A DNA stretch of 64,000 nt from an uncultured Bacteroidales bacterium (GTDB taxonomy: Bacteria; Bacteroidota; Bacteroidia; Bacteroidales; Muribaculaceae), in assembly GCA_902800715.1 (NCBI GenBank), contig CADCFN010000003.1, positions 124,001 through 188,000 of the forward strand, given 5' to 3'. A program made the translations under genes and the position numbers. Of this stretch, positions 1 through 64,000 are shown one piece after another (position 1 is the stretch's first letter; the number at the start of each line of letters is the position of its first letter). Under the pieces are notes generated by a model. That model made no database searches. It had not been told where the DNA came from and was given only the letters and a program-made list of their open reading frames with translations.

Positions 1-1
1 T

Positions 2-1201
2 ATCTCCAAGTTTGTCATGGCCAGCGTGAGCGACCGCAGCAATGCGCGCCGCTTCTTGCCTTTGGGCTTGATTCTGTCGTCCATCGCCATGTTATTCATG
101 ATTGTGCCCGTTGTGGCTATCGGCCCCGAGAACAAGGGATTGGCCATCACCTTGATGGGTGTTTTCAACTTCCTCGTGGGTTGGTTCCAGGGTATGGGCT
201 GGCCTCCGTGCGGTCGTGTGATGACCCGCTGGTTCTCCATCAAGGAGCGCGGCACGTGGATGAGTGTGTGGAACTGCGCCCACAACGTGGGTGGTGCCCT
301 CGTAGGTCCCATGGCCGGTTATGGTGCACTGTGGTTCGGTCACTGGTTCTTCGGCAAGAACGAGAATCTCTACTTCCTGATCGGTACTTATGCCTTCCCC
401 GCCGCTGTGGCCATCCTGATTGCCATCATCGCCTATGTGCTCATCCGTGACACCCCTCAGTCCTGCGGTCTTCCCTCGATTGAGAAGTGGAGCGGCAGTG
501 CTTCCAAGAACTATGACGAGAAGAAGAGCGAGCAGTCGCTCAGCGTGAAGGAAATCTTCCGCACCGTGCTGTCCAACAAGTTCTTGTGGTACATCGCCTT
601 GGCCAATTCCTTCATCTACATGGTGCGCTACGGCTGCCTTGACTGGGCTCCCAAAATTCTCGATACCCAGGGTGCCGACCTCAAGAGCGCCGGTTGGGCC
701 TATTTCGCGTTTGAGTTCGCTGCCATCCCCGGTACCATCTTCTGCGGCTGGTTGAGCGACAAGGTCTTCAAAGGCCGTCGCGCGATGCCCACGATGCTGT
801 TCATGGCCATCATCATCGCCGTGATTGTTGTCTATTGGCAGTTCATCAACAACTTCTGGGTTGTTGTCGGCTGTCTGATTGCCATCGGTTTCCTGATTTA
901 CGGTCCCGTCATGCTCATCGGTGTGCAGGCCCTCGACCTGGCTCCGAAGAATGCAGCAGGCACCGCTGCCGGACTCACGGGCTTCATGGGCTATGTACTC
1001 GGCACCAGTATTCTTGCCAACACCGTTCTAGGCTATGTGCTCAAGATGGCCAAGAGTGCCGCCGGCTATAACTTCACCAATTATTTCCTCTTGCTCATCG
1101 GAGCCTGTGTGCTTGCCATCTTCTTCATGGCGCTGACATTCAAAGAAGAACAGTACCTCGTGGCCGACCGCAAGGGCGAACATGTTGAGGATAAGAAATA
1201 A
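2..1201 (+). CDS. glpT: Glycerol-3-phosphate transporter GlpT-like (MFS), N-terminus outside window
   Basis: Inner-membrane major facilitator of the organophosphate:phosphate antiporter type, which exchanges sn-glycerol-3-phosphate for inorganic phosphate. The frame is open to the window edge and the first residues read ISKFVMASVSDRSNARRFLP, the loop 2-3 motif of GlpT/UhpT proteins, so the ATG at 17 is internal and roughly the first 80-90 residues are missing. About ten hydrophobic segments remain. The next gene, 42 bases on, is a glycerophosphodiester phosphodiesterase and the third is a porin, which supports glycerol-3-phosphate over hexose phosphate as substrate. UhpT-like specificity cannot be excluded from sequence alone. 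Confidence 0.85.
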   Translation: MSKFVMASVSDRSNARRFLPLGLILSSIAMLFMIVPVVAIGPENKGLAITLMGVFNFLVGWFQGMGWPPCGRVMTRWFSIKERGTWMSVWNCAHNVGGALVGPMAGYGALWFGHWFFGKNENLYFLIGTYAFPAAVAILIAIIAYVLIRDTPQSCGLPSIEKWSGSASKNYDEKKSEQSLSVKEIFRTVLSNKFLWYIALANSFIYMVRYGCLDWAPKILDTQGADLKSAGWAYFAFEFAAIPGTIFCGWLSDKVFKGRRAMPTMLFMAIIIAVIVVYWQFINNFWVVVGCLIAIGFLIYGPVMLIGVQALDLAPKNAAGTAAGLTGFMGYVLGTSILANTVLGYVLKMAKSAAGYNFTNYFLLLIGACVLAIFFMALTFKEEQYLVADRKGEHVEDKK

Positions 1202-1243
1202 ACATTTAACACAATAATTTATTCATTTAAAACCAATTAACTT

Positions 1244-2866
1244 ATGTTTAAGAATCTCGTTAGAGTAGGTTTGCTGAGCGCCGTTGTGCTTGCAACCTTT
1301 ACCTCATGTGAGGAAGAACAGCAGTTCACCAATGAGAAGCTTGACGCCAAGCGCGTGGAGGTTCAAGTGCTGAACTCAGAACTTGCCAAAGTTCGTGACT
1401 ATGTGCCCCTGTATGCAGTTATTGCACACCGCGGCTCCACCTTCTGGGCTCCCGAGGAGACCGAGGCATCGTGGCGTTGGGCCCGTGAGATGGGTGCCGA
1501 CTACCTCGAGAGTGACGTACAGTGCACCAAGGACGGTATCGTGCTCGCCAACCACGATGAGAACCTGAAGCGCACCACCAACATCGAGAACGTCTTCAGC
1601 GAGACCGTTCCCGCCAGCCGTGTTGACTTCTATATGAGCCTGGGCTTCTCGCGAGCTGACGCCGAAGCACAGTACGGCCGCGACATCGCTGCCTTCCGCC
1701 CGTTCTACACCTTGAGCTACTACTATGCCGAGCTGCTCATGCTCGACGCCGGTAGCTGGTTCAACGAGAGCTCGCTCGAGCAGGCTCGTCCCACCTTCAA
1801 GGCCACCGAGAATGGCCGCTTTGAGAATGGCAAGATTGTTTACAGCAACGGTCTCTACATCAGCGCCATCCAAGACCAGATTGCCTATGCACAGGGCAAG
1901 CGCTTGATTCGTGACGCCGAGGGTCGCCGCATTCTCACTTACAAGATTAAGGACGAATACAAGGGCATGACACTGGAGCAGATTTACAACAAAATCAAGG
2001 AGAAAGGCCAGTACAACCCCAAGTACATGGACTTCATCGAGTACGATTTCGCTAACGCCTACGAAGCTGACCCCGAGGACACCGGCAACCGTCCCGGCAT
2101 CTATGTCGAGTTCAAGGAGAGTTGGCTGAACCCCGGCAACATGGAGCAGCGTGTGTATGACGTGCTGGCAGAGCAGGGCTGGAACATCATCACCAAAGAT
2201 CCCGGTGATCAGCCCTTCTATAAGAACGGTAAGGTGAACGTGGGCAACACCCGCGGTCGCGTCATCCTGCAGACCTTCTCGTTCGATGCACTGCGTCGTG
2301 CTAACGACGTCTTCAAGGGTCGCATTCCCATGTGCTATCTGCTGTGGATCAGCGAGCCCGCTTATGCTACCGATATCGCCTATGACACCCCCACTGGCTA
2401 TGCAGCCTTCATCAAGTGGGCCCAGGACAATGGCGCTCACATCATCGGCCCCGCCATCAGTGGCGCTCCCAACAACTATCCCGAGATGAACGCTCCCTGG
2501 CAGGCTTACATGATTCGCCGTGCCGGTATGATTAACCACCCCTACAGCTTCGACAGCTGGGCACAGATGTGCAAGTACATGGGTTACTACAACTACGAGT
2601 GGGAGACCGAGTTCGACGACCTGCTCCGTCTGGAGATTCCCGTTACTCCCTACTGCACCGCCAGCTATCCCCACAGTGTGCCCGTTTACATGGACGGTTT
2701 CTTCACCAACCGCACCGAGATGTCGCTGCGTTACATGATTGAGAACGGTTTCCGCGGCAATGCCCAACTGCCCAACCCCTTCCATGAGGGACAGGATTAT
2801 GACAACTCACAGGCCAATGTCATCGTTCCTGATGCAGTTGCTACCCTTGAGCGTCTGGGTTACTAA
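1244..2866 (+). CDS. glpQ: Glycerophosphodiester phosphodiesterase lipoprotein (GlpQ-type)
   Basis: Hydrolyses glycerophosphodiesters to glycerol-3-phosphate and an alcohol. The N-terminus is a lipoprotein signal with the lipobox cysteine near residue 22 (TFTSCEEE), so it is membrane anchored and faces the periplasm or surface. The family core is clear: HRG at about residues 62-64, the metal-binding ESD near 89-91 and NHDENLKRTTN from about 103, with a later YVEFKE strand. At 540 residues it is far longer than the usual 250-350; about 150 extra residues lie between the HD motif and YVEFKE. It lies between glpT and a porin on the same strand, so it probably makes the substrate that GlpT imports. 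Confidence 0.9.
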   Translation: MFKNLVRVGLLSAVVLATFTSCEEEQQFTNEKLDAKRVEVQVLNSELAKVRDYVPLYAVIAHRGSTFWAPEETEASWRWAREMGADYLESDVQCTKDGIVLANHDENLKRTTNIENVFSETVPASRVDFYMSLGFSRADAEAQYGRDIAAFRPFYTLSYYYAELLMLDAGSWFNESSLEQARPTFKATENGRFENGKIVYSNGLYISAIQDQIAYAQGKRLIRDAEGRRILTYKIKDEYKGMTLEQIYNKIKEKGQYNPKYMDFIEYDFANAYEADPEDTGNRPGIYVEFKESWLNPGNMEQRVYDVLAEQGWNIITKDPGDQPFYKNGKVNVGNTRGRVILQTFSFDALRRANDVFKGRIPMCYLLWISEPAYATDIAYDTPTGYAAFIKWAQDNGAHIIGPAISGAPNNYPEMNAPWQAYMIRRAGMINHPYSFDSWAQMCKYMGYYNYEWETEFDDLLRLEIPVTPYCTASYPHSVPVYMDGFFTNRTEMSLRYMIENGFRGNAQLPNPFHEGQDYDNSQANVIVPDAVATLERLGY

Positions 2867-2916
2867 TCCACGACTGGTGTAATAACATTAACAACATTAA
2901 ATTGACACATTTAAAT

Positions 2917-4260
2917 ATGAAAAAATATATTTTAATGCCTCTTATGGCAGTCTTCGCTCTGACAGCAGCAGCTCAGGATTTCGACACCGACCCCACTCTG
3001 GAGCTCGAGAACGCCGAGAAGCAAGTGAAGTTCACCGTTGGTGCCCGCATGATGGCCGACGCAGCATATTATCACAGCGATTTCACTCCCCTGCAGAGCG
3101 GCGCTTCGATTACTGACGCCCGTATCCGCACGTCGATGACCTATAAGGACTGGTATTTCTATGCCGACTTCGGTTTTGGCGGTGGCAAGTTCGCCCAGAA
3201 GAACATCTTCTTGCAGTACAGCCACCTGGACAACAACGACAACACCCATGCAGTAAAGGTGGGTTACTACAACGACCCCGCCGGTTCGATGGCCCGCAAC
3301 ACCTCGCTTGGCAGCTACCATTTCATCAGCCGTCCCGGTTCGTCCTATGCACTGGGCGAAGGCCGTGAGCTGGGTATCAGCTACAAGTACAACAGTGACC
3401 GTTTCATGGCCTATCAGGGTGTGTTCACCGAGAACCAGTATAACAAAATTGATGCTGGCTTCAATGGTATTACCGTTGCCGGTCGCTACTTGTTCCGTCC
3501 CATCAGTAATGATTACCAGACCCTTCACGTGGGTGTGAGCGCTCGCTTTGCCCATCTGGGTGGTGGTGAGGTTTATAACAACGTGCTCAAGAAAAGCCTC
3601 CACTTGGGTCAGGCTCTTGAAACCCTCGTTGACGAGGACGAGCAGTTTATGAACGCAGACCTCGATTGGGCTAACAACGTGGTTAACGTGGGCGCTGAGG
3701 CCCTCTATCAGAACAACAAGTTCTTTGCCCGTGGTGAGTTCTTCTACAAGCATGTGACCAAGAAGCGTGACAGCTACTCGCTCTTTATCGATGCCCAGAA
3801 CAACATCGACGGTTGGGGCGACATCGACTGGTGGGAGAATGCCAACAAGCTGAAAAACAACAACTTCTTTGGTGGATATGTTGAGGCTGGCATCCAGCTC
3901 CTGGGTAATGGCTTCAAGTATAACAAGCAGGAAGGTGTGCTCGGCGGCATGGACGGCAAGTCACTCGAACTGGTGGCCCGTTACAACTATACCGGTTTGA
4001 ACAACCTCACCAAAGGTGAGTATTACAATGCCGGTCGCGGCCACTACTATGCTAACGGTTACATGGAGGATTGGCCCGGCACTGGCGCTACCAGCGTTGG
4101 CGGTGGTGACATCCACAGCTTTACCCTTGGTCTGAACTACGCGTTCAACCGCTACGTGCTGTGCATGGTAGACTACACCTTCCACAAGCTGGACAAGCCC
4201 TTCTTGCCCAACGACAAGAACATCCACGTGGCTCAGGCCCGCGTTCAGTTCACGTTCTAA
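2917..4260 (+). CDS. Outer-membrane porin (OprP/OprO-like beta-barrel)
   Basis: Predicted outer-membrane beta-barrel for anionic solutes. A signal peptide (MKKYILMPLMAVFALTAAAQ) precedes alternating strands; stretches such as DARIRTSMTYKDWYFYADFG and VKVGYYNDPAGSMARNTSLG resemble phosphate-selective porins, and the protein ends in a strand with terminal phenylalanine (VQFTF). The ATG at 2917 is chosen over a TTG at 2902 because the signal peptide begins there. It is the third gene of the glpT-glpQ run, 50 bases after the phosphodiesterase, and is followed by a strong terminator. Inference: it admits glycerophosphodiesters or phosphate across the outer membrane. Confidence 0.8.
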   Translation: MKKYILMPLMAVFALTAAAQDFDTDPTLELENAEKQVKFTVGARMMADAAYYHSDFTPLQSGASITDARIRTSMTYKDWYFYADFGFGGGKFAQKNIFLQYSHLDNNDNTHAVKVGYYNDPAGSMARNTSLGSYHFISRPGSSYALGEGRELGISYKYNSDRFMAYQGVFTENQYNKIDAGFNGITVAGRYLFRPISNDYQTLHVGVSARFAHLGGGEVYNNVLKKSLHLGQALETLVDEDEQFMNADLDWANNVVNVGAEALYQNNKFFARGEFFYKHVTKKRDSYSLFIDAQNNIDGWGDIDWWENANKLKNNNFFGGYVEAGIQLLGNGFKYNKQEGVLGGMDGKSLELVARYNYTGLNNLTKGEYYNAGRGHYYANGYMEDWPGTGATSVGGGDIHSFTLGLNYAFNRYVLCMVDYTFHKLDKPFLPNDKNIHVAQARVQFTF

Positions 4261-4318
4261 AAAGTAGTTTTTAACTACCATTCAGCATATACTTTTTAAT
4301 CATTTTTTCCTATCAATC

Positions 4319-4353
4319 AATCCCGCCAAACCCGCGAAGGGCATGGCGGGATT
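4319..4353 (+). terminator. Rho-independent terminator of the glpT-glpQ-porin operon
   Basis: Ten-base arms AATCCCGCCA (4319-4328) and TGGCGGGATT (4344-4353) form a perfect stem, and the sequence continues into a T-rich run (TTTTTCTTTT). It lies about 60 bases after the porin stop. Confidence 0.85.
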
Positions 4354-4383
4354 TTTCTTTTCCCTGGCAGGCTTGTGGAATAA

Positions 4384-4606
4384 CGGCGGCAAAGCCGCCG
4401 CCCACGGGACAAAGCTGCTTGGGGCCGCGGCGGGAGCCGCGGCATAGTCGACCCTGACGCGGGGACAGGGCGGACGGGGGTGCTCTTGGGGCCGCGGCGG
4501 GAGCCGCGGCATAGTCGACCCTGTCACGGGAACAGGGCGGACGGGGGCGTTCTTGGGGCCGCGGCGGGAGCCGCGGCATAGGCGACCCTGACGCGGGAAC
4601 AGGGCG
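4384..4606 (+). repeat. REP-like hairpin cluster A (leader hairpin plus three units)
   Basis: A leader hairpin CGGCGGC-AAA-GCCGCCG (4384-4400) is followed by three copies of the hairpin GCCGCGGC-GGGA-GCCGCGGC at 4424-4443, 4491-4510 and 4558-4577, spaced exactly 67 bases apart. Each is followed by ATAG and a GACCCTG-type tail. The cluster is noncoding and fills the gap between convergent genes. Confidence 0.85.
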
Positions 4607-4649
4607 GATACAAGAGGCGCGGCCGTGGAACGGTCGCGCCTCTTGTATC
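4607..4649 (-). terminator. Long perfect hairpin downstream of the minus-strand gene at 4668
   Basis: Fifteen-base arms 4607-4621 and 4635-4649 (GATACAAGAGGCGCG and its complement) pair perfectly, with a further CCGT/ACGG pairing in the loop. The hairpin starts 19 bases after the stop codon of the minus-strand gene. No T run follows on the minus strand, so it may act as a transcript-end stabiliser rather than a classical terminator. Confidence 0.55.
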
Positions 4650-4667
4650 ATTGGGTGGTTGTGATGG

Positions 4668-5891
4668 TTACTTGATGACCTTGGTGGCGGAGGTGGTGCC
4701 GTCGCTATAGGTTGTTACCTGGATGGTCAAGCCACTGGGTTGTGCCATCTGCTGACCTGCCATGTTGTAGTAGCGCACATCAGTTACTGCCTTGGCTGCT
4801 GACAGTTCATTGACTGCAGTGGGCTTGGGATAAACCTCGAGATAAACGATGTCGGACTTGTTGGTCTCACGACCTACGGTATAGTTCACTTGGATACCAA
4901 TGCGCCAATCAAACATCGGGTTGTCACCCATGTTGGTGCGGTAGAAGTAAACGCGGCGCAGATAGAAGTCATAACCGCTGTAACCATAAGGAATCTCGGT
5001 CATGTCAGTCTCAAATCCATTGTTCAAGCCGTAGGTGTCATAGTCGAAGGTGAACAGTTCATCATCGTCGGTGAAGATGCTGTAAGTCAGGCAGTCGGGG
5101 TCAAGCGGGTTGCCGTCAACGTCAAAGAGATTGATGTTGAAGTCAAAGCGCGTGTAACCTTCCTCAGCAACGCCACAGTCAAAGAAGTCGAGAGCCTCGG
5201 GGTTGGCAGGCACTGCAGGTACTGCCTCGCCAAGCGGTGTCCAAACCGAATTCCACTCGATGGTGGCAACGCTGCCATCATCGCTCCAGATGCCAGCAAG
5301 ACCCGTTGCCACGCAGTTGTTGGGATAAGGATTATCCACGCTGCCCTCACTACCGACCATGGTGATGGTACCGTTTTCAGGGTCGATGGCATAAATCACT
5401 TCCTCGGCACGGTCGTCGGCAATGTAATCGAGCCAGTAGAAATCATCGCCCAAATCGATGACTTCGGTCGAACCCCATGATAATATCACGCCATAGCCAA
5501 ACTCCTCGTTGAAGGCGACATACTGTCCCAGAGGTACCGAAATCATTGTTCCGTCCTCAATCAGCTCGCCAACTACCCAAACGCCAGTACCCTCGGCGTA
5601 GCAGAGGATGTCCTGAATGTAAACCGTTGTGCCGTCATCGGCGTAAACGACCTTCACTCGTCCAGTCTGATAGTCGGTGTCATAACCATAAAGGCTCGAC
5701 AGCAGGTACTCGCCCCCACGCAAGTAATTGACGACAGTGCCCTCGGGCTGCTCGGTGATGATGTCAACACGCGAGGTGTGATTCTTGGTAGGCTTGTCCA
5801 TCGGGCGATAGGCGTTGCCGTGGGATTTCACACCAGCCGACGCACACATTGCGACAGCCACACAAATGATAAGTAATGTTAATTTCTTCAT
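4668..5891 (-). CDS. Secreted protein of unknown function with variant C-terminal sorting-like domain
   Basis: The function is not recognised. A signal peptide (MKKLTLLIICVAVAMCASAG) precedes about 340 acidic, aromatic-rich residues that look like beta-structure, without cysteine clusters or a known catalytic motif. The last 40 residues (VRYYNMAGQQMAQPSGLTIQ onward, ending DGTTSATKVIK) match the type-A C-terminal sorting pattern (YNxxGQ...) but carry a longer final hairpin than usual. The same variant tail occurs on the cleaved-adhesin protein at 24440-26320, which suggests a shared export or surface-anchoring route. A CAAATTTA -7-like box lies upstream at 5961-5968. Confidence 0.7.
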   Translation of the reverse strand: MKKLTLLIICVAVAMCASAGVKSHGNAYRPMDKPTKNHTSRVDIITEQPEGTVVNYLRGGEYLLSSLYGYDTDYQTGRVKVVYADDGTTVYIQDILCYAEGTGVWVVGELIEDGTMISVPLGQYVAFNEEFGYGVILSWGSTEVIDLGDDFYWLDYIADDRAEEVIYAIDPENGTITMVGSEGSVDNPYPNNCVATGLAGIWSDDGSVATIEWNSVWTPLGEAVPAVPANPEALDFFDCGVAEEGYTRFDFNINLFDVDGNPLDPDCLTYSIFTDDDELFTFDYDTYGLNNGFETDMTEIPYGYSGYDFYLRRVYFYRTNMGDNPMFDWRIGIQVNYTVGRETNKSDIVYLEVYPKPTAVNELSAAKAVTDVRYYNMAGQQMAQPSGLTIQVTTYSDGTTSATKVIK

Positions 5892-5987
5892 ACGCTTAAT
5901 AGTTTATGTTTGAATAAAAGATTCTTCCAGAGTTGGGAACATTAATCGTTAATAGTGATGCAAATTTAGTGAATTATTTCAAAATAA

Positions 5988-6018
5988 TTGCTCAATTAGA
6001 TAAAAAACATTAGTTTTG
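5988..6018 (+). promoter_or_regulatory. Bacteroidota promoter for the LRR protein gene
   Basis: A TTG at 5988-5990 and TAGTTTTG at 6011-6018 match the -33/-7 consensus with a 20-base spacer. The start codon follows 35 bases later. A minus-strand -7-like box (5961-5968) for the divergent gene lies close by. Confidence 0.6.
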
Positions 6019-6053
6019 TAGTCGCAATAATTACATTCTAACAAAATACTGAA

Positions 6054-6701
6054 ATGACAATGAAACATCTGATTAAGACATCCTTAATGCTGCTGGCATT
6101 TTGCTTACCCATGAGCGCTATGGCCTATGACTTTGAAGTGGACGGTATCTACTACATTACAGATTTGTGGGGCGACTTTGCTATGGTCTGTGACCAAGGC
6201 GAGGACGGAGATCATTACAGTGGCAACGTGACAATACCTGCAACTGTCACCATTAGCGATGGTACGACCTATCCCGTTAACAGAATCAACGCCTATGCCT
6301 TCAGCAATTGCGCTGAACTCACCAGTGTAATCATTCCCGGCTCTGTTACTGAAATCGGTGACCATTCGTTTGAGAATTGCACAAGATTGTCGTCAGTGGA
6401 GCTTCCTGAAGCGCTCACTGAAATCGGTGCTGCCGCTTTTGAGGGTTGCACAGCATTTACCCGGATTGACATTCCCGCCGGTATCACCAAAATAGGAATC
6501 TGGGCCTTCCAGAACTGCACGAACCTCACCGACGTGTATAGCCACATTGCTGACCCGTCGCAGGTGGATTTCGGTTTCAATACCTTTGCTCTTGAAAACG
6601 AGAATTACTCGCCGCGCACGCTGCATGTGCCCGCAGGCACCATCCAAGCCTATAAGGAGGCCGGATGGGACAGTTATTTCGGCAAGATTGTCGAGTTTTA
6701 A
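6054..6701 (+). CDS. Secreted BspA-type leucine-rich repeat protein
   Basis: A small secreted LRR_5 protein of the BspA family, whose members often mediate surface adhesion. A signal peptide (to about SAMAYDF) is followed by three to four repeats of the pattern L..V.IP..VTEIG..AF..C (for example SVIIPGSVTEIGDHSFENC) and the typical closing segment LHVPAGTIQAYKEAGW. At 215 residues it is shorter than classical BspA proteins and has no sorting domain. The start could be the ATG at 6054 or at 6060. It has its own promoter and a downstream inverted repeat, so it is probably monocistronic. Confidence 0.85.
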   Translation: MTMKHLIKTSLMLLAFCLPMSAMAYDFEVDGIYYITDLWGDFAMVCDQGEDGDHYSGNVTIPATVTISDGTTYPVNRINAYAFSNCAELTSVIIPGSVTEIGDHSFENCTRLSSVELPEALTEIGAAAFEGCTAFTRIDIPAGITKIGIWAFQNCTNLTDVYSHIADPSQVDFGFNTFALENENYSPRTLHVPAGTIQAYKEAGWDSYFGKIVEF

Positions 6702-6766
6702 GCACCATATTCACGCATAAAACCACCCTGTCAGATGCCAACGCATCGTGGGCAGCCATAACTTGG

Positions 6767-6813
6767 ATTTCTGGTGAAAAAGTCAGTTTTTTCACCAGAA
6801 ATTCTTATCTTTG
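6767..6813 (+). promoter_or_regulatory. Perfect inverted repeat overlapping the symporter promoter
   Basis: Fifteen-base arms 6767-6781 (ATTTCTGGTGAAAAA) and 6788-6802 are perfect complements with a 6-base spacer, and a -7 box TATCTTTG lies at 6806-6813. The expected -33 position falls in the spacer of the inverted repeat. It may serve both as terminator of the LRR gene (T-rich arm) and as an operator of the symporter gene. Confidence 0.6.
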
Positions 6814-6840
6814 CACATTCAACCTTAATAATGACCATTC

Positions 6841-8223
6841 ATGATGGAAACCTTGAACAACTTTTTTGAAACTATGAGCGGCTACCTGTGGGGGTGGCCC
6901 ATGATTATATTGCTGCTTGGAACACACATTTTCCTCACCATCAGGTTAGGATTTCCCCAACGCAAATTACTGACAGCCATCCGTTTGTCAATCAGCAAGG
7001 ACAAGGGCTCTACCGGCGACGTGTCGCAGTTTGGTGCGCTGGCTACTGCGCTTGCAGCGACTATTGGCACGGGTAACATCGTGGGTGTGGCTACGGCTGT
7101 CGCCCTGGGAGGCCCTGGCGCCGTGCTGTGGTGCTGGCTGTCGGGCGTGTTCGGCATTGCCACCAAGTACAGCGAGGGCTTGCTCGCCATCAAGTACCGT
7201 GTCAAAGCCAAGGACGGCCGTATGTTGGGCGGTCCGATGTACGCCCTGGAACGCGGTCTGGGTTGGAAATGGCTCGCCGTGCTGTTCGCCTTGTTCACCG
7301 CTCTGGCATCATTCGGCATCGGCAACACCGTGCAGGCCAATGCCATCTCGACGATAGCTCAGGAATCCTATAACATCCCCACCTGGCTGTCGGGAGGCTT
7401 TGTGTGCCTGCTCACAGCACTCGTGCTGCTGGGAGGCATCAAGAGCATTGCCCGCGTGTGTGGCGCTTTGGTACCCTTCATGGCCTTCTTCTATGTGCTT
7501 GGGTGCATCTATATCCTGTTTGCCAACGGTCAGTACGTTTGGCCCGCTATTAAGCTCATCTGCGAATCGGCATTCACTGCCAAAGCTGCCGGTGGCGGCT
7601 TTATCGGTACCACGGTCATCATCGCAGCACGCATGGGTATAGCGCGCGGCTTGTTCAGCAATGAATCGGGTCTGGGCTCCGCGCCTATCGTCGCTGCAGC
7701 AGCTCAGACACGCAACCCGGTGCGCCAGGCGCTTGTATCCTCGACGGGCACATTCTGGGATACAGTGGTCATCTGTGCTTTCACCGGTCTGGTTATCGTC
7801 AGCTCTATCCTCGCCCACCCCGACATCAGTGCCAGCGACGGCGCCGCGTTGACCAAGGCCGCCTTCTCCAAGATACCGTATATTGGTACACCGCTGCTGT
7901 CCTTCGGTCTGCTGACGTTTGCCTTCACCACGATTCTGGGCTGGTGCTACTATGGTGAGCGTGCCGTGGAATACCTCAAGGGCAAGCGTTGGATGCTGGC
8001 CTACCGCATCCTGTTTGTCATCATGGTGTTTGTGGGCAGCATCATCAGCCTCGACATCGTGTGGAACGCCGCCGACTGCATGAACGCCCTCATGGCAATC
8101 CCCAACCTCATTGCCCTGCTACTGCTGAGCAACGTCATCGCCCGCGAGACGAAGCATTACCTGTACGAGAACCGTCTGGACCACCACGCGCCCAGCCAAC
8201 CAGAGGATGACCGGGACCAATAA
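6841..8223 (+). CDS. alsT: Sodium:alanine/glycine symporter (AGCS family)
   Basis: Inner-membrane sodium-coupled amino-acid symporter. The 460-residue length and about ten hydrophobic helices fit the family. Family motifs are clear: GDVSQFGALATALAATIGTG near residue 60, a GPGAVLWCWLSGVFGIATKY stretch, and FSNESGLGSAPIVAAAAQT near residue 280. It is preceded by a -7 box only about 28 bases from the start, so the leader is short. It stands alone, with SRP RNA on one side and an LRR gene on the other, so the transported amino acid cannot be refined by context. Confidence 0.92.
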   Translation: MMETLNNFFETMSGYLWGWPMIILLLGTHIFLTIRLGFPQRKLLTAIRLSISKDKGSTGDVSQFGALATALAATIGTGNIVGVATAVALGGPGAVLWCWLSGVFGIATKYSEGLLAIKYRVKAKDGRMLGGPMYALERGLGWKWLAVLFALFTALASFGIGNTVQANAISTIAQESYNIPTWLSGGFVCLLTALVLLGGIKSIARVCGALVPFMAFFYVLGCIYILFANGQYVWPAIKLICESAFTAKAAGGGFIGTTVIIAARMGIARGLFSNESGLGSAPIVAAAAQTRNPVRQALVSSTGTFWDTVVICAFTGLVIVSSILAHPDISASDGAALTKAAFSKIPYIGTPLLSFGLLTFAFTTILGWCYYGERAVEYLKGKRWMLAYRILFVIMVFVGSIISLDIVWNAADCMNALMAIPNLIALLLLSNVIARETKHYLYENRLDHHAPSQPEDDRDQ

Positions 8224-8317
8224 GTCCAGAACATTTTAAGGATAGATTTTATTGAGATATAACTATCTCATTATCAGATACTAGCCGATAATGAAAAATA
8301 TTTTTCCCAAAAAAGGC

Positions 8318-8347
8318 TTGCCAGTTCGGGAAAAAGCAGTACTTTTG
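8318..8347 (+). promoter_or_regulatory. Promoter of the SRP RNA gene
   Basis: TTG at 8318-8320 and TACTTTTG at 8340-8347 are separated by 19 bases, a good match to the Bacteroidota consensus. The RNA's closing stem starts 6 bases after the -7 box. Confidence 0.75.
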
Positions 8348-8352
8348 CAGCC

Positions 8353-8457
8353 GGGTAAGTCCTACACGGCCAGCTCCCTCCCAATCCCCCAGGCCTTGAC
8401 CGGAGCAAGGGTAACGAGGTTGTAGCGGCGCGCTGTAGCTCACTTGCCCTTTTTTTT
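8353..8457 (+). ncRNA. ffs: Small bacterial signal recognition particle RNA (4.5S type)
   Basis: The RNA component of the signal recognition particle, which binds Ffh and targets nascent membrane proteins. Arms GGGTAAGT (8353-8360) and ACTTGCCC (8442-8449) close a long hairpin, followed by eight Ts as terminator. The next helix pairs CCTACA with TGTAG. The apical part contains CCCAGG (8389-8394) opposite GGAGCAAGGG (8402-8411), then TAACGAGG, which is the Ffh-binding motif of domain IV. About 100 bases fits the small SRP RNA class. The apical loop does not read as the usual GGAA tetraloop. Identification is by eye from motif and fold. Confidence 0.8.
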
Positions 8458-8481
8458 ATATCTATTTCTATCTTTCCAACG

Positions 8482-9630
8482 ATGAGCATCATCAAACACC
8501 TCAAGGGCATCTATGGACACGTTGTCGGTATTCCGTCAAGAATGGCCGACTGGGTGCTGCTAAGAGGTTCGGACAAGGCTGCCACAGCATTCCTGAAGCG
8601 ATTTCCCCAACCTGAATTATCGGCTGCTGACAAGCAAGCGATTGACGCATACTGGCGTCAATATGGTGTTCAATTCAAGGACTACAGCTGGTTCCAGATG
8701 TACTATGGTGTGACGGGCAAACATGACCCGCGCTTCATACCCGACTCTATCGCCCGCTTCGCTCTCTTCAAATATTACAACGACATCAGGGCAATACCAG
8801 GATGGGATGACAAGAACCTGTATGAGAACTTTTTGCCCGACATCAAGTTTCCCAAGACATTTGCACACATCTATCATGATGAAATTTATGACGGAGAGTG
8901 GAAATACTATTCCCCTGAGAATCTGCCGCTGCTGAGCGAGAAAATCTTCATCGAACTGGGTGATGATAAGGAATTTGTGTTAAAAGTCACTAAAGGCTCC
9001 TATGCCGGCCAGGGCGTGAGGTTAATCCATGCCGATTCCCCCGACGATGTCCTGGCTGTGCTCACCGAGAACGCCAAGGGCAATTTCATCGTTCAGGAGC
9101 GCCTTCACCAGAGTGACTTCATGAGCCAGTTCTGCAAATCGTCGGTCAACATTTTCAGGGTCATCACATGGCGTCATCAGGGCGAAGTCAAGGTGCTGTC
9201 GACGAGCATCAGGTTTGGTCTTGAAGGATATTTCACCGATGTTTGCTATATCGATGGCGAAGAAATCGTGAATGTCGTGGGCGTTGAGAAAGACGGCACT
9301 GTGAAAGAGCAGTATGGCTCTTTTAGGGGTCTGACCGATATTACCATAGATTTGCACGAACGTATATCCCCCAACTTTGACACCATCATCGCAATGGCCA
9401 AGAAAGGTCACGAGAGGCTTTTTCCATTTGGCCTCGTCGGTTGGGACATTACCCTTGACCAGGACAACACTCCCTACTGCATTGAGTTTAATGTAAACGC
9501 ACCCGGAACCATCTTGTATCAATACGCCAACGGTCCCTTTGGTGGTGATTACAATGAGGAACTCATGGCCTTCCTTCTTGACAAAGAAAACGTAAAAAAG
9601 TATATCCCCAAGAAATACCGCATCAAGTAG
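8482..9630 (+). CDS. ATP-grasp protein of the sugar-transfer-associated family
   Basis: A 382-residue protein resembling the ATP-grasp family linked to polysaccharide and sugar-transfer genes (ATPgrasp_ST type). Supporting motifs are KVTKGSYAGQGVRLI near residue 170, FIVQERLHQ near 205, FRVITWRHQGEVKVL, and the metal-binding LVGWDITLDQDNTPYCIEFN near 320-335. The N-terminal 120 residues are a separate lead domain (KHLKGIYGHVVGIPSRMADW). There is no signal peptide, so it is cytoplasmic. It follows the SRP RNA terminator by about 25 bases and is not next to glycosyltransferases here, so its substrate is unknown. Confidence 0.75.
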   Translation: MSIIKHLKGIYGHVVGIPSRMADWVLLRGSDKAATAFLKRFPQPELSAADKQAIDAYWRQYGVQFKDYSWFQMYYGVTGKHDPRFIPDSIARFALFKYYNDIRAIPGWDDKNLYENFLPDIKFPKTFAHIYHDEIYDGEWKYYSPENLPLLSEKIFIELGDDKEFVLKVTKGSYAGQGVRLIHADSPDDVLAVLTENAKGNFIVQERLHQSDFMSQFCKSSVNIFRVITWRHQGEVKVLSTSIRFGLEGYFTDVCYIDGEEIVNVVGVEKDGTVKEQYGSFRGLTDITIDLHERISPNFDTIIAMAKKGHERLFPFGLVGWDITLDQDNTPYCIEFNVNAPGTILYQYANGPFGGDYNEELMAFLLDKENVKKYIPKKYRIK

Positions 9631-9676
9631 TATTCTAGGGGATATTCCCGTTTATCAGCAATCACATTCTTGCCTG

Positions 9677-10876
9677 TCAACGCAGCATGTCGGCGACCTC
9701 GTCGAGGGTGCCGTCGTTGGGTGACGGTGTTACGCCTAGCAGGTAGCAGAGCAAGGGGTAGATGCACACGTTGCGGAAACGGTCGGGCTTTTCATAGCCC
9801 ACCTTGAAGTCGGGACCGATGGCGCGGAATCCGACCTGCATGTCGGCAGCCATGTGGTCGAAGCCGTGGCTGCCACGCTGCTTCTTAGACGGCTTGTCAG
9901 CAAAAAGCCATCCCACGTCGGGCAATACCACCACGTCTCCCATATTGGGATTAGTGCCATAGTTCAAGTAGGCGGGTAGCTCCCCGCGTTTCCATGCACG
10001 GATGTGGTCAACACCCTGCAGCTTGTTGTAGATGGAGTCGATGTATTGTGGTGCGCTGGCATAAATTAGCGTGGGATAATCGTTGCAGAAGCGTTCATAC
10101 CATTGCTCGGGCAGCACGTCGTCGATGTCCACAAAGCGTTTGGGGTCTACGCTGGTCATGCCGTGGTCGCCCGTGACAATGAAGTTCACCTTGTCGGCAA
10201 AGGGCAGGAGCTGGATGCGTGCCCAAAGATTGCTCAACAGCAAGTCCATGTCCTCCATGGCACGGCGTGTCATGCGATTCATGGGGCCGTAGTTGTGACC
10301 GGAGCGGTCGGGCTCCTCAAAATAGGCCATCACCAGGTGGGGGCGCTTGTCCTCGGGGAGTGACAGAAGCCTGATGATTTCGTCTACCCTACCGGGATAG
10401 TCAATCTGTTGGGTCTGATAATCAAGCCAGTAGGTGGGATGCTCGCCCTGGATTGCCACATCGCTGCCCACCCAGAAGACTGTTGCCGTTTTCACGCCCT
10501 GATGTTTGGCCGTGAGCCATACGGGGTCGCCACCATAATAGTAGCCCTTGCTGCGTGTTTCCTTGTTGCCGAGCGAGAACTCGACGCCACGCTCACGGTC
10601 CCAGAAGGTGTTGGTGATGATGCCGTGGTGATCGGGGACGAGTCCTGTTGCCAGGGTATAATGGTTGGGAAAGGTCTTGCTGGGGAATGAGGGCTGCATG
10701 ACCGCCTTGACGCCCTCACGCGCCAACTGCTGCATGAACGGCACGTCATAGGTGTCCAGATAGTCCCATCGCAAGCCGTCGAGGGAGATAATCACCGTGT
10801 AATTGTCGCGTCCGGCTGCCCATGCCTGCAAGGGCAGCAAGGTCAGCAAAAGCATAAGATAAATAAGTCTTCTCAT
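9677..10876 (-). CDS. Secreted nucleotide pyrophosphatase/phosphodiesterase (NPP family)
   Basis: An alkaline-phosphatase-superfamily enzyme that cleaves phosphodiester or pyrophosphate bonds in nucleotides or related compounds. A signal peptide (MRRLIYLMLLLTLLPLQAWA) starts at the ATG at 10876; an upstream ATG at 10933 lies in the transposase relic and would spoil it. The metal-site aspartate is in ISLDGLRWDY (about residue 33) and the nucleophile threonine in QPSFPSKTFPNHY (about residue 68). Later metal ligands appear in EEPDRSGHNYGP, VTGDHGM and GSHGFDH. All expected catalytic residues are present. It appears to be a single-gene unit. Confidence 0.9.
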   Translation of the reverse strand: MRRLIYLMLLLTLLPLQAWAAGRDNYTVIISLDGLRWDYLDTYDVPFMQQLAREGVKAVMQPSFPSKTFPNHYTLATGLVPDHHGIITNTFWDRERGVEFSLGNKETRSKGYYYGGDPVWLTAKHQGVKTATVFWVGSDVAIQGEHPTYWLDYQTQQIDYPGRVDEIIRLLSLPEDKRPHLVMAYFEEPDRSGHNYGPMNRMTRRAMEDMDLLLSNLWARIQLLPFADKVNFIVTGDHGMTSVDPKRFVDIDDVLPEQWYERFCNDYPTLIYASAPQYIDSIYNKLQGVDHIRAWKRGELPAYLNYGTNPNMGDVVVLPDVGWLFADKPSKKQRGSHGFDHMAADMQVGFRAIGPDFKVGYEKPDRFRNVCIYPLLCYLLGVTPSPNDGTLDEVADMLR

Positions 10877-10929
10877 TTTCGTGTATCTAGTTTTTACATT
10901 ATTATCTAACTGTGAGGGATTTCGCTCCA

Positions 10930-11167
10930 TCATGTGAGCAAATGTTCATTCCACTCTACCCCATTGCGTACAGCTATCCGTTGGTATTCCTCATCAAAGC
11001 ACCATACTCCTTGCCCCAGGCCACAAATTCGGGAAGAGGCCGCTTTTCTTAGCCCAGTCGCTGCTCGACCGCTTGATGTCACATACTAGATGAGATAAAG
11101 TGACGGTCGGCGCCAAGTCAACTAGCATGTGGATATGGTTCTCGATGCCTCCAATACAGCAGCACTA
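10930..11167 (-). pseudogene. Relic of a REP-associated / IS200-type Y1 transposase
   Basis: Reading leftwards from about 11164, one frame gives CIGGIENHIHMLVDLAPTVT and then IKRSSSDWAKKSGLFP, the HUH-bearing core of Y1 transposases (HIH intact). The match then shifts frame to EFVAWGKEYGAL and shifts again to DEEYQRIAVRNGVEWNEHLL plus a stop at 10930-10932, which is the usual C-terminal tail. The segment that should carry the catalytic tyrosine between these last two pieces is deleted, and the N-terminal third is absent. This is a dead copy. It lies immediately before a cluster of REP-like hairpins, the arrangement expected of a RAYT gene. Confidence 0.75.
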
Positions 11168-11346
11168 TTATTTTTCCACAAAGGTAATCATAAATAATGA
11201 TACATACAAGCGCAGGGGGGACTACCGCACCTCGTAGAGGACCCACAATGGGATAACGACATCGCCACCGCTCTGCGGTGGCACGGGCGGACCCGGAGGG
11301 TGATGGGGGACGGAAAACGGATGGCGGAGGGGCGGCGACAATAAGG

Positions 11347-11542
11347 GCCGCGGCGGGAGCCGCGGCATAGATAAACCCTGATGGCGGGGGGGCGGCGACA
11401 ATAAGGGCCGTGGCGGGAGCCGTGGCACAGGGGACCCTGATGGCGGGGGTGGCGACAAAAAAGGGCCGTGGCGGGAGCCACGGCATAGATAAACCCTGAT
11501 GGCGGGGGCGGCGACAAAAAGGGCCGTGGCGGGAGCCACGGC
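11347..11542 (+). repeat. REP-like hairpin cluster B (four units with arm covariation)
   Basis: Hairpins lie at 11347-11366 (GCCGCGGC/GCCGCGGC), 11407-11426 (GCCGTGGC/GCCGTGGC, two wobble pairs), 11465-11484 and 11523-11542 (GCCGTGGC/GCCACGGC), all with loop GGGA and spaced 58-60 bases. Each is followed by CAYAG and a CCCTGATGG tail. The set holds the ancestral, intermediate and compensated states of one base-pair change. Confidence 0.9.
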
Positions 11543-11575
11543 ATAGATAAACCCTGATGGTGGGGTGTTGTGGGC

Positions 11576-11609
11576 AAAAAAGAGGGGGCGGCTGTTGGAG
11601 CCGCCCCCT
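11576..11609 (-). terminator. Terminator of the BACON lipoprotein/TonB receptor operon
   Basis: Eleven-base arms AGGGGGCGGCT (11583-11593) and its complement (11599-11609) form a perfect GC-rich stem. On the minus strand it runs directly into TTTTTT. It lies about 65 bases after the stop codon at 11675. Confidence 0.9.
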
Positions 11610-11674
11610 TTAACAAATTCATGTGTTGAAATGTAATAGCTTAGTAACGGGACTCAGAAAAATGTTTCTTTCCG

Positions 11675-13180
11675 TTACTGGGCCTTCTCGTGCGAGAAGT
11701 AGATACCGTTGGCCAATTGAGGCGTGCCATTGTAGGTGCTCTTGACACCGATTACGCTCAACTGGTCACCCAACTCAATACCCTTGGACTCAAGCAGGCC
11801 CTTGCGGTTGTCGCCGGTAGCACCCCAACCGGGATAGCAGCCATAAACGTACACTCTGTTGGTCTCATCCTCAAGATAGAGGTTACCGTAGTCAGCCCTT
11901 ACGATTTCGGTGATGGTACCAGAGATCATGTAATAGGTATTGGGATTGTCTTCCATATCAAGGAACTCGTCGATGGTGACGCGGGTCACGGGGATAATGT
12001 CCTCGACAATGCCCTCGACCATTTGAGGCGAGCCCTTGTAGTCGCCGCGCTTGCCCACAACAGTGACTACGTCACCCTCCTTGACCTCGATGCCAGTGAA
12101 GCCAGCGGGACGGTAAACCAAGGTCTCGCCTGAGTAGTCACGGATGTAGAAGCCCTGGGTCTCGCGATAGATACCAGTCACAACACCAGTCATACGATAC
12201 TGGGTCTCACCAATCTCGGCAGCGAGGAAGTCGGCCACGGTGCATTCAATGATTGAACCAGTCTGATAGACAGTAGCTTCGGCAGTATATTCCTTACCGC
12301 TATCGTCGGTGGTCTTGAAGACTACAGTTGCGCTGCGGTCGCCACCGGTATTGGCATTGGCATGGAAGGTTACCACGGGCTCAGCACCACCGACTACGGA
12401 AACGATTCCCAGCCAGTCCTTTGCCTCTTCGGGGACCTCGACCGAAACGCCATTGTTGGTCTTGCAGCTCAGGGTAATGGCTACATTACCGCCCTCAACG
12501 GGGATGGTAGCATCCAAGGGGTCATAACCCTCGACCTTGACGAGCGATTTCTGAATCTTGACAACGGTCACGTCGACGAGCTCGACAGTACCGTTATAGA
12601 CGGTCTTGGGACCCTCAACGGTGACGATGTCACCCACCTCGAGACCGAGGCTGAGGAAGTTCTTGGTGTTGCCCTTGGCGTCGAGAGTACCATAGATGTA
12701 GATTTCGCCGGTCTCGTCACGCAGGTACCAGTTACCATAGGTCGTATTGACGATTGAGGCAACAGTACCGGTCACGCGGTAGTTCTTGCTCTCGGGACCT
12801 TCAATGACCTCGGCACAAGTGGCATTCTTTACAACGGACAGACCTTGTATTACGTTGATATTCTGAGAGTTGATTCCACAAGCGATGTGCAGCACGGTGT
12901 TGCGGCCGTCGGGGGCAGCAGGTGCGGTAAAGGTCACCGTGGTCTCACCAGCGCCACCATTCATGGGGCTAACGGTGAGCCAAGCGGGAATCTCAGCTTC
13001 ATCAAACGACCAAGCCTCCTTGGCATTGACGGTAATCTTGTTGGAGCCACCGTTAACATCGATGCTCACATAGGAGGATGAAACCTTAATTTCATCGAGC
13101 AGAGTCATTGCATCATCGTCGGAGCAACTAGAGAGCAGAGCGACCAGTGCAAAAAACGAAAGAAAATATTTAAGTTTCAT
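11675..13180 (-). CDS. BACON-domain lipoprotein with repeated OB-like domains
   Basis: A surface or periplasmic lipoprotein (lipobox LLSSCSDDD near residue 19). The N-terminal 90 residues match a BACON domain (NGGSNKITVNAKEAWSFD...IPAWLTVSP). Three similar beta-barrel segments follow, each with the pattern YRVTG.V..I....YGNWYLRD.TGEIYIYG...GD.VTV.G....Y.G..; they begin near residues 120, 310 and 400 and resemble OB-fold nucleic-acid-binding-like modules of Bacteroidota lipoproteins. A second BACON-like stretch lies near 215-300. The gene is 23 bases after the TonB receptor, so the two probably act together. No catalytic site is visible, so ligand binding is the likeliest role. Confidence 0.8.
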   Translation of the reverse strand: MKLKYFLSFFALVALLSSCSDDDAMTLLDEIKVSSSYVSIDVNGGSNKITVNAKEAWSFDEAEIPAWLTVSPMNGGAGETTVTFTAPAAPDGRNTVLHIACGINSQNINVIQGLSVVKNATCAEVIEGPESKNYRVTGTVASIVNTTYGNWYLRDETGEIYIYGTLDAKGNTKNFLSLGLEVGDIVTVEGPKTVYNGTVELVDVTVVKIQKSLVKVEGYDPLDATIPVEGGNVAITLSCKTNNGVSVEVPEEAKDWLGIVSVVGGAEPVVTFHANANTGGDRSATVVFKTTDDSGKEYTAEATVYQTGSIIECTVADFLAAEIGETQYRMTGVVTGIYRETQGFYIRDYSGETLVYRPAGFTGIEVKEGDVVTVVGKRGDYKGSPQMVEGIVEDIIPVTRVTIDEFLDMEDNPNTYYMISGTITEIVRADYGNLYLEDETNRVYVYGCYPGWGATGDNRKGLLESKGIELGDQLSVIGVKSTYNGTPQLANGIYFSHEKAQ

Positions 13181-13203
13181 AATATATATTCTGTGACTTT
13201 GAA

Positions 13204-16200
13204 TTAGTTGAAGATGTACTTAATACCGATGGAGGCGTTCCAGCACTGACCGATGGACTTGTTGGGCACAAAGGTCTTGGTAAGGCTGTTGATAGCAGGA
13301 TTGGTCGAGAAGGTAGCGTAACCCTCGGCATCAACGCCCTCATACTTGAGCAGGCGGGGATCGCTGCCAATCTCGGGATTGAGATACTTGCTCACACCCC
13401 AGCTGGAGTTGAAGAGGTTGAGGACGTTCTTCACGTCGAAGCTCAACTGCAGGGTGTGCTTAGCACCGCAGACGCGTACCGAGAAGTCATGCTTGTAGCT
13501 CAAGTCCACGCGGTGAACCCAGGGGCTGTAGAGGCTGTAAGGCTCGGCATACTCTCCCTGATGGTTCTTCAGGCTCTTGTTGTTGTGAACATAGTCCATG
13601 AAGCGGGTCTTGCTATCGTTGTTGATGAAACGGAACTGGCCGTTCTCAACCTCGGCATCGGTGGGGATGTACATAGCATCGTAGTTGTAACCGTCACCGT
13701 TCATATCATTGCTCATCATGTAGGAATACTTGTAACCGCCGCGCCAGGTCTCATAGATCAGGCCGTAGTGGTTACCGCTCTTGTCATGACCGGTTGCAGA
13801 GAAGACGAAACGGTCGGGAGTCACATACTGTGAGTTGTGCAGCTTGATGTTGTTGGGACCCTCAACAGTGGGAACATAGGTGAAGGCGCTCTCGGCAGCC
13901 GAACCGGGCATACCGGTAACCTCCTTGTTCACGGTGTGGGTGTAAGCAGCCATCAGGCTCAGCCAGTCGACGGGACGGGCATTGACGGTCACGTTGGCAA
14001 TCCAACCATAACCGCGGCTGGTGTTCTCGAGGACGAAAGCCTTGGTACCACGACGGAAGTTGTCGGGGAAGATGGGACGGTTGTCAGCACCGTTGAAGCG
14101 GGCATAACCACCCACGCTGGGCATGCTCCAGTCACTGATGCTGGCAGCATTGATATTGCGGTTGAAGATACCCTCAACAGTCACGCTGAAGGGGAAGGAA
14201 ACGGGGATGTTGTAGTCAATAGCCAACGAGGTCTTCCACACCATCGGCATCTTGAACTTGGGATCCACGCCATTGACGGCCGAGGGAACGGTACCCATGT
14301 CGGAGGTAACATTTTCGGGATAACCCATGCTGATGAGCTTGTCGCGCAGAGCGTTAACCGAAGCATTGCCATTGGCGTCGGTTACCAGACCACCAGCAAA
14401 CTGGCTCATGTCGATGTAACGGTTGCCATTGCCATCGGTAATGTAAGCTCCGGTGTAGTTCTCAAAGCCACGGTTGGGAACATAATTGCCATTCTTGTCA
14501 AGACCGCCAATCTTGGTGTTGGCGTTGAGCTGTGCCTGATACTGTACCAGACCACCGTTGGTGGGCATGTTGGTGAAGAATACCAGGGGCAGACGGCCTG
14601 AGAACAGACCAGAACCACCACGCAACTTGAGGGTGTTGTTGCCAAATACGTCCCAGCTGAAACCAACGCGCGGTTGGATAATCAGGTTGCTGTTGGGCCA
14701 CTTACCTGTGTCGATGTGGCGAACGTTACCGTTCTTGTCATAATAGTCAAGAGCCAGGATGGCGTTGTTGGTGATCAGGTCACCGTTGTTGAAGAACAGA
14801 CCGTCGAGACGCAGACCGTAGGTCAGCTTGAAGTTGCGGGTCACGTTCCACTCGTCCTGCAGATACAGGCCGGCCTTGTTGAACTGCACGCGAGCAGCGG
14901 GCTTGGTCTCACTGCCGTAACCGTAGGTCAAGCAAACGACCTCGGGGATAGCGCCGTTGATAAAGTCGTCAACGCTGTTGTAGCGATAGTAACCGGTACC
15001 GTTGCGCATGTACTGGTTGTCGGCCATCTGATGCTCAAAGGTGAGACCACCCATGAACTTGTGGTTACCATAGTACCAGGTGACATCGTCACGGATGTTC
15101 CAAATGGTGTTGTGAACGGCGTTGTTCCAAGTAAAGAGCTCATAACCCAGAGCCATGTAGTTGTCCTTGTTGCCGTACTCATCGGTCATCGTGATGTCGA
15201 TGAAGGGGAACTCGCTGGAGTTGCTGGCGCGAACGTCATCGAGCTTGGAGAAGGTAGCCAGGAACTCGTTCGACAGGTTGTCGGCGAGACGGCTGTTCAA
15301 GTTAGCAGCAAACGAGTGTACCAGGTTGTCCATGCCATACATTGAGTTGGCGAAGGAGAAGGAATACATGGACACGCGCGCGTTGGGCATACGGGTACCA
15401 CCGTCCATCGAAGTGGCGTTGGGGTTGGACCAGTAGCGGTTCTTGGTGTAGTTGTAACGCAACGACAAGTGGTGGTCGTGGCTGATGTTCCAGTCCAGAC
15501 GGGCCAGCAGCTTGTAGTTGTTCTCATCGGCGGGGAAGTTGGTGTAAGAGCCAGTGTCATAACCATACTTGCCCATCACGTGGTCACTGACGCGAGCCAG
15601 GTCGCGCAGGGTGGTGCGAGAGATGAAAGCATCAGCGTCACCGACGCCGTTCTCGGAAGCACGCCAGCGGTTAACGATGGTCGGCTGCTTGGTCATCTCA
15701 CCGTTTACAAAGAAGAAGAGCTTGTCTTTCCAGATGGGGCCACCAAGGGTGAAACCGTAGGTGGTCACCTGGTCCTTCTCGCGAGACTGAGGAATCTGAT
15801 AACGGTCTACAGCGTCACCGCGCATATTCTCGTTGCGGTGGAAGATGTAGGCGCTGCCGCGGAAGGTGTTGGTACCGCTCTTGGTGACGGCGTTCACGCC
15901 ACCACCGATGAAGTTGGTCTGACGCACGTCGTAGGGCGAAATCACAACCTGCATTTCCTCGATTGCCTCGATAGAAATGGGGTTGCCACCACCGGGCAGA
16001 CCGTCGCTCAGACCGAAGTTGTTATTGAAGTTGGCACCGTCAACGGTGAAGTTGGCCAGACGGCCGTCGGTACCGGCAAAGCTCATGCCGTTACCACCGT
16101 AGGGTGACAGACGGGTCACGTCGGTCAGGCTACGCGTCACCGTGGGCAGGCTGCTGATTTGGGTGCTGTTGATGTTGGTTGCAGCACCAGTTTTTTCAGC

Positions 16201-16587
16201 CCTGAACTTGGTGGCCTCGGAGGTGATAACCACCTCGCCGAGCGTATTGGCACCAAGACTCATGTCAACATTGAGGTCATAGGTCTCAGCGAGCTGCAGT
16301 GTCACGTCCTCGATTTGACGAGTCTGGTAACCGATGTAGCTTACCGTAACCGTGTAAGGACCACCGGGTCGCATACCACGCATGGTATAGCGTCCGTCGA
16401 TGTTGGTAACGGCGTTGTACTTGGTGCCCGAGGGCGTGTGCAACGCGGTAACCGTGGCGCCAATCAACGCCTCCTGGTTTTCATCGGTCACGACACCGGA
16501 CATTGCCGAGGTCGTCACCTGAGCACTTGCCGACAATGCCACGAAGAACATTGCCACCAAAGCCAAAAGCTTAACTGTTCTCAACAT
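13204..16587 (-). CDS. TonB-dependent outer-membrane receptor, Oar-like, with N-terminal carboxypeptidase-regulatory-like domain
   Basis: A large outer-membrane transporter of 1127 residues. After a signal peptide come a CarboxypepD_reg-like domain (MSGVVTDENQEALIGATVTA), a plug domain (VVITSEATKFRAEKTGAATN and DGANFNNNFG) and a long beta-barrel ending GIKYIFN. The plug-barrel junction NFIGGGVNAVTKSGTNTFRG is typical of Oar-type receptors rather than SusC, and no SusD partner is present; the following BACON lipoprotein may fill that place. The substrate is unknown. The gene has a strong promoter 250 bases upstream and a leader hairpin. Confidence 0.9.
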   Translation of the reverse strand: MLRTVKLLALVAMFFVALSASAQVTTSAMSGVVTDENQEALIGATVTALHTPSGTKYNAVTNIDGRYTMRGMRPGGPYTVTVSYIGYQTRQIEDVTLQLAETYDLNVDMSLGANTLGEVVITSEATKFRAEKTGAATNINSTQISSLPTVTRSLTDVTRLSPYGGNGMSFAGTDGRLANFTVDGANFNNNFGLSDGLPGGGNPISIEAIEEMQVVISPYDVRQTNFIGGGVNAVTKSGTNTFRGSAYIFHRNENMRGDAVDRYQIPQSREKDQVTTYGFTLGGPIWKDKLFFFVNGEMTKQPTIVNRWRASENGVGDADAFISRTTLRDLARVSDHVMGKYGYDTGSYTNFPADENNYKLLARLDWNISHDHHLSLRYNYTKNRYWSNPNATSMDGGTRMPNARVSMYSFSFANSMYGMDNLVHSFAANLNSRLADNLSNEFLATFSKLDDVRASNSSEFPFIDITMTDEYGNKDNYMALGYELFTWNNAVHNTIWNIRDDVTWYYGNHKFMGGLTFEHQMADNQYMRNGTGYYRYNSVDDFINGAIPEVVCLTYGYGSETKPAARVQFNKAGLYLQDEWNVTRNFKLTYGLRLDGLFFNNGDLITNNAILALDYYDKNGNVRHIDTGKWPNSNLIIQPRVGFSWDVFGNNTLKLRGGSGLFSGRLPLVFFTNMPTNGGLVQYQAQLNANTKIGGLDKNGNYVPNRGFENYTGAYITDGNGNRYIDMSQFAGGLVTDANGNASVNALRDKLISMGYPENVTSDMGTVPSAVNGVDPKFKMPMVWKTSLAIDYNIPVSFPFSVTVEGIFNRNINAASISDWSMPSVGGYARFNGADNRPIFPDNFRRGTKAFVLENTSRGYGWIANVTVNARPVDWLSLMAAYTHTVNKEVTGMPGSAAESAFTYVPTVEGPNNIKLHNSQYVTPDRFVFSATGHDKSGNHYGLIYETWRGGYKYSYMMSNDMNGDGYNYDAMYIPTDAEVENGQFRFINNDSKTRFMDYVHNNKSLKNHQGEYAEPYSLYSPWVHRVDLSYKHDFSVRVCGAKHTLQLSFDVKNVLNLFNSSWGVSKYLNPEIGSDPRLLKYEGVDAEGYATFSTNPAINSLTKTFVPNKSIGQCWNASIGIKYIFN

Positions 16588-16660
16588 ACAAATAATTAGT
16601 TTTTAAATTTAATAAAATAGTAATTATAAATAATTTGGTTTGTTTAATTGACATTTAAAA

Positions 16661-16707
16661 AGAATTCGCGCCATATTAGCGGTAGTTATCCCGTCTAATG
16701 TGGCGCG
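16661..16707 (-). promoter_or_regulatory. Leader hairpin of the TonB receptor transcript (possible attenuator)
   Basis: Thirteen-base arms 16667-16679 (CGCGCCATATTAG) and 16695-16707 pair with one wobble. On the minus strand the stem is followed by AATTCTTTTT, and it lies between the promoter and the start codon at 16587. A hairpin plus T-rich run inside a leader could terminate transcription conditionally. Confidence 0.45.
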
Positions 16708-16835
16708 TTATTGCAGTCTTCCCTTGCTTGCAGTTGGTTGTAGAACGTGTTAACCGATCGACCACTACAAGTTATCCTAAAAGGTATTACAAAAGAATAA
16801 ACTGACATTTCTCTTAATAGCCCATAATTCGAGTG

Positions 16836-16865
16836 CAAAGGTAGACAATTTTCCCCAACTGACAA
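16836..16865 (-). promoter_or_regulatory. Promoter of the TonB receptor operon
   Basis: On the minus strand a TTG at 16865-16863 and TACCTTTG at 16843-16836 are 19 bases apart, a near-consensus Bacteroidota promoter. The leader to the start at 16587 is about 240 bases. Confidence 0.7.
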
Positions 16866-16948
16866 GCATCTTGCAGCTAGATTTATTAACAAATCCTGCC
16901 TTTAACACAATTAACTAAAAATAGTCAAAAAGGAAGGGGGAATGGAGA

Positions 16949-17226
16949 ATAGTTAATAGAGAATAGTTAATAGTTGAGTTACGGCGGCAGAGCCGCCGCC
17001 CACGGGACATGCTGCTCTTGGGGCCGCGGCGGGAGTCGCGACACAGGCGACCCTGACGCGGGGGGCGACGGGACTCTAATTGGGGCCGCGGCGGGAGCCG
17101 CGGCACAGGCGACCCTGACACGGGGGGCGGCGGGACTCTAATTGGGGCCGCGGCGGGAGCCGCGGCACAGAGGGACCCTGACTCGGGGGGCGACGGCGCA
17201 GCGAGGACTGCGGCATGGGCGACCCT
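16949..17226 (+). repeat. REP-like cluster C with AGTTAAT-type leader
   Basis: AT-rich AGTTAATA-type repeats (16949-16978) precede the leader hairpin CGGCGGC-AGA-GCCGCCG (16982-16998). Hairpin units follow at 17023-17042 (right arm degenerate, GTCGCGAC), 17085-17104 and 17147-17166 (62 bases apart), with a decayed fourth near 17205. The segment from about 16963 to 17035 is essentially identical to the start of cluster D, 4.4 kb away. Confidence 0.85.
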
Positions 17227-17299
17227 GACGCGGGGGGTAGTTGGGGATTAATTGGGGGTTGAGAGATTATTTTTTTACTCAAGAATGCTGATCAAGTGT

Positions 17300-17866
17300 C
17301 TATTTCTTGACGCGGTCGGGGTGCTGGGCGATGAAGGATTTCCAGGATTTTGAGCCCTTGCCCTGGAAGGGCTTGTTGCGCTCGTAGAAGTGGCAAAGCG
17401 CTGCCGCGAGGGCATCGGTGGCGTCGAGCAGTGCGGGCATCTGTGCCTCGTCGATGCCCAGGGTGCGCTGGAGCATCATCGCCACCTGCTCCTTGCTGGC
17501 TGCACCGTTGCCGGTGATTGCCATCTTGATTTTGCGGGGCTCATACTCGGCAATGGGAATCTCGCGGTTGAGAGCTGCGACCATCGCGACACCCTGTGCG
17601 CGCCCCAACTTGAGCATCGACTGGACGTTCTTGCCGTAGAAAGGCGCCTCGATTGCCATCTCGTCGGGGAGATACTCATCGATGACGCCGCTCACGCGCT
17701 CGTAGATGTGCCTGAGGCGCATGTAGTGGTCCTCCATGCGGCTCAACTGCAAGACGCCCATGACGATGAGCTGCGGCTTCTTGCCATTGACGCCCAGCAG
17801 CGCATAACCCATGACGTTGGTGCCCGGGTCGATGCCGATGATGATATTTTCAAACTCCCTCTCCAT
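17300..17866 (-). CDS. ruvC: Holliday junction resolvase RuvC
   Basis: A cytoplasmic endonuclease that cuts Holliday junctions with RuvAB during recombination and repair. At 188 residues it has the normal length. The first catalytic aspartate is in [13 protein letters not shown] (residue 13), the catalytic glutamate in [20 protein letters not shown] (residue 73), and the C-terminal acidic pair is in [15 protein letters not shown]. It has its own promoter (17874-17904) overlapping the terminator of the amylase gene behind it. ruvA and ruvB are not in the window. Nothing is abnormal. Confidence 0.95.
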
Positions 17867-17873
17867 CGCTGTG

Positions 17874-17904
17874 CAAAATTACAATTTTTCAGGTAAAAAA
17901 ACAA
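17874..17904 (-). promoter_or_regulatory. Promoter of ruvC
   Basis: On the minus strand a TTG at 17904-17902 and TAATTTTG at 17881-17874 lie 20 bases apart. The start codon is 8 bases downstream of the -7 box, giving a very short leader or leaderless message. Confidence 0.65.
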
Positions 17905-17953
17905 CAATGGCCACGGATGAATCTTCAGAAACCTGAAAGACTCACCCGTGGCC
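17894..17953 (-). terminator. Terminator of the alpha-amylase gene
   Basis: Arms GGCCACGG (17909-17916) and CCGTGGCC (17946-17953) form the base of a hairpin 16 bases after the amylase stop. On the minus strand a TTGTTGTTTTTTT run follows. The T run overlaps the ruvC promoter. Confidence 0.8.
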
Positions 17954-17968
17954 ACGGTTGCTTATCAA

Positions 17969-20900
17969 TTACCACTTGTTGGACAGGAGGTAATCAACGA
18001 GGGTTGTTACATCACTGATGTCCAAGTAGTTATTCTGGTCACAATCGGCATTTTCCAGATTGATGGCCGTTGAATTGCCACTCAACAGATAGTCGATGAG
18101 CTCGGTTACATCGATGATGTCAATGTCACCATCCTGGTTCACGTCACCCCTGACGACAGTGACCGGCTCGGTCCACTTCTCGACCACGAGAACGCGTCGC
18201 GACAGGTAGAACGTGAGGTTGTACTTGCCAGTGCGAATCCTGAAGGAATTGGTGCCAGGCACCACGCTCAACTCGGTACCCAGACGGGCATCGTTGATGA
18301 GGAAGTTGTTGCTTGTAGCGCCCATTCGGTCATTGGCAATCTCGTCCCAAGTGCTGCCCAATGCGGTGGTGAAGCTGAAGTAGCTGTAGCCACCGTAAGG
18401 ATCGACGAAGTCGATGGTGGCGGTGTATTTCTCGCCATTGGTGGTGGTCATCTCATAGCCGTTGCTGGGAGACCATCCTGTGGAGTTGATGTTACCAAGG
18501 ACATAAACCTTGTCGTAGCTAGCTGCGCCAGCACCAGCATACTTCTCGGTCACGTCGAGATAGGTGTCGGTAGCGGGGTAGTTATAGGTTGACAGGTCGC
18601 TGTTGGGATAGATGAAGAAGGCATCGCGCGTCACGGTGATGGTTGATGTCTGCTTCTCGAAGCCGCCAGTACCGGTGTTGAAGATGAGCGATACCTCGCT
18701 AGCATCGACATGGAGTCGATTCCACTCGATGTCGTTGACGGTCACCTTTTCAAGGCTGGAGATAGCCTTACCGGGCCAAGTGCTGCCCGTCACGCTGCCC
18801 TCGCTTGTCCAAGCCCAAATGTTGGCGCTGCTCAACGAAGATTTCACATAGATGTCGATGCCCGTCGTAGCAGCATCGGTGATGGTGTAGGTGTAGTTCT
18901 CGATATTCTCGACCTGGTTGCCGTTGAGGACACCCACCTTGAGGGTGGTGTTCTCGGTAAAGGTCATCGAGGTCGAGGAAGTAATCGTGGCGCTGGAAAC
19001 CGTAGGCTCGCTGCCGTCGGTGGTATAGACGAGGGTCGTACCGCTCTTGCTGGGAGCGACGGTGAGCGTCACATTGCCCACATAGTTGCCAGCAGGCTTG
19101 TTGACCACGGGATAGCCCAGAATGCTGCCATCCTTGCCCACGTGCTTCCAGTCGATGCCGTTGCTGATGAACAGGTTGTAGCCGTCACCGCCCTGGACCA
19201 AGGTATAGCCCGCAGGGGTGCCGTTGAAGACAGCACCGCCCACCTGCAGATAGAGGTTGCCGCGCGTGCCCTGGGTTTCCAGGATGTAACCGCCGCTGCT
19301 CTCCTGCTGCGTGAGGATGGCGCTCTGGTTGTGGACGCCTGCAGCGCGACGCGCCTTGATGCAGTTGTTGATTTCGTCGGTATAGACGAGGTAGTGCTTG
19401 TAGAAAATGCACGGGGTGCCCGGCATCGTCAGGATGAAGGCATTCGCCGGCATGATGTTGGTCTTGAGGCAGTCATAGTTGGAGCCTTGACCCGTGTCGT
19501 GGTTGTCGACGAAGGTCACCGAGTAGCGCTGATAGTTGGGGTCAGCAGCCAAGCCCTTGTCATTCAAGGCGCTCCAGTTGCCAGCAGCAAAGGCGCTCTG
19601 CATCGGGTACTTCAGTGCGAAGTCGAAGACGGCGGTCTGGATGCGTCCGTCCTGCTTGGTCTCGTTCAGCCACCAGCGGAGGGTCTCGGCGTTGCCGTCC
19701 CAGTACTCACCCACCGAGAACGTGGGCTGGCTTGCCTGGTTGTACAGACCGACGTAATAGCCTGCATAGCCCTTGCACATATCGTAGCGGAAGCCGTCGT
19801 AGCCGAGTTCCTTCATCAGGTACTGCTGGTAGGTCTTGACGTTCTTCTGCACATTGGCGCTGGTGTGGTCCAGGTCACGGCTGCCGTCAAAGTCCTCGCC
19901 CTCGTCGGCAGCACCCGTTGCTGCATAGCCGGCGCCGACACACTCGTCGGTGCGGCAGATGTCGGCAAGCGTCCAGGTCATGCTGTAGGTATCACCCGTG
20001 ACGGGACCTGTCACGGTCTCGTTGGCGAAGTCCACCCAACCAGTCTTGCCGCTCTTGTGGTTGATGACCATATCCATGAGGACACTGGTGTTGTGCTGGT
20101 GGAAGACATCAATCATCTCGCGCAACTGTGACTCGGTGCCGAAGCAGGAATTGTGCTTGAGCCAGTAAACGGGCATATAACCCATGCTCTGCCCTACTCC
20201 ATTGGCATCGACGCTGCCCGAGTTGGGAACCCACATCACGTCGAAGTACTGACCCAGTTCCTGAGCCTCGTCGGTTAAAGTGGACCAGCGCGTAGCCTTG
20301 TAGCTGTCCCAATAGAAGCCCTGAAGCATGACACCGCCATACATCGCGGGCCATCCCTTGCCAGCCACGGGACCGCCACCGCCCTCACGCGTGATGACAC
20401 AAGTGTGGTCGTTCACGTTCACCGTGATGGTATAGGTACCGGCGGGGATGCGGAATGCCACATCGATGTTCTCACCGAACTGGTTCAAAGGAATGGTCTG
20501 TCCCAAGGTGGAAGATGTCACCCAGTAGTTGCCCTCGCTCACGGGCGTGAGACGATAGGACTGGATAGAAGCCCAGTCCTCGCTGCTGGCCGATAACTTG
20601 GTCGTGAAGGAGAAGTAGCTTACACTGGCATCCTCTTCGGACCACTCGCCGTTGAAAGTCACCTGAGAGGTGAAGACGTTGCCGTCGGTGGTCGTCATTT
20701 CCACACCATGTGACGGATCCCAGCTGTTGCCTTCGGCCTCGCCCAGGATGTAGAGGTGGCCTGTCAAGGGATTGACGGGGCCGCCACCGCTCTCATTGAA
20801 AATCCTGAAACGCTTGTTGATTGTGTCAAAGGTGAAGGTGTAGCTTGTACCGTTGCCGGTGAAGTAGTAAGCACCGGCGCTACTCTTCTGGGTTGAAATC

Positions 20901-21199
20901 CAGGTATCATTGGCCGAGACCGCCTGGTCGGTGCCATTGGGGCCATAGCGATAGTTGTTGTTGAAGGTGTCCCAATCATCAGTTGATGAAGCCTGATTGT
21001 CGGCAAAGACAAAATAGACCGTTCCGCTGATGGTTGTCGTCAGATTGTAGGTGCCGTCAGCCTTGGCATTCATGCGGACACCGCCAGCAGGGTTCCACCC
21101 GCCAAAGGGTCCATCGCCCACGATGAACATCTGGGCACTGGCTTGCAGCGTCAATAATGATACTGCAAGTGCTAGAAAAAATGTAAGCGTTTTTTTCAT
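17969..21199 (-). CDS. Secreted multi-domain GH13 alpha-amylase with starch-binding modules and dockerin-like tail
   Basis: An extracellular starch-degrading enzyme of 1076 residues. In order: signal peptide; two SusE/F-like carbohydrate-binding modules (about 23-135 and 146-275); a GH13 barrel (about 283-690) with catalytic aspartate in GYDGFRYDMCKGY (near 470), catalytic glutamate in FSVGEYWDG (near 498) and VTFVDNHDTG (near 565); a chitobiase-C-like domain (near 713); a CBM26-like starch-binding module (near 783); a third SusE/F-like module (near 898); and a dockerin-like pair of calcium loops (GDVNQDGDIDIIDVTELIDY and DCDQNNYLDISDVTTLVDY, 1016-1076) ending in tryptophan. No sus genes are adjacent. 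A CAAAATTA -7-like box lies at 21292-21299. Confidence 0.9.
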   Translation of the reverse strand: MKKTLTFFLALAVSLLTLQASAQMFIVGDGPFGGWNPAGGVRMNAKADGTYNLTTTISGTVYFVFADNQASSTDDWDTFNNNYRYGPNGTDQAVSANDTWISTQKSSAGAYYFTGNGTSYTFTFDTINKRFRIFNESGGGPVNPLTGHLYILGEAEGNSWDPSHGVEMTTTDGNVFTSQVTFNGEWSEEDASVSYFSFTTKLSASSEDWASIQSYRLTPVSEGNYWVTSSTLGQTIPLNQFGENIDVAFRIPAGTYTITVNVNDHTCVITREGGGGPVAGKGWPAMYGGVMLQGFYWDSYKATRWSTLTDEAQELGQYFDVMWVPNSGSVDANGVGQSMGYMPVYWLKHNSCFGTESQLREMIDVFHQHNTSVLMDMVINHKSGKTGWVDFANETVTGPVTGDTYSMTWTLADICRTDECVGAGYAATGAADEGEDFDGSRDLDHTSANVQKNVKTYQQYLMKELGYDGFRYDMCKGYAGYYVGLYNQASQPTFSVGEYWDGNAETLRWWLNETKQDGRIQTAVFDFALKYPMQSAFAAGNWSALNDKGLAADPNYQRYSVTFVDNHDTGQGSNYDCLKTNIMPANAFILTMPGTPCIFYKHYLVYTDEINNCIKARRAAGVHNQSAILTQQESSGGYILETQGTRGNLYLQVGGAVFNGTPAGYTLVQGGDGYNLFISNGIDWKHVGKDGSILGYPVVNKPAGNYVGNVTLTVAPSKSGTTLVYTTDGSEPTVSSATITSSTSMTFTENTTLKVGVLNGNQVENIENYTYTITDAATTGIDIYVKSSLSSANIWAWTSEGSVTGSTWPGKAISSLEKVTVNDIEWNRLHVDASEVSLIFNTGTGGFEKQTSTITVTRDAFFIYPNSDLSTYNYPATDTYLDVTEKYAGAGAASYDKVYVLGNINSTGWSPSNGYEMTTTNGEKYTATIDFVDPYGGYSYFSFTTALGSTWDEIANDRMGATSNNFLINDARLGTELSVVPGTNSFRIRTGKYNLTFYLSRRVLVVEKWTEPVTVVRGDVNQDGDIDIIDVTELIDYLLSGNSTAINLENADCDQNNYLDISDVTTLVDYLLSNKW

Positions 21200-21383
21200 A
21201 TCCTGAAGTTTTTTAAGTTATGGTTTGAATTGCTTGGTTATTCAGATGGCGAAAGACCATAGCAGCGCATGATGGTCCCCTTTGATGTGTCCAAAATTAG
21301 TGATTCTTGCCCACATTATTATAAATACCAGTGGCAGCAGCTAGTAAAAATCAACGCAAACGATTGCACGTCAAGACGTAGTT

Positions 21384-21561
21384 GAGAGTTAATAGTTAAT
21401 GGTTAATAGTTAATAGTTAATAGTTGAGTTACGGCGGCAGAGCCGCCGCCCACGGGACATGCTGCTCTTGGGGCCGCGGCGGGAGCCGCGGCATGGGGGA
21501 CCGTGACGCGGGGGCTGGCGGGGGGCGGGACTCCAATTGGGGCCGCGGCGGGAGCCGCGGC
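21384..21561 (+). repeat. AGTTAAT heptamer array plus REP-like cluster D
   Basis: About five AGTTAAT/GGTTAAT heptamers (21384-21425) lead into the hairpin CGGCGGC-AGA-GCCGCCG (21432-21448) and two units, 21473-21492 and 21542-21561, both GCCGCGGC-GGGA-GCCGCGGC. About 73 bases at the start are shared almost exactly with cluster C. Confidence 0.85.
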
Positions 21562-21637
21562 ATAGTCGACCCTGACGCGGGGGGGCGGCGGGCGCGGGGG
21601 GCTGGCGGGGCTCTAATTGGGGGATTGTTGGGGATTT

Positions 21638-21669
21638 TTTGCATCTGTTGGAGAAAAACTGTACCTTTG
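21638..21669 (+). promoter_or_regulatory. Promoter of the HAD phosphatase gene
   Basis: TTTG at 21638-21641 and TACCTTTG at 21662-21669, 20 bases apart, match the Bacteroidota consensus. The ATG at 21689 is 20 bases downstream, which also fixes the start. Confidence 0.7.
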
Positions 21670-21688
21670 CGGATATTTTTTTAGAGAG

Positions 21689-22357
21689 ATGAAGAAGCTG
21701 GTGATATTTGACCTGGATGGGACACTGCTCAACACGATAGAGGACTTGGGGCAGGCGGCGAATTATGCGCTGGAACGTAATGGCTATGCTACTCACAGCA
21801 TGGCAAGTTACCCGTATTTTGTGGGTAATGGCGTGCGAAGACTGATGACGCGTGTGCTGCCTGAGGATGCCCGCGACGATGAGACGGTGGACAGGGTGCT
21901 GGGGGACTTCTTGGAGTACTATGATGAGCATTGTACTGACTATACGAAGCCCTATAATGGTATGCACGAGCTGCTTCAGGACCTGCGCGACCTGGGGGTG
22001 TCGATGGCTGTTGCGAGCAACAAGTACCAGAGGGCTGTGGATAAGATTATCCCGCACTTCTATCCTGACATTCCCTTTATTGCTGTCGAGGGCCACCGCG
22101 AGGGCGTGAACGTGAAACCTGACCCGAGTGTTGTGTTTGCCATCCTCGCGAAGGCTAGAGTCGCCAAAGCCGACACGCTGTACATCGGTGACAGTGGTGT
22201 GGATATGGAAACCGCCCGCCGTGCGTGCATCGACTCGGTGGGGGTTACCTGGGGATTCCGCAGCAAGAAGGAACTGGTGGAATATTACGCCAATGTTATC
22301 GTCAACAATCCTATTGATATCCTAGGTATCGTTGAGAACGGGATTGGAATAGCTTAA
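21689..22357 (+). CDS. gph: HAD-family phosphatase, phosphoglycolate phosphatase-like
   Basis: A cytoplasmic HAD hydrolase of 222 residues. Motif I is VIFDLDGTLLNT (nucleophile aspartate near residue 8), motif II is MAVASNKYQ, the motif III lysine is in VNVKPDPSVV, and motif IV is YIGDSGVDMETA. The helical cap after motif I fits the Gph subfamily, which removes phosphate from 2-phosphoglycolate formed during DNA repair; other small phosphorylated substrates are possible. The ATG at 21689 is chosen because it lies just after a consensus promoter and directly before the DLDG motif; an upstream ATG at 21617 lies within the promoter region. It is followed by a strong terminator. Confidence 0.85.
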   Translation: MKKLVIFDLDGTLLNTIEDLGQAANYALERNGYATHSMASYPYFVGNGVRRLMTRVLPEDARDDETVDRVLGDFLEYYDEHCTDYTKPYNGMHELLQDLRDLGVSMAVASNKYQRAVDKIIPHFYPDIPFIAVEGHREGVNVKPDPSVVFAILAKARVAKADTLYIGDSGVDMETARRACIDSVGVTWGFRSKKELVEYYANVIVNNPIDILGIVENGIGIA

Positions 22358-22393
22358 TTCCATTTTAACGTGTTAATTCACGTTAAAATGGAA
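22358..22393 (+). terminator. Hairpin after the HAD phosphatase gene
   Basis: A perfect 15-bp stem (22358-22372 with 22379-22393, arm TTCCATTTTAACGTG) with a 6-base loop starts directly after the stop codon. It is AT-rich and symmetric, so it could work on both strands. Confidence 0.75.
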
Positions 22394-22436
22394 GTTTAGA
22401 GTTTAGAGTTTAGGGTTTAGAGTTTAGAGATTAGAG
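22394..22436 (+). repeat. GTTTAGA heptamer array
   Basis: Five to six tandem heptamers (GTTTAGA, one as GTTTAGG, the last degenerate) lie between the terminator and the start of the transporter gene at 22468. Similar heptamers occur at 21384 and 39904 in this window. Confidence 0.8.
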
Positions 22437-22467
22437 ATATTTAGTGAATTGAAGCTTAAAAAAGGAT

Positions 22468-24153
22468 ATGGACTGGTTTACTGAATTATTTGTCGGGAAC
22501 AGTGTGGCACACACACTGCTGATTTATGCCGTGGTCATTGCCATCGGTGTGATGCTGGGCAAGGTGAAAATCTTTGGTATCTCGCTTGGGGCGACCTTCG
22601 TGCTGTTTTGTGGCATTTTAGTTGGTCATCTGGGCGTGGAGGTGGACCATGCGACGCTGAAATTTATCCAGGAGTTCGGTCTTATCCTCTTCATCTTCTC
22701 GATTGGTCTGCAGGTGGGTCCTAGCTTTTTCTCGTCGTTCAAGCACGAGGGTATCCAGCTGAACGGTATCGCCATGCTTATCGTAGGCCTGAACGTCGCT
22801 GTGGCGTTTGCCATCTATTTTATTGCCGGCAACATCAGCATTACTGACCTGGTGGGCGTGTTGAGCGGTGCTGTTACCAATACTCCCGGTCTGGGTGCTG
22901 CCCAGCAGGCCCTTATAGAAACCGTGGGTGATGGTGCCACTGAACTCAACGAGTCGATGTCGCTGGGCTATGCCGCTGCCTATCCGCTGGGCGTTGTGGG
23001 CATCATCTTGTCGATGGTGCTGCTGAAGATTATCTTCAAGATTAATGTCGAGAAAGAAGTGGATGACATCGAGCGCGAGAAGGAGGACAGCCAGCTGAAG
23101 CCCCACGTCATCACCTATCGTGTGACCAACAAGCTTATCTATGACATTCCGGTGACTCGGCTGCATGCCATCATCGACCGCAACTACACGATTTCACGTC
23201 TGAAACGCGAGGACGGTACGGTGGAGATTCCGCAGGGCGAGACCATCATCCGCAAGAATGACGTGCTTCGCATCGTGATGAGCGCTCACGACCAGGATAT
23301 GTTTGATGCCATTATCGGTCCGCATGAGGACTTTGACTGGCAGTTGGAGACGTCCCCGAAGGGCATCGTGAGCAAACGCATCGTCATCACCAACAATGAG
23401 CTTAACGGCAGGAAAATCGGTTCCATCCGCCTGCACGAGGGCTATAAGGTGAATGTCACCCGCATTTATCGTGCCGGTGTCGAACTGCTCGCCAGCCCCA
23501 ACCTGTCGCTGCAGGTGGGCGACCGCTTGACCGTCGTGGGCCGTGAGGAGGACGTTGACCGCCTGGGTAAACGCATGGGCGACTCTTACAAGCGTCTGGA
23601 GCATCCCAACCTGTTCACGATGTTCATCGGCATCTTCCTGGGTATCATCGTGGGCTCCATTCCCATCATGTTACCGGGAATGTCGGTTCCCATGAAACTT
23701 GGTCTGGCAGGAGGACCGCTGATTGTCGCCATCCTTATTGGCCGCTACGGCTATAAAGCCCGACTTGTCACCTATACCAGCACTGCAGCCAGCTTGATGC
23801 TACGAGAATTGGGCCTGTGCCTGTTCCTTGCATCGGTGGGTATTGCTGCCGGCGGCAAGTTTGTGTCGACTATCCTGAGCGCCAACGGTGCCATGTGGGT
23901 GCTGTATGGCTTCCTGATTACCATCATCCCGCTGATTATCGCTGTCATCGTGGCGCGCGGCAAGCTGCACCTGAACTATTGCACCATCATGGGCCTGGTT
24001 GCCGGTGCTACTACCGACCCCCCTGCACTGGGCTATGCCAATAGCACTGCAGGTAATGACGCTCCCGCGGTGGCGTATGCAACGGTTTACCCGCTGACGA
24101 TGTTCATGAGGGTGCTGATAGCTGAATTGATAATTATCTTTGCTGTCGCTTGA
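22468..24153 (+). CDS. AspT/YidE-family transporter with two TrkA-C domains
   Basis: A polytopic inner-membrane protein of 561 residues of the aspartate:alanine exchanger family. It has the duplicated AspT/YidE/YbjL membrane domain on each side of a central soluble region: N-terminal half about 1-190 (GAVTNTPGLGAAQQALIETV), two RCK-C/TrkA-C segments about 205-375 (ETIIRKNDVLRIVMSAHDQD and SLQVGDRLTVVGREEDVDRL), and C-terminal half about 385-560 (GLVAGATTDPPALGYANSTA). The paired TNTPGLG and TDPPALG motifs are the family signature. The substrate is uncertain; other members move dicarboxylic or amino acids. The REP leader hairpin begins right after the stop codon. Confidence 0.85.
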   Translation: MDWFTELFVGNSVAHTLLIYAVVIAIGVMLGKVKIFGISLGATFVLFCGILVGHLGVEVDHATLKFIQEFGLILFIFSIGLQVGPSFFSSFKHEGIQLNGIAMLIVGLNVAVAFAIYFIAGNISITDLVGVLSGAVTNTPGLGAAQQALIETVGDGATELNESMSLGYAAAYPLGVVGIILSMVLLKIIFKINVEKEVDDIEREKEDSQLKPHVITYRVTNKLIYDIPVTRLHAIIDRNYTISRLKREDGTVEIPQGETIIRKNDVLRIVMSAHDQDMFDAIIGPHEDFDWQLETSPKGIVSKRIVITNNELNGRKIGSIRLHEGYKVNVTRIYRAGVELLASPNLSLQVGDRLTVVGREEDVDRLGKRMGDSYKRLEHPNLFTMFIGIFLGIIVGSIPIMLPGMSVPMKLGLAGGPLIVAILIGRYGYKARLVTYTSTAASLMLRELGLCLFLASVGIAAGGKFVSTILSANGAMWVLYGFLITIIPLIIAVIVARGKLHLNYCTIMGLVAGATTDPPALGYANSTAGNDAPAVAYATVYPLTMFMRVLIAELIIIFAVA

Positions 24154-24276
24154 CGGCGGCAGAGCCGCCGCCCACGGGACAGGACTGCTCTTGGGGCCGC
24201 GGCAGAAGCCGCGGCACAGGGGACTGGGCTACAGGGGTGGCGGGACTCTAATTGGGGCCGCGGCAGGAGCCGCGGC
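24154..24276 (+). repeat. REP-like cluster E (loop variants AGAA and AGGA)
   Basis: The leader hairpin CGGCGGC-AGA-GCCGCCG begins at 24154, the base after the transporter stop codon. Two units follow at 24196-24215 (loop AGAA) and 24257-24276 (loop AGGA), both with arms GCCGCGGC. The arms are perfect while the loops vary. Confidence 0.85.
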
Positions 24277-24376
24277 ATAGAGGGACCCTGTCGCGGAGGG
24301 GCTGGAGGGGCTGGACAGGCTAGACTAACGGTTGATTGGTTTTTTTCTGAGTTATTCAGTGATTTATAACAAGAAA

Positions 24377-24403
24377 CAGGCTACCCTGTGATAGGGTAGC
24401 CTG
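24377..24403. terminator. Bidirectional terminator between convergent genes
   Basis: Eleven-base arms CAGGCTACCCT (24377-24387) and complement (24393-24403) form a perfect stem, with AATTTTT on the plus side and TTTCTTGTT on the minus side. It serves the transporter at 22468 and the adhesin gene at 24440. Confidence 0.85.
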
Positions 24404-24439
24404 AATTTTTGGAATCGTTAGCTAGAAGCTAATCATGGA

Positions 24440-26320
24440 TTACTTCATCACCTTGGCTGCGGTGGTGGTGCCGTCGGTGTAGGTGGTCACGACGATGGTC
24501 ATGCCGCTGGGCTGCTGCATCTCCTGACCTGCCATGTTGAAGTAGCGTACAGTAGCAATGCTCTTGCCGCTCATGAGCTCATCGATGCCGGTGATCTTCC
24601 TGGCGGGAACCAGAACGGTGATGATGGTCTCGCCGTCGATCTGACCGTCGATGTGAGCTACAGCCACGAGTTGGATTATCTGATCCTCCTCGGTGCGTGT
24701 TACGACGAAGGGATTGGTTACCAGCACGCGCTCGCCGTCCTCGTTAATCACATAGATGCTTACCTCGGCCTCGGGATCACCTTCCTTAACCTGGCCGGTG
24801 AAGGTGAAGACCTCGTCATCGGGAGTGGTAACGATTTCGGGAGCAGCCGTCTGACCCTGAGGAGCCTGCTCGGGCAGGGTGGTGAAGACAACACTCTCAC
24901 ACCAGTCGCTCACGAGGTCATAATTGTAAGCGTCAACAGCCTGTACCTGTACCTCGTAGGTAGTCTCGGGCTCAAGATCAGTAAGCGTGGTGAAGGGAGC
25001 ATCCACATGGTCCATGTTGGTCCATTCAGCAGCCCTGTTAGCGGGATTACCGATAGCCACGTCGTCGATGTTCAGGCGGAACATGTCGTAGCAGTTGAAG
25101 TGACGAATAGCGATGTGTCCAGTCTGGCCCTCATACTCAGAGAGGTCGAAGGTGTACTCAGTGCATGTACCGGTAGCTTCGATTACGTCGGAGAGCGCTA
25201 CATAGCTGCTCAAGTCATTGGGATCGCCAACGGTAACATAAGCAGCAAAGTGCTCTTTAGCCCAGCTGGGATCCTGACCACAAGCCCAGAACGAAAGCTG
25301 TCCATTGAGAACTACCTCAGGCGATACCAGCCAGTTGTCGGGGCTGAGAGCTGCGCCAAAGTAGCTTGCCGAGGTCAAGTGACCATATCCACTGTGGCAA
25401 TTGTATACGCCTCCTGCTGTATTGAGGTGGTACCAGGTATAGCCGTCGCCATCGGCGTCAATCGAGGTCCAGCCATTCTGCAGCGAGTTATCGCTGTTCT
25501 GAGCCTCCTCGAAGTCCCAGAGGTAGTACGGATATTCGGGGGCAGGCGAAGAATCGTAGGGACGATAGCGCAGGTTCCAGATTACCATGGGCAGATTACC
25601 GGACTCCAGTGCTTCCCTCTCCCAGTAAACCTCAGCGTCACGAACGCCGGGGTCAACAGTCAGGCCAACGGGCACCTCGGGAATCGTCGGGTAAACGGGT
25701 TCACCGATGGTCTCGAGATAAACGCCATCATAACCCCAATCGGTCATTTCAACTGTGAAGATGTACTCCATACCAGGCTCGAACTCGAAGTTGTCAAAAC
25801 GTCCAGGCTGATCACCAAAGTTGGAAGCGATCCACATATAATCATAAGGAGTGGGATTGGTGATGACATAGTCATAAGTACCCGCGGGAATGGTAATGGT
25901 CTGCCAGTCCTCAACGACAATGTTTGTGGTGTAGATTGAACCGTCAGCATTCTCGGGAATCTTGTACTCGAACTGGGCATACACTGCATCGTCTACACTA
26001 CCGTAAGCCAAGGGGCCCGTCTCAAAGAAAAGAGTGCCATAGGCATCGTGGTCGGCATCGAGCAGCATCTGATAGCCGGAACCATCATCCCAGATATCAT
26101 TAGGTACACTGAGTGACACCATGACCATGCCGGGCGCCAGGTTGAGGGCGGGACGTGTAGCCACGTGGGTTACCCTGGGATGAACAACGGGGTTGTCGGT
26201 GTGACGTACCACTTGCTCTGCCATGGCCTTCTTGGCTTCGGCCTTAGTCGTGAAATGGTTGTGTGCCGACATCGGCAATGCCAATGCAGCCAGCACCAAA
26301 AGATAAGTTAATTTTTTCAT
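24440..26320 (-). CDS. Secreted cleaved-adhesin/fibronectin-type protein with variant sorting tail
   Basis: A 626-residue secreted protein, probably surface exposed. It has a signal peptide, an acidic beta-rich N-terminal region (about 50-215), a fibronectin-III-like segment (IPEVPVGLTVDPGVRDAEVY), a cleaved-adhesin domain as in gingipain and hemagglutinin precursors (NGWTSIDADGDGYTW, SPDNWLVSPEV, IAIRHFNCYDMFRLNIDDV) and a second FnIII-like segment. The C-terminus VRYFNMAGQEMQQPSGMTIV...DGTTTAAKVMK is the same variant sorting-like tail as in the protein at 4668-5891. No protease domain is present, so a binding role is likelier than proteolysis. It has a consensus promoter at 26376-26406. Confidence 0.8.
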   Translation of the reverse strand: MKKLTYLLVLAALALPMSAHNHFTTKAEAKKAMAEQVVRHTDNPVVHPRVTHVATRPALNLAPGMVMVSLSVPNDIWDDGSGYQMLLDADHDAYGTLFFETGPLAYGSVDDAVYAQFEYKIPENADGSIYTTNIVVEDWQTITIPAGTYDYVITNPTPYDYMWIASNFGDQPGRFDNFEFEPGMEYIFTVEMTDWGYDGVYLETIGEPVYPTIPEVPVGLTVDPGVRDAEVYWEREALESGNLPMVIWNLRYRPYDSSPAPEYPYYLWDFEEAQNSDNSLQNGWTSIDADGDGYTWYHLNTAGGVYNCHSGYGHLTSASYFGAALSPDNWLVSPEVVLNGQLSFWACGQDPSWAKEHFAAYVTVGDPNDLSSYVALSDVIEATGTCTEYTFDLSEYEGQTGHIAIRHFNCYDMFRLNIDDVAIGNPANRAAEWTNMDHVDAPFTTLTDLEPETTYEVQVQAVDAYNYDLVSDWCESVVFTTLPEQAPQGQTAAPEIVTTPDDEVFTFTGQVKEGDPEAEVSIYVINEDGERVLVTNPFVVTRTEEDQIIQLVAVAHIDGQIDGETIITVLVPARKITGIDELMSGKSIATVRYFNMAGQEMQQPSGMTIVVTTYTDGTTTAAKVMK

Positions 26321-26375
26321 AAGCGAATAAAATTAAAAGTTAAACAAAAAAAGGTTCTTTCACTACATTTGTTTG

Positions 26376-26406
26376 CAAATTTACTGAGAAAAAAAAGAAT
26401 CACAAA
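26376..26406 (-). promoter_or_regulatory. Promoter of the adhesin gene at 24440
   Basis: On the minus strand TTTG (26406-26403) and TAAATTTG (26383-26376) lie 19 bases apart. The start codon is about 56 bases downstream. Confidence 0.7.
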
Positions 26407-26514
26407 GATAATCAAGAGATTTTTTTAAAAAAAATTAAATATAAAAAGGCGTGACGAGCGAGCCATCGTATGCTGGTGGGCCATTTCATGCCCCCGTCCT
26501 TGCTCAGAGAAACG

Positions 26515-26543
26515 AACAGGCGGCCCAAAAGGGGTCGCCTGTT
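26515..26543 (-). terminator. Terminator of the double cleaved-adhesin gene
   Basis: AACAGGCG and CGCCTGTT arms with GGCCC/GGGGT inside (26515-26543) form a stem about 40 bases after the stop codon at 26585, followed on the minus strand by CGTTTCT. Confidence 0.65.
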
Positions 26544-26584
26544 TGTTATATAATCCTAAGAAGGATTAAAGTCAAGATGAGAGC

Positions 26585-28150
26585 TTACTTCACAACAATC
26601 TTCTTGCCGTTGTGGATGTAAATGCCAGCGGGCAGGTTGTTGGGATTCATCTTCTGGCCCATCAGGTTGTAGTAAGCGCCATCAACGGTAGCGGCATTGA
26701 TTTCCTGAACAGAAGTCACATCACCCTCGGTGGTGAAGATAAGAGACTCGCTCCACTTGCTGGGAATACCGTCCTCGGAAATACCCTGAATCTGTACCTC
26801 ATAGGTAGTCTCGGGGTCGAGGTCTGTGAGCGTGAAGTTGGGCTCAGTGATGTTGTCAACATAGATCCACTCAGCCGGCTCAACGGGCTCGGGCATCTCG
26901 CCGATGAGCACGTTGTCGATGTTGAGGCGGAACATGTCATAGCAGTTGTAGTGACGGATAGCCACATAACCCTCCATGCCCTCATACTCACTCAGGTCGA
27001 AGGTGTACTCCTCGATGGGGCTGGTAGCGGTGATATCGTCAGAAATCTTCACGAATTCGCCACGGTCCTCAGTCTTTACATAAACAGCGAATACCTCAGA
27101 TGCATAGGAGGGATCCTGTCCGGCAGCCCAGAATGAGAGGGTCTTGCCAAGGGTTACCTTGGGAGAAATCATCCAGTCATCGGGAGTCAAAGCGCCATAG
27201 CCATTGTAGCTAGCTGAAGTAGCGCACTTGGTACCAAACAGTCTCACGCCATCACCGGGATCATAACCTAATGAAACGGGATCCCAGAGGAACCAGCCAA
27301 AGCCATCACCGTCGGCATCCTCGGAGGTCCAAGAGAGTTCAGTCTCATCCTCGAAGTCCCAGAAGTATCCAGTCATTTCGGGCTCGGGAGTGTAAGGCCT
27401 GTAACGGAGAGTCCAGCCAGCATTCTCATCATCTACCCAAGAAATATCGGCTTTGTCCACACCAGGGATAGCCTCTAACTCAACGGGAACGGGGGTAACG
27501 GGACCATTCTCGAAGGTGTAGGTCACGTCATCGATGAACAGGCGGAACATGTCATAGCTGTTAAAGTGACGGAAAGCGAAGCAGCCAGTCTGACCAGCGA
27601 ACTCGCTCAGGTCGAAGGTATACTCGGTCCAAGTGGTGGGCGGAGTGATGAGTTCGGAAATCTGCACGAAGTCGTTTACGTTCTCGGGGTCACCAACACA
27701 TACATAAACTGCGAAGTTATCAGCATAGTATGTCAGGTAGTTCATAGCAAAGAACGACAGTGTGCCACCGAGGGGTACCTCGGGCGAAATCAGCCAGTTG
27801 TCGGGATCCAACGCTCCACCATAATAGCTGCGTGAGGTAAGACTATAAGTACCACTATTAGCATAGTAATCCTCAACTTCCCAGCCATAGCCGTCGCCAT
27901 CGTTGTCAAGGCTCATCCAGCCTTCATAGTCCTCTTCGTCCTCGAAATCCCAAACGATTGTTTCCACGTCACGAGTCATTTCGGCAGCAACCAGGTTCCA
28001 GTCAAAAGCCTTGATTGGGTTGTAAGGATTCTGTTTGATAGTACTGCGATCGGGTTTCGGAGCCATGGCCTCGCTCTTGTTAGCAAACACCTGAGCCATC
28101 ATGGGCAGTGCCAATACGGCCATCAACAAAATAAGAGATAATTTCTTCAT
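26585..28150 (-). CDS. Secreted protein with two cleaved-adhesin domains and a type-A sorting-like tail
   Basis: A 521-residue secreted protein. After the signal peptide come two cleaved-adhesin domains: the first about 65-215 (WMSLDNDGDGYGWEV, DPDNWLISPEV, FRHFNSYDMFRLFIDDV) and the second about 260-415 (TSEDADGDGFGWFL, TPDDWMISPKV, IRHYNCYDMFRLNIDNV). FnIII-like strands lie between and after them. The end AYYNLMGQKMNPNNLPAGIY...NGKKIVVK is the standard type-A C-terminal sorting pattern, unlike the variant tail of its neighbour at 24440. The two genes are tandem paralogues with separate promoters. Whether this organism has a type IX secretion system cannot be told from this window. Confidence 0.85.
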   Translation of the reverse strand: MKKLSLILLMAVLALPMMAQVFANKSEAMAPKPDRSTIKQNPYNPIKAFDWNLVAAEMTRDVETIVWDFEDEEDYEGWMSLDNDGDGYGWEVEDYYANSGTYSLTSRSYYGGALDPDNWLISPEVPLGGTLSFFAMNYLTYYADNFAVYVCVGDPENVNDFVQISELITPPTTWTEYTFDLSEFAGQTGCFAFRHFNSYDMFRLFIDDVTYTFENGPVTPVPVELEAIPGVDKADISWVDDENAGWTLRYRPYTPEPEMTGYFWDFEDETELSWTSEDADGDGFGWFLWDPVSLGYDPGDGVRLFGTKCATSASYNGYGALTPDDWMISPKVTLGKTLSFWAAGQDPSYASEVFAVYVKTEDRGEFVKISDDITATSPIEEYTFDLSEYEGMEGYVAIRHYNCYDMFRLNIDNVLIGEMPEPVEPAEWIYVDNITEPNFTLTDLDPETTYEVQIQGISEDGIPSKWSESLIFTTEGDVTSVQEINAATVDGAYYNLMGQKMNPNNLPAGIYIHNGKKIVVK

Positions 28151-28196
28151 AAGCTTAATAATTTAAAAGTTAAACATAAAAGAATTGGTTTGACTG

Positions 28197-28227
28197 CAAA
28201 ATTATCAATAATCTGTGACAAAACAAA
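28197..28227 (-). promoter_or_regulatory. Promoter of the double cleaved-adhesin gene
   Basis: On the minus strand TTTG (28227-28224) and TAATTTTG (28204-28197) are 19 bases apart, 47 bases before the start codon. Confidence 0.7.
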
Positions 28228-28337
28228 ACAAATTTCCAATAAACTATAAAAAAAAGTAAAAACTACCAAAAAAGACCAATGGCCGCAGATGTGACGGGCA
28301 CATCCCGGCAAGCCCAGGAGGACAGTAGGGGAAGACA

Positions 28338-30674
28338 TCAGAAGGGGTAGCCGACCGAGAAATGGAACTCGCTGTCGCGCTTGAACTTGGGGTGCAGCAG
28401 TGGCCAATGCTCTTGTCCGCTGGCGGGGTTGTGTGCCTTCATACCCATATCCACACGAACGAGGAAGTACTTGAAATCCAATCGGATACCGGCGCCATAG
28501 GCTGCTGCAATCTGCTCGTAGAACTTGTTCCACTTGAAGACACCGCCCTGCTGTGACTCATACTCCTTGATGGTCCAAATGTTGCCGGCATCCATAAAGA
28601 GTCCCAACTCGACCACCCAGAAGAGCTTTGCCCTGTACTCCAGGTTGAGGTCAAAACGGATGTCACCGCACTGGAAGATGAAGTTTGACAGGTTGTTGTT
28701 GCTGTTGTAGCTGCCCGGTCCAAGCGTTCTCACGCCCCATCCGCGCACGCTGTTGGCACCACCGCTGTAGAAGCGTTTCTCGAAGGGCAGCACGTCGCTG
28801 TTGCCATAGGGCACTGCGATACCGACTCCCACATGGAAAGCAAGGCTCTGCCTCCTGTCGAAGTAATGAGTAAAGGCGTAGTCGGCATCAGCCTTGAAAT
28901 ACTGTGAGTATCGTATGCCCAACATCTTGTAGTTACCGTCTTCATCGACTTTCTGTCGGCTGAGGTGAGAGAGCCCATAGAGGAGGTTGCCCGCCGTCTC
29001 GGCATTGGCACGAATGGTGAAGACGTTGCGCTGGAACTGGCCCATCTGTTGCACACTCATCTCGGCCTTGTTGGTGCGGTAGAAGTTGTAGCCCATCCTC
29101 ATAATCAAGTGGTCCTGGTAACTATAGAGGAGCAGCGGGTTGGTGATGCGGTCGAAGAACTCGTCGTTGAACTTGGGGACGCTGATGATGCTCAGGTCGC
29201 AGAGGGTGAGCGTGTGGGACTGACGCAGGCTGCGTTGCGTCCACTGGTATCGCCAAGCACCGCCGGCGATGACACGGGTGTATTCGGGTCGAGCCTGGTA
29301 GTCGAAATTGAGCGTGAAAGCCGTGGAGGCCTGAATCTTGCGCTTGAAGGAGCGTTTCAGGAAGGGCGCCATGAACTTTGGGAATGTGAGTCCCAACTCG
29401 GTGGAATACTCACTGTAGTTGTTGTTGATGAGTCCGCTCAGGTTACCCGAAATGCTCTCATAGGAGACCTTAGCCTTGGCACTGAAGACCTCGGCGCCCC
29501 TGAAAATGTCACGGTGCTGGTAGTCCACTCCGACGCCGAAGCCCAAATCGCCCTCGCTGTTTGTACCCATGAGGGAAACGGACACCGTCTGTGACTTGTC
29601 GGGCTGGAGGAGGACATAGGCATCGACCATAAGCACGCCATCAATCTCGCCGACGGGCCTCACGTCGATGTTAATCTGCTTGAGGATGTTGAGTCGTCCC
29701 AGCGCCCGATAGGTGCGGTTGATGGCATCGACGCTGTAGAGCGAACCCGGCTCGATGTGGTTGCACTCGTCGATTACTCCTGCCCGCAAGTAGTAGTCGT
29801 GCGGCTGCAGGATTTTGACGCCATTGTGCAGCACCAGGGTATCCTCGCCCCAATAGCCGTCGCGCATCTCGAGAGGGTCGTAGTTGGTCACATAGACCAC
29901 ATCGCGGATGTAGAAAGGCTCATGCTCGGTGTAATAGGGCATGCGGTCGTTGTGGTACGGGTCACGGCTGTAGAATGTCAGGTCGACGGCCTTGGAATCG
30001 GCAGCAGTGTCGGCCAAGAAGGAGATGTACTCCTTATTAAAGGCATAATAGCCGTGATTGCGCAAATTCTCGGTGACAGCCTGCCTCCACTCATCCAGCT
30101 TGTTGTAATTGAGCAAATCGCCCGGATGGACCGTAAAATGTGCCGAGTCGGCAAGAATAATCTCGCTCAGTTCGGCATCGGGGATGTCGTAGTCAATCGA
30201 ACGGATGTAATAAGGCTCTCCCAGGGTGATGTCGTAATTGACACGCGCCTTGCGCTTGACGCTGTCGGCATTGACGGTATAGGTGACCTTATTGTTCATG
30301 AAACCGCGGTTGCTCAAAGCCGTGTGCAACTGTTCGGCACCGACGGCAGTGAGGGTGCTGTCGTAGATGACAGGAGGCGTTCCCACGCGCTGAATCCAAC
30401 GGTTGAACCAGTTGTTCTCGTTCTTGCCCGAGAGGTTGTAGAATGCCAGCTGCAGTTTGAGTCCGCCGAGCACGCGGTGGTTGGGAGTCTGGCGCAGGTA
30501 ATTGGTCAACTGTGAGGGTTCCACATCGGGGTGCTTGTCGTGGACCTTGATATTGACCTTGTCGAGCAGCAGCTGTCCCTCGGGCACATGCTTGGTCGAA
30601 GAACACGATGCCAAGAACATCATGGCAATCAATGCCATGACGATGCCTGTCCAGGTTCTTGTACCGCGCATCAT
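28338..30674 (-). CDS. tamL: TamA/BamA-family outer-membrane assembly lipoprotein (TamL-type)
   Basis: A 778-residue outer-membrane protein of the Omp85 superfamily. The start carries a lipobox (FLASCSSTKHVPEGQ, cysteine near residue 24), which marks the Bacteroidota TamL form. POTRA-like domains occupy roughly residues 35-370 (LLDKVNIKVHD, GEPYYIRSIDYD, ALGRLNILKQINIDVRPVGE), followed by a 16-strand-type barrel with GGANSVRGWGVRTLGPGSYN, the VRGW/F signature of the L6 loop, and ending SVGYPF. It probably helps insert or assemble envelope proteins. It is the last gene of a minus-strand run after the TPR gene, 77 bases away. Confidence 0.85.
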   Translation of the reverse strand: MMRGTRTWTGIVMALIAMMFLASCSSTKHVPEGQLLLDKVNIKVHDKHPDVEPSQLTNYLRQTPNHRVLGGLKLQLAFYNLSGKNENNWFNRWIQRVGTPPVIYDSTLTAVGAEQLHTALSNRGFMNNKVTYTVNADSVKRKARVNYDITLGEPYYIRSIDYDIPDAELSEIILADSAHFTVHPGDLLNYNKLDEWRQAVTENLRNHGYYAFNKEYISFLADTAADSKAVDLTFYSRDPYHNDRMPYYTEHEPFYIRDVVYVTNYDPLEMRDGYWGEDTLVLHNGVKILQPHDYYLRAGVIDECNHIEPGSLYSVDAINRTYRALGRLNILKQINIDVRPVGEIDGVLMVDAYVLLQPDKSQTVSVSLMGTNSEGDLGFGVGVDYQHRDIFRGAEVFSAKAKVSYESISGNLSGLINNNYSEYSTELGLTFPKFMAPFLKRSFKRKIQASTAFTLNFDYQARPEYTRVIAGGAWRYQWTQRSLRQSHTLTLCDLSIISVPKFNDEFFDRITNPLLLYSYQDHLIMRMGYNFYRTNKAEMSVQQMGQFQRNVFTIRANAETAGNLLYGLSHLSRQKVDEDGNYKMLGIRYSQYFKADADYAFTHYFDRRQSLAFHVGVGIAVPYGNSDVLPFEKRFYSGGANSVRGWGVRTLGPGSYNSNNNLSNFIFQCGDIRFDLNLEYRAKLFWVVELGLFMDAGNIWTIKEYESQQGGVFKWNKFYEQIAAAYGAGIRLDFKYFLVRVDMGMKAHNPASGQEHWPLLHPKFKRDSEFHFSVGYPF

Positions 30675-30689
30675 TGCTGTCGAGTGTTA

Positions 30690-30748
30690 GTCAGCTAGAT
30701 ATACTAGATGGTCTAGATGGTCTAGATTTTCTAGATTAGCTAGATTTT
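30690..30748. repeat. CTAGAT-rich short tandem repeat between TPR and tamL genes
   Basis: CTAGATGGT occurs twice in tandem, flanked by several further CTAGAT units. It occupies the gap upstream of the tamL start. No coding or hairpin role is evident beyond the CTAG palindromes. Confidence 0.6.
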
Positions 30749-30751
30749 TTA

Positions 30752-32353
30752 TTAGTTGGTCTCGATGAAGTTGCGCTGTGCCTTCTGGATAAGGAGGTCA
30801 AAGCCCGGCTCGGAGCGTAAGGCCTTGAGCCCAAAGGGCGTCAGGTTATCATACTGCAGGCTGTAGAGGCTACCATAGCCGTTCTCGATGGCTCGCTGCA
30901 GATATTCCATCGCCTTGTAGTTATCGCCCCTGAGCGCCATGAAGAGTGCTGCATAGTAGAAGTTCTCACCTCCGGGTTGCGCCGTCCTGGTAATATTGTT
31001 CAGCCACTTGAAAGCGTCATTGTCGCGTCCCATCTCGCTCAAACCGATGCCCTTCATGTCGGCAGGCTCATCGCTGAGTCGTGACAGGATATTGTAGTCA
31101 TTGACGGCAATCCTGAGGTTGTTGAGTTTCTTGAGCAACAGACCTCGAGAAAGCAGAGCCTCGGCATTGCCAGGCTCGTTGGCGACGGCAGCGTTGAGGT
31201 ATCCCAGGGCATCCTGGTCCTTGCCCTGACTCATGAGCAGGTAGGCCTTGGTCAGGAGCATGGGCACATACTGGGGAGCAATTCTGGAGCAATGGCTGAG
31301 CGTTTCCATCGCGGGTGCAAAATTGTTGCCCTCGCCAGCATTGAACTGTGCAAGCGCTTTCACCACATAATACTCGGGCACGGCAGGATTCCTGGAGATA
31401 GCCTGCTCGGCATAGTCGAGCGCCTCGTCGAAGCGTGCGAGTTCGAGATAGCACTTGGCGAAATTATAGTACAGGCCGTGGCTGTTGTACGCATTGCTGC
31501 GCTTGACGAGATTAAGGTCCCGGAGCGCCTGTCCGTAGCGGTTGTGGTCGATGGCCAGGTTGGCACGCAGGTAGCGGTACATCATGCCGTCGGAGCTCTT
31601 GTCGGCCAATGTTGCCAAGGCGTTCATCACGCCGTCATAGTTGGTGTCGCTCAAGTCGAAGAGCTTCTGCACTGCCGAGCCGCCATCGCCCACGGTTGAG
31701 CCCAGAAGCAGGTCGGTTACAGCAGCATCGATGTTGCCCAAACGCGAATAGATGTCAGCGCGGTTGATGTACACCTGAGGCTCGACATGGAAGAGCTCGA
31801 CCGCCTTGTCGACGTGCGAGAGCGCATTCTTGGGGTTGTTGCGTCCCAGCTCGACCTGCGCCAGACCGTACATGGCATCGTAATTCATCGGCTCAGCCCT
31901 CAGGATGGTCTTAAAAGCCTTCTCGGCGGCATTGAGGTTACCCAGCTTCAGGTTAGCCTTAGCAATCAAATCGGTGCAAGCCAGCGACTTGGGCTGCAGT
32001 TCCTGTGCCATTTTCAGGTCAGCGAGCTCGCTGGTATAGTCCTGCCGTGCCTCGCTGATGCGAGCTCGCAGGATATACTCGTCAAAGCGCAAATCGTTGT
32101 CGGTCTTGGGAGTAATCAGCAAAGCCTGATTGACGTCGGCCACCGCTGCGTTATAATCGCCATTGTAATAGTGCTGGTGGGCACGTGCAAAGAGCGTGTT
32201 GTAGTCGTTGGGGTCCTTAGCGAGTTGCTCGTCATAGACCTTCATCACAGCATTGGTGATTTTATCCCTGAGCGCGGGGTCGCTGCTCTGAGCCACCACG
32301 TTGAGAGCAAAGAAGACTGCGATGAGCGACAGGATGAACTTTCTGGTATTCAT
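30752..32353 (-). CDS. Secreted tetratricopeptide-repeat protein
   Basis: A 533-residue protein with a signal peptide (MNTRKFILSLIAVFFALNVV AQ) and TPR motifs through nearly its whole length, for example NTLFARAHQHYYNGDYNAAV, YDAMYGLAQVELGRNNPKNA and AEALLSRGLLLKKLNNLRIA. It is likely a periplasmic or outer-membrane-associated scaffold. The neighbouring TamL-like gene suggests a link to envelope assembly, which is inference from position. It has no enzyme motif. The final 60 residues contain the repeat-like segment MEYLQRAIENGYGSLYSLQY and end without an anchor. Confidence 0.85.
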   Translation of the reverse strand: MNTRKFILSLIAVFFALNVVAQSSDPALRDKITNAVMKVYDEQLAKDPNDYNTLFARAHQHYYNGDYNAAVADVNQALLITPKTDNDLRFDEYILRARISEARQDYTSELADLKMAQELQPKSLACTDLIAKANLKLGNLNAAEKAFKTILRAEPMNYDAMYGLAQVELGRNNPKNALSHVDKAVELFHVEPQVYINRADIYSRLGNIDAAVTDLLLGSTVGDGGSAVQKLFDLSDTNYDGVMNALATLADKSSDGMMYRYLRANLAIDHNRYGQALRDLNLVKRSNAYNSHGLYYNFAKCYLELARFDEALDYAEQAISRNPAVPEYYVVKALAQFNAGEGNNFAPAMETLSHCSRIAPQYVPMLLTKAYLLMSQGKDQDALGYLNAAVANEPGNAEALLSRGLLLKKLNNLRIAVNDYNILSRLSDEPADMKGIGLSEMGRDNDAFKWLNNITRTAQPGGENFYYAALFMALRGDNYKAMEYLQRAIENGYGSLYSLQYDNLTPFGLKALRSEPGFDLLIQKAQRNFIETN

Positions 32354-32429
32354 ATTCGTTTAAAATTTGTTATCGTCTGTTTTTATGTCGATTAGGTGAC
32401 AATATCTTGAGCATCGGTCGAAGATATGG

Positions 32430-33242
32430 TCACTTTCGGTTGTCAATTTCGTTAATGACCTCGCGCAGGCGCGTCAATCGCGTCAGCAGTCCCTCGAGCA
32501 GGTCAAGTCGCAGCATGTTGGCGCCGTCACTCTTGGCTACAGAGGGGTCCTGATGTGTCTCGAGGAAGATGCCATCGGCGCCCGCGGCGATAGCGGCACG
32601 CGCCATCGTCTCGATGAGTTCGGGTCGTCCACCGGTCACTCCCCCACCCTGGTTGGGCTGCTGCAGTGAGTGGGTGATGTCAACAATGACAGGCGCAAAC
32701 GCCTGCATGACCGGCACACCGCGGAAGTCCACTACCAAATCCTGATAGCCAAAAGTCGTGCCACGCTCGGTGATGGTCACCTGGTCGTTACCCGCATCAA
32801 TGACCTTCTGTACCGCGAAGCGCATCGATTCGGGAGCGAGGAACTGTCCCTTCTTGATGTTCACCAGGCGACCAGTATGGGCGGCTGCGACCAACAACTC
32901 GGTCTGTCGGCAGAGGAAGGCGGGAATCTGCAGCACGTCAACAAACTCGGCAGCGATATCGGCCTCGACGGGCTCGTGAATATCGGTCACAACGGGAATC
33001 TTGAATGTCTCTCCCACCTTGCGCAGAATCTTCAAGGCTTTCTCGTCGCCGATGCCCGTGAAGGAGTCGATGCGCGAGCGGTTTGCCTTGCGGTAACTGC
33101 CTTTAAACACATAGGGGATTCCGAGATTAGAAGTTATTTTAAGCGCCTTCTCGGCGATATCCATCGCCATCTCCTCGCCCTCGATTACACAGGGACCGGC
33201 GAGCAGGAAAAAGTTAGGCGACGACAGTAATTGGTTCAGCAT
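32430..33242 (-). CDS. kdsA: 3-deoxy-8-phosphooctulonate (KDO-8-P) synthase
   Basis: Condenses phosphoenolpyruvate with arabinose-5-phosphate to make KDO-8-phosphate for lipopolysaccharide inner core. The 270-residue length and family motifs are normal: FFLLAGPCVIEGEEMAMDIA at the N-terminus, FKGSYRKANRSRIDSFTGIG, PVVTDIHEPVEA, IPAFLCRQTELL, TERGTTFGYQDLVVDFRG and the C-terminal GADGIFLETHQDPSVAKSDG. It is a cytoplasmic enzyme. It sits between rsmE and the TPR gene in the minus-strand run; 76 bases separate it from the TPR gene. Confidence 0.95.
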   Translation of the reverse strand: MLNQLLSSPNFFLLAGPCVIEGEEMAMDIAEKALKITSNLGIPYVFKGSYRKANRSRIDSFTGIGDEKALKILRKVGETFKIPVVTDIHEPVEADIAAEFVDVLQIPAFLCRQTELLVAAAHTGRLVNIKKGQFLAPESMRFAVQKVIDAGNDQVTITERGTTFGYQDLVVDFRGVPVMQAFAPVIVDITHSLQQPNQGGGVTGGRPELIETMARAAIAAGADGIFLETHQDPSVAKSDGANMLRLDLLEGLLTRLTRLREVINEIDNRK

Positions 33243-33281
33243 ATTTTTTCTTTTTAGCTGTTAGCGGTTGTTATTTAAAAT

Positions 33282-34004
33282 CTAAGCTTCGCGCTTTGCC
33301 AGCAAAGCGTGAATCCAAGCCACGGCCATCATTCCAGCCGTCTCGGTTCGCAAGCGGCTCTCGCCCAGCGTCACAGGGATGAAACCCGCAGCACGTGCCT
33401 CTTGCACCTCCTTGGGGCTGAAATCCCCCTCGGGGCCGATGAGCACCATCACGTCGCTGCCAGGCCTATAGGCTCCAGCGAGGGAAAGACGTTCGCCTCG
33501 TGGCAGCTGTTCATCGCAATAGGCGATGCAGCGCGTGCCGTCGAATGGCTCGGCCAGTACACGGTCGATGGGCGTCAGTTCGTCCAGTTGGGGCAAGGTT
33601 GCCTTGAGGGACTGCTTCATGGCAGAGACCATGATTTTCTTCAGTCGCTCAGTTTTGAGCACAGTGCGCTCGCTGTTGTGACAGCGCAACGGGATGATGC
33701 GGTCGACGCCCATCTCGACGCACTTCTCGACGAGCCACTCAATGCGGTCGAGATTCTTGGTGGGCGCGATGCCCAGGACAATGCGATGCCCCCAGTGGGG
33801 GTCGTGGTGCTGCTTGTCGAACACCTCGATGGCGCAGCGCTTGGGGTGCGCCATCGAGATGCGGCAAGTGTATAGGTTACCGTTTCCGTCAACGACCTCG
33901 ATGGTGTCGCCCTGGGCCATGCGCAACACCTTGATGCAGTGCTTGGAATCTTCCTCGCCCAGCATCAATGTGTCGGCTATGTCAGGACAATAGAAACGGT
34001 GCAT
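33282..34004 (-). CDS. rsmE: 16S rRNA (uracil1498-N3)-methyltransferase RsmE
   Basis: A SPOUT-class methyltransferase that modifies U1498 of 16S rRNA. At 240 residues it is normal length. The N-terminal PUA-like domain begins MHRFYCPDIADTLMLGEEDS, and the SPOUT knot carries VMVLIGPEGDFSPKEVQEA and TLGESRLRTETAGMMAVAWI. It lies 39 bases before kdsA and 55 after the nucleoside permease gene. Two AGTTAGG heptamers lie just upstream of its start (34012-34029). Confidence 0.95.
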   Translation of the reverse strand: MHRFYCPDIADTLMLGEEDSKHCIKVLRMAQGDTIEVVDGNGNLYTCRISMAHPKRCAIEVFDKQHHDPHWGHRIVLGIAPTKNLDRIEWLVEKCVEMGVDRIIPLRCHNSERTVLKTERLKKIMVSAMKQSLKATLPQLDELTPIDRVLAEPFDGTRCIAYCDEQLPRGERLSLAGAYRPGSDVMVLIGPEGDFSPKEVQEARAAGFIPVTLGESRLRTETAGMMAVAWIHALLAKREA

Positions 34005-34059
34005 TCCTTTTAGTTAGGAGTTAGGAGTTTTTGACTTCTAGTCCTTAACTCGATATCCT

Positions 34060-35385
34060 TTATTTGTCGGTGCGGACGTGTTTGTACTTGAACAGGAACA
34101 TGAACGACACGGCTACCACCAGAGCAAAGGCGGCGAAGATGAACCATGCCGTGCTCCAACTCGAGGGCGTGTTGCCCACTAGATACTTGCCGTCCTCAGT
34201 CCAATGGCACAGGCTGTTGACGATGGCACCAGCAGCAAGCGTACCGATGGTGGCACCGAGACCGTTGGTCATCAACATGAACAGACCCTGTGCCGAGGCC
34301 TTGATATCTGGATCGCACTCCTTGTCCACAAAGATACCGCCCGAGACATTGAAGAAGTCGAAGGCAACGCCGTAAACCAGGCAGGAAAGCACGATGAGGA
34401 TGACACCGGGGAAGGCGGGGTTACCGGCACCGAAGAATCCGAACCTCAATACCCATGCAAACATGGCAATCAGCATCACGACCTTGATGCCAAAACGCTT
34501 GAGGAAGAAGGGAATCAAGAGGATGCAGAGCGCCTCGGCAATCTGCGAGAGCGACACGAGCATCGTAGCGTTGTTGGCGCCGAAGGTGTCGGCCATCGCG
34601 GGATCACTCTTGAAGTGGGTCAGGTAAGGTGTGGCAAAACCGTTGGTCACCTGGAGCGACATACCCAGCATTGCCGAGAAGATGAAGAACATCGCCATCT
34701 TCTTGGTCTTGAAGAGATTAAAGGCATTCAGACCCAGCGACTCAATCAGCGACTTGGCTTCTTTCTTTACCAGTTTGCAAGCGGGCAAGGTCATACAGTA
34801 CAAGAAGAGCACAAGGCTCAACAGTCCCGACACCATAAACTGCATATAGGTATATTGGAACTTGAAATCGTTGCCACCGACCGTGAAGCCGAACTTGCCG
34901 TTATCAAGAAACGCGCAATTGACAAACCACATCGTGGCGATGAAACCGATTGTACCGAACACGCGGATGGGCGGGAAGTCCTTCTCGGTGTCCATCATGT
35001 TGTCCTTCAAGATGGTGAATGCCACCGTGTTGGACAAAGCCAGGGTGGGCATATAGAAGGCAACGCTGATGGTGTAAACGGCAATAAACATCGCCTTGTT
35101 GGGGATGTCGGTGCTCATGCCCATATAGGCAAGATAAATCATCGCGGCACCAGCAATCAGGTGGCAGATGCCCAACAGACGCTGTGGCTGGATGTACTTG
35201 TCGGCGACAATACCCATGAGTGTGGGCATGAAAATCGACACGATACCCTGGATGGCATAAAACCACGCAATTTCATTGCCCATTCCGGCTTTTCCCAGAT
35301 AGTTGCCCATACAGGTGAGATATGCACCCCACACGGCGAACTCCAGGAAATTCATCACGATGAGTCTCAACTTAAGATTTTTCAT
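34060..35385 (-). CDS. Nucleoside:proton symporter (NupG/XapB-like MFS)
   Basis: A 441-residue inner-membrane permease with about twelve hydrophobic segments. The start RLIVMNFLEFAVWGAYLTCM, the GMGNEIAWFYAIQGIVSIFM region and the C-terminal NVSGGIFVDKECDPDIKASA match the nucleoside:H+ symporter family. It imports nucleosides or xanthosine; the exact substrate is not determinable here. A -7-like box (CAAAGGTA, 35432-35439, minus strand) lies 47 bases upstream, so it may be transcribed independently of the nuclease gene before it. Confidence 0.88.
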   Translation of the reverse strand: MKNLKLRLIVMNFLEFAVWGAYLTCMGNYLGKAGMGNEIAWFYAIQGIVSIFMPTLMGIVADKYIQPQRLLGICHLIAGAAMIYLAYMGMSTDIPNKAMFIAVYTISVAFYMPTLALSNTVAFTILKDNMMDTEKDFPPIRVFGTIGFIATMWFVNCAFLDNGKFGFTVGGNDFKFQYTYMQFMVSGLLSLVLFLYCMTLPACKLVKKEAKSLIESLGLNAFNLFKTKKMAMFFIFSAMLGMSLQVTNGFATPYLTHFKSDPAMADTFGANNATMLVSLSQIAEALCILLIPFFLKRFGIKVVMLIAMFAWVLRFGFFGAGNPAFPGVILIVLSCLVYGVAFDFFNVSGGIFVDKECDPDIKASAQGLFMLMTNGLGATIGTLAAGAIVNSLCHWTEDGKYLVGNTPSSWSTAWFIFAAFALVVAVSFMFLFKYKHVRTDK

Positions 35386-35454
35386 AAAACCGATGCTTTT
35401 TTATGTTACTGTTTAGGTTAGTTTCAATCGGCAAAGGTAGTAAAAAACCACCGA

Positions 35455-36042
35455 TTATTCCTCATTTTGAGGAGGATTAGTTTTCTGGGAGATGATTTTT
35501 TGGATACGTGCTGCTTTTTCATACTCCTCGCTGTCGACATAACGCTTAAGTCGCCGCTCCAGTTTCTCGAGGGGCATATCCTCTAATCTGACGGGCTTGT
35601 AGTCGCCATCGCGCCTCCACTCATAGCTGGTGTGCTCCATCACCTCGGGGGTGGTGTAGATGGGTGCACCAGTGCGCAATGCAATAGCGATGGCATCGCT
35701 CGTACGGGAATCGATGTCCACCTCGGTCTGCCCATTGCTCACGTGTAGCATAGCGGCAAACACGCCATCCTTGAAACTGTAGATGGTGACGCGTTGCAAC
35801 TCGATGCCATAGACATGGAAAAGACTCACGAACAAGTCGTGTGTCAAGGGCCGTGACGGCACCACCTGCTCCATGCGTACAGCGATGGACTGAGCCTCGG
35901 CTGTACCGACGACAATGGGTATGCGCCTGGCGACGTCGGGCGTGCTGTCGGCGTTCTCCAGCAGGAGGGCAAAGGCCCCCGGCTGCACCTCACTGCGCGT
36001 GATGCCGAGCACTTTCAATTCTATCAAATTCTCGCTTTCCAT
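35455..36042 (-). CDS. Bifunctional nuclease (DUF151) with C-terminal UVR motif
   Basis: A 195-residue cytoplasmic protein. Residues about 5-140 are the bifunctional nuclease domain (RIPIVVGTAEAQSIAVRMEQ, ELQRVTIYSFKDGVFAAMLH, DIDSRTSDAIAIALRTGAPI). The last 45 residues hold a UvrB/UvrC-type helix pair (LEKLERRLKRYVDSEEYEKA). This pairing is common in Bacteroidota; relatives show DNase/RNase activity. It has a promoter at 36110-36141 and is the first gene of the run leading to the permease. Confidence 0.88.
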   Translation of the reverse strand: MESENLIELKVLGITRSEVQPGAFALLLENADSTPDVARRIPIVVGTAEAQSIAVRMEQVVPSRPLTHDLFVSLFHVYGIELQRVTIYSFKDGVFAAMLHVSNGQTEVDIDSRTSDAIAIALRTGAPIYTTPEVMEHTSYEWRRDGDYKPVRLEDMPLEKLERRLKRYVDSEEYEKAARIQKIISQKTNPPQNEE

Positions 36043-36109
36043 TTGCTATCTATCTCGTTTTGTCATCGAGTGGGACACCCCTGCAGATGCCACTCGACCA
36101 AATTATGTG

Positions 36110-36141
36110 CAAAAATAACGACATTTCGCCATTGCACCAAA
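36110..36141 (-). promoter_or_regulatory. Promoter of the bifunctional nuclease gene
   Basis: On the minus strand TTTG (36141-36138) and TATTTTTG (36117-36110) lie 20 bases apart, about 68 bases before the start codon. Confidence 0.65.
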
Positions 36142-36174
36142 CAAAGCGATGGAAAAGAATTAACAGGCCCGAGA

Positions 36175-37971
36175 TTAATTGTTCATGAGGCGGTCGTAGT
36201 CGATGTTGTCGTAGATAATGCGGGGCGATGGTTTGTAGGCCGGATGGAGAATGTTGCGTGTACTGTCACACCAAGGGCTGCTGACCTCGCCGAGCCATAG
36301 CATCATCTGGCCGACAATGTCGTTCATCATGGGACGTGCCGCAGCCGCCTCGATAGCAGCAACCCGCTCGGGATGACGTGCCTTGTAAACGGGGGAATAC
36401 CATATCAAGAAGGGAATCTCGTTCTCGTGCCGCACCATCTCGGGCGTCTTGACCGGGTTGTGGTCACGCTCCATAAAATCACGGAAATCAAACACTTCCT
36501 CGCCATGGTCGCTGAGCATCACCACCACGGCATTGCGGTTGCGGAAAAAGTTGACAATGGTAGCGAGCACAAAGTCGTTGTATCGTGTGGCACGGGCATA
36601 GTCCAGCATGATTTCGCGTTTAGAGTCATCAAGATAGGGCACCGATGCACCGGGCAACTGGTCGGTTGTCCACACTTCCCAATCGGCAGTGCGGGGGTAG
36701 CGTGCAGCGTACTCGGTGTGCTGGCCCATCAAGTGGAAGACCACCAGATTGCGGTCACCAAGATGGCAGCAATTGAAATAATCCTGAACGAGCAGTTCAT
36801 CATACTCAAAATAATCCTCGTTTACATCCCGATAAACCATTTTGACCACACTAGGATTGAAAAGATACATGTTGAGCGAAGCCGTGAACAATTCGTTGGC
36901 CATGAAAGCCCGCTGATTGTCCCAAACGTCAACCTGCCAACCGGCACGCCGCATGACAGCAGTCCACATGGGGTAATCGTTCCAACGCTCTCCATCGCCC
37001 AAACTATTGAGGCTGAACAGGTTCTTGAGCGTGATGCTAGTCAGATTATAGGGCGAAATGACATTGGTAAACACCGTCAAGAGACCGCGGTCGCGCTCTG
37101 CCCGCATCAGCGGGGACGTATCCAAGCCATAACCATACAGGCTGGAGTGCCGCTTGTTGTAACTCTCGCCGATGACCAGCACCAGGTCCATCGAATCGAC
37201 GTCACAGGTCGGATTACCGGTTGTCACCTCCCGAAGGGTGCAATCGACTGCCGCATCGGCCTCATCGGCCTGGAATCGCAGCGTGAGGATGGACTTGTGT
37301 AGCGTCGAAATGAGGTCATTGGGATGACTTCCCGTCTGTGTCTTCTCCAGATCATATACCGAATGATAAGGCCTTACCAAAAACCGCCAATTCCATAGTC
37401 CCCACACCAGCAGCGCAGACAACGCCACTGAGGCAACTGCCATTGGCCCCCTGCGCATCAACCAGTCGGCAACCGGTTTGCGTTTCCATTCGGCCAGAAG
37501 GATGCATAGCAGCGTAAAGGCAGCAATCTGGATAGCGCGACGGGTCCCGAAGGCTCCCATCCAGGCATGAATGAACTCGCCGCTCTCTCCACTGTTGGTT
37601 TCCATCATCACTTGGAGAATCTGGGGTGTAAAAGTCGTGTTAAAATTACGCAGCAGGAAAAGGCTTGCCACCCACATAGCCAACAGCAAAACGTAGAGCG
37701 CCCACTTGAGTACACGCCGACAGCGCACGACGTTGACCAGCCAAGCGACGAACGTAGCCAGGACAGCGACAACGCTGGCGTCGTTGACAAAACACTCCAT
37801 CAGATAGGACACCGGGAAATCATGCTTTCGCAGCACATGGTAATCCAATGCGCTCCAAGCCATCGGGATGAGTGTCAGTACCATCGTGAGCCACAAGGGC
37901 CACTGCTGCAAAACTGGTTTAACCACAGCTTTGACAGCCCTCTTGAGTATTTCAAAGTATCTTGTTCCCAT
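36175..37971 (-). CDS. Phosphoethanolamine transferase (EptA/sulfatase-like)
   Basis: An inner-membrane enzyme with a periplasmic catalytic domain that likely transfers phosphoethanolamine to lipid A or another glycan. About five hydrophobic segments fill residues 15-190. The alkaline-phosphatase-fold domain follows, with VLVIGESYNKRHSSLYGYG (metal ligand E), the nucleophile threonine in the SPYNLTSITLKNLFSL stretch, and metal ligands in VMLSDHGEEVFDF and GQHTEYAARYP. The ATG at 37971 is preferred because the codon 6 bases earlier is GTG. A -7-like box at 38191-38198 could give a long leader. Modification of lipid A would fit the KDO synthase in the same region. Confidence 0.88.
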   Translation of the reverse strand: MGTRYFEILKRAVKAVVKPVLQQWPLWLTMVLTLIPMAWSALDYHVLRKHDFPVSYLMECFVNDASVVAVLATFVAWLVNVVRCRRVLKWALYVLLLAMWVASLFLLRNFNTTFTPQILQVMMETNSGESGEFIHAWMGAFGTRRAIQIAAFTLLCILLAEWKRKPVADWLMRRGPMAVASVALSALLVWGLWNWRFLVRPYHSVYDLEKTQTGSHPNDLISTLHKSILTLRFQADEADAAVDCTLREVTTGNPTCDVDSMDLVLVIGESYNKRHSSLYGYGLDTSPLMRAERDRGLLTVFTNVISPYNLTSITLKNLFSLNSLGDGERWNDYPMWTAVMRRAGWQVDVWDNQRAFMANELFTASLNMYLFNPSVVKMVYRDVNEDYFEYDELLVQDYFNCCHLGDRNLVVFHLMGQHTEYAARYPRTADWEVWTTDQLPGASVPYLDDSKREIMLDYARATRYNDFVLATIVNFFRNRNAVVVMLSDHGEEVFDFRDFMERDHNPVKTPEMVRHENEIPFLIWYSPVYKARHPERVAAIEAAAARPMMNDIVGQMMLWLGEVSSPWCDSTRNILHPAYKPSPRIIYDNIDYDRLMNN

Positions 37972-38384
37972 AACCACTTACACAGTGACGCAAAACCTAG
38001 AGTACAGGCAAAAAGTGGCGGGGACGATGGTCTTTGACTCGAAGTCGATATTATTGCCACTGTCGATTGAGTCAGTAGCCATTAAGGTAGCTACTGTGTC
38101 TATAAGTGATTTTGTCATGCCTTATGTTAATGATAATGATTTAATTAAATGTGCGTGGTGTGGATGTGCTCTGATAATACAGAACTTCTGCAAATATAGC
38201 ATATATTTTTCATTTAAGTAATCTATATTGCGTGATTATGTCACCTAAAATATTAAAACGCATAAAAAATGTGTTAAAATGTGTATTTTCCGCATGATAA
38301 CGACAAAGCGATGTTCCATCGTTGACTTTTAGTCAAAAAAAAAGAGTGTGTTACACATGTCTTCATCAAAAAAACACGATAAAA
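37972..38384. other. Intergenic region, no gene recognised
   Basis: This 413-base AT-rich stretch upstream of the phosphoethanolamine transferase holds only weak open frames without family features. A minus-strand -7-like box (38191-38198) is the only signal seen. The terminator of the structured minus-strand element starts at its right edge. Confidence 0.5.
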
Positions 38385-38700
38385 TGGCAAAAAAAGCCCT
38401 GCAGCTAGGCAACGCCATAACCGCAGGGGTCAAACCTTGTTCTAATGAAAAAACGCCTAGGACCGTGAAGAGGTATTATGCAATGGTCACCAAGCTGCGC
38501 CCATCTTCGACGGGGTTGGCTACGCCTTCCTCTTTCACGACTCGGTAAAGCTTAAACAAGTTTAGCTTCACTCTCGCTGCTCCATCGGGTGCATGGTGTT
38601 TCCGCACAAAGCCAGGCCTTCGACCCGCCTTGTCTCTCCGAGACATAAAACCAAGTCCCCGAATCGGCAATTTCTTATAAATAGTTTATTTTCAGCTGAT
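38385..38700 (-). ncRNA. Candidate structured RNA (or 64-codon gene) with terminator, unidentified
   Basis: On the minus strand this GC-richer block ends in a hairpin closed by CCCTGC (38433-38428) and GCAGGG (38403-38398), followed by a run of Ts. Several internal stems can be drawn: GTGAAGCT with AGCTTTAC (38571-38545 region), CCCGTC-GAA-GATGGG (near 38514-38500), and an outer CCAA/TTGG pair. The same block contains a minus-strand frame (38476-38670) starting MPIRGLGFMSRRDKAGRRPG and ending DGRSLVTIA. It lacks tmRNA, RNase P, 6S and riboswitch signatures I could recognise. It lies alone between mnmA and the phosphoethanolamine transferase gene. Confidence 0.35.
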
Positions 38701-38841
38701 TAACTGTGATGTTATCTTTTTTACTTGACACTAATAATACTTAATATTTGATTATCAGCAGTTTAAAAGCAATAGCGTAAATGGAGACGCAAAATTCTGC
38801 GTCTCTACATGATTCATACAAGAGAAGAAGAAAAAATGCTG

Positions 38842-39906
38842 CTAGCCGGTGATGACGCCGCTGCCGTAGCACAGGTGGCCCTGGCGGTCGTAGATGACGG
38901 CGAACTGGCCCGGTGCAATGCCCTGGACGTCTTCCTCGCTCTCGATGACCCAGCGACGGTCCTCGACATGAGTGAGCTTGCCGGGCATAATGTGGGGGGT
39001 GTGACGATTCTTGAACATGATGTCAACGGGGCCCTCGATACCCTGCCATGGGTTGCCTGAGATGAAGTGCATCTCATCGAGCGGCAGTGTGCGCCCATAC
39101 TGCTTGGCGGTGCCGTATCCGTTGCTCACATAGATGACGTTATCATGCACGTTCTTGCGCACCACGTACCACGGTCCACCACTCAAGCCCAGCCCCTTGC
39201 GCTGGCCGATGGTGTGGAACCAATAACCGCGGTGCTCACCCAGCTTGCGCCCTGTTTCTAGTTCGACGATGGGACCGGGGCGCTCTCCCAAATGGCGACG
39301 AATGAAATCGTTATAGTCAATCTGGCCCAGGAAACAGATGCCCTGGCTGTCGCGGCGGTGTGCGTTGGGCAGATGGGCTTCCTCGGCGATGCGTCGCACG
39401 TCCTCCTTGGGGATGTTGCCGATGGGGAACATGACATGGCACAGCTGGTCATAGGTGATTTGAGCCAGGAAATCGGTCTGGTCCTTGACGGGGTCCACTG
39501 CGGTGGCGAGGTATTTCACGCCATCCACCACCTCGGTCGTGGCATAGTGTCCAGTAGCCGTCATGTCGAAGTCCTTGCCCCAGCGCTGCTCAAAGAAACC
39601 AAACTTGATCATGCGGTTGCACATCATGTCGGGGTTGGGCGTGAGACCGGCCTTAACGGTGCGTAGTGCATACTCCATGACATGGTCCCAATACTCCTCG
39701 TGGAGCGACACCACATCGAGCGGGAGCCCATATCGGTGAGCGATGAGTGTACACATCTCGATGTCCTCCTCGGCGCTGCAATCGCCCTCGTCATTGTCCA
39801 TGCCGATGCGGATGTAAAACAGGTGCAGGTCCTCACCCTGCTCCTTGAGCTGGTGAACCACCACAGCGCTGTCAACGCCTCCTGATATGAGAACTGCTAT
39901 TTTCAA
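38842..39906 (-). CDS. mnmA: tRNA-specific 2-thiouridylase MnmA, TTG start
   Basis: Adds sulfur to U34 of tRNAs for Lys, Glu and Gln. The 354-residue protein begins KIAVLISGGVDSAV, the PP-loop. The catalytic cysteines are present in TPNPDMMCNRMIKFGFFEQR and RDSQGICFLGQIDYNDF, and the C-terminal beta-barrel is intact (PLDEMHFISGNPWQG...). The only usable start is TTG at 39906; an in-frame stop lies four codons upstream and the first ATG lies far inside the PP-loop domain. The TTG falls inside a degenerate unit of a heptamer array that fills the upstream gap. Confidence 0.93.
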   Translation of the reverse strand: MKIAVLISGGVDSAVVVHQLKEQGEDLHLFYIRIGMDNDEGDCSAEEDIEMCTLIAHRYGLPLDVVSLHEEYWDHVMEYALRTVKAGLTPNPDMMCNRMIKFGFFEQRWGKDFDMTATGHYATTEVVDGVKYLATAVDPVKDQTDFLAQITYDQLCHVMFPIGNIPKEDVRRIAEEAHLPNAHRRDSQGICFLGQIDYNDFIRRHLGERPGPIVELETGRKLGEHRGYWFHTIGQRKGLGLSGGPWYVVRKNVHDNVIYVSNGYGTAKQYGRTLPLDEMHFISGNPWQGIEGPVDIMFKNRHTPHIMPGKLTHVEDRRWVIESEEDVQGIAPGQFAVIYDRQGHLCYGSGVITG

Positions 39907-39942
39907 GGTTAAAGGTTAAAGTTTAAAGTTTAAAGTCTAAAG
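39904..39942 (-). repeat. CTTTAAA heptamer array overlapping the mnmA start codon
   Basis: On the minus strand the units read CTTTAGA, CTTTAAA, CTTTAAA, CTTTAAC, CTTTAAC, CTTGAAA. The last unit supplies the TTG start of mnmA through a T-to-G change relative to CTTTAAA. Confidence 0.85.
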
Positions 39943-39972
39943 AGTGTTGGTTAGTAATTGAGAATCAAAGAA

Positions 39973-40458
39973 TTATGCATTATCAACCACTTGCTCGTCG
40001 GCACGGCTCTCGGTGAAATGGGCGGCAATGATGTAATCAAGCGAAATCTTGCCAGGGCCAGCCAGCAGTATATAGATAAAGATGCCGATGAACATCACGG
40101 GATAGCCAGGAGCAAAGTTGAACAGGTAATCGGAAGCCGGAGCCTGAGACGACATGACAAAACTCTCGGCAAACAGCATCAGCACCAACGGGAAAAGCAC
40201 CGCCAAACGTGTCAAGAATCCCAGCATCAGGCAGACGGCACAGAGCAGTTCCAGCGCCACCAACACAGTCATTGACGCCTCGGGTGACATTCCCAAGAAG
40301 CCATTGAACGAGGGCACGATGGCATCAAAGTTCAGCATCTGCCTGATGCACAACTGCAGGAACATGATGCCCGTGAACAATCGCAGGAACAAGCGTGACA
40401 GGTTGCTATAGGTGTGGCCCGCACTGTAGAGGAATAAGTTCTTGAAAAAAGCGGTCAT
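39973..40458 (-). CDS. DoxX-family membrane protein
   Basis: A 161-residue inner-membrane protein with four hydrophobic helices. It matches DoxX/DoxD proteins: LSRLFLRLFTGIMFLQLCIR near the N-terminus, GMSPEASMTVLVALELLCAV, LGFLTRLAVLFPLVLMLFAE and the closing helix PVMFIGIFIYILLAGPGKIS. Family members are tied to redox or sulfur metabolism, but a role cannot be assigned here. It starts 14 bases after the DUF5106-like gene and is 66 bases before mnmA, so the three may be cotranscribed. Confidence 0.85.
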   Translation of the reverse strand: MTAFFKNLFLYSAGHTYSNLSRLFLRLFTGIMFLQLCIRQMLNFDAIVPSFNGFLGMSPEASMTVLVALELLCAVCLMLGFLTRLAVLFPLVLMLFAESFVMSSQAPASDYLFNFAPGYPVMFIGIFIYILLAGPGKISLDYIIAAHFTESRADEQVVDNA

Positions 40459-40471
40459 AATCTTTGGTTCT

Positions 40472-41374
40472 TTAATAATTAGTGGAATTTACTGCCGATA
40501 TCAATGTCTCGACTGACAGGCTCTTGTCCAAAATTATGCGGTCCCCGTCGAGCAAATAGCAGCACGGAAGGCTGCGCAAGTCGAGTTCCTGCTGCAGGTT
40601 CTCGCCACAACCGACAATCCAGTTATTGCCAAAACCGGCGGCTGCAGCAGCCCAGTCGGAGGTGTATTTGTTCAGACTCAAGCACAAGAGCTTGACGTTG
40701 CCCGTCTCAAGCCACTGATTGAGAGCGACATCAGTACTCAGGCGCAGACGGCCTATAGAGCTGTCGGCGCTACCATCCAGGAACAATAGAATGTAGGTCG
40801 AAACGGAATCGGTCAAGGCGCTCAAGCGTGTTTTATTGCCGTCAATTCCAGTAAACTCAAAGTCGAGCACAGCACCCGATTGCACCCTGTTCATTCTGGC
40901 AAGCTGAGCAGCAAAGCGCTCACGGTCGGCACGTGGCATCTGCTTGGATGCCGCCAACGGCTTGATGAAAGCCATGTAAACCTCATCGCTCCAGTACTCG
41001 GCTTCAGGGCCGTAAAGGGCACGCTCGGCAACGGTGCCCAGCATCTGCAAATTGGACGTATTGGACTGCGCCTTATTGACCAAGTCCCTGACACTCGCGA
41101 GCACCACATTGCGATGGGCGTAACGGAAAAAGTCCACATAGTCGCGGAAGGTCCTCTCGAACGTGACATTGTCGGTGACAGGCTTGCTGATGTCGAAATT
41201 ATCCCAGAAATGGGTAATGATGTAGTTGCAACGGCTCTCGAGCGTGCTGCATGTGTCGGGTGCCAACGGATAGCCGAAGAGGGTTCCAGGCTGCTGTTCA
41301 GCAATCTGTCCCTGCGCCGAAGCGTTGACGCCGATAATTGTCAATAGACTAATAATTAATAAAATACGTTTCAT
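40472..41374 (-). CDS. Secreted DUF5106-like protein with thioredoxin-fold C-terminus
   Basis: About 300 residues. The ATG at 41374 gives a clean signal peptide (MKRILLIISLLTIIGVNASA); the longer frame would start at TTG. Residues about 30-165 resemble the helical DUF5106 region (YIITHFWDNFDISKPVTDNV). The C-terminal half is thioredoxin-like (DFEFTGIDGNKTRLSALTDS, YILLFLDGSADSS, LPCCYLLDGDRIILDKSLS) but lacks the CxxC active site, so an oxidoreductase role is doubtful. It is exported to the periplasm. Confidence 0.75.
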   Translation of the reverse strand: MKRILLIISLLTIIGVNASAQGQIAEQQPGTLFGYPLAPDTCSTLESRCNYIITHFWDNFDISKPVTDNVTFERTFRDYVDFFRYAHRNVVLASVRDLVNKAQSNTSNLQMLGTVAERALYGPEAEYWSDEVYMAFIKPLAASKQMPRADRERFAAQLARMNRVQSGAVLDFEFTGIDGNKTRLSALTDSVSTYILLFLDGSADSSIGRLRLSTDVALNQWLETGNVKLLCLSLNKYTSDWAAAAAGFGNNWIVGCGENLQQELDLRSLPCCYLLDGDRIILDKSLSVETLISAVNSTNY

Positions 41375-41554
41375 ATCATATCTGATAGACCTCAAAGGGT
41401 CAGTTTCAACCCGCTAAATTAATATAAATGTCGTAAACCCCGTAACGCGCCACAGCAAAAAAAGAATCAACGACAACATTTTTTCACAATCGGGCGCGGC
41501 TGCTTTGCGGAATGACGGTACACACCAATAATCAAAGCACAGGTGAGTCCTGAA

Positions 41555-41680
41555 AAATGAAATAGGCCGGAAACCGGGTTAAAGTGTTTCCAGCCATCTT
41601 ATCATAACGCTCAGGGTAAAAACAGCGTCAAGTAATTATCACCATTTATGAGGGTCAAGAGGTTTTCTTGCGCAAAATTA
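41555..41680 (-). ncRNA. Candidate small RNA between divergent genes
   Basis: On the minus strand a TAATTTTG -7 box (41680-41673) is followed about 80-110 bases later by a hairpin (GGCTGGAAAC with GTTTCCGGCC, 41594-41565) and a TATTTCATTTTT run, which would give a transcript of roughly 100 bases. No -33 box at the right spacing was seen, which keeps confidence low. The rest of the 41375-42064 gap is AT-rich and holds only the promoter at 41957-41987. Confidence 0.25.
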
Positions 41681-41956
41681 CATTATGAATTCAAACGATT
41701 TTATAAAAAATGCCAAAAACCATTAGGATTTTTTGATTTTTTTGACCTGAAATTTGTCTTTTTTTTACCTATTTTTACGACAGCTTGCTGAAAATCAGTA
41801 TTTTATTGATTAAAACAAGTGAAAAACACCGATTTTGACTATAATGTCAGTCCAGCTATGGGGCGTCCCGTGCTCATCGCCCACAAGAATCAGCCCACAT
41901 TTTGACACAGAGTTTTGTAATTTGAGGGCTAAATGCTACAATTTTTCCCGAAATGC

Positions 41957-41987
41957 TTGCACAAATGAAATATTTATTCTAATTTTG
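41957..41987 (+). promoter_or_regulatory. Promoter of the dockerin-tailed protein gene
   Basis: TTG (41957-41959) and TAATTTTG (41980-41987) lie 20 bases apart. The start codon follows after a 77-base AT-rich leader. Confidence 0.65.
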
Positions 41988-42064
41988 CGTCCATTCTGTA
42001 TAATCAGAGCACCTCCACACACACTTTTTTTTTAATCATTAACATCAACATTAACATTTAAGAC

Positions 42065-43453
42065 ATGACAAAATCACTCAGATTTACAGTAGCCACTCTG
42101 CTGGCTGCTATGACCATTAGCGCCGTTGCCCAGGGAGTCACCCTGCGCGGTGTGTATCAAACCAGTCGTGACGACGATTATCCTAACGGTTTCTATACCG
42201 AGTATGTGGGCTACAACTACACTCTGGGAAAGCCGATTTTCATCGTTCAGCAAGGCTTGTACAAGATGGAATGGGACGGCACTACCCTTCACAAACCTGA
42301 GAAATACCCAGCCGTGAACAAAGCCGACTTCTACAGCAACGGCAAGTTCACCGACAACGCCATGGCCGAGTGGGCTTCCAACTTCAACATGATGTACGGC
42401 AACTCAGGCGCCATTATCTATAAAGGCGTGCTCACTACCGTGATGTCGCGCACCGACATGGACAGCAACAGCGGAGCCCAGGTTGTTCCGGGAGCCTCGG
42501 TCAATGACACCACGCGCTTTGCCGTGCGCAAGTGGGATGCCCAGACCGGCGACCTGCTCAGCTCTGAAATCCGCCCCGCCTGGGACTGTCTGGAATCGGC
42601 CGGTATGGCCGTTAACCCCAAGGACGGCAAGGTATATGGCCTGTTCCACATCACCCACAAGTACCTGCCCGACTCCATCCTCAACGACCCCGACTTCTTT
42701 GCCGATGAGGCTGCCGACTCGACCGACAGCGGCTATGCCATCTGCACCATCGACCTCGACAAGATGGAAATCACCCAGATTACTCCGGGCCTGTACTACA
42801 GCAACTTTGTCACCTTCGCCATCAACAGCGAGGGCCGTGCATTTGCGCTGACCAGCGGTGCTACTGCAGCCTACCCTGCCGAGAACGGCAAGTACTATGA
42901 CATCAACGGCGAACTCACGGGCTCGCATCTCTATGAGTTTGACCTCAAGACGGGCCTCATCATGGACGACAACCGCAGCAACACGGGCTACATGACCCAA
43001 GTGAAGCGCCAAGCCGCCTGCTTCAGCAAGAATGACCCGAACAAGATGTACTGGATGGGCTACTACAACAGCGGACTTGGATTTGATGACTACGGCAACT
43101 GGAATCCCCTGCCCGACAAGAACTGGAAGACCAATGGCAAGTATGACACGTCGCTCTATGAGGTGGACATCACCACCGGCGAGGCCAACCGTATCGACAA
43201 CATCGACGAACGCTACCTGTTCTGCTACATGTGGGTTGACGGCGAGGAAGACATGCCCGTTGCCGGAGTGCGCGGCGACGTGAACAAGGATGGAAGCGTT
43301 GACATTGCTGACGCTACACGCCTTATCGACTACCTGCTGAATGACAAGACCGCCGAAGTTGACTCGACAAACGCCGACTGCAACAACGACAATGACATCA
43401 ACATCAGCGATGCCACCACCCTGATTGACTATCTGATTAAGAACCAGTGGTAA
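42065..43453 (+). CDS. Secreted protein of unknown function with dockerin-like C-terminus
   Basis: A 462-residue exported protein with signal peptide cleavage near AVAQG. Residues about 25-390 contain repeated short strands (RGVYQTSRDDDYPNGFYTEY, AGMAVNPKDGKVYGLFHITH, FVTFAINSEGRAFALTSGAT, LYEFDLKTGLIMDD) that resemble a beta-propeller, but the family is not recognised. The last 60 residues are a dockerin-like pair of calcium loops (GDVNKDGSVDIADATRLIDY and DCNNDNDINISDATTLIDY) ending in tryptophan, closely matching the tail of the amylase at 17969-21199. It stands alone with its own promoter and terminator. Confidence 0.8.
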   Translation: MTKSLRFTVATLLAAMTISAVAQGVTLRGVYQTSRDDDYPNGFYTEYVGYNYTLGKPIFIVQQGLYKMEWDGTTLHKPEKYPAVNKADFYSNGKFTDNAMAEWASNFNMMYGNSGAIIYKGVLTTVMSRTDMDSNSGAQVVPGASVNDTTRFAVRKWDAQTGDLLSSEIRPAWDCLESAGMAVNPKDGKVYGLFHITHKYLPDSILNDPDFFADEAADSTDSGYAICTIDLDKMEITQITPGLYYSNFVTFAINSEGRAFALTSGATAAYPAENGKYYDINGELTGSHLYEFDLKTGLIMDDNRSNTGYMTQVKRQAACFSKNDPNKMYWMGYYNSGLGFDDYGNWNPLPDKNWKTNGKYDTSLYEVDITTGEANRIDNIDERYLFCYMWVDGEEDMPVAGVRGDVNKDGSVDIADATRLIDYLLNDKTAEVDSTNADCNNDNDINISDATTLIDYLIKNQW

Positions 43454-43480
43454 TACATTGCTGAACTAGCTTAACAGAAA

Positions 43481-43519
43481 AACAAAGAGGGTGTGTCAAA
43501 ATGACACACCCTCTTTGTT
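43481..43519. terminator. Bidirectional terminator (18-bp perfect stem)
   Basis: Arms 43481-43498 and 43502-43519 are perfect complements (starting AACAAAGAGGGTG) with loop AAA. Minus-strand reading continues into TTTTTCTGTT. It ends both the dockerin-tailed gene and, about 160 bases after its last stop codon, the polysaccharide locus. Confidence 0.9.
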
Positions 43520-43678
43520 AATTATTTCACGCATACAGTTCATGCCATCAGGCATACGGCGACATTATTAGCTCTCAAAATCACCCAGGTAAACAGTGGC
43601 AAGATAAAGGGATTTGATAAGTTGATTATAAGAGAACTACATTGACAGGCATTGCACTCCTACAGCTATGAGAAAGGA

Positions 43679-44827
43679 CTACTTATCATTCAACACTTCA
43701 GTAAACAAGTTCATCCATCTATTAATTATCGGCTCAATCTGAAATTTTTGCGCCTTTAACTTTGCTGCACGCCCCATTTTCTTGAGCAGTTCTTGGTCTT
43801 CTATCAACTTACATATACGCTCGACCATCATATTCTCATCTTCTAGTGGGACAAGATACCCGTCTTCTCCATCAGTAATAATCTCTCGCGGACCATGAGG
43901 ACAATCATAAGAAACCACAGGCACGCCACATTCCATCGCTTCCAGAAGGGACATCGGCATGCCTTCGGATAGTGATGTAAAAGCAAATATTGACGAACGC
44001 ATCATCACTTCCTGTACATCATTGGTATAGCCCGTCATCAAGACCACGTCCTGCAAAGCATTATCAATGATTTGTTTTTTCAAGGATGGCATTTCGGGGC
44101 CATCACCGTATATCTCAAGAATCCATTCAGGATGTCTTATATGAACTCTTTTAAACACATTTATCAGCGAAGAAAAATTCTTCATGTGATCCAATCTGCC
44201 GATTGACACCACACGTTGTTCTTTTAATGGCGAAGGGGTTTCACATTTGAACGATACAGGATTAGGCATGACTTCCACATTTTTCCGCCCCCGCCAATTA
44301 GTCTGCCTCTCTCCCTCAGTTAAGACAACGACCTTATCACATCTACGCATACAAAACAGATCATCATAATAACAGAACGCTAAGGATATTAATCTTTGGA
44401 GCAGTGACCTGGAATGCTTCACATGAAAGAACCTGTCACTATGTACCTCTCGAAATAATTTCCATTTACGGTTCTTGATAGATGGGAGTATAAGTCTATT
44501 AGAGTTTCCAATCGATACGACAATGTCTGGGAAAACATTACTCAATTTTTTCTCTAAAATAATCCGATGACTTTTCTTCTTTTTCCAAGCATCGATATAA
44601 TTTAATATCGCAAGCTTCGAAGGGTTCCATATATAGTTGACACCAATATTCACAAAATGAACAGCAGGAAACAATTCAAATGGCAACTCATCTTTGTTGT
44701 TATTGTTCACGACAAAGATAAAAACTTCGTTTCCTGGAACCATTGAAAGTGCGTTGGCTTTTATGCTTGTCACACGCTCAATGCCACCGACAACATTCAA
44801 ATCATCTATGCAAAAAACAATATTCAC
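43679..44827 (-). CDS. Glycosyltransferase, GT4 family
   Basis: A retaining GT-B enzyme (382 residues), probably adding a sugar to the surface polysaccharide repeat. N-terminal glycine-rich acceptor region DDLNVVGGIERVTSIKANAL; donor domain with VVSIGRLDHMKNFSSLINVF, LEIYGDGPE and the EX7E motif in SEGMPMSLLEAMECGVPVVS. Translation begins at GTG (44827), with an in-frame stop just upstream. The gene is AT-rich compared with the window's housekeeping genes. It is the last gene of the locus and lies 224 bases beyond the previous transferase. Confidence 0.88.
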   Translation of the reverse strand: MNIVFCIDDLNVVGGIERVTSIKANALSMVPGNEVFIFVVNNNNKDELPFELFPAVHFVNIGVNYIWNPSKLAILNYIDAWKKKKSHRIILEKKLSNVFPDIVVSIGNSNRLILPSIKNRKWKLFREVHSDRFFHVKHSRSLLQRLISLAFCYYDDLFCMRRCDKVVVLTEGERQTNWRGRKNVEVMPNPVSFKCETPSPLKEQRVVSIGRLDHMKNFSSLINVFKRVHIRHPEWILEIYGDGPEMPSLKKQIIDNALQDVVLMTGYTNDVQEVMMRSSIFAFTSLSEGMPMSLLEAMECGVPVVSYDCPHGPREIITDGEDGYLVPLEDENMMVERICKLIEDQELLKKMGRAAKLKAQKFQIEPIINRWMNLFTEVLNDK

Positions 44828-45051
44828 AATTCACTAATATAAAAAAGTGCAACAAGCCTGTAAAAGCTTTTAAGTACTATAAAATCTAGATACACCTAAA
44901 AGAAAAATTGTTTATTAAAGAATCAACAACAACTATTGAAAAGACTATAAACCAAGTTCAAAATCATATACACTTAATTGTATAACAATAAGTTGGGTTA
45001 AGATTAATTGGCATAGTATGCACTTATTCGACTTAACAATCACAAAATGCC

Positions 45052-46053
45052 TTATAACTTCAAACGTTCCTTGAATGGTTTAATGATATATTTTGACAAT
45101 TTAGTGCCACTATAATACCAGAGTTTGAGTATAGCAATCCTATTTTTTGACCATAGATCAGAAAACTTTAACAAATCTGAACGATTCATATCAGCAATTA
45201 CTCTTCTGAATAGTTTTTCTTTAGCTAAGTCATAGTCATAATTAGATATATATATCATTGAAGCAACCTCTACTACGTTTGACATTACAAATGAACATAT
45301 ACTAGGTTCATTCACATTAAAAGGGAGATTGAGTTTGCGGACCCGTTCGAGTGATTCCAAAACCTTGATATAATGACTATTATTATTTATCAGTTCTCGA
45401 CCATCCACAGTCTGTCCATCTCGGCCCAAGAGGTATTGATACAAAGTAATATCAATAAAAAATATATTGCGAGCGCATGATAGAGGTACATACACATACT
45501 CCAAATCAGTGTAACACACACCTTCCGTTTGCACATAGCCTATCCTTTTCAATAAAATAGTTGAATACGTCAAACAATGCATGTGAAAACATTTATTAGG
45601 AAGAATGAACTGATTCAAATCCAAGGTAGTGTTAAACGGAGCTTCAAATGTCTGGATTTCAACATTATCATTGCCCTCCCAACAAATAGCATATCTCGTA
45701 CACACGCAATCTACATCCAACGTTTCTAGTGTGTGGACAAGTGTCACCAGCGCCTGGCTGTCCACCCAGTCGTCGGCATCGACGATGCGGAAGTACTTGC
45801 CCGTGGCAATCTTGAGAGAGGCGTTGATGCAGGAGCCGTAGTGTCCGTTGGGCTTGTCGATGACGACCACAGACTGCGGATAGCGCTGCTTGTAGTCGTT
45901 GGCGATTGCCAAGGTACTGTCCTTGCTGCCGTCATTGACGATGATAATCTCGAGTTGTTCCAGCACCTCGTCGACCAGCATGGAGTCCACGCAACGATGG
46001 AGGTACTGCTCCATGTTGTAACTCGGGATGCAGATGCTTAACAGCTTGCTCAT
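45052..46053 (-). CDS. Glycosyltransferase, GT2 family (mosaic composition)
   Basis: An inverting GT-A transferase of 333 residues. N-terminal domain LLSICIPSYNMEQYLHRCVD, IIIVNDGSKDSTLAIA and the metal-binding FRIVDADDWVDSQ. The start overlaps the end of glf by 4 bases (46050-46053), so the two are translationally coupled. The first ~110 codons (45720-46053) are GC-rich like native genes, while the remainder is distinctly AT-rich, so the gene appears to be a fusion of a local front half with an imported acceptor-specificity half. Confidence 0.88.
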   Translation of the reverse strand: MSKLLSICIPSYNMEQYLHRCVDSMLVDEVLEQLEIIIVNDGSKDSTLAIANDYKQRYPQSVVVIDKPNGHYGSCINASLKIATGKYFRIVDADDWVDSQALVTLVHTLETLDVDCVCTRYAICWEGNDNVEIQTFEAPFNTTLDLNQFILPNKCFHMHCLTYSTILLKRIGYVQTEGVCYTDLEYVYVPLSCARNIFFIDITLYQYLLGRDGQTVDGRELINNNSHYIKVLESLERVRKLNLPFNVNEPSICSFVMSNVVEVASMIYISNYDYDLAKEKLFRRVIADMNRSDLLKFSDLWSKNRIAILKLWYYSGTKLSKYIIKPFKERLKL

Positions 46054-47198
46054 TTATTCAACTCAGTATTAACGGTTAACAATGCCTGTTCGATGACTTT
46101 GTCCATGTCATAGTACTTGTACTCGGCGAGGCGTCCGCCGAAGGTCACGTCACGCTCCTGCTGGGCCAGCGCCTTGTAGCGCTGATATAAGGCAGAATTA
46201 GCCTCGTCGTTGACGGGGTAATAGGGTTCCATGCCGGGTTTCCACTCGGTGGAGTACTCGCGGCTGACCACTGTCCTGGGGACGGCATAGACCTCGTTAC
46301 CGAACATCTCGAAGTGCTTGTGCTCGATGATGCGGGTATAAGGCACCTCGCGCTCGGTGTAGTTGATGACCGCATTGCCCTGGTAGTTGGGCGTTTCCAT
46401 CACCTCGGTCTCGAAATTGACCGTGCGGTACTGCAAGTTGCCGTAGCAGTAGCCGAAGTACTCATCGATTGGACCCGTATAGACCAAACGGTCAGCCATT
46501 TCGTGCCAAGAATCGCGCAGTTGAGCAAAGTCCACGCCAGTGCGCGTTTCCACGCCATCGAGCAGACGCTCCACCAGGCGGTTGTATCCCCCGATAGGGA
46601 TGCCCTGGTAAGGGTCGTTGAAGTAGTTGTTGTCAAACACGAGTCGCACGGGCAGACGGCGTATGATGGATGCCGGCAGGTCGCGGCAGTCGCGTCCCCA
46701 CTGCTTCTCGGTGTAGCCCTTGATGAGGCGCTCATAGATGTCCTTGCCCACCAGCATCAAAGCCTGTTCCTCGAGGTTGCGGGGTTCTGTCACCCCCTCG
46801 GCCTTCATCCGTTCTACCGCCTCGGCCTTCTGTTCCTCGATTTTGGCAGTGGCTTCGACGGGCGTCTTCACGCCCCACATGCGGTTGAACGTGTTCATGT
46901 TGAACGGCAGGTTGTACATCTCGTCCTTGTAGCGTGCCACCGGGCAGTTGGTGTAACGGTTGAACTCGACCAAGGCGTTGACATATTCCCACACCCGCTT
47001 GTTTGCCGTGTGGAAAATATGAGCCCCATAGCGGTGGACATTGATGCCCTCGACCTGTTCACAGTACACATTGCCACCCAGGTGAGGACGACGGTCAATC
47101 ACCAGGCAGCGCTTGCCCGCTTTGTGAGCCTCATGGGCAAACACCGCGCCGAAGAGTCCGGCACCGACAATCAGATAATCGTAATCGTATCGTTTCAT
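46050..47198 (-). CDS. glf: UDP-galactopyranose mutase
   Basis: Converts UDP-galactopyranose to UDP-galactofuranose, the donor for Galf in surface glycans. The 382-residue flavoprotein has the FAD-binding start YDYLIVGAGLFGAVFAHEAH, RRPHLGGNVYCE, the substrate-loop region FHTANKRVWEYVN and C-terminal EYKYYDMDKVIEQAL. The gene is GC-rich and looks native. It overlaps the upstream GT2 by 4 bases (47195-47198) and the downstream GT2 by 4 (46050-46053). Three truncated relics of its 5' end occur further upstream in the locus. Confidence 0.95.
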   Translation of the reverse strand: MKRYDYDYLIVGAGLFGAVFAHEAHKAGKRCLVIDRRPHLGGNVYCEQVEGINVHRYGAHIFHTANKRVWEYVNALVEFNRYTNCPVARYKDEMYNLPFNMNTFNRMWGVKTPVEATAKIEEQKAEAVERMKAEGVTEPRNLEEQALMLVGKDIYERLIKGYTEKQWGRDCRDLPASIIRRLPVRLVFDNNYFNDPYQGIPIGGYNRLVERLLDGVETRTGVDFAQLRDSWHEMADRLVYTGPIDEYFGYCYGNLQYRTVNFETEVMETPNYQGNAVINYTEREVPYTRIIEHKHFEMFGNEVYAVPRTVVSREYSTEWKPGMEPYYPVNDEANSALYQRYKALAQQERDVTFGGRLAEYKYYDMDKVIEQALLTVNTELNK

Positions 47199-48205
47199 TT
47201 ATATTTGTATGAAAGAATCTTATTATATACCTTCGACAAACAAAGTGAAGTCCTGCAAGAGTGATAATGTTGAGAAACAAATCGTTTAAAACCATTATCC
47301 CATCCAATAGCATCCCAGTATTTTTTATCACTAGCCATGAGTTTTGCACACATTTCATTAAAAAGGTCATGTTCCCTGGCTCTAGCAGCTCGTTTTAAAG
47401 CCACTTCAATACTCCTGACAGCCACACGATTTGCTTCATCAAAGTAAACCTGTTCCTTGTCTCTAAAGAAATCAACAATCAACAAGGCATTATCGATATC
47501 GTCCTTTAACCGTTTCTTATTGATTACACCTTTTTTTTCAGCTGTATAAGTGTGTTCACGTGTGCAGTCATAATGATAAACAACTTTATCAATCGTATCA
47601 AATGATTCTGCATAATAAGCAAGACGGGTCATCATCCAACAATCCTCACCACAGTTCACACCCTCCTTGGCCCTAATATTGTAGTCATCATACAATGACT
47701 TTCTGATAAGATGGTTCCAAAGGCTGTGGTTGATGGTCGGTTGCATCATATCGATAACGAACTCTTCTTTTGAACTATAGTGAGGACTCGGCAACATGAT
47801 TTGATTATAAGCTGTGTGCATTATTGCCAATCCGGTCACTATGTCAGCCTTGGAAGTCAACTGATGATTGACCAGAGTTTCCACCGAGTCCAATTCGGTA
47901 TAATCATCGGAATCGGCATGAATGACGAACTCCCCTGTACAGTGTTCCAGAGCTGTGTTTCTAGACGCAGCAACTCCACGATTTCTATCATGGTTGATTA
48001 TCTTAGTCTGGTTAGAACGATGGGGGTAACGGCTCATTACCCGTATCAATACGTCAATACTTGAATCTGGCGTGCAGTCGTTGACAAAGACGTACTCAAT
48101 GTTAGCATAAGTTTGCTCAAATAATCTGACTGCGCATCGTTCAATATATTTCTCGACATTATGTATTGGAATTACAATCGAAACATATGGGTTTATTGTT
48201 GCCAT
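47195..48205 (-). CDS. Glycosyltransferase, GT2 family (paralogue of 48582-49592)
   Basis: A 336-residue inverting GT-A enzyme: YVSIVIPIHNVEKYIERCAV, EYVFVNDCTPDSSIDVLIRV, and the DxD-like EFVIHADSDDYTELDSV. It is AT-rich. It aligns without gaps to the GT2 at 48582-49592, with moderate identity in the first half and near identity in the last third, extending past the stop codon into the glf start. The stop codon overlaps the ATG of glf (ATGA). Confidence 0.9.
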   Translation of the reverse strand: MATINPYVSIVIPIHNVEKYIERCAVRLFEQTYANIEYVFVNDCTPDSSIDVLIRVMSRYPHRSNQTKIINHDRNRGVAASRNTALEHCTGEFVIHADSDDYTELDSVETLVNHQLTSKADIVTGLAIMHTAYNQIMLPSPHYSSKEEFVIDMMQPTINHSLWNHLIRKSLYDDYNIRAKEGVNCGEDCWMMTRLAYYAESFDTIDKVVYHYDCTREHTYTAEKKGVINKKRLKDDIDNALLIVDFFRDKEQVYFDEANRVAVRSIEVALKRAARAREHDLFNEMCAKLMASDKKYWDAIGWDNGFKRFVSQHYHSCRTSLCLSKVYNKILSYKYK

Positions 48206-48495
48206 ATTAATACTTAAATTTGGGTTTATTTATATTTTTGGTTATGTTCCAGAATAACAACAATAGTTTTCAAGAATAAGAAAAGATTAGATAGCACTAG
48301 CCAATTGTCACTAGATGAAATGACAATCAAGCAGATATACTATTATCCTTCTAAATAACATTAAAATAGATTCGAATTAGCTCTAGGGAGCAAGGGCAGT
48401 TGAATTTGTTAGCTAATCTATATGGTTATGATTGCGTTGGCTTCCACTTTTCAAGGTTTTCTCTTTCAGAAACGCGACAAGAACAGACGAAGTGA

Positions 48496-48585
48496 TTAAA
48501 ACAACAGACCACCCGCATGATTGATGCGGTCAACCACCGCGCAGAACAGTCCAGCGTTGACGATCAAGTAATCGTATCGTTTCAT
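48496..48585 (-). pseudogene. glf 5' relic 1 (29 codons)
   Basis: ATG at 48585 begins MKRYDYLIVNAGLFCAVVDR and ends at a TAA (48496-48498). It matches the first ~16 residues of intact glf, with FAD-loop glycines replaced (NAGLFC for GAGLFG), then diverges. It overlaps the upstream GT2 stop by 4 bases exactly as intact glf does. Confidence 0.85.
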
Positions 48586-49592
48586 TTATATTTGTATGAA
48601 AGAATCTTATTATATACTTTCGACAAAAACAGTGAAGTCCTGCAAGAGTGATAATGTTGAGCAACAAATCGTTTAAAACCATTATCCCAGCCAATAGCAT
48701 CCCAGTATTTTTCATCACTAGCCACCAGTTTCACACACATTTCATTAAAAAAGTCATGCTCCCCAGCACTAGCAGCTTGTTCTAAAGCCACTTCAACACT
48801 CTTGACTGCCACACGATTTGCCTCATCAAAGTAAACCTGTTCCTTGTCTCTAAAGAAATCAACAATCAATAGAGCAGTAGCGATATCGTCCTTTAATTTT
48901 TTCTTATTGACTACACCCTTTTTGTTTGCCGTATAAGAATATTTACGAGTACAGTCATAATGATAAACTATCTCATCAACAAATGAGAAAGAAGAAGCGT
49001 AATAGGCCAATTGCGTCATTACCCAGCAATCCTCACCATAGTTCACGCCTTCCTTTGCCTCGACCTCATAATCGACATATAGCGACCTGCGAATCAGACG
49101 TTTCCAAATGCTATGATTAATTGTCTCCTGCATCATATCCGTCACAAATTCCTCTTTTGAGTTATAGTGAGGATTAGGCAACAGTGTGTGCCCATTAACC
49201 ATGTACATCACTGACACTCCGGTCACTATATCGGCTTTGGAGCGCAACTGTTGATTGACCAATGTTTCCACCATGTTCAATTCAACATAATCATCAGAAT
49301 CCACATGAATGATAAACTCTCCTGAACAATTCTGCACTGCGGTATTCCTTGCAGCGGCAAGCCCACGGTTCACAGTGTGGTTAATGATTCTGGTAGATTT
49401 CTCGCGCAAAGGATAACGCTTCATCACCTGTTCAAGCACCTGTATGCTACCGTCAGGGGTACAGTCATTGACAAAGACATATTCGATGTTCTCATAAGTC
49501 TGCTCAAACAGGCCAATGGCACAACGCTCGAGATACTTTTCAACATTGTATATCGGGACAAGAATTGATACCTTGGGAGTCTCAATACTCAT
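48582..49592 (-). CDS. Glycosyltransferase, GT2 family
   Basis: A 336-residue GT-A enzyme: KVSILVPIYNVEKYLERCAI, YVFVNDCTPDGSIQVLEQVM, metal-binding EFIIHVDSDDYVELNMVETL. It is full length with no frameshift, so it is probably functional beside its paralogue at 47195. The last third is nearly identical to that paralogue (EKYWDAIGWDNGFKRFVAQH), which suggests gene conversion. It is followed by glf relic 1 through an ATGA overlap. Confidence 0.9.
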   Translation of the reverse strand: MSIETPKVSILVPIYNVEKYLERCAIGLFEQTYENIEYVFVNDCTPDGSIQVLEQVMKRYPLREKSTRIINHTVNRGLAAARNTAVQNCSGEFIIHVDSDDYVELNMVETLVNQQLRSKADIVTGVSVMYMVNGHTLLPNPHYNSKEEFVTDMMQETINHSIWKRLIRRSLYVDYEVEAKEGVNYGEDCWVMTQLAYYASSFSFVDEIVYHYDCTRKYSYTANKKGVVNKKKLKDDIATALLIVDFFRDKEQVYFDEANRVAVKSVEVALEQAASAGEHDFFNEMCVKLVASDEKYWDAIGWDNGFKRFVAQHYHSCRTSLFLSKVYNKILSYKYK

Positions 49593-50029
49593 AAACAGTT
49601 TTTCTAATGTCAGCTAATTAATGAGAGCCACTGGTTTCCCGATAAAATTAGGAAATGATAAAGATGTGCCTCTAAACCCTGCGGGCTAATGCGAATTTCA
49701 CGAACCTTTAGCTCGGCGTAGCCAATTTAACTAATTTGATGCTAGTATTTTAATCTATTCGTGAGATTTGTATAATTAGCGCAATTAGCATTAAAAAGTA
49801 ACAGAATCAAATTGTTATTCATTGCATAGTAATTTCAAATCCGTGCGCTTGAATAAATATTATAATAATCTGATTATAAACAACTTACATCATTATTGTC
49901 GTTTTTTAGCGGGACACCATAATGAATGAGAGCTTCTATCGTAAACCACAAGCGTATTCGTGTGTATGCTAATGAGATTAGATTACACGGACCGCATTAA
50001 CCTTTATCTTGCGCAATCCACTCATCGAT
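49593..50029. other. Decayed intergenic stretch inside the polysaccharide locus
   Basis: These 437 AT-rich bases lie between a GT2 start and glf relic 2. No open frame of interest is present. The one structure seen is an imperfect inverted repeat at 49685-49704 and 49758-49780. It may be the remains of a lost gene between cassettes. Confidence 0.5.
49685..49780. repeat. Imperfect inverted repeat (possible small mobile or RNA element)
   Basis: Arm GCTAATGCGAATTTCACGAA (49685-49704) pairs with TTCGTGAGATTTG...ATTAGC (49758-49780) with a few mismatches and a small bulge. The centre also contains GCTA-rich short palindromes. Confidence 0.4.
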
Positions 50030-50119
50030 TTATACAACGACTTCAATACCGGAGAGAATACCCCAGAACACCGCGCAGAACAGTCCAGCGTTGACAATCA
50101 AGTAATCGTATCGTTTCAT
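50030..50119 (-). pseudogene. glf 5' relic 2 (29 codons)
   Basis: ATG at 50119 begins MKRYDYLIVNAGLFCAVFWG and ends at TAA (50030-50032). It shares the NAGLFC substitutions with relic 1, and about 50 bases are nearly identical between the two, so one was copied from the other. It lies 26 bases after the upstream GT2 stop codon. Confidence 0.85.
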
Positions 50120-50145
50120 TGGTATCTAGTAAAAAAGGGAGGCAT

Positions 50146-51114
50146 CTACTGATAGTCAGCCTCGTTACTTGACAATTTCAATGCCGAGGCCAATGGTGGG
50201 GCATACCTTACCAGTGTCCTCTTGATAAAATGAATCGGGCAGTATCTCAATGAGTAGATATAATCCTTCAGTTTCAACAATGTTGAATCTTGACATTGAG
50301 CCCTCTCCCAATATCTAAAGGAAATTGCGTTCATCATCACACGGTGATTCACTCTCTTAAAATTATCCTTCACAAACAAATAATGCTCGGGACCACCCAT
50401 CGAGAAAACTCGAGCACTCTTCGGGCTGAAAGTGATTCCTTTATCCTGAACACGATAGACCGACATCATTCTGTCCATGCCACGAATCTTGCCCATCTCA
50501 GCGCAGGAAAGTACAAGAACAATATCTCCAAACAGATTACGGTATCTCCTCTTTAATGGATAAAACTGGCATTTTTTCCTATATACCATAGATGCTGTCG
50601 GGACCGTCCAAACCGAAAACAACTCAGTCGATTCATAATCACGATTCTCTATACTACGAAAAGTATTACCCGGTTTTCTTTGCATTTCCTCTCCACTCTC
50701 GTGAATGATTGTGTTCGCACGATGGAAGCACATTGTATAATCTGGATGACTTTCGAGGAAGTCCACCTGGAGCTGCAGCTTATTGGGGTCGGTCCAGTAG
50801 TCATCGCCTTCACAGAAGGCAACATATTTTGAACCAGGGTTCATGGCGGCATCCATGGCTCTTGCCAGTGAGCCATCGCGCTTGCTGAACTGGTTCTCGG
50901 TCTCGTAGCAGGGTATGATGATGTCGGGGTACCTCTCGGCATACTCACGGATGATAGCAGCCGACCCGTCGGTTGAGGCATCGTCGTGGACGATAGCCTC
51001 GAAGGGGAAGTTGGTCTTCTGCATCACAAAGCCGTCCAGGCACTGACGCAAGTAGGGCTCATGGTTATATACCAGGCACAGAATTGATACCAAAGGCACT
51101 CTTTCTTCACTCAT
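50146..51114 (-). CDS. Glycosyltransferase, GT2 family (conserved front, divergent back)
   Basis: A GT-A transferase of about 322 residues. The ATG at 51114 (MSEERVPLVSILCLVYNHEP) is chosen; earlier in-frame codons add 20 unrelated residues. Motifs: FEAIVHDDASTDGSAAIIRE and the metal-binding VAFCEGDDYWTDPNKLQLQV. Residues up to about 130 closely match the next transferase at 51263-52258 and are GC-rich; after LESHPDYTMC the sequence becomes AT-rich and unrelated to that paralogue. Confidence 0.88.
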   Translation of the reverse strand: MSEERVPLVSILCLVYNHEPYLRQCLDGFVMQKTNFPFEAIVHDDASTDGSAAIIREYAERYPDIIIPCYETENQFSKRDGSLARAMDAAMNPGSKYVAFCEGDDYWTDPNKLQLQVDFLESHPDYTMCFHRANTIIHESGEEMQRKPGNTFRSIENRDYESTELFSVWTVPTASMVYRKKCQFYPLKRRYRNLFGDIVLVLSCAEMGKIRGMDRMMSVYRVQDKGITFSPKSARVFSMGGPEHYLFVKDNFKRVNHRVMMNAISFRYWERAQCQDSTLLKLKDYIYSLRYCPIHFIKRTLVRYAPPLASALKLSSNEADYQ

Positions 51115-51218
51115 CTTTCTTATTTGTGTTAGAACTGTGTGAGTGACATCAATAGAAAAGACACCTGAACGCAATAAATGACATCCTCTCTAACTGCTGA
51201 TAGCCTATCCCAAAAACT

Positions 51219-51266
51219 TTACCGTAATCCCCAAATGCCGACAATCAAGTAATCGAAATCCATCAT
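51219..51266 (-). pseudogene. glf 5' relic 3 (15 codons)
   Basis: ATG at 51266 gives MMDFDYLIVGIWGLR and a TAA stop (51219-51221). It matches the FAD-binding start of a glf allele of the MDFDYLIVG type, different from the MKRYDY type of the other copies. It overlaps the upstream GT2 stop through ATGA, as intact glf does. Confidence 0.75.
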
Positions 51267-52258
51267 GTGAATTGATAATAGAAATAACGACGCCATATCT
51301 TTTTGAAAACTCTCGTAACATATTTATTATCAATCAACAAAACCAGCAAATGAAGATGCCAGCGCCAATTAAATCTTATAATCTCTTTCTTAAAAGCCTT
51401 CAAATACTTTCTTACTGCTTCTTTGCCTTGGTCTATTGGAAGGCACATATTTATGTAAAAAGCTATCCTATTATAAAAATGACGTCTATACTTCGGATAA
51501 TCATTTGCAAAGCCTTTTAACATATTGACCTCGCTTCTTCTTGTTTTAATCAATCGATCCACATCAAAACTCTGCTGCCTGTTTGACCATGAGCCAGGAT
51601 GGTTAATTCTATAAACAGACATCTGACGGTCAAAGCAGTACACAGCGCCCTTCATGGCACACATAATCTGGAGCGGATAGTCTCCGACATGACATTTTCG
51701 GCAATAATCGGGATAATCAGGCCATTTAACCTGTTTTCTATACAGCAAACTACAAGTCGATAAAAATAGTCCACCGCGATTGATGATTTCATCAGGTTTC
51801 AATCTACCGCTTCTATCAGGAGGAACGACATCAACAAATGAGTTTAGGCCTTCATCATATACTTTGGTCAAGTTACAGCACATTGAGTAATCCGGATGAC
51901 TTTCGAGGAAGTCCACCTGCAGTTGTAGTTTTTCGGGGTCGGTCCAATAGTCGTCCCCCTCGCACGAAGCGACATACTTAGAGCCAGGGTGCATGGCGGC
52001 ATCCAATGCTCTTGCCAGTGAGCCATCGTGCTTGCTGTACTGATTCTCGGTTTCGTAAATGGGTTTGATGATGTCGGGGTATTTCTCGGCATACTCACGG
52101 ATGATAGCAGCCGACCCGTCGGTCGAGACATCGTCATGAACGATAGCCTCAAACGGGAAATTGGTCTTCTGCATCACAAAGCCGTCCAGGCACTGCCTCA
52201 AGTACGGCTCATGGTTATAGACCAGGCAACGGATGCTCACTAAAGGAATTTGCGACAT
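51263..52258 (-). CDS. Glycosyltransferase, GT2 family
   Basis: A 331-residue GT-A transferase: IPLVSIRCLVYNHEPYLRQC, EAIVHDDVSTDGSAAIIREY and metal-binding CEGDDYWTDPEKLQLQVDFL. The front ~125 residues differ at about 13 positions from the GT2 at 50146, while the back half is unrelated (DRSGRLKPDEIINRGGLFLS) and probably sets acceptor specificity. The composition breakpoint is near 51890. Confidence 0.88.
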   Translation of the reverse strand: MSQIPLVSIRCLVYNHEPYLRQCLDGFVMQKTNFPFEAIVHDDVSTDGSAAIIREYAEKYPDIIKPIYETENQYSKHDGSLARALDAAMHPGSKYVASCEGDDYWTDPEKLQLQVDFLESHPDYSMCCNLTKVYDEGLNSFVDVVPPDRSGRLKPDEIINRGGLFLSTCSLLYRKQVKWPDYPDYCRKCHVGDYPLQIMCAMKGAVYCFDRQMSVYRINHPGSWSNRQQSFDVDRLIKTRRSEVNMLKGFANDYPKYRRHFYNRIAFYINMCLPIDQGKEAVRKYLKAFKKEIIRFNWRWHLHLLVLLIDNKYVTRVFKKIWRRYFYYQFT

Positions 52259-52336
52259 AAGGATATCAGAGAATAATTAGAGATTTCGCTAAAGGCACTG
52301 AGTAAACCCAGTGGTAAACATCACTCAAAAAATGAA

Positions 52337-53377
52337 TCAACTATTATTTACTACTAAATCACGGATTTCTTCCTCGGTAATATAATCTTCCTCTCTGCCC
52401 CATATTTTGGCGAATCGTTGTTTTTCCATTTCTTCCTTGAAGTCGACAAGGTAGTCATGCCAAGAATAACGGGGCTCATATCCCAATTCGTTGACCGTTT
52501 TCCTATTATCCAACACAAACTGTCGAGAACTTCGTTTCTCAGGTTTGTAAATGATTCGTGAAGGATGGTCTTTGGGAGAAAACACGTCAATAATGCCTTC
52601 AATACGCTCTTTCAGCGTGCTGCCACCACTGCCAACGTTATAAATACCACCATCAACGTCAGCCAGGACAGCTTTTTCAATAATCTGCAAGAAATCCTTG
52701 ATACATATTGTTTCCAGAAGACGATGAGGATCGCCCCATAATTCAATATCAGCGCCCTGCATAGCGCGATAAATCAAGTACCTATCAGATACCATGATCT
52801 TCTTGCCGTCTCGGAACGTATAGGGGTTGGGGTGATATAGATAAATCCTTGACAATCGGATGATGAACCTCTTGATACCAAATTCCCTGTAATAGTGCTC
52901 TATCATGTCAACAGCAGCATTTTTGGCAATCACATACAGCCAGTGGTCACCATCGGGCACTTTTCTGAGGGAATCGGCGGGAATAGGCACCTTTGTACCA
53001 AACAAATAATTGATGTCGAACAGTGTCTGAGGGAACAAGATTCTGTCTGCACCGACTTTGCGCGTATATTCCAGCACATTCAGGGTTCCCTGCACAATAG
53101 ACTGTATATAACTTGTTCCATCGAAGCCCTTCATAACCGCTGGCAACATACCCGCAAAATGCACTACAGCATAGATACCAGCCTGCGGCAATTTCTCGAA
53201 ATCCTCAGGATTAGTGATGTCTACAGAATAATACGGAATATCGTAATCGGCAAAGAAGCCGTTGTCATCCTTGCGATGTCCTACTGCAATCACGCCATAA
53301 CCCAAGCCCTTTAAATGGATTGAAATATGTGCACCAAGATTGCCTGTTGCACCGATGACTAATATCGTTTTGTTCAT
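52337..53377 (-). CDS. NAD-dependent epimerase/dehydratase (extended SDR)
   Basis: A nucleotide-sugar epimerase or reductase of about 346 residues. The NAD-binding start is ILVIGATGNLGAHISIHLKG, the catalytic YxxxK is in YVIAKNAAVDMIEHYY, and the late motif GGIYNVGSGGSTLKERIEGI is usual for sugar SDRs. It likely makes an activated sugar for the polysaccharide. The ATG at 53377 is preferred by family start; an ATG at 53389 overlapping the previous stop is also possible. AT-rich composition suggests acquisition with its neighbours. Confidence 0.85.
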   Translation of the reverse strand: MNKTILVIGATGNLGAHISIHLKGLGYGVIAVGHRKDDNGFFADYDIPYYSVDITNPEDFEKLPQAGIYAVVHFAGMLPAVMKGFDGTSYIQSIVQGTLNVLEYTRKVGADRILFPQTLFDINYLFGTKVPIPADSLRKVPDGDHWLYVIAKNAAVDMIEHYYREFGIKRFIIRLSRIYLYHPNPYTFRDGKKIMVSDRYLIYRAMQGADIELWGDPHRLLETICIKDFLQIIEKAVLADVDGGIYNVGSGGSTLKERIEGIIDVFSPKDHPSRIIYKPEKRSSRQFVLDNRKTVNELGYEPRYSWHDYLVDFKEEMEKQRFAKIWGREEDYITEEEIRDLVVNNS

Positions 53378-53381
53378 ATAT

Positions 53382-54494
53382 CTACTCATTATTTGGTGTT
53401 ATTTTATGATCAGAATAATACATCAAGAATCCATCTCTTTCATAGTTTGAATGGCTCTCTTTCAACTCTACAGAGTATATCTCTTTCTCCACAAGCCAAT
53501 CTTTACCAGTTGCGTCCTCAAAAAAAGGCAAAAGATGCGAAGTCTGCTTGGTCAGATAGTAGATGCCCGCAAACCCGCCCTTGGCAATTTTTTCAGGTTT
53601 AACAAATTGATTGAGGGCCACATCAATCATGCACTTCAGGTAATCGACGCCAGAGCTCATGGATACTAGTCTGTTAGATATGTCATCACCTCCTCCGCGC
53701 AAATTGGCTTCTATCAGATAGATGTCATTTCCTTTATACTTCACTTCGACATGTGATGCCCCGTCGGTATAGCCCATAGCAGAGAGCAAACGAGGGATAA
53801 CAATTTCAATCTTGTGCCTTAAATCATCGGAAATATCAGCTGGTTGATGATGTCCAAGTTCCACAAAATGCGGAAACGACGAACTATCTTTGTCCGTCAC
53901 TTGAATCACCGTATGCTTGCCATGAAAAGAAATGCTCTCGACAGAAAGTTCTTTGCCCTCGATAAACTCTTCAACGATGATGCCTGAATCATTGTCCACT
54001 GATGCATACCGTATCGCCGTGTTGAATTCTGATTCATCACGCGCAAACGAAACGCCCTTTTTAGCCCTCCCAATACATGGTTTCACCACACAAGGATAAA
54101 TGTGCAGGTCTTTTCCCTCATACCTGTAGTTACGCGGGCATCCTAAACCCTCGATAGATTCGGTCAATGAACGAACATAAGACTTATCGTGCAAAGAGAT
54201 AACAGTATCATAGGGAGTTCCGTTCAAGTGCAATCTATCAGCGACATAGGCAACGACGTCGGCAGTCCTGTCTGATGCATTAGAGACAACTCCGTCAACG
54301 CCGATGGACTTACACGCCTCGACGATTCTATCTGTCTCAAATATTGAAATCGGATAGAAATGATCGACAATGTCTCTACATACAGCCCCCTGTTCCCATG
54401 CAAAACAGAAAGTCTCAATTCCTAGTTCTCTTGCTTTCAGGCAAATAGGATATTGACCCGTTGAAGCTCCAATGATAGCAAGCTTTTTCTTCAT
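53382..54494 (-). CDS. ATP-grasp ligase, carbamoyl-phosphate-synthase-like
   Basis: A cytoplasmic ATP-grasp enzyme of about 370 residues. An N-terminal Rossmann-like pre-ATP-grasp domain (KLAIIGASTGQYPICLKARE) precedes the central grasp (YPCVVKPCIGRAKKGVSFAR) and the metal-binding segment in SHVEVKYKGNDIYLIEANLRGGGDD. Such ligases join a carboxylate to an amine through an acyl phosphate. It lies between the epimerase and the PP-loop gene, so the product is probably an amide-bearing sugar or its precursor; this is inference. Confidence 0.82.
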   Translation of the reverse strand: MKKKLAIIGASTGQYPICLKARELGIETFCFAWEQGAVCRDIVDHFYPISIFETDRIVEACKSIGVDGVVSNASDRTADVVAYVADRLHLNGTPYDTVISLHDKSYVRSLTESIEGLGCPRNYRYEGKDLHIYPCVVKPCIGRAKKGVSFARDESEFNTAIRYASVDNDSGIIVEEFIEGKELSVESISFHGKHTVIQVTDKDSSSFPHFVELGHHQPADISDDLRHKIEIVIPRLLSAMGYTDGASHVEVKYKGNDIYLIEANLRGGGDDISNRLVSMSSGVDYLKCMIDVALNQFVKPEKIAKGGFAGIYYLTKQTSHLLPFFEDATGKDWLVEKEIYSVELKESHSNYERDGFLMYYSDHKITPNNE

Positions 54495-54597
54495 CAAATT
54501 ACTGTACTATTACAATTTGTTTCCAGTACACACTTTGAGCGTAAATCGGCACAAATAAGCAAAAAGCAACTAATTCATTTTCAGACGCATAACATTA

Positions 54598-55833
54598 TTA
54601 TTTCCACACTGCCAACATCCTCTTTAAACGACATAATAAAGACTTTATTCTTTGTCTATAATAAATCTTCCTTCTTGTTCGTTCATCTTCATCCAATCGA
54701 CGCTGTATCGTTGTGGAAAGCTGATAACCTGTTGATAGAATCAAGTCTCGCAATTCATTTTTAAACGGGTCTTCACGATAATCTCTAAACACTTCAAAAA
54801 TATAATCATCTCTGTGCTGACGATATTTATTTAAATCAAACCGGTCAGCATAATTGTCTAAAATGCCCAGAAAATCTAATGCCAACAATGTCCTCACGCA
54901 TTTAAAACAATCACCACAGTTGGGATAATCACCTTTGACATAGTGCTTCCCTTGTTTCTCATTCTGGACATCTGCAGCACAAACATAAAGATGCCGTTCT
55001 ACTATCGGATGATTTACAAATAATTTTGTTTTCCCCACCCTATCCAAATCGGCTTCACCTATAAAAATTTGAGTTGTCTCAGTAGAGAAGAGTTGTGATA
55101 GAAGATTTTCGTAGTATCCCTGATCCCATCGACTGAAATGCGTCCCTTCGATAGTGCCTGAAGAAGGGATGATATAAGTTTTAAAAAGTTTTGCAAGAGC
55201 AAGAATTCCAGCGCTTAGACAAACTATTAACCGAAGTGAAAAATGATAGATATCCTTCTGCGTATAAATAGAACTCATATTAGAGTCAAGGTCAATCAAC
55301 GGTAAGCCAACTTCGTTTGCAAATGCAAGCGCCCTACTGACATCTTCTTTAAAATATTTATAAGTATTGGGATAATGGTTGCCATAGGCTCCGACATTAA
55401 AGAGGCACAATTGTGATAACTTGAATGAGTCAGGACAATCTTGTGATGTGTGACGAATGTATGTAGCAAAAGAGTCAACACCACCTGAAAAGCCTGTACA
55501 TACAGCTGTAGGATGGAAATCAGGATTAATGACGTTCTCAGGCTTCAGTTTTATCGGTGGATAGCCAAAGACTTTGCCAAACAGATAAATAATTGTGTCA
55601 AAATGATACCTAATACTCTCCGAGACATTTATACACTCGATATCTTCACCTTCAACCAAAGCAGGCAACATTAAGGCGCAAATAAATGCATCATCCACCT
55701 CATCGACAAGGTATTGCCCATATTCTTCTGGAACAGAAAAGAAAATTCGCTCATTAATATTATTCCCTTCAATTAGAGATGAGACAAATACTCGTCCGTC
55801 TTTATGCTCTTTTGTTAGTACATTGATTTTCAT
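54598..55833 (-). CDS. PP-loop ATPase (adenine nucleotide alpha-hydrolase-like) with C-terminal cysteine cluster
   Basis: A 411-residue protein, function not established. The PP-loop CTGFSGGVDSFATYIRHTSQ (near residue 138) is the ATP-pyrophosphatase motif of amidotransferases and thiolases. IPSSGTIEGTHFSRWDQGYY follows the fold. CGDCFKCVRTLLALDFLGIL holds three cysteines in CxxCxxC spacing near residue 312, which could bind zinc or carry sulfur. Members activate a carbonyl by adenylation for attack by ammonia or sulfur. In this locus it may amidate or thiolate a sugar nucleotide. AT-rich composition. Confidence 0.7.
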   Translation of the reverse strand: MKINVLTKEHKDGRVFVSSLIEGNNINERIFFSVPEEYGQYLVDEVDDAFICALMLPALVEGEDIECINVSESIRYHFDTIIYLFGKVFGYPPIKLKPENVINPDFHPTAVCTGFSGGVDSFATYIRHTSQDCPDSFKLSQLCLFNVGAYGNHYPNTYKYFKEDVSRALAFANEVGLPLIDLDSNMSSIYTQKDIYHFSLRLIVCLSAGILALAKLFKTYIIPSSGTIEGTHFSRWDQGYYENLLSQLFSTETTQIFIGEADLDRVGKTKLFVNHPIVERHLYVCAADVQNEKQGKHYVKGDYPNCGDCFKCVRTLLALDFLGILDNYADRFDLNKYRQHRDDYIFEVFRDYREDPFKNELRDLILSTGYQLSTTIQRRLDEDERTRRKIYYRQRIKSLLCRLKRMLAVWK

Positions 55834-55873
55834 AATTGGATATTACTGGAAATACTAATTAGTTATCTGGCCT

Positions 55874-57100
55874 TCATTGGATGACGATGGAGATGTAGTC
55901 GTTTGGGGCAGAAACGAAGCGGTTGAGGGCTTCGCGGGTATCGAAGCGCAGGAAGATAGTGCCCAGGGACTGGTTGGCACCGGTGAAGGCTGCCACCTTA
56001 TCACCCGGTTTGACCCAAAGGTCGCGCTCAACGAGATGCTCACGCTCAAAGTCGGGGTCGATGCTCAGCTGCTTGAACATACCATCGCGCTCGCTGTGGA
56101 GCACGTTAATGGCATAGTAGCCGTTGTAGTTGGGCTCGTGGACCTCAGGCAATGGCAGACCCACCGAAGCGCACACCTCGGCATCGATGATGTCCACGTC
56201 GGCGGCATAGTTCAGAATCTCGGCCAGGCGGTTGCCTCCGGCACGCGGAGAGACCTCCATAAGATAGCATCGGCCATCGGTGCACACACGGCACTCGACG
56301 TTGAACATGCCCGTGGTGATGTGCAACAGGTCAAATAGGCGTTGCAAGTCGCCCTTGAATTCCTGCTCATGCTCTTGGCTCATCGCCGAGGGCCAGAACT
56401 CGCCGGAGGGGGCATAAGGATTCACCGCCTCATTGTCAAAGAACTGGTCATAAAAGGCATTGTATAGCAACTTGCCATCGACTACAAAGCATTCGTCCCC
56501 CATCGAGGGCCCAGCCTTCTCGAGGAAGTCCTCGATGATGTAGTGACGTGAGGGGGAGCAGTCGAGAGCGTGGGCAATGGCAGCGGGCAGGTCGGTGGGG
56601 TCATCAACGCGGGTGACACCCTTGCTGCCAGCGCTGTCCACGGGCTTGACGATGACGGGCCAATTAAAGTAATCTATATCCTTGAGTGCATTATCACTCT
56701 CATTGTAGCCACGGGCGTTGGGTACATTAAAGCCATTGTCGGCCAGGAATTGGCGGAATCGCGACTTGTCCTGCAGGATGCAGGCCGCCTCATAACTGCA
56801 CTGGAACGGCAAGCCCATCTGCTCGGCGGTATATGCGGCAACCACAACTCCAGGGTCGACAGCAAAGGACATGATGCCGTCAATCTGCAGTTCGCGCGCC
56901 AACGCCAGCACAGCCTCCTTGTCAATGATGCTCACGTTATGGTATTCATCGCTGTAGTGGTGAGCGATATTGCCAGGCAAATAGTCCACGGTAATAACGT
57001 GGATGCCATGACGATGTGCCGCCTCGATGACGGGCAACAGGTAACGCAACCCGCCCAGCAGCATGAGTTTCTTCTTTCCTTCAGCCACAGACAATATCAT
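55874..57100 (-). CDS. ATP-grasp ligase, second copy (PurK/CarB-like, GC-rich)
   Basis: A 408-residue ATP-grasp enzyme. The lead domain KKLMLLGGLRYLLPVIEAAH binds substrate; the grasp has WPVIVKPVDSAGSKGVTRVD and HYIIEDFLEK; metal and phosphate ligands are in MFNVECRVCTDGRCYLMEVS followed by PRAGGNRL. It differs clearly from the ATP-grasp gene at 53382 and is much richer in GC than its AT-rich neighbours on both sides, so the two ligases probably have different origins. The substrate is unknown; amino-acid or carboxylate ligation to a sugar is likeliest. Confidence 0.82.
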   Translation of the reverse strand: MILSVAEGKKKLMLLGGLRYLLPVIEAAHRHGIHVITVDYLPGNIAHHYSDEYHNVSIIDKEAVLALARELQIDGIMSFAVDPGVVVAAYTAEQMGLPFQCSYEAACILQDKSRFRQFLADNGFNVPNARGYNESDNALKDIDYFNWPVIVKPVDSAGSKGVTRVDDPTDLPAAIAHALDCSPSRHYIIEDFLEKAGPSMGDECFVVDGKLLYNAFYDQFFDNEAVNPYAPSGEFWPSAMSQEHEQEFKGDLQRLFDLLHITTGMFNVECRVCTDGRCYLMEVSPRAGGNRLAEILNYAADVDIIDAEVCASVGLPLPEVHEPNYNGYYAINVLHSERDGMFKQLSIDPDFEREHLVERDLWVKPGDKVAAFTGANQSLGTIFLRFDTREALNRFVSAPNDYISIVIQ

Positions 57101-57244
57101 CAGACAATTCTAGTTGTGCGGTAACAATTTAATTGTAAATGAGCCCTTATATCTTCTCCCAAATGGTGGATTCTATTCCCAGTTATCTATTTGACAAACT
57201 TGTTGCCAAGTATCGTGGTTTAAGTCTTGAAGTGCATAAAGAAA

Positions 57245-58447
57245 TCACTTGTGCAAAATATCGTTTACATAGGATTTAAGAGCCAAATATCTGCCTCTCA
57301 ATCGTAAGAATGTTCTTATCTGATAATACTTTTTCTTAATCGGGCCAGAATAGAGATAAACCAAATATGAGGGGCGAAAGATTAAAGGACAATATAAATG
57401 ATTAATACCCAAGAAACGAGATAAGTCTTTAGTTACATACAGATAAAACGGGCCAACCACTGGGGCAATCATATTTGTCTTTACCGAATGATTGACATCG
57501 ACAAAAACTGTCCGATGACCAACAAAATCGTTTATCATTGCTGAATACCCATTCACATTATTGACTTTTCGCAAAATGATCACTTCAGCAGAGGAATTAC
57601 AAAACACCGAAGCGTGAGAGCACGAGCCTTCTGTCGCCGCGAATTTATTACACTTCATCAGGAGGCTTATCTGTTCTTCTAATGGCAATGTCTCAGGAGA
57701 AAACACCTGAAACCCTCTCTTTTTAAAAAGCTTTTCAATCGACTTCTCTCCTATTTCTTTTTTTGAAGCGTCCTTGAACGCGGTCCTGGTATAATATAAA
57801 TCATAGGAGGGCGCCGACTTATAATAGGTTGTGCTCCTGACATTGTCTTTAATTTTTTCGATGATTTCACGATATTCATTAGTATACAACATTCCGTTCT
57901 CTTTAAATAATGAATTATCTGGTATGATAATTTCATTATACTTTGAGGTATTTCGGATTTGTTTAATCCTTGAGACATCAACACCAGCAAGTTCCAATAT
58001 CCTCAAATGCCACTGGGGCATATCATTATTACAGGAAGTAATATACACCAAATCAACTGAAGAGTCATTAATGAGTTTACTTCCTAATTCTGTATTTAAA
58101 AACCAAAGTTTCTTCAATGCATCAGTTATGGCATGACCATATACTAGATGAAATGTGCCCAGAAAAATACATTTTTCACCATATTCTACACTTGACAAAT
58201 CAAATTCGTATGAGCATCCCCCCGTATCAGTATATCCCGTTTCTGGTATATAGCACATATCAGAATCAACAACACCGCCTTCAAGCTGAAAAGATTCATC
58301 CCATTTTCTTGATATTAAAACATAGCCATCTTTAATGACTCTATAACCTAGTTTCTTATTTGAATAATGACTTTTAGAACAGGACTCTCTAAGTCTATCA
58401 GCTGTCGAATCTTCTTTTATATAAAAACGGCACTTTTCTTTATCCAT
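57245..58447 (-). CDS. Glycosyltransferase, GT61 family
   Basis: A 400-residue protein matching GT61 (DUF563): CIFLGTFHLVYGHAITDALK, IIIPDNSLFKENGMLYTN, DLYYTRTAFKDASKKEIGEK, FSPETLPLEEQISLLMKCNK and FAATEGSCSHASVFCNSSAE. GT61 enzymes add xylose or other sugars in eukaryotes and occur in bacterial polysaccharide loci. No signal or membrane segment is seen. It is AT-rich and lies 60 bases after the acyltransferase gene. Confidence 0.85.
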   Translation of the reverse strand: MDKEKCRFYIKEDSTADRLRESCSKSHYSNKKLGYRVIKDGYVLISRKWDESFQLEGGVVDSDMCYIPETGYTDTGGCSYEFDLSSVEYGEKCIFLGTFHLVYGHAITDALKKLWFLNTELGSKLINDSSVDLVYITSCNNDMPQWHLRILELAGVDVSRIKQIRNTSKYNEIIIPDNSLFKENGMLYTNEYREIIEKIKDNVRSTTYYKSAPSYDLYYTRTAFKDASKKEIGEKSIEKLFKKRGFQVFSPETLPLEEQISLLMKCNKFAATEGSCSHASVFCNSSAEVIILRKVNNVNGYSAMINDFVGHRTVFVDVNHSVKTNMIAPVVGPFYLYVTKDLSRFLGINHLYCPLIFRPSYLVYLYSGPIKKKYYQIRTFLRLRGRYLALKSYVNDILHK

Positions 58448-58507
58448 AATAACTAGAGGTCTAGTAAAACATATTTTTCCTTTTAATAATACAGGTTGAA
58501 AAACGGT

Positions 58508-59473
58508 TCACGACGTCAGTTTCTTGATAAAGCCATCAATACGGTTGTGGACGGTCATCATGCACAAGGCTGGAATGACCAGCATATAGAACACATAGCC
58601 GTACCACTTATCCATGATTGGGACAGCCAAAGTCCAACTCAAGGAATAAATTATAAGCTGGTGAAATAAGTAAGGCGTTAAAGACCTGCTACCGTATTTA
58701 GTAAACCAATATTCTTTATCGGGCATTGACAGAATCAGCGACAATGAGAGAACTGTAACGACAAAATAGGTGAACACGGTATAGAGTATGCAATGCCAAT
58801 TCCCGTTATATTTGTAAAAGAATGAAATATAATTGCTCAGCGAGTCGTCATACAAATAAAGGACAAAATACAGAATCAAAGTCACAACAAAAATGACTCT
58901 TGCTGCCATGATTGCTTTTTGATTTGTAGAAATTGCCCGCCATTTAGCTGATGACTTGATTTTTATGCCAAGAAGGAAAAAAGGATAAAAACCTATCATG
59001 CGACCTAACGAGAATGACAGTCCCAAGAAGGGGAAAAATCCTGAGACCAATGACAATAACACACTGGCAAACAACAGGAAATTCAAGTTGAATTTCAATA
59101 GCCTGGGTGTTATCAGATAGTAGAAGAACAGTGCCCATAAGTACCACATGACATCTAATGACCATGGCTGAGACTTCCCTTCATAATCGTCAGGAAAAAA
59201 TCCATAACAAAGAAAAAGAACGAGCAGACATGGGAGAAGGTATTTCCTTGCCAATACGTTTACAGGTCGAGGCTTGAACCAATACCCTGAAATGACGGTG
59301 AAAGTGGGCATCGAATACGGCATCAATATCATATTGAGCAACCAACACCATCGTTCTCCTCTTAAAAACCCATAAGGAAGGGAGGCGTGATGAATCACAA
59401 CAAACAGAATGAGGATAATCTTGAGGTTATCCCAGAGAAATATGCGCTGCTTGCCCTGTGGTATGGAATCCAT
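58508..59473 (-). CDS. Acyltransferase family 3 membrane protein
   Basis: A 321-residue integral membrane acyltransferase. Start FLWDNLKIILILFVVIHHAS (with the family histidine) and about ten hydrophobic segments, including SVLLSLVSGFFPFLGLSFSL and YLFHQLIIYSLSWTLAVPIM. Such enzymes O-acetylate polysaccharide residues at the inner membrane. At 321 residues it is slightly shorter than many relatives, but the end (LCMMTVHNRIDGFIKKL) looks complete. It is in the polysaccharide operon between the aminotransferase and the GT61 genes. Confidence 0.85.
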   Translation of the reverse strand: MDSIPQGKQRIFLWDNLKIILILFVVIHHASLPYGFLRGERWCWLLNMILMPYSMPTFTVISGYWFKPRPVNVLARKYLLPCLLVLFLCYGFFPDDYEGKSQPWSLDVMWYLWALFFYYLITPRLLKFNLNFLLFASVLLSLVSGFFPFLGLSFSLGRMIGFYPFFLLGIKIKSSAKWRAISTNQKAIMAARVIFVVTLILYFVLYLYDDSLSNYISFFYKYNGNWHCILYTVFTYFVVTVLSLSLILSMPDKEYWFTKYGSRSLTPYLFHQLIIYSLSWTLAVPIMDKWYGYVFYMLVIPALCMMTVHNRIDGFIKKLTS

Positions 59474-59605
59474 GCTACTCGAAATACAACTCGGTTATAA
59501 AACGAATAGTTTGCTGCGAATGAGAAAGGGTTGATTCGTTGATTTTTAGAGGCACTTGGTCACAGTAGCGGTGCCCTGCCGCTGTTTTTTTTCAGCCATT
59601 TCCTT

Positions 59606-60721
59606 TCATTTGACCACCACATCGAGGACGCGTTGCTGGTCGGTGGGTGTGAGGAGGTGGTGGATGGGGAGGCAGATGACGGTGTCGGCCATGTGGGTGG
59701 CGTTGGGGAGGTTTTCGCGGGTTGCGCTGGGCAGGCCTCGGTAAGTGGAGAAGGTGCTGATGAGGGGATAGAAGTAGCGGCGGGCGTAGATGCCGTGTTC
59801 GCGCAGTTTGAAATAGAGCTCATCGCGCGTCATGCCGTAGGCCTCGGCATCGACGAAGATGGGGAAGTAGCCGTAGTTGTGGCGCACGCCAGGCATATCG
59901 TCCCAGAAGGTGATGCCCTCGACGGGGCGCAGGGCCTCGCGGTAACGTATGGCGACCTGATGGCGCGCCTCGATAGCGGCATCGACCTGACGCAGGTTGA
60001 GCAGGCCGAAGGCAGCACGCATCTCGTCCATCTTGCCGTTGATGCCAGGTGCGACGACCTCGGTCTCGCCGGCGAAGCCGAAGTTCTTGAGGTAATCGAT
60101 GCGTTTTTTAGTCTTCTCGTCGTGAACGACCAGGGCACCGCCCTCGGTGGTGCCGAAGACCTTGGTGGCATGGAAACTGAGCGTGGACATGTCGCCCTCG
60201 CTGAGGATGCTCTTGCCGTCGACCTCGATGCCGAAAGCGTGGGCGGCGTCGTAGATGACGCGCAGGCCGTACTTGTCGGCGATGTCCTGAATCTCACGGG
60301 TGCGGCAGGGCTTGCCATAGACGTGGACGGGCATGATGGCGGTGGTGCGCGGCGTGATGGCGGCCTCGATGCAGTCGGGGTCGATGCCACCCGTGGCCAT
60401 ATCGATGTCGACGAATACAGGCTTGATGCCGTTCCACCACAACGAGTGGGTGGTGGCAACGAAGCTGTAGGGGGTGGTGATGACCTCGCCGCTGATGTTG
60501 AGGGCCTGCAGGGCGGTAATGAGCGGCAGGGTGCCATTGGTGAACAGGCTGATGTAGGGCACTTTGAGGTACTCACACAGGGCTGCCTCGAAGCGGCGGT
60601 GGAATTCGCCGTTGTTGGTCACCCACTTGCGGTCCCAAATCTCGCGGAGCATCTCGTGATACTCGTCGAGGTCGGGCAAGAGGGGCGACGTTACCGTGAT
60701 TATGTTTTTATCTAGTTTCAT
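59606..60721 (-). CDS. DegT/DnrJ/EryC1/StrS sugar aminotransferase
   Basis: A PLP enzyme that puts an amino group on a keto sugar nucleotide. At 371 residues it has normal length. The PLP lysine is in STLSFHATKVFGTTEGGALV (Lys187), the cofactor aspartate region is LRVIYDAAHAFGIEVDGKSI, and the N-terminal YISLFTNGTLPLITALQALN is typical. It is GC-rich and appears native. It is the first gene of the polysaccharide run, 204 bases downstream of the promoter, and may supply the amine that the ATP-grasp ligases acylate. Confidence 0.9.
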   Translation of the reverse strand: MKLDKNIITVTSPLLPDLDEYHEMLREIWDRKWVTNNGEFHRRFEAALCEYLKVPYISLFTNGTLPLITALQALNISGEVITTPYSFVATTHSLWWNGIKPVFVDIDMATGGIDPDCIEAAITPRTTAIMPVHVYGKPCRTREIQDIADKYGLRVIYDAAHAFGIEVDGKSILSEGDMSTLSFHATKVFGTTEGGALVVHDEKTKKRIDYLKNFGFAGETEVVAPGINGKMDEMRAAFGLLNLRQVDAAIEARHQVAIRYREALRPVEGITFWDDMPGVRHNYGYFPIFVDAEAYGMTRDELYFKLREHGIYARRYFYPLISTFSTYRGLPSATRENLPNATHMADTVICLPIHHLLTPTDQQRVLDVVVK

Positions 60722-60800
60722 TCAAAAAAAGATGATTGCCATAGCTGGCATTAAAACGCAAAATAACGGGTCACCGCCCTGATTGTAAGGCGGTGGCACC
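60722..60800 (-). promoter_or_regulatory. Structured leader of the polysaccharide operon (possible attenuator)
   Basis: In the transcript, a hairpin CACCGCC/GGCGGTG (60772-60778 with 60789-60795) is followed by a second hairpin TGCCA-GCTA-TGGCA (60750-60737) and a seven-T run (60730-60724) just before the start codon at 60721. The second pair resembles a weak terminator. No UpxY/UpxZ-type regulator gene is next to it. Confidence 0.4.
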
Positions 60801-60924
60801 TTGCCATGCGGGTAAAGCTGGCGACACTATCACAGTAGTCATTATCAGCGAGTTACCTGTTGTATGTCATCATGCAGGAGCCATATAGGCATGAAACACG
60901 GCTCAATGCATTCTCATTAAACGA

Positions 60925-60955
60925 CAAAATTAGAAAAACTCACTGAGATATACAA
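60925..60955 (-). promoter_or_regulatory. Promoter of the polysaccharide operon
   Basis: On the minus strand TTG (60955-60953) and TAATTTTG (60932-60925) are 20 bases apart. It is the only clear promoter noticed upstream of the run of minus-strand polysaccharide genes reaching to 43679. Confidence 0.7.
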
Positions 60956-60987
60956 CACTTTTACGGTTAAACCACAACTTGTAAGGG

Positions 60988-61076
60988 GCCGTGGCAGGAG
61001 CCACGGCATAGAAAGACCCTGATGGCGCGGGGGAGGCGGGAACTGGATGGCGAGGGGCCGTGGCGGGAGCCACGGC
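60988..61076 (+). repeat. REP-like hairpin cluster F
   Basis: Two units with compensated arms, GCCGTGGC/GCCACGGC: 60988-61007 (loop AGGA) and 61057-61076 (loop GGGA), 69 bases apart, each followed by ATAGAAAGACCCTG. They lie between divergently placed parts of the minus-strand genes, just after the stop of the SGNH hydrolase. Confidence 0.85.
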
Positions 61077-61106
61077 ATAGAAAGACCCTGCCGATGAGGA
61101 TTGTGG

Positions 61107-61760
61107 TTACTTGATGTGGGGGCGGATGGCGTCGCGCCAGATGAGGTAGCCCTTGCCCATGAGGTGGAGGCCGTCGTTGGTGAGGTCGGCGCGTAGGCGG
61201 CCCTGGTCGTCAACGAACAATGGGTAGAGGTTAATCCATGTCACGCCTTGGCGAAGGGCGACCTGTTCGAGCAACGCATTGGCCTCGACGACGACGTGGT
61301 CACGGTCCTTGAGCAGTTTCCACTCGCGCACGTCGTTGTTGAAGGGCAGCAGGCTCTGGAGGTAGATTTTAGTCCTGGGAGAGCCTTGCTTGACCATGAC
61401 AATGAGTTTCTCGGTCGCACGGGCGATGCTGTCGGCGGTGACGCCGTGGGAGATGTCGTTGACACCACACATGATGAAGAGTTTCTTGGGTTGCCCCTCG
61501 ATAATGGGACCGATGCGGTCAATCATACCCTGGACGATGTCGCCCACGATGCCTCGGTTCTTAATATGACGGTTGCCGAGTAACTCGTTGAACTCGCAGC
61601 CGTCGGTGAGGCTGTTGCCCAGCATGACGATGTCCTTCTTGCCGATGGGCAGCTCGTCGAAGAGGGTTGCGCGTCGGCCATAGTACGGGTCCTGGTTGGC
61701 CTGTGCCATGGCGGTGAGGCACAAGAGTGCCGTCACCATGAGGATTGCTATTCTTTTCAT
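61107..61760 (-). CDS. Secreted SGNH/GDSL-type hydrolase (esterase)
   Basis: An exported esterase or acetylesterase of about 217 residues. ATG at 61760 starts the signal peptide MKRIAILMVTALLCLTAMAQ; the frame extends to a GTG at 61772. The four blocks are present: GNSLTDG (Ser50), the glycine of block II (NRGIVGD), GVND (block III) and NDGLHLMGKGY (block V with Asp-His). It resembles platelet-activating-factor acetylhydrolase or sialate O-acetylesterase types in Bacteroidota. Located after murQ, it could act on acetylated peptidoglycan or glycan sugars; that is inference from position. Confidence 0.88.
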   Translation of the reverse strand: MKRIAILMVTALLCLTAMAQANQDPYYGRRATLFDELPIGKKDIVMLGNSLTDGCEFNELLGNRHIKNRGIVGDIVQGMIDRIGPIIEGQPKKLFIMCGVNDISHGVTADSIARATEKLIVMVKQGSPRTKIYLQSLLPFNNDVREWKLLKDRDHVVVEANALLEQVALRQGVTWINLYPLFVDDQGRLRADLTNDGLHLMGKGYLIWRDAIRPHIK

Positions 61761-61780
61761 TACTTGATTCACTGGTTATA

Positions 61781-61800
61781 GCCGTGACAGGAGTCACGGC
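61781..61800 (+). repeat. Solitary REP-like hairpin G
   Basis: GCCGTGAC-AGGA-GTCACGGC followed by ATAGAACAACACTGATG. Both arms carry a second matching pair of changes relative to cluster F, keeping the stem perfect. It lies between murQ and the SGNH hydrolase gene. Confidence 0.8.
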
Positions 61801-61833
61801 ATAGAACAACACTGATGATATGCAATCAAACCG

Positions 61834-62652
61834 CTAGATGTTACCGCGGTAGGCGTCGATTGCCTTTTTTACCGAGCCGTGGAGCAGAAGCAGGCGCTTG
61901 GCTTCCTCGTAGGGGAGCTTGAGTTCCTCGACGAGCCAGCGGGTGCCACGGTCCACGAGTTTCTGGTTGGTAAGCTGCATGTTTACCATCTTGTTGCCCT
62001 TGACGCGCCCCATCTGAATCATGACGCTGGTCGAAATCATGTTGCAGATGAGTTTCTGGCCCGTGCCGCTCTTCATGCGTGAGGAACCGGTGACGTACTC
62101 GGGACCGACAATCATCTCGATGGCGATTTCGGCAACCTGGCTCACGGGCGCATCGGGGTTGCTGGTGATGGCTGCGGTGAGGCAGCCGTTGGCACGCGCG
62201 TCACGCAGGGCGCCGATGACATAAGGTGTCGTGCCCGATGCCGCGATGCCGATGACCGTGTCGAGGGGTGTCACTTTGTACTCCAGCAGGTCTTTCCAGC
62301 CTTGGGTGGTATCGTCCTCGGCATTCTCGACAGCGTTGCGTAGGGCGATATCACCGCCAGCGATGATGCCTATAATCCACCCAGGTGACATGCCGAAAGT
62401 GGGCGGTATCTCGCTGGCGTCAAGTACGCCAAGACGTCCACTCGTGCCAGCGCCCATGTAGAAGATGCGTCCGCCCTTTTTCATGCGCTCGACGATGCCA
62501 ATGACAAGTCTCTCGATTTGAGGAATCGCCCTCTGCACCGCATCTGCCACCTTGTGGTCCTCCTGGTTGATTTCGGTGAGCAATTCACGCACCGACTTCT
62601 TTTCCAGGTTATCATATAGCGACTCTTGTTCGCTGATTTTTTCAAAAGCCAT
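61834..62652 (-). CDS. murQ: N-acetylmuramic acid 6-phosphate etherase
   Basis: Cleaves the lactyl ether of MurNAc-6-phosphate to give GlcNAc-6-phosphate and lactate, in cell-wall sugar recovery. The 272-residue SIS-domain protein has FYMGAGTSGRLGVLDASEIP, PTFGMSPGWIIGIIAGGDIA, AENAEDDTTQG, GIAASGTTPYVIGAL and the C-terminal KMVNMQLTNQKLVDRGTRWL. It is cytoplasmic. It follows the kinase gene by 41 bases. Confidence 0.95.
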   Translation of the reverse strand: MAFEKISEQESLYDNLEKKSVRELLTEINQEDHKVADAVQRAIPQIERLVIGIVERMKKGGRIFYMGAGTSGRLGVLDASEIPPTFGMSPGWIIGIIAGGDIALRNAVENAEDDTTQGWKDLLEYKVTPLDTVIGIAASGTTPYVIGALRDARANGCLTAAITSNPDAPVSQVAEIAIEMIVGPEYVTGSSRMKSGTGQKLICNMISTSVMIQMGRVKGNKMVNMQLTNQKLVDRGTRWLVEELKLPYEEAKRLLLLHGSVKKAIDAYRGNI

Positions 62653-62693
62653 AATCTAAATCAGTTTCTGGTTTCACTCGTGCAAAGCGGGCA

Positions 62694-63545
62694 TCAAGCC
62701 TCGGTGGTATGGTACTTCACCAGGCCCTCCATCGGTTCCCTGATGATGACACCGATGTTGATACCCAGCGCCTCGGCGGCCTCCTGCAGCACAGCCTTCT
62801 CAAACAGGGCAATGGAGCCCACGAAGTTACAAGGCAGTTCCTTGTATTTGGGATAGCTTGCCACATTGCGCTTGAAGAAATCGGTGAACGAACGGAAGAC
62901 GATATCATGAATCGCCGGCTCCTCGATGTTGTGCTCCAGGAACGGGGCAAACTGTGCCAGGAAGCGGTTGGCGGCAGGTTTGCGGTAAACCGACGTGATA
63001 ATGGTCGTGTAGTCCAGGTTATACTCCTTCATGAACTTGTCACAGAGGTGCTGGGGCAGCTGCTTCTTCAGCACATCGCCCACGAGCAGTTTGCCCAAGA
63101 CGGCACCGCTGCCCTCATCGCCGAGGATATAGCCCAGCGGCGACACATTCATCACCACCTTCTCACCGTCGTAGTAGCACGAATTGCTGCCCGTGCCCAA
63201 GATGCAGGCGATGCCAGGCTTGCGACCGCACACGGCACGTGCTGCAGCGAGCAAGTCGCTTGCCACCTCGACCTTGCCTGCGCTAGGCAGATTGGCACGC
63301 AGCGCGTTCACCACCTGCTGCTTGATTTCGTCCGAGATGATGCCTGCGCCATAGTAATGAATCTCGTCCACCTTGTAATTGGTGAGATGAGGAATCAGCT
63401 CACGCTTGATTTGTTCCTTCATCTCCTCCTCGGTGAGCAGGAGAGCGTTCATACCGGTAGTGAAAATCTGAGCTACCTTTTCTTTTCCGTTGAGCAGCGT
63501 CCAGTTGATTTTGGTGGAGCCGCAGTCAGCAATAAGTATCATCAT
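62694..63545 (-). CDS. murK: N-acetylmuramic acid/N-acetylglucosamine kinase (MurK, BadF/BcrA ATPase fold)
   Basis: Phosphorylates MurNAc (and probably GlcNAc) entering the cytoplasm. The 283-residue kinase has the phosphate-1 loop ILIADCGSTKINWTLLNGKE and the phosphate-2 loop IACILGTGSNSCYYDGEKVV, then GDEGSGAVLGKLLVGDVLKK, the acetylated-amino-sugar kinase pattern. The order transporter-kinase-etherase matches the murT-murK-murQ operon described for Tannerella forsythia, which is the reason for the symbol. A GlcNAc kinase role alone is the alternative. Confidence 0.82.
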   Translation of the reverse strand: MMILIADCGSTKINWTLLNGKEKVAQIFTTGMNALLLTEEEMKEQIKRELIPHLTNYKVDEIHYYGAGIISDEIKQQVVNALRANLPSAGKVEVASDLLAAARAVCGRKPGIACILGTGSNSCYYDGEKVVMNVSPLGYILGDEGSGAVLGKLLVGDVLKKQLPQHLCDKFMKEYNLDYTTIITSVYRKPAANRFLAQFAPFLEHNIEEPAIHDIVFRSFTDFFKRNVASYPKYKELPCNFVGSIALFEKAVLQEAAEALGINIGVIIREPMEGLVKYHTTEA

Positions 63546-63622
63546 AATATCTTGTTATTTGGTTAATATTGTCTTGAAGGATTGGATTATCTGGACATGC
63601 CGGATGTCCTGGATTATCTGGA
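63546..63622. repeat. Short direct repeats and hairpin between murT-like and murK genes
   Basis: GGATTATCTGGA-type units occur three times, and GGACAT-GCCGG-ATGTCC (63593-63609) forms a small hairpin. The stretch is an operon spacer without coding capacity. Confidence 0.5.
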
Positions 63623-64000
63623 TTATATCTTGATGTAGATTTTCTTTTTGTAGAGGATGTGGCCGACAATCCAGTTGAGCAGCACGAAGCAAATGGCATA
63701 CAGCGCCGAAGCAGTGTACTCATCGCAGAACGTCGTGAAGAAGTTATACACAGCCCTGTGAATGGATAGAGCGCCGCCCTCGGCATCGTGGCCGATGGGA
63801 ATGGCACTGAACAGGATGGACAATATCGTGCCCAACAGGTAGAGCGCCAACGGATTGACACCGAAGGACTCAAAGAAGCGTGTCCAACCGCCCTTCTTGC
63901 CCTTGATATCGACAAAGTGGATGAGCATCGCCTGGATGCACATCGCCATGCCGCAGGTAATCATAACGAAGGTCGAGGACCACATCTTCTTGCCACAGGG
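63623..64000 (-). CDS. MurT-like MurNAc transporter / NagX-type membrane protein, C-terminal part only
   Basis: The frame is open to the window edge, so only the last ~126 residues are seen. They contain at least three hydrophobic segments (FVMITCGMAMCIQAMLIHFV, ALYLLGTILSILFSAIPIG, YAICFVLLNWIVGHILYKKK) and the FFESFGVNPLALYLLG stretch typical of the DUF5009/COG4299 (NagX-like) family. In Tannerella forsythia a protein of this family next to murK and murQ is the MurNAc transporter MurT. The same gene order here supports that role; the catalytic or transport core lies outside the window. Confidence 0.7.
   Translation of the reverse strand, partial: PCGKKMWSSTFVMITCGMAMCIQAMLIHFVDIKGKKGGWTRFFESFGVNPLALYLLGTILSILFSAIPIGHDAEGGALSIHRAVYNFFTTFCDEYTASALYAICFVLLNWIVGHILYKKKIYIKI

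Follow-up and report, generated by a model that had tools for sequence, protein, structure and literature searches.

Behind three consecutive glycosyltransferase (GT2) genes in a surface-polysaccharide locus of an uncultured Bacteroidales bacterium (Muribaculaceae) lie short, broken starts of glf, the gene for UDP-galactopyranose mutase, and behind the next GT2 gene lies the intact glf itself. We consider it likely, though by no means certain, that these relics are decayed 5' stubs of redundant glf copies in a mosaic polysaccharide locus, where homologous recombination copied them along with the 3' ends of GT2 genes; the first of them (relic 1) stands apart and is less well supported. The locus lies in what we call the window, the 64,000-nucleotide stretch of contig CADCFN010000003.1 that was analysed here, in a draft genome of 27 contigs (G000).

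Layout of the locus

The locus is transcribed from the minus strand and, read from 52258 to 45052, runs GT2a, relic 1, GT2b, relic 2, a spacer with a MITE, GT2c, relic 3, a second spacer, GT2d, glf and GT2e. GT2a (51263..52258) is followed by relic 1 (51219..51266, reading MMDFDYLIVG), which holds about 23 bases of the glf start and shares an ATGA stop/start overlap with GT2a. Behind GT2b (50146..51114 from its ATG, the list of open reading frames placing the start at an upstream TTG at 51174) comes relic 2 (50030..50119), which carries the motif NAGLFC and whose first 53 bases are glf-like by alignment and profile. GT2c (48582..49592), the final ~300 bases of which resemble GT2d, runs by a further ATGA overlap into relic 3 (48496..48585), made up of a glf start (again NAGLFC), an internal deletion and a second piece of glf. 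GT2d (47195..48205) precedes the intact glf (46050..47198; PF03275, E 5.8e-80), the sole PF03275 match in the genome, and GT2e (45052..46053) is the conserved partner downstream of glf in five loci of the genus. GT2a, GT2b and GT2d match Pfam PF00535, and an Rfam search of 44000-54000 gave no match at E 1.

An earlier note on this DNA had read a glf start behind every GT2 gene; this is so for GT2a-d, with three relics and then the intact gene, and no relic was seen after GT2e, so that the figure becomes four of five. The ATGA overlaps that it reported at three of the four GT2/glf-type junctions are indeed present, relic 2 beginning 26 bases past the GT2b stop. Its assignment of motifs has to be turned around: it gave NAGLFC to relics 1 and 2 and MDFDYLIVG to relic 3, and we find NAGLFC in relics 2 and 3 and MDFDYLIVG in relic 1.

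Bacterial MITEs are short elements present in many copies, with terminal inverted repeats and a target duplication. The 296-bp element between relic 2 and GT2c (49629..49924, minus strand) is like them in each of these respects, and is classed here by its structure rather than by comparison to named IS families. Its terminal inverted repeats are imperfect, and its 9-bp target duplication, GCTCTCATT, stands on both sides (49925-49933 and 49620-49628). Copies with both ends have a CATTAGTGTCCCGTTAAAA-like left end and the complement on the right, imperfectly so in the window copy; 9-bp repeats were also read by eye at two other copies (L253, L254), and those of the remaining copies are not all exact. 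The copies found (L250-L257), some of them incomplete, include several in the congeneric species G072, another in the window genome (G000:C17) and one in G052, and 44 of 101 genus genomes match some part of a 527-base query containing the element.

How much of glf the relics retain

The lengths of 15, 29 and 29 codons given previously for relics 1, 2 and 3 hold for their open frames, compared with 382 codons in the intact gene; the similarity to the window glf is shorter than these frames, covering 23, 53 and 58 bases, respectively. In a six-frame scan of 168 loci (2.67 Mb; cut-off 12 bits) with a profile of glf N-termini, relic 2 scored 29.7 bits, relic 3 28.0, a relic in G072 (see below) 25.0 and relic 1 12.0, this last corresponding to E 0.14 for a nominal 20,000 sequences. 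Relic 1 is thus the weakest, and the case for it rests on its position at the GT2a stop.

In relics 2 and 3 the FAD-loop motif GAGLFG has become NAGLFC and the functional motif is lost; N or C at those two positions occurs in none of 152 full-length glf loops, the loops having been chosen by pattern. Relic 1 ends before the FAD loop, which confines any judgement of motif loss to the other two. The relics therefore combine in-frame similarity to part of glf with the loss of most of its coding length and, in relics 2 and 3, of the motif, as is expected of gene remnants, and on this evidence relics 2 and 3, and less strongly relic 1, are real broken glf starts, above chance.

Relic 3 retains more than a start. 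Its peptide VDRINHAGG matches positions 32-40 of the glf N-terminal profile, and none of 2000 random peptides scored as high. Since further glf follows its internal deletion, relic 3 reads as an eroded longer glf copy rather than as the clean breakpoint of an insertion. Decay from a longer copy can be seen for relic 3 only, because the tail of relic 2 and the spacers carry no clear glf signal: about 32% of random peptides score as high as the relic 2 tail against the glf profile, and when the spacers behind the relics were aligned as DNA to look for remains of glf, whether gaps were kept short or allowed to be long, none of the 24 comparisons stood out, 4 or more of 100 dinucleotide shuffles scoring equally high each time. 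Beyond the relic itself, no similarity was found between the spacers behind relics 2 and 3, and the spacer behind relic 3, compared with the 101 genus genomes, matched only relics or glf starts.

One stub in two species

G072 carries a single relic (locus L117), likewise with NAGLFC and likewise behind a GT2 3' end of the GT2c/d type. The three NAGLFC relics are mutually identical at 48-50 of 51 bases (49 of 51 for relic 2 and the G072 relic; 50 of 51 for relic 3 and its nearest counterpart), as against 42-44 of 51 for their comparison with the G072 glf, and in all three the glf similarity ends at nearly the same base. Because the two FAD-loop changes that they share are absent from the 152 glf loops, and because of this mutual identity, they are copies of a single stub: relic 2 is the same relic as that of G072, and relic 3 is a near-copy.

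The G072 relic starts with GTG, has a frame of 21 codons and joins directly into the middle of the MITE, of which the right end is kept, together with the target site and the GT2c start, at 95% identity. The two species thus share the relic, the right end and target site of the MITE and the start of GT2c, a block that was either inherited or transferred as one segment. That the G072 relic ends differently is most easily explained by a later deletion. Upstream of that relic the arrangement can be followed to the end of the contig.

Mosaic glycosyltransferases

GT2c and GT2d share little resemblance at their 5' ends, and over their last ~300 bases are 84-96% identical per 50-base step, a similarity that continues into the relic or the glf start behind them. 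The GT2 gene that precedes glf in G072 is GT2c-like up to the equivalent of about window position 49510 (0.88-0.98 per 50 bases) and GT2d-like from there to the gene end (0.90-1.00). Seven neighbouring genes are less alike between the window and G072 than this mosaic gene, the five flanking genes being 78-90% identical, glf 88% and GT2e 71%. GT2a and GT2b have their 5' parts in common instead of their 3' parts, and GT2b is similar, over 51092-50351, to the GT2 gene of the relative G050, in which the same locus consists of an epimerase gene, a single GT2, glf and GT2e, and has no relics. These mosaics support a polysaccharide locus built by recombination.

Homologues of GT2c were found at E 1e-60 only in the window genome and G072 among the 101 genus genomes, and its C-terminal part at 1e-30 only in these two among 397 family genomes. 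When the 82 bases leading up to each of the four GT2c/d-type ends were compared, 78-81 were identical, and with two diagnostic sites the relic-linked ends could not be told clearly from the glf-linked ones. In G075 and G056, which have homologues of GT2a, no glf was found after that homologue within the stretch fetched. The intact window glf has an extra YD repeat (MKRYDYDYLIVG; 47198-47170), unseen in the relics and in the glf genes of G072 and G050.

How rare the relics are

The 168 loci comprise the window, 80 places in the family, seven loci of the genus and 80 further loci from a set of genome contigs; 166 have a full glf start. The family places are 79 of the 94 full-length or contig-cut glf places from the family search plus one in G155, nine of the 94 lying outside the set. 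Each species is represented by one genome in the genus, family and order sets. In addition to 167 full starts, the profile picked out, at or above 12 bits, relics 2 and 3, the G072 relic, relic 1, one glf truncated where its contig stops (L151) and two matches lying within long frames, of 350 and 631 amino acids (L034, L158). Relics thus occur in two of the 168 loci, three in the window and one in G072, and the remaining 166, of which 164 have a full glf start, yielded no such relic. In the loci scanned, a search of the kind that the earlier note had proposed, for truncated glf 5' ends in family polysaccharide loci, returned the window and G072 alone.

Whole genomes gave a similar picture. Full-length glf starts were present in eight of the 101 genus genomes, and short-framed copies below E 0.005 only in the window genome and G072, matches at E 0.005-0.5, some of them short-framed, being counted as chance. 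Across 397 family genomes (30 genera), 84 had a match at E 0.005, with relic-type matches in the same two genomes and a degenerate one in G155; shortened frames were otherwise those of G336, cut by a contig end, and G217 (227 amino acids). Relic 1 itself does not appear in the whole-genome results for genus and family, stubs that short escaping such searches. A candidate glf pseudogene in G155 (L229) was rejected, its matches being weak and scattered (best E 0.017). Among the best matches listed in an order-wide profile search, the short frames were those of G555 and G672, the latter running to a contig end; covering the best matches, this search is weak evidence of absence.

Two other loci bear mention. 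In another family of the order, L270 (G555:C87) has at 1825-2028 a broken glf-like start of ~35 codons by eye, followed by a transferase-like tail (also by eye), with no intact glf in the 4.5 kb fetched; it is perhaps a deletion remnant of a glf-transferase pair. A contig from a Clostridia MAG (L073) has two full-length glf genes with near-identical N-termini at 6138 and 9994, ~3.9 kb apart, a duplication of the kind that could precede a relic.

Turnover next to glf

The earlier note had proposed the glf start as an assembly joint for polysaccharide loci, at which GT2 cassettes would have been repeatedly inserted by recombination, each leaving the first bases of glf as a scar behind an older GT2. 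Several observations fit such a preferred joint. Four consecutive GT2 genes have a glf start at their ends, G050 has a single GT2 in this position, and the three NAGLFC relics stop at nearly the same glf base, as a joint predicts, a coincidence that also counts against decay. Moreover, the upstream neighbour of glf is more variable than the downstream one: among 83 family glf places, 91 of 2278 pairs of downstream genes (68 genes) and 26 of 2415 pairs of upstream genes (70 genes) reach 40% identity over 70% of their length, relatedness being uncorrected. Turnover before glf is real, and in the loci scanned it has left stubs only in the lineage of the window and G072.

What tells against repeated insertion is that relics 2, 3 and that of G072 are copies of one stub, that relic 3 keeps more glf after its deletion, and that relics are absent from the other 166 loci scanned. 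The three NAGLFC relics do not have separate origins, sharing the NAGLFC changes and, for relic 2 and the G072 relic, the MITE site as well; relic 1 may be independent. Nor do stubs recur at unrelated glf loci: besides the window, one of 167 loci has a stub, and it is the same one.

A control for orphan gene ends in 88 family loci (901 genes), which missed relic 1, yielded six orphan 5' matches. Three were glf relics; of the others, one came from a gene duplicated in tandem (L218), one was considered spurious (L228) and one lies at 42065 of the window. Eight orphan 3' matches came up as well, including the GT2 3' end that precedes the G072 relic and, in L185, a copy at 98% identity. Leftover gene ends are therefore not confined to glf or to 5' ends. 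The L185 copy (5649-5590) repeats the last 60 bases of an 800-codon gene at 9419-11818 of the same locus.

A general joint at glf is thus not supported, and we regard repeated insertion as an unlikely origin for the relics as a group, though it may account for relic 1 and for how the NAGLFC stub first arose. From the earlier proposal, construction by recombination survives, as the single GT2 of G050 and the variable upstream gene indicate, and the independence of the scars does not; the comparison with related genomes that it had called for divides likewise, G050 with its single GT2 and no relic agreeing with it, and the identity of relic 2 with the G072 relic going against it. A narrower version, in which the ~300-base GT2 3' end and the first ~50 bases of glf act as a homology joint for exchanging or stacking GT2 genes before glf in this lineage, and perhaps in related unsampled ones, is a tentative suggestion that we rate as unlikely.

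We think it more doubtful still that the stubs have been kept for a function, for instance through translation of their short frames, coupled to the GT2 stop, or by serving as a homology tag through which GT2 genes stay exchangeable. The frames are open for 15, 29 and 29 codons, two of the three relics have the ATGA overlap, and relic 2 retains 49 of 51 bases in common with the G072 relic; the frames, however, differ in their ends beyond about codon 17, the 21-codon frame of the G072 copy begins with GTG, and the adjoining spacer (95%) and GT2 (mostly 88-100%) are similarly close between the species, with no extra conservation of the stub. The stubs are probably without function. Assembly error or chance similarity is very improbable as an explanation, for although the genome is a draft of 27 contigs, the G072 contig ends beside the relic and relic 1 alone reaches only 12.0 bits, the same relic, MITE site and GT2c start occur in genomes of two species, and relics 2 and 3 score 28-30 bits.

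A route to the stubs

Decay and copying of redundant glf starts, the reading that we prefer, would begin from a locus with more than one GT2-glf pair. An extra glf would have lost its function, two FAD-loop glycines changing, presumably once selection on it was lost, and deletion would have removed most of the gene, leaving a stub of ~17 codons immediately after its GT2. Between the GT2c/d paralogues, homologous recombination and unequal crossing-over would have copied and rearranged this stub with the GT2 3' ends, and the MITE would have landed between stub and GT2c. The stub could be copied along with these ends because it touches the GT2c/d 3' end, which offers ~300 closely similar bases. 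Simple tandem duplication alone would not suffice, because the spacers behind relics 2 and 3 lack similarity beyond the relic. The NAGLFC changes in common, the MITE site present in both species, the mosaic transferases and the second glf piece of relic 3 can be read directly from the sequences, and the tandem pairs at the start, the order of events and the recombination route are what we infer; no relative with two intact GT2-glf pairs at this locus was found, which counts against this reading.

If correct, it gives a view in fine detail of how a surface-polysaccharide locus grows in a gut bacterium: paralogous transferases swap parts, a redundant neighbour decays, and its stub travels with the transferase. 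The glf stubs would then serve as markers of past recombination, and they lend no support to a new general mechanism.

Comparison with known systems

No description of glf stubs behind transferases was found in the open-licence papers searched. Past replacement of genes in O-antigen and capsule clusters is marked by short remnants of decayed genes. The relics are likewise decayed pieces, and the window differs in that the same stub has been multiplied with the neighbouring GT2. Among the genes of the pneumococcal capsule (cps) loci is wcrC, which we take to have a role in sugar transfer. For cps loci, truncated forms and pseudogenes of glf have been described, along with a mosaic cluster whose breakpoint falls inside wcrC (PMC3541774). 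As presented there, the pneumococcal cases consist of a single broken glf in a deleted or atypical locus (PMC3541774), whereas the window has several 5' stubs behind GT2 genes together with an intact glf.
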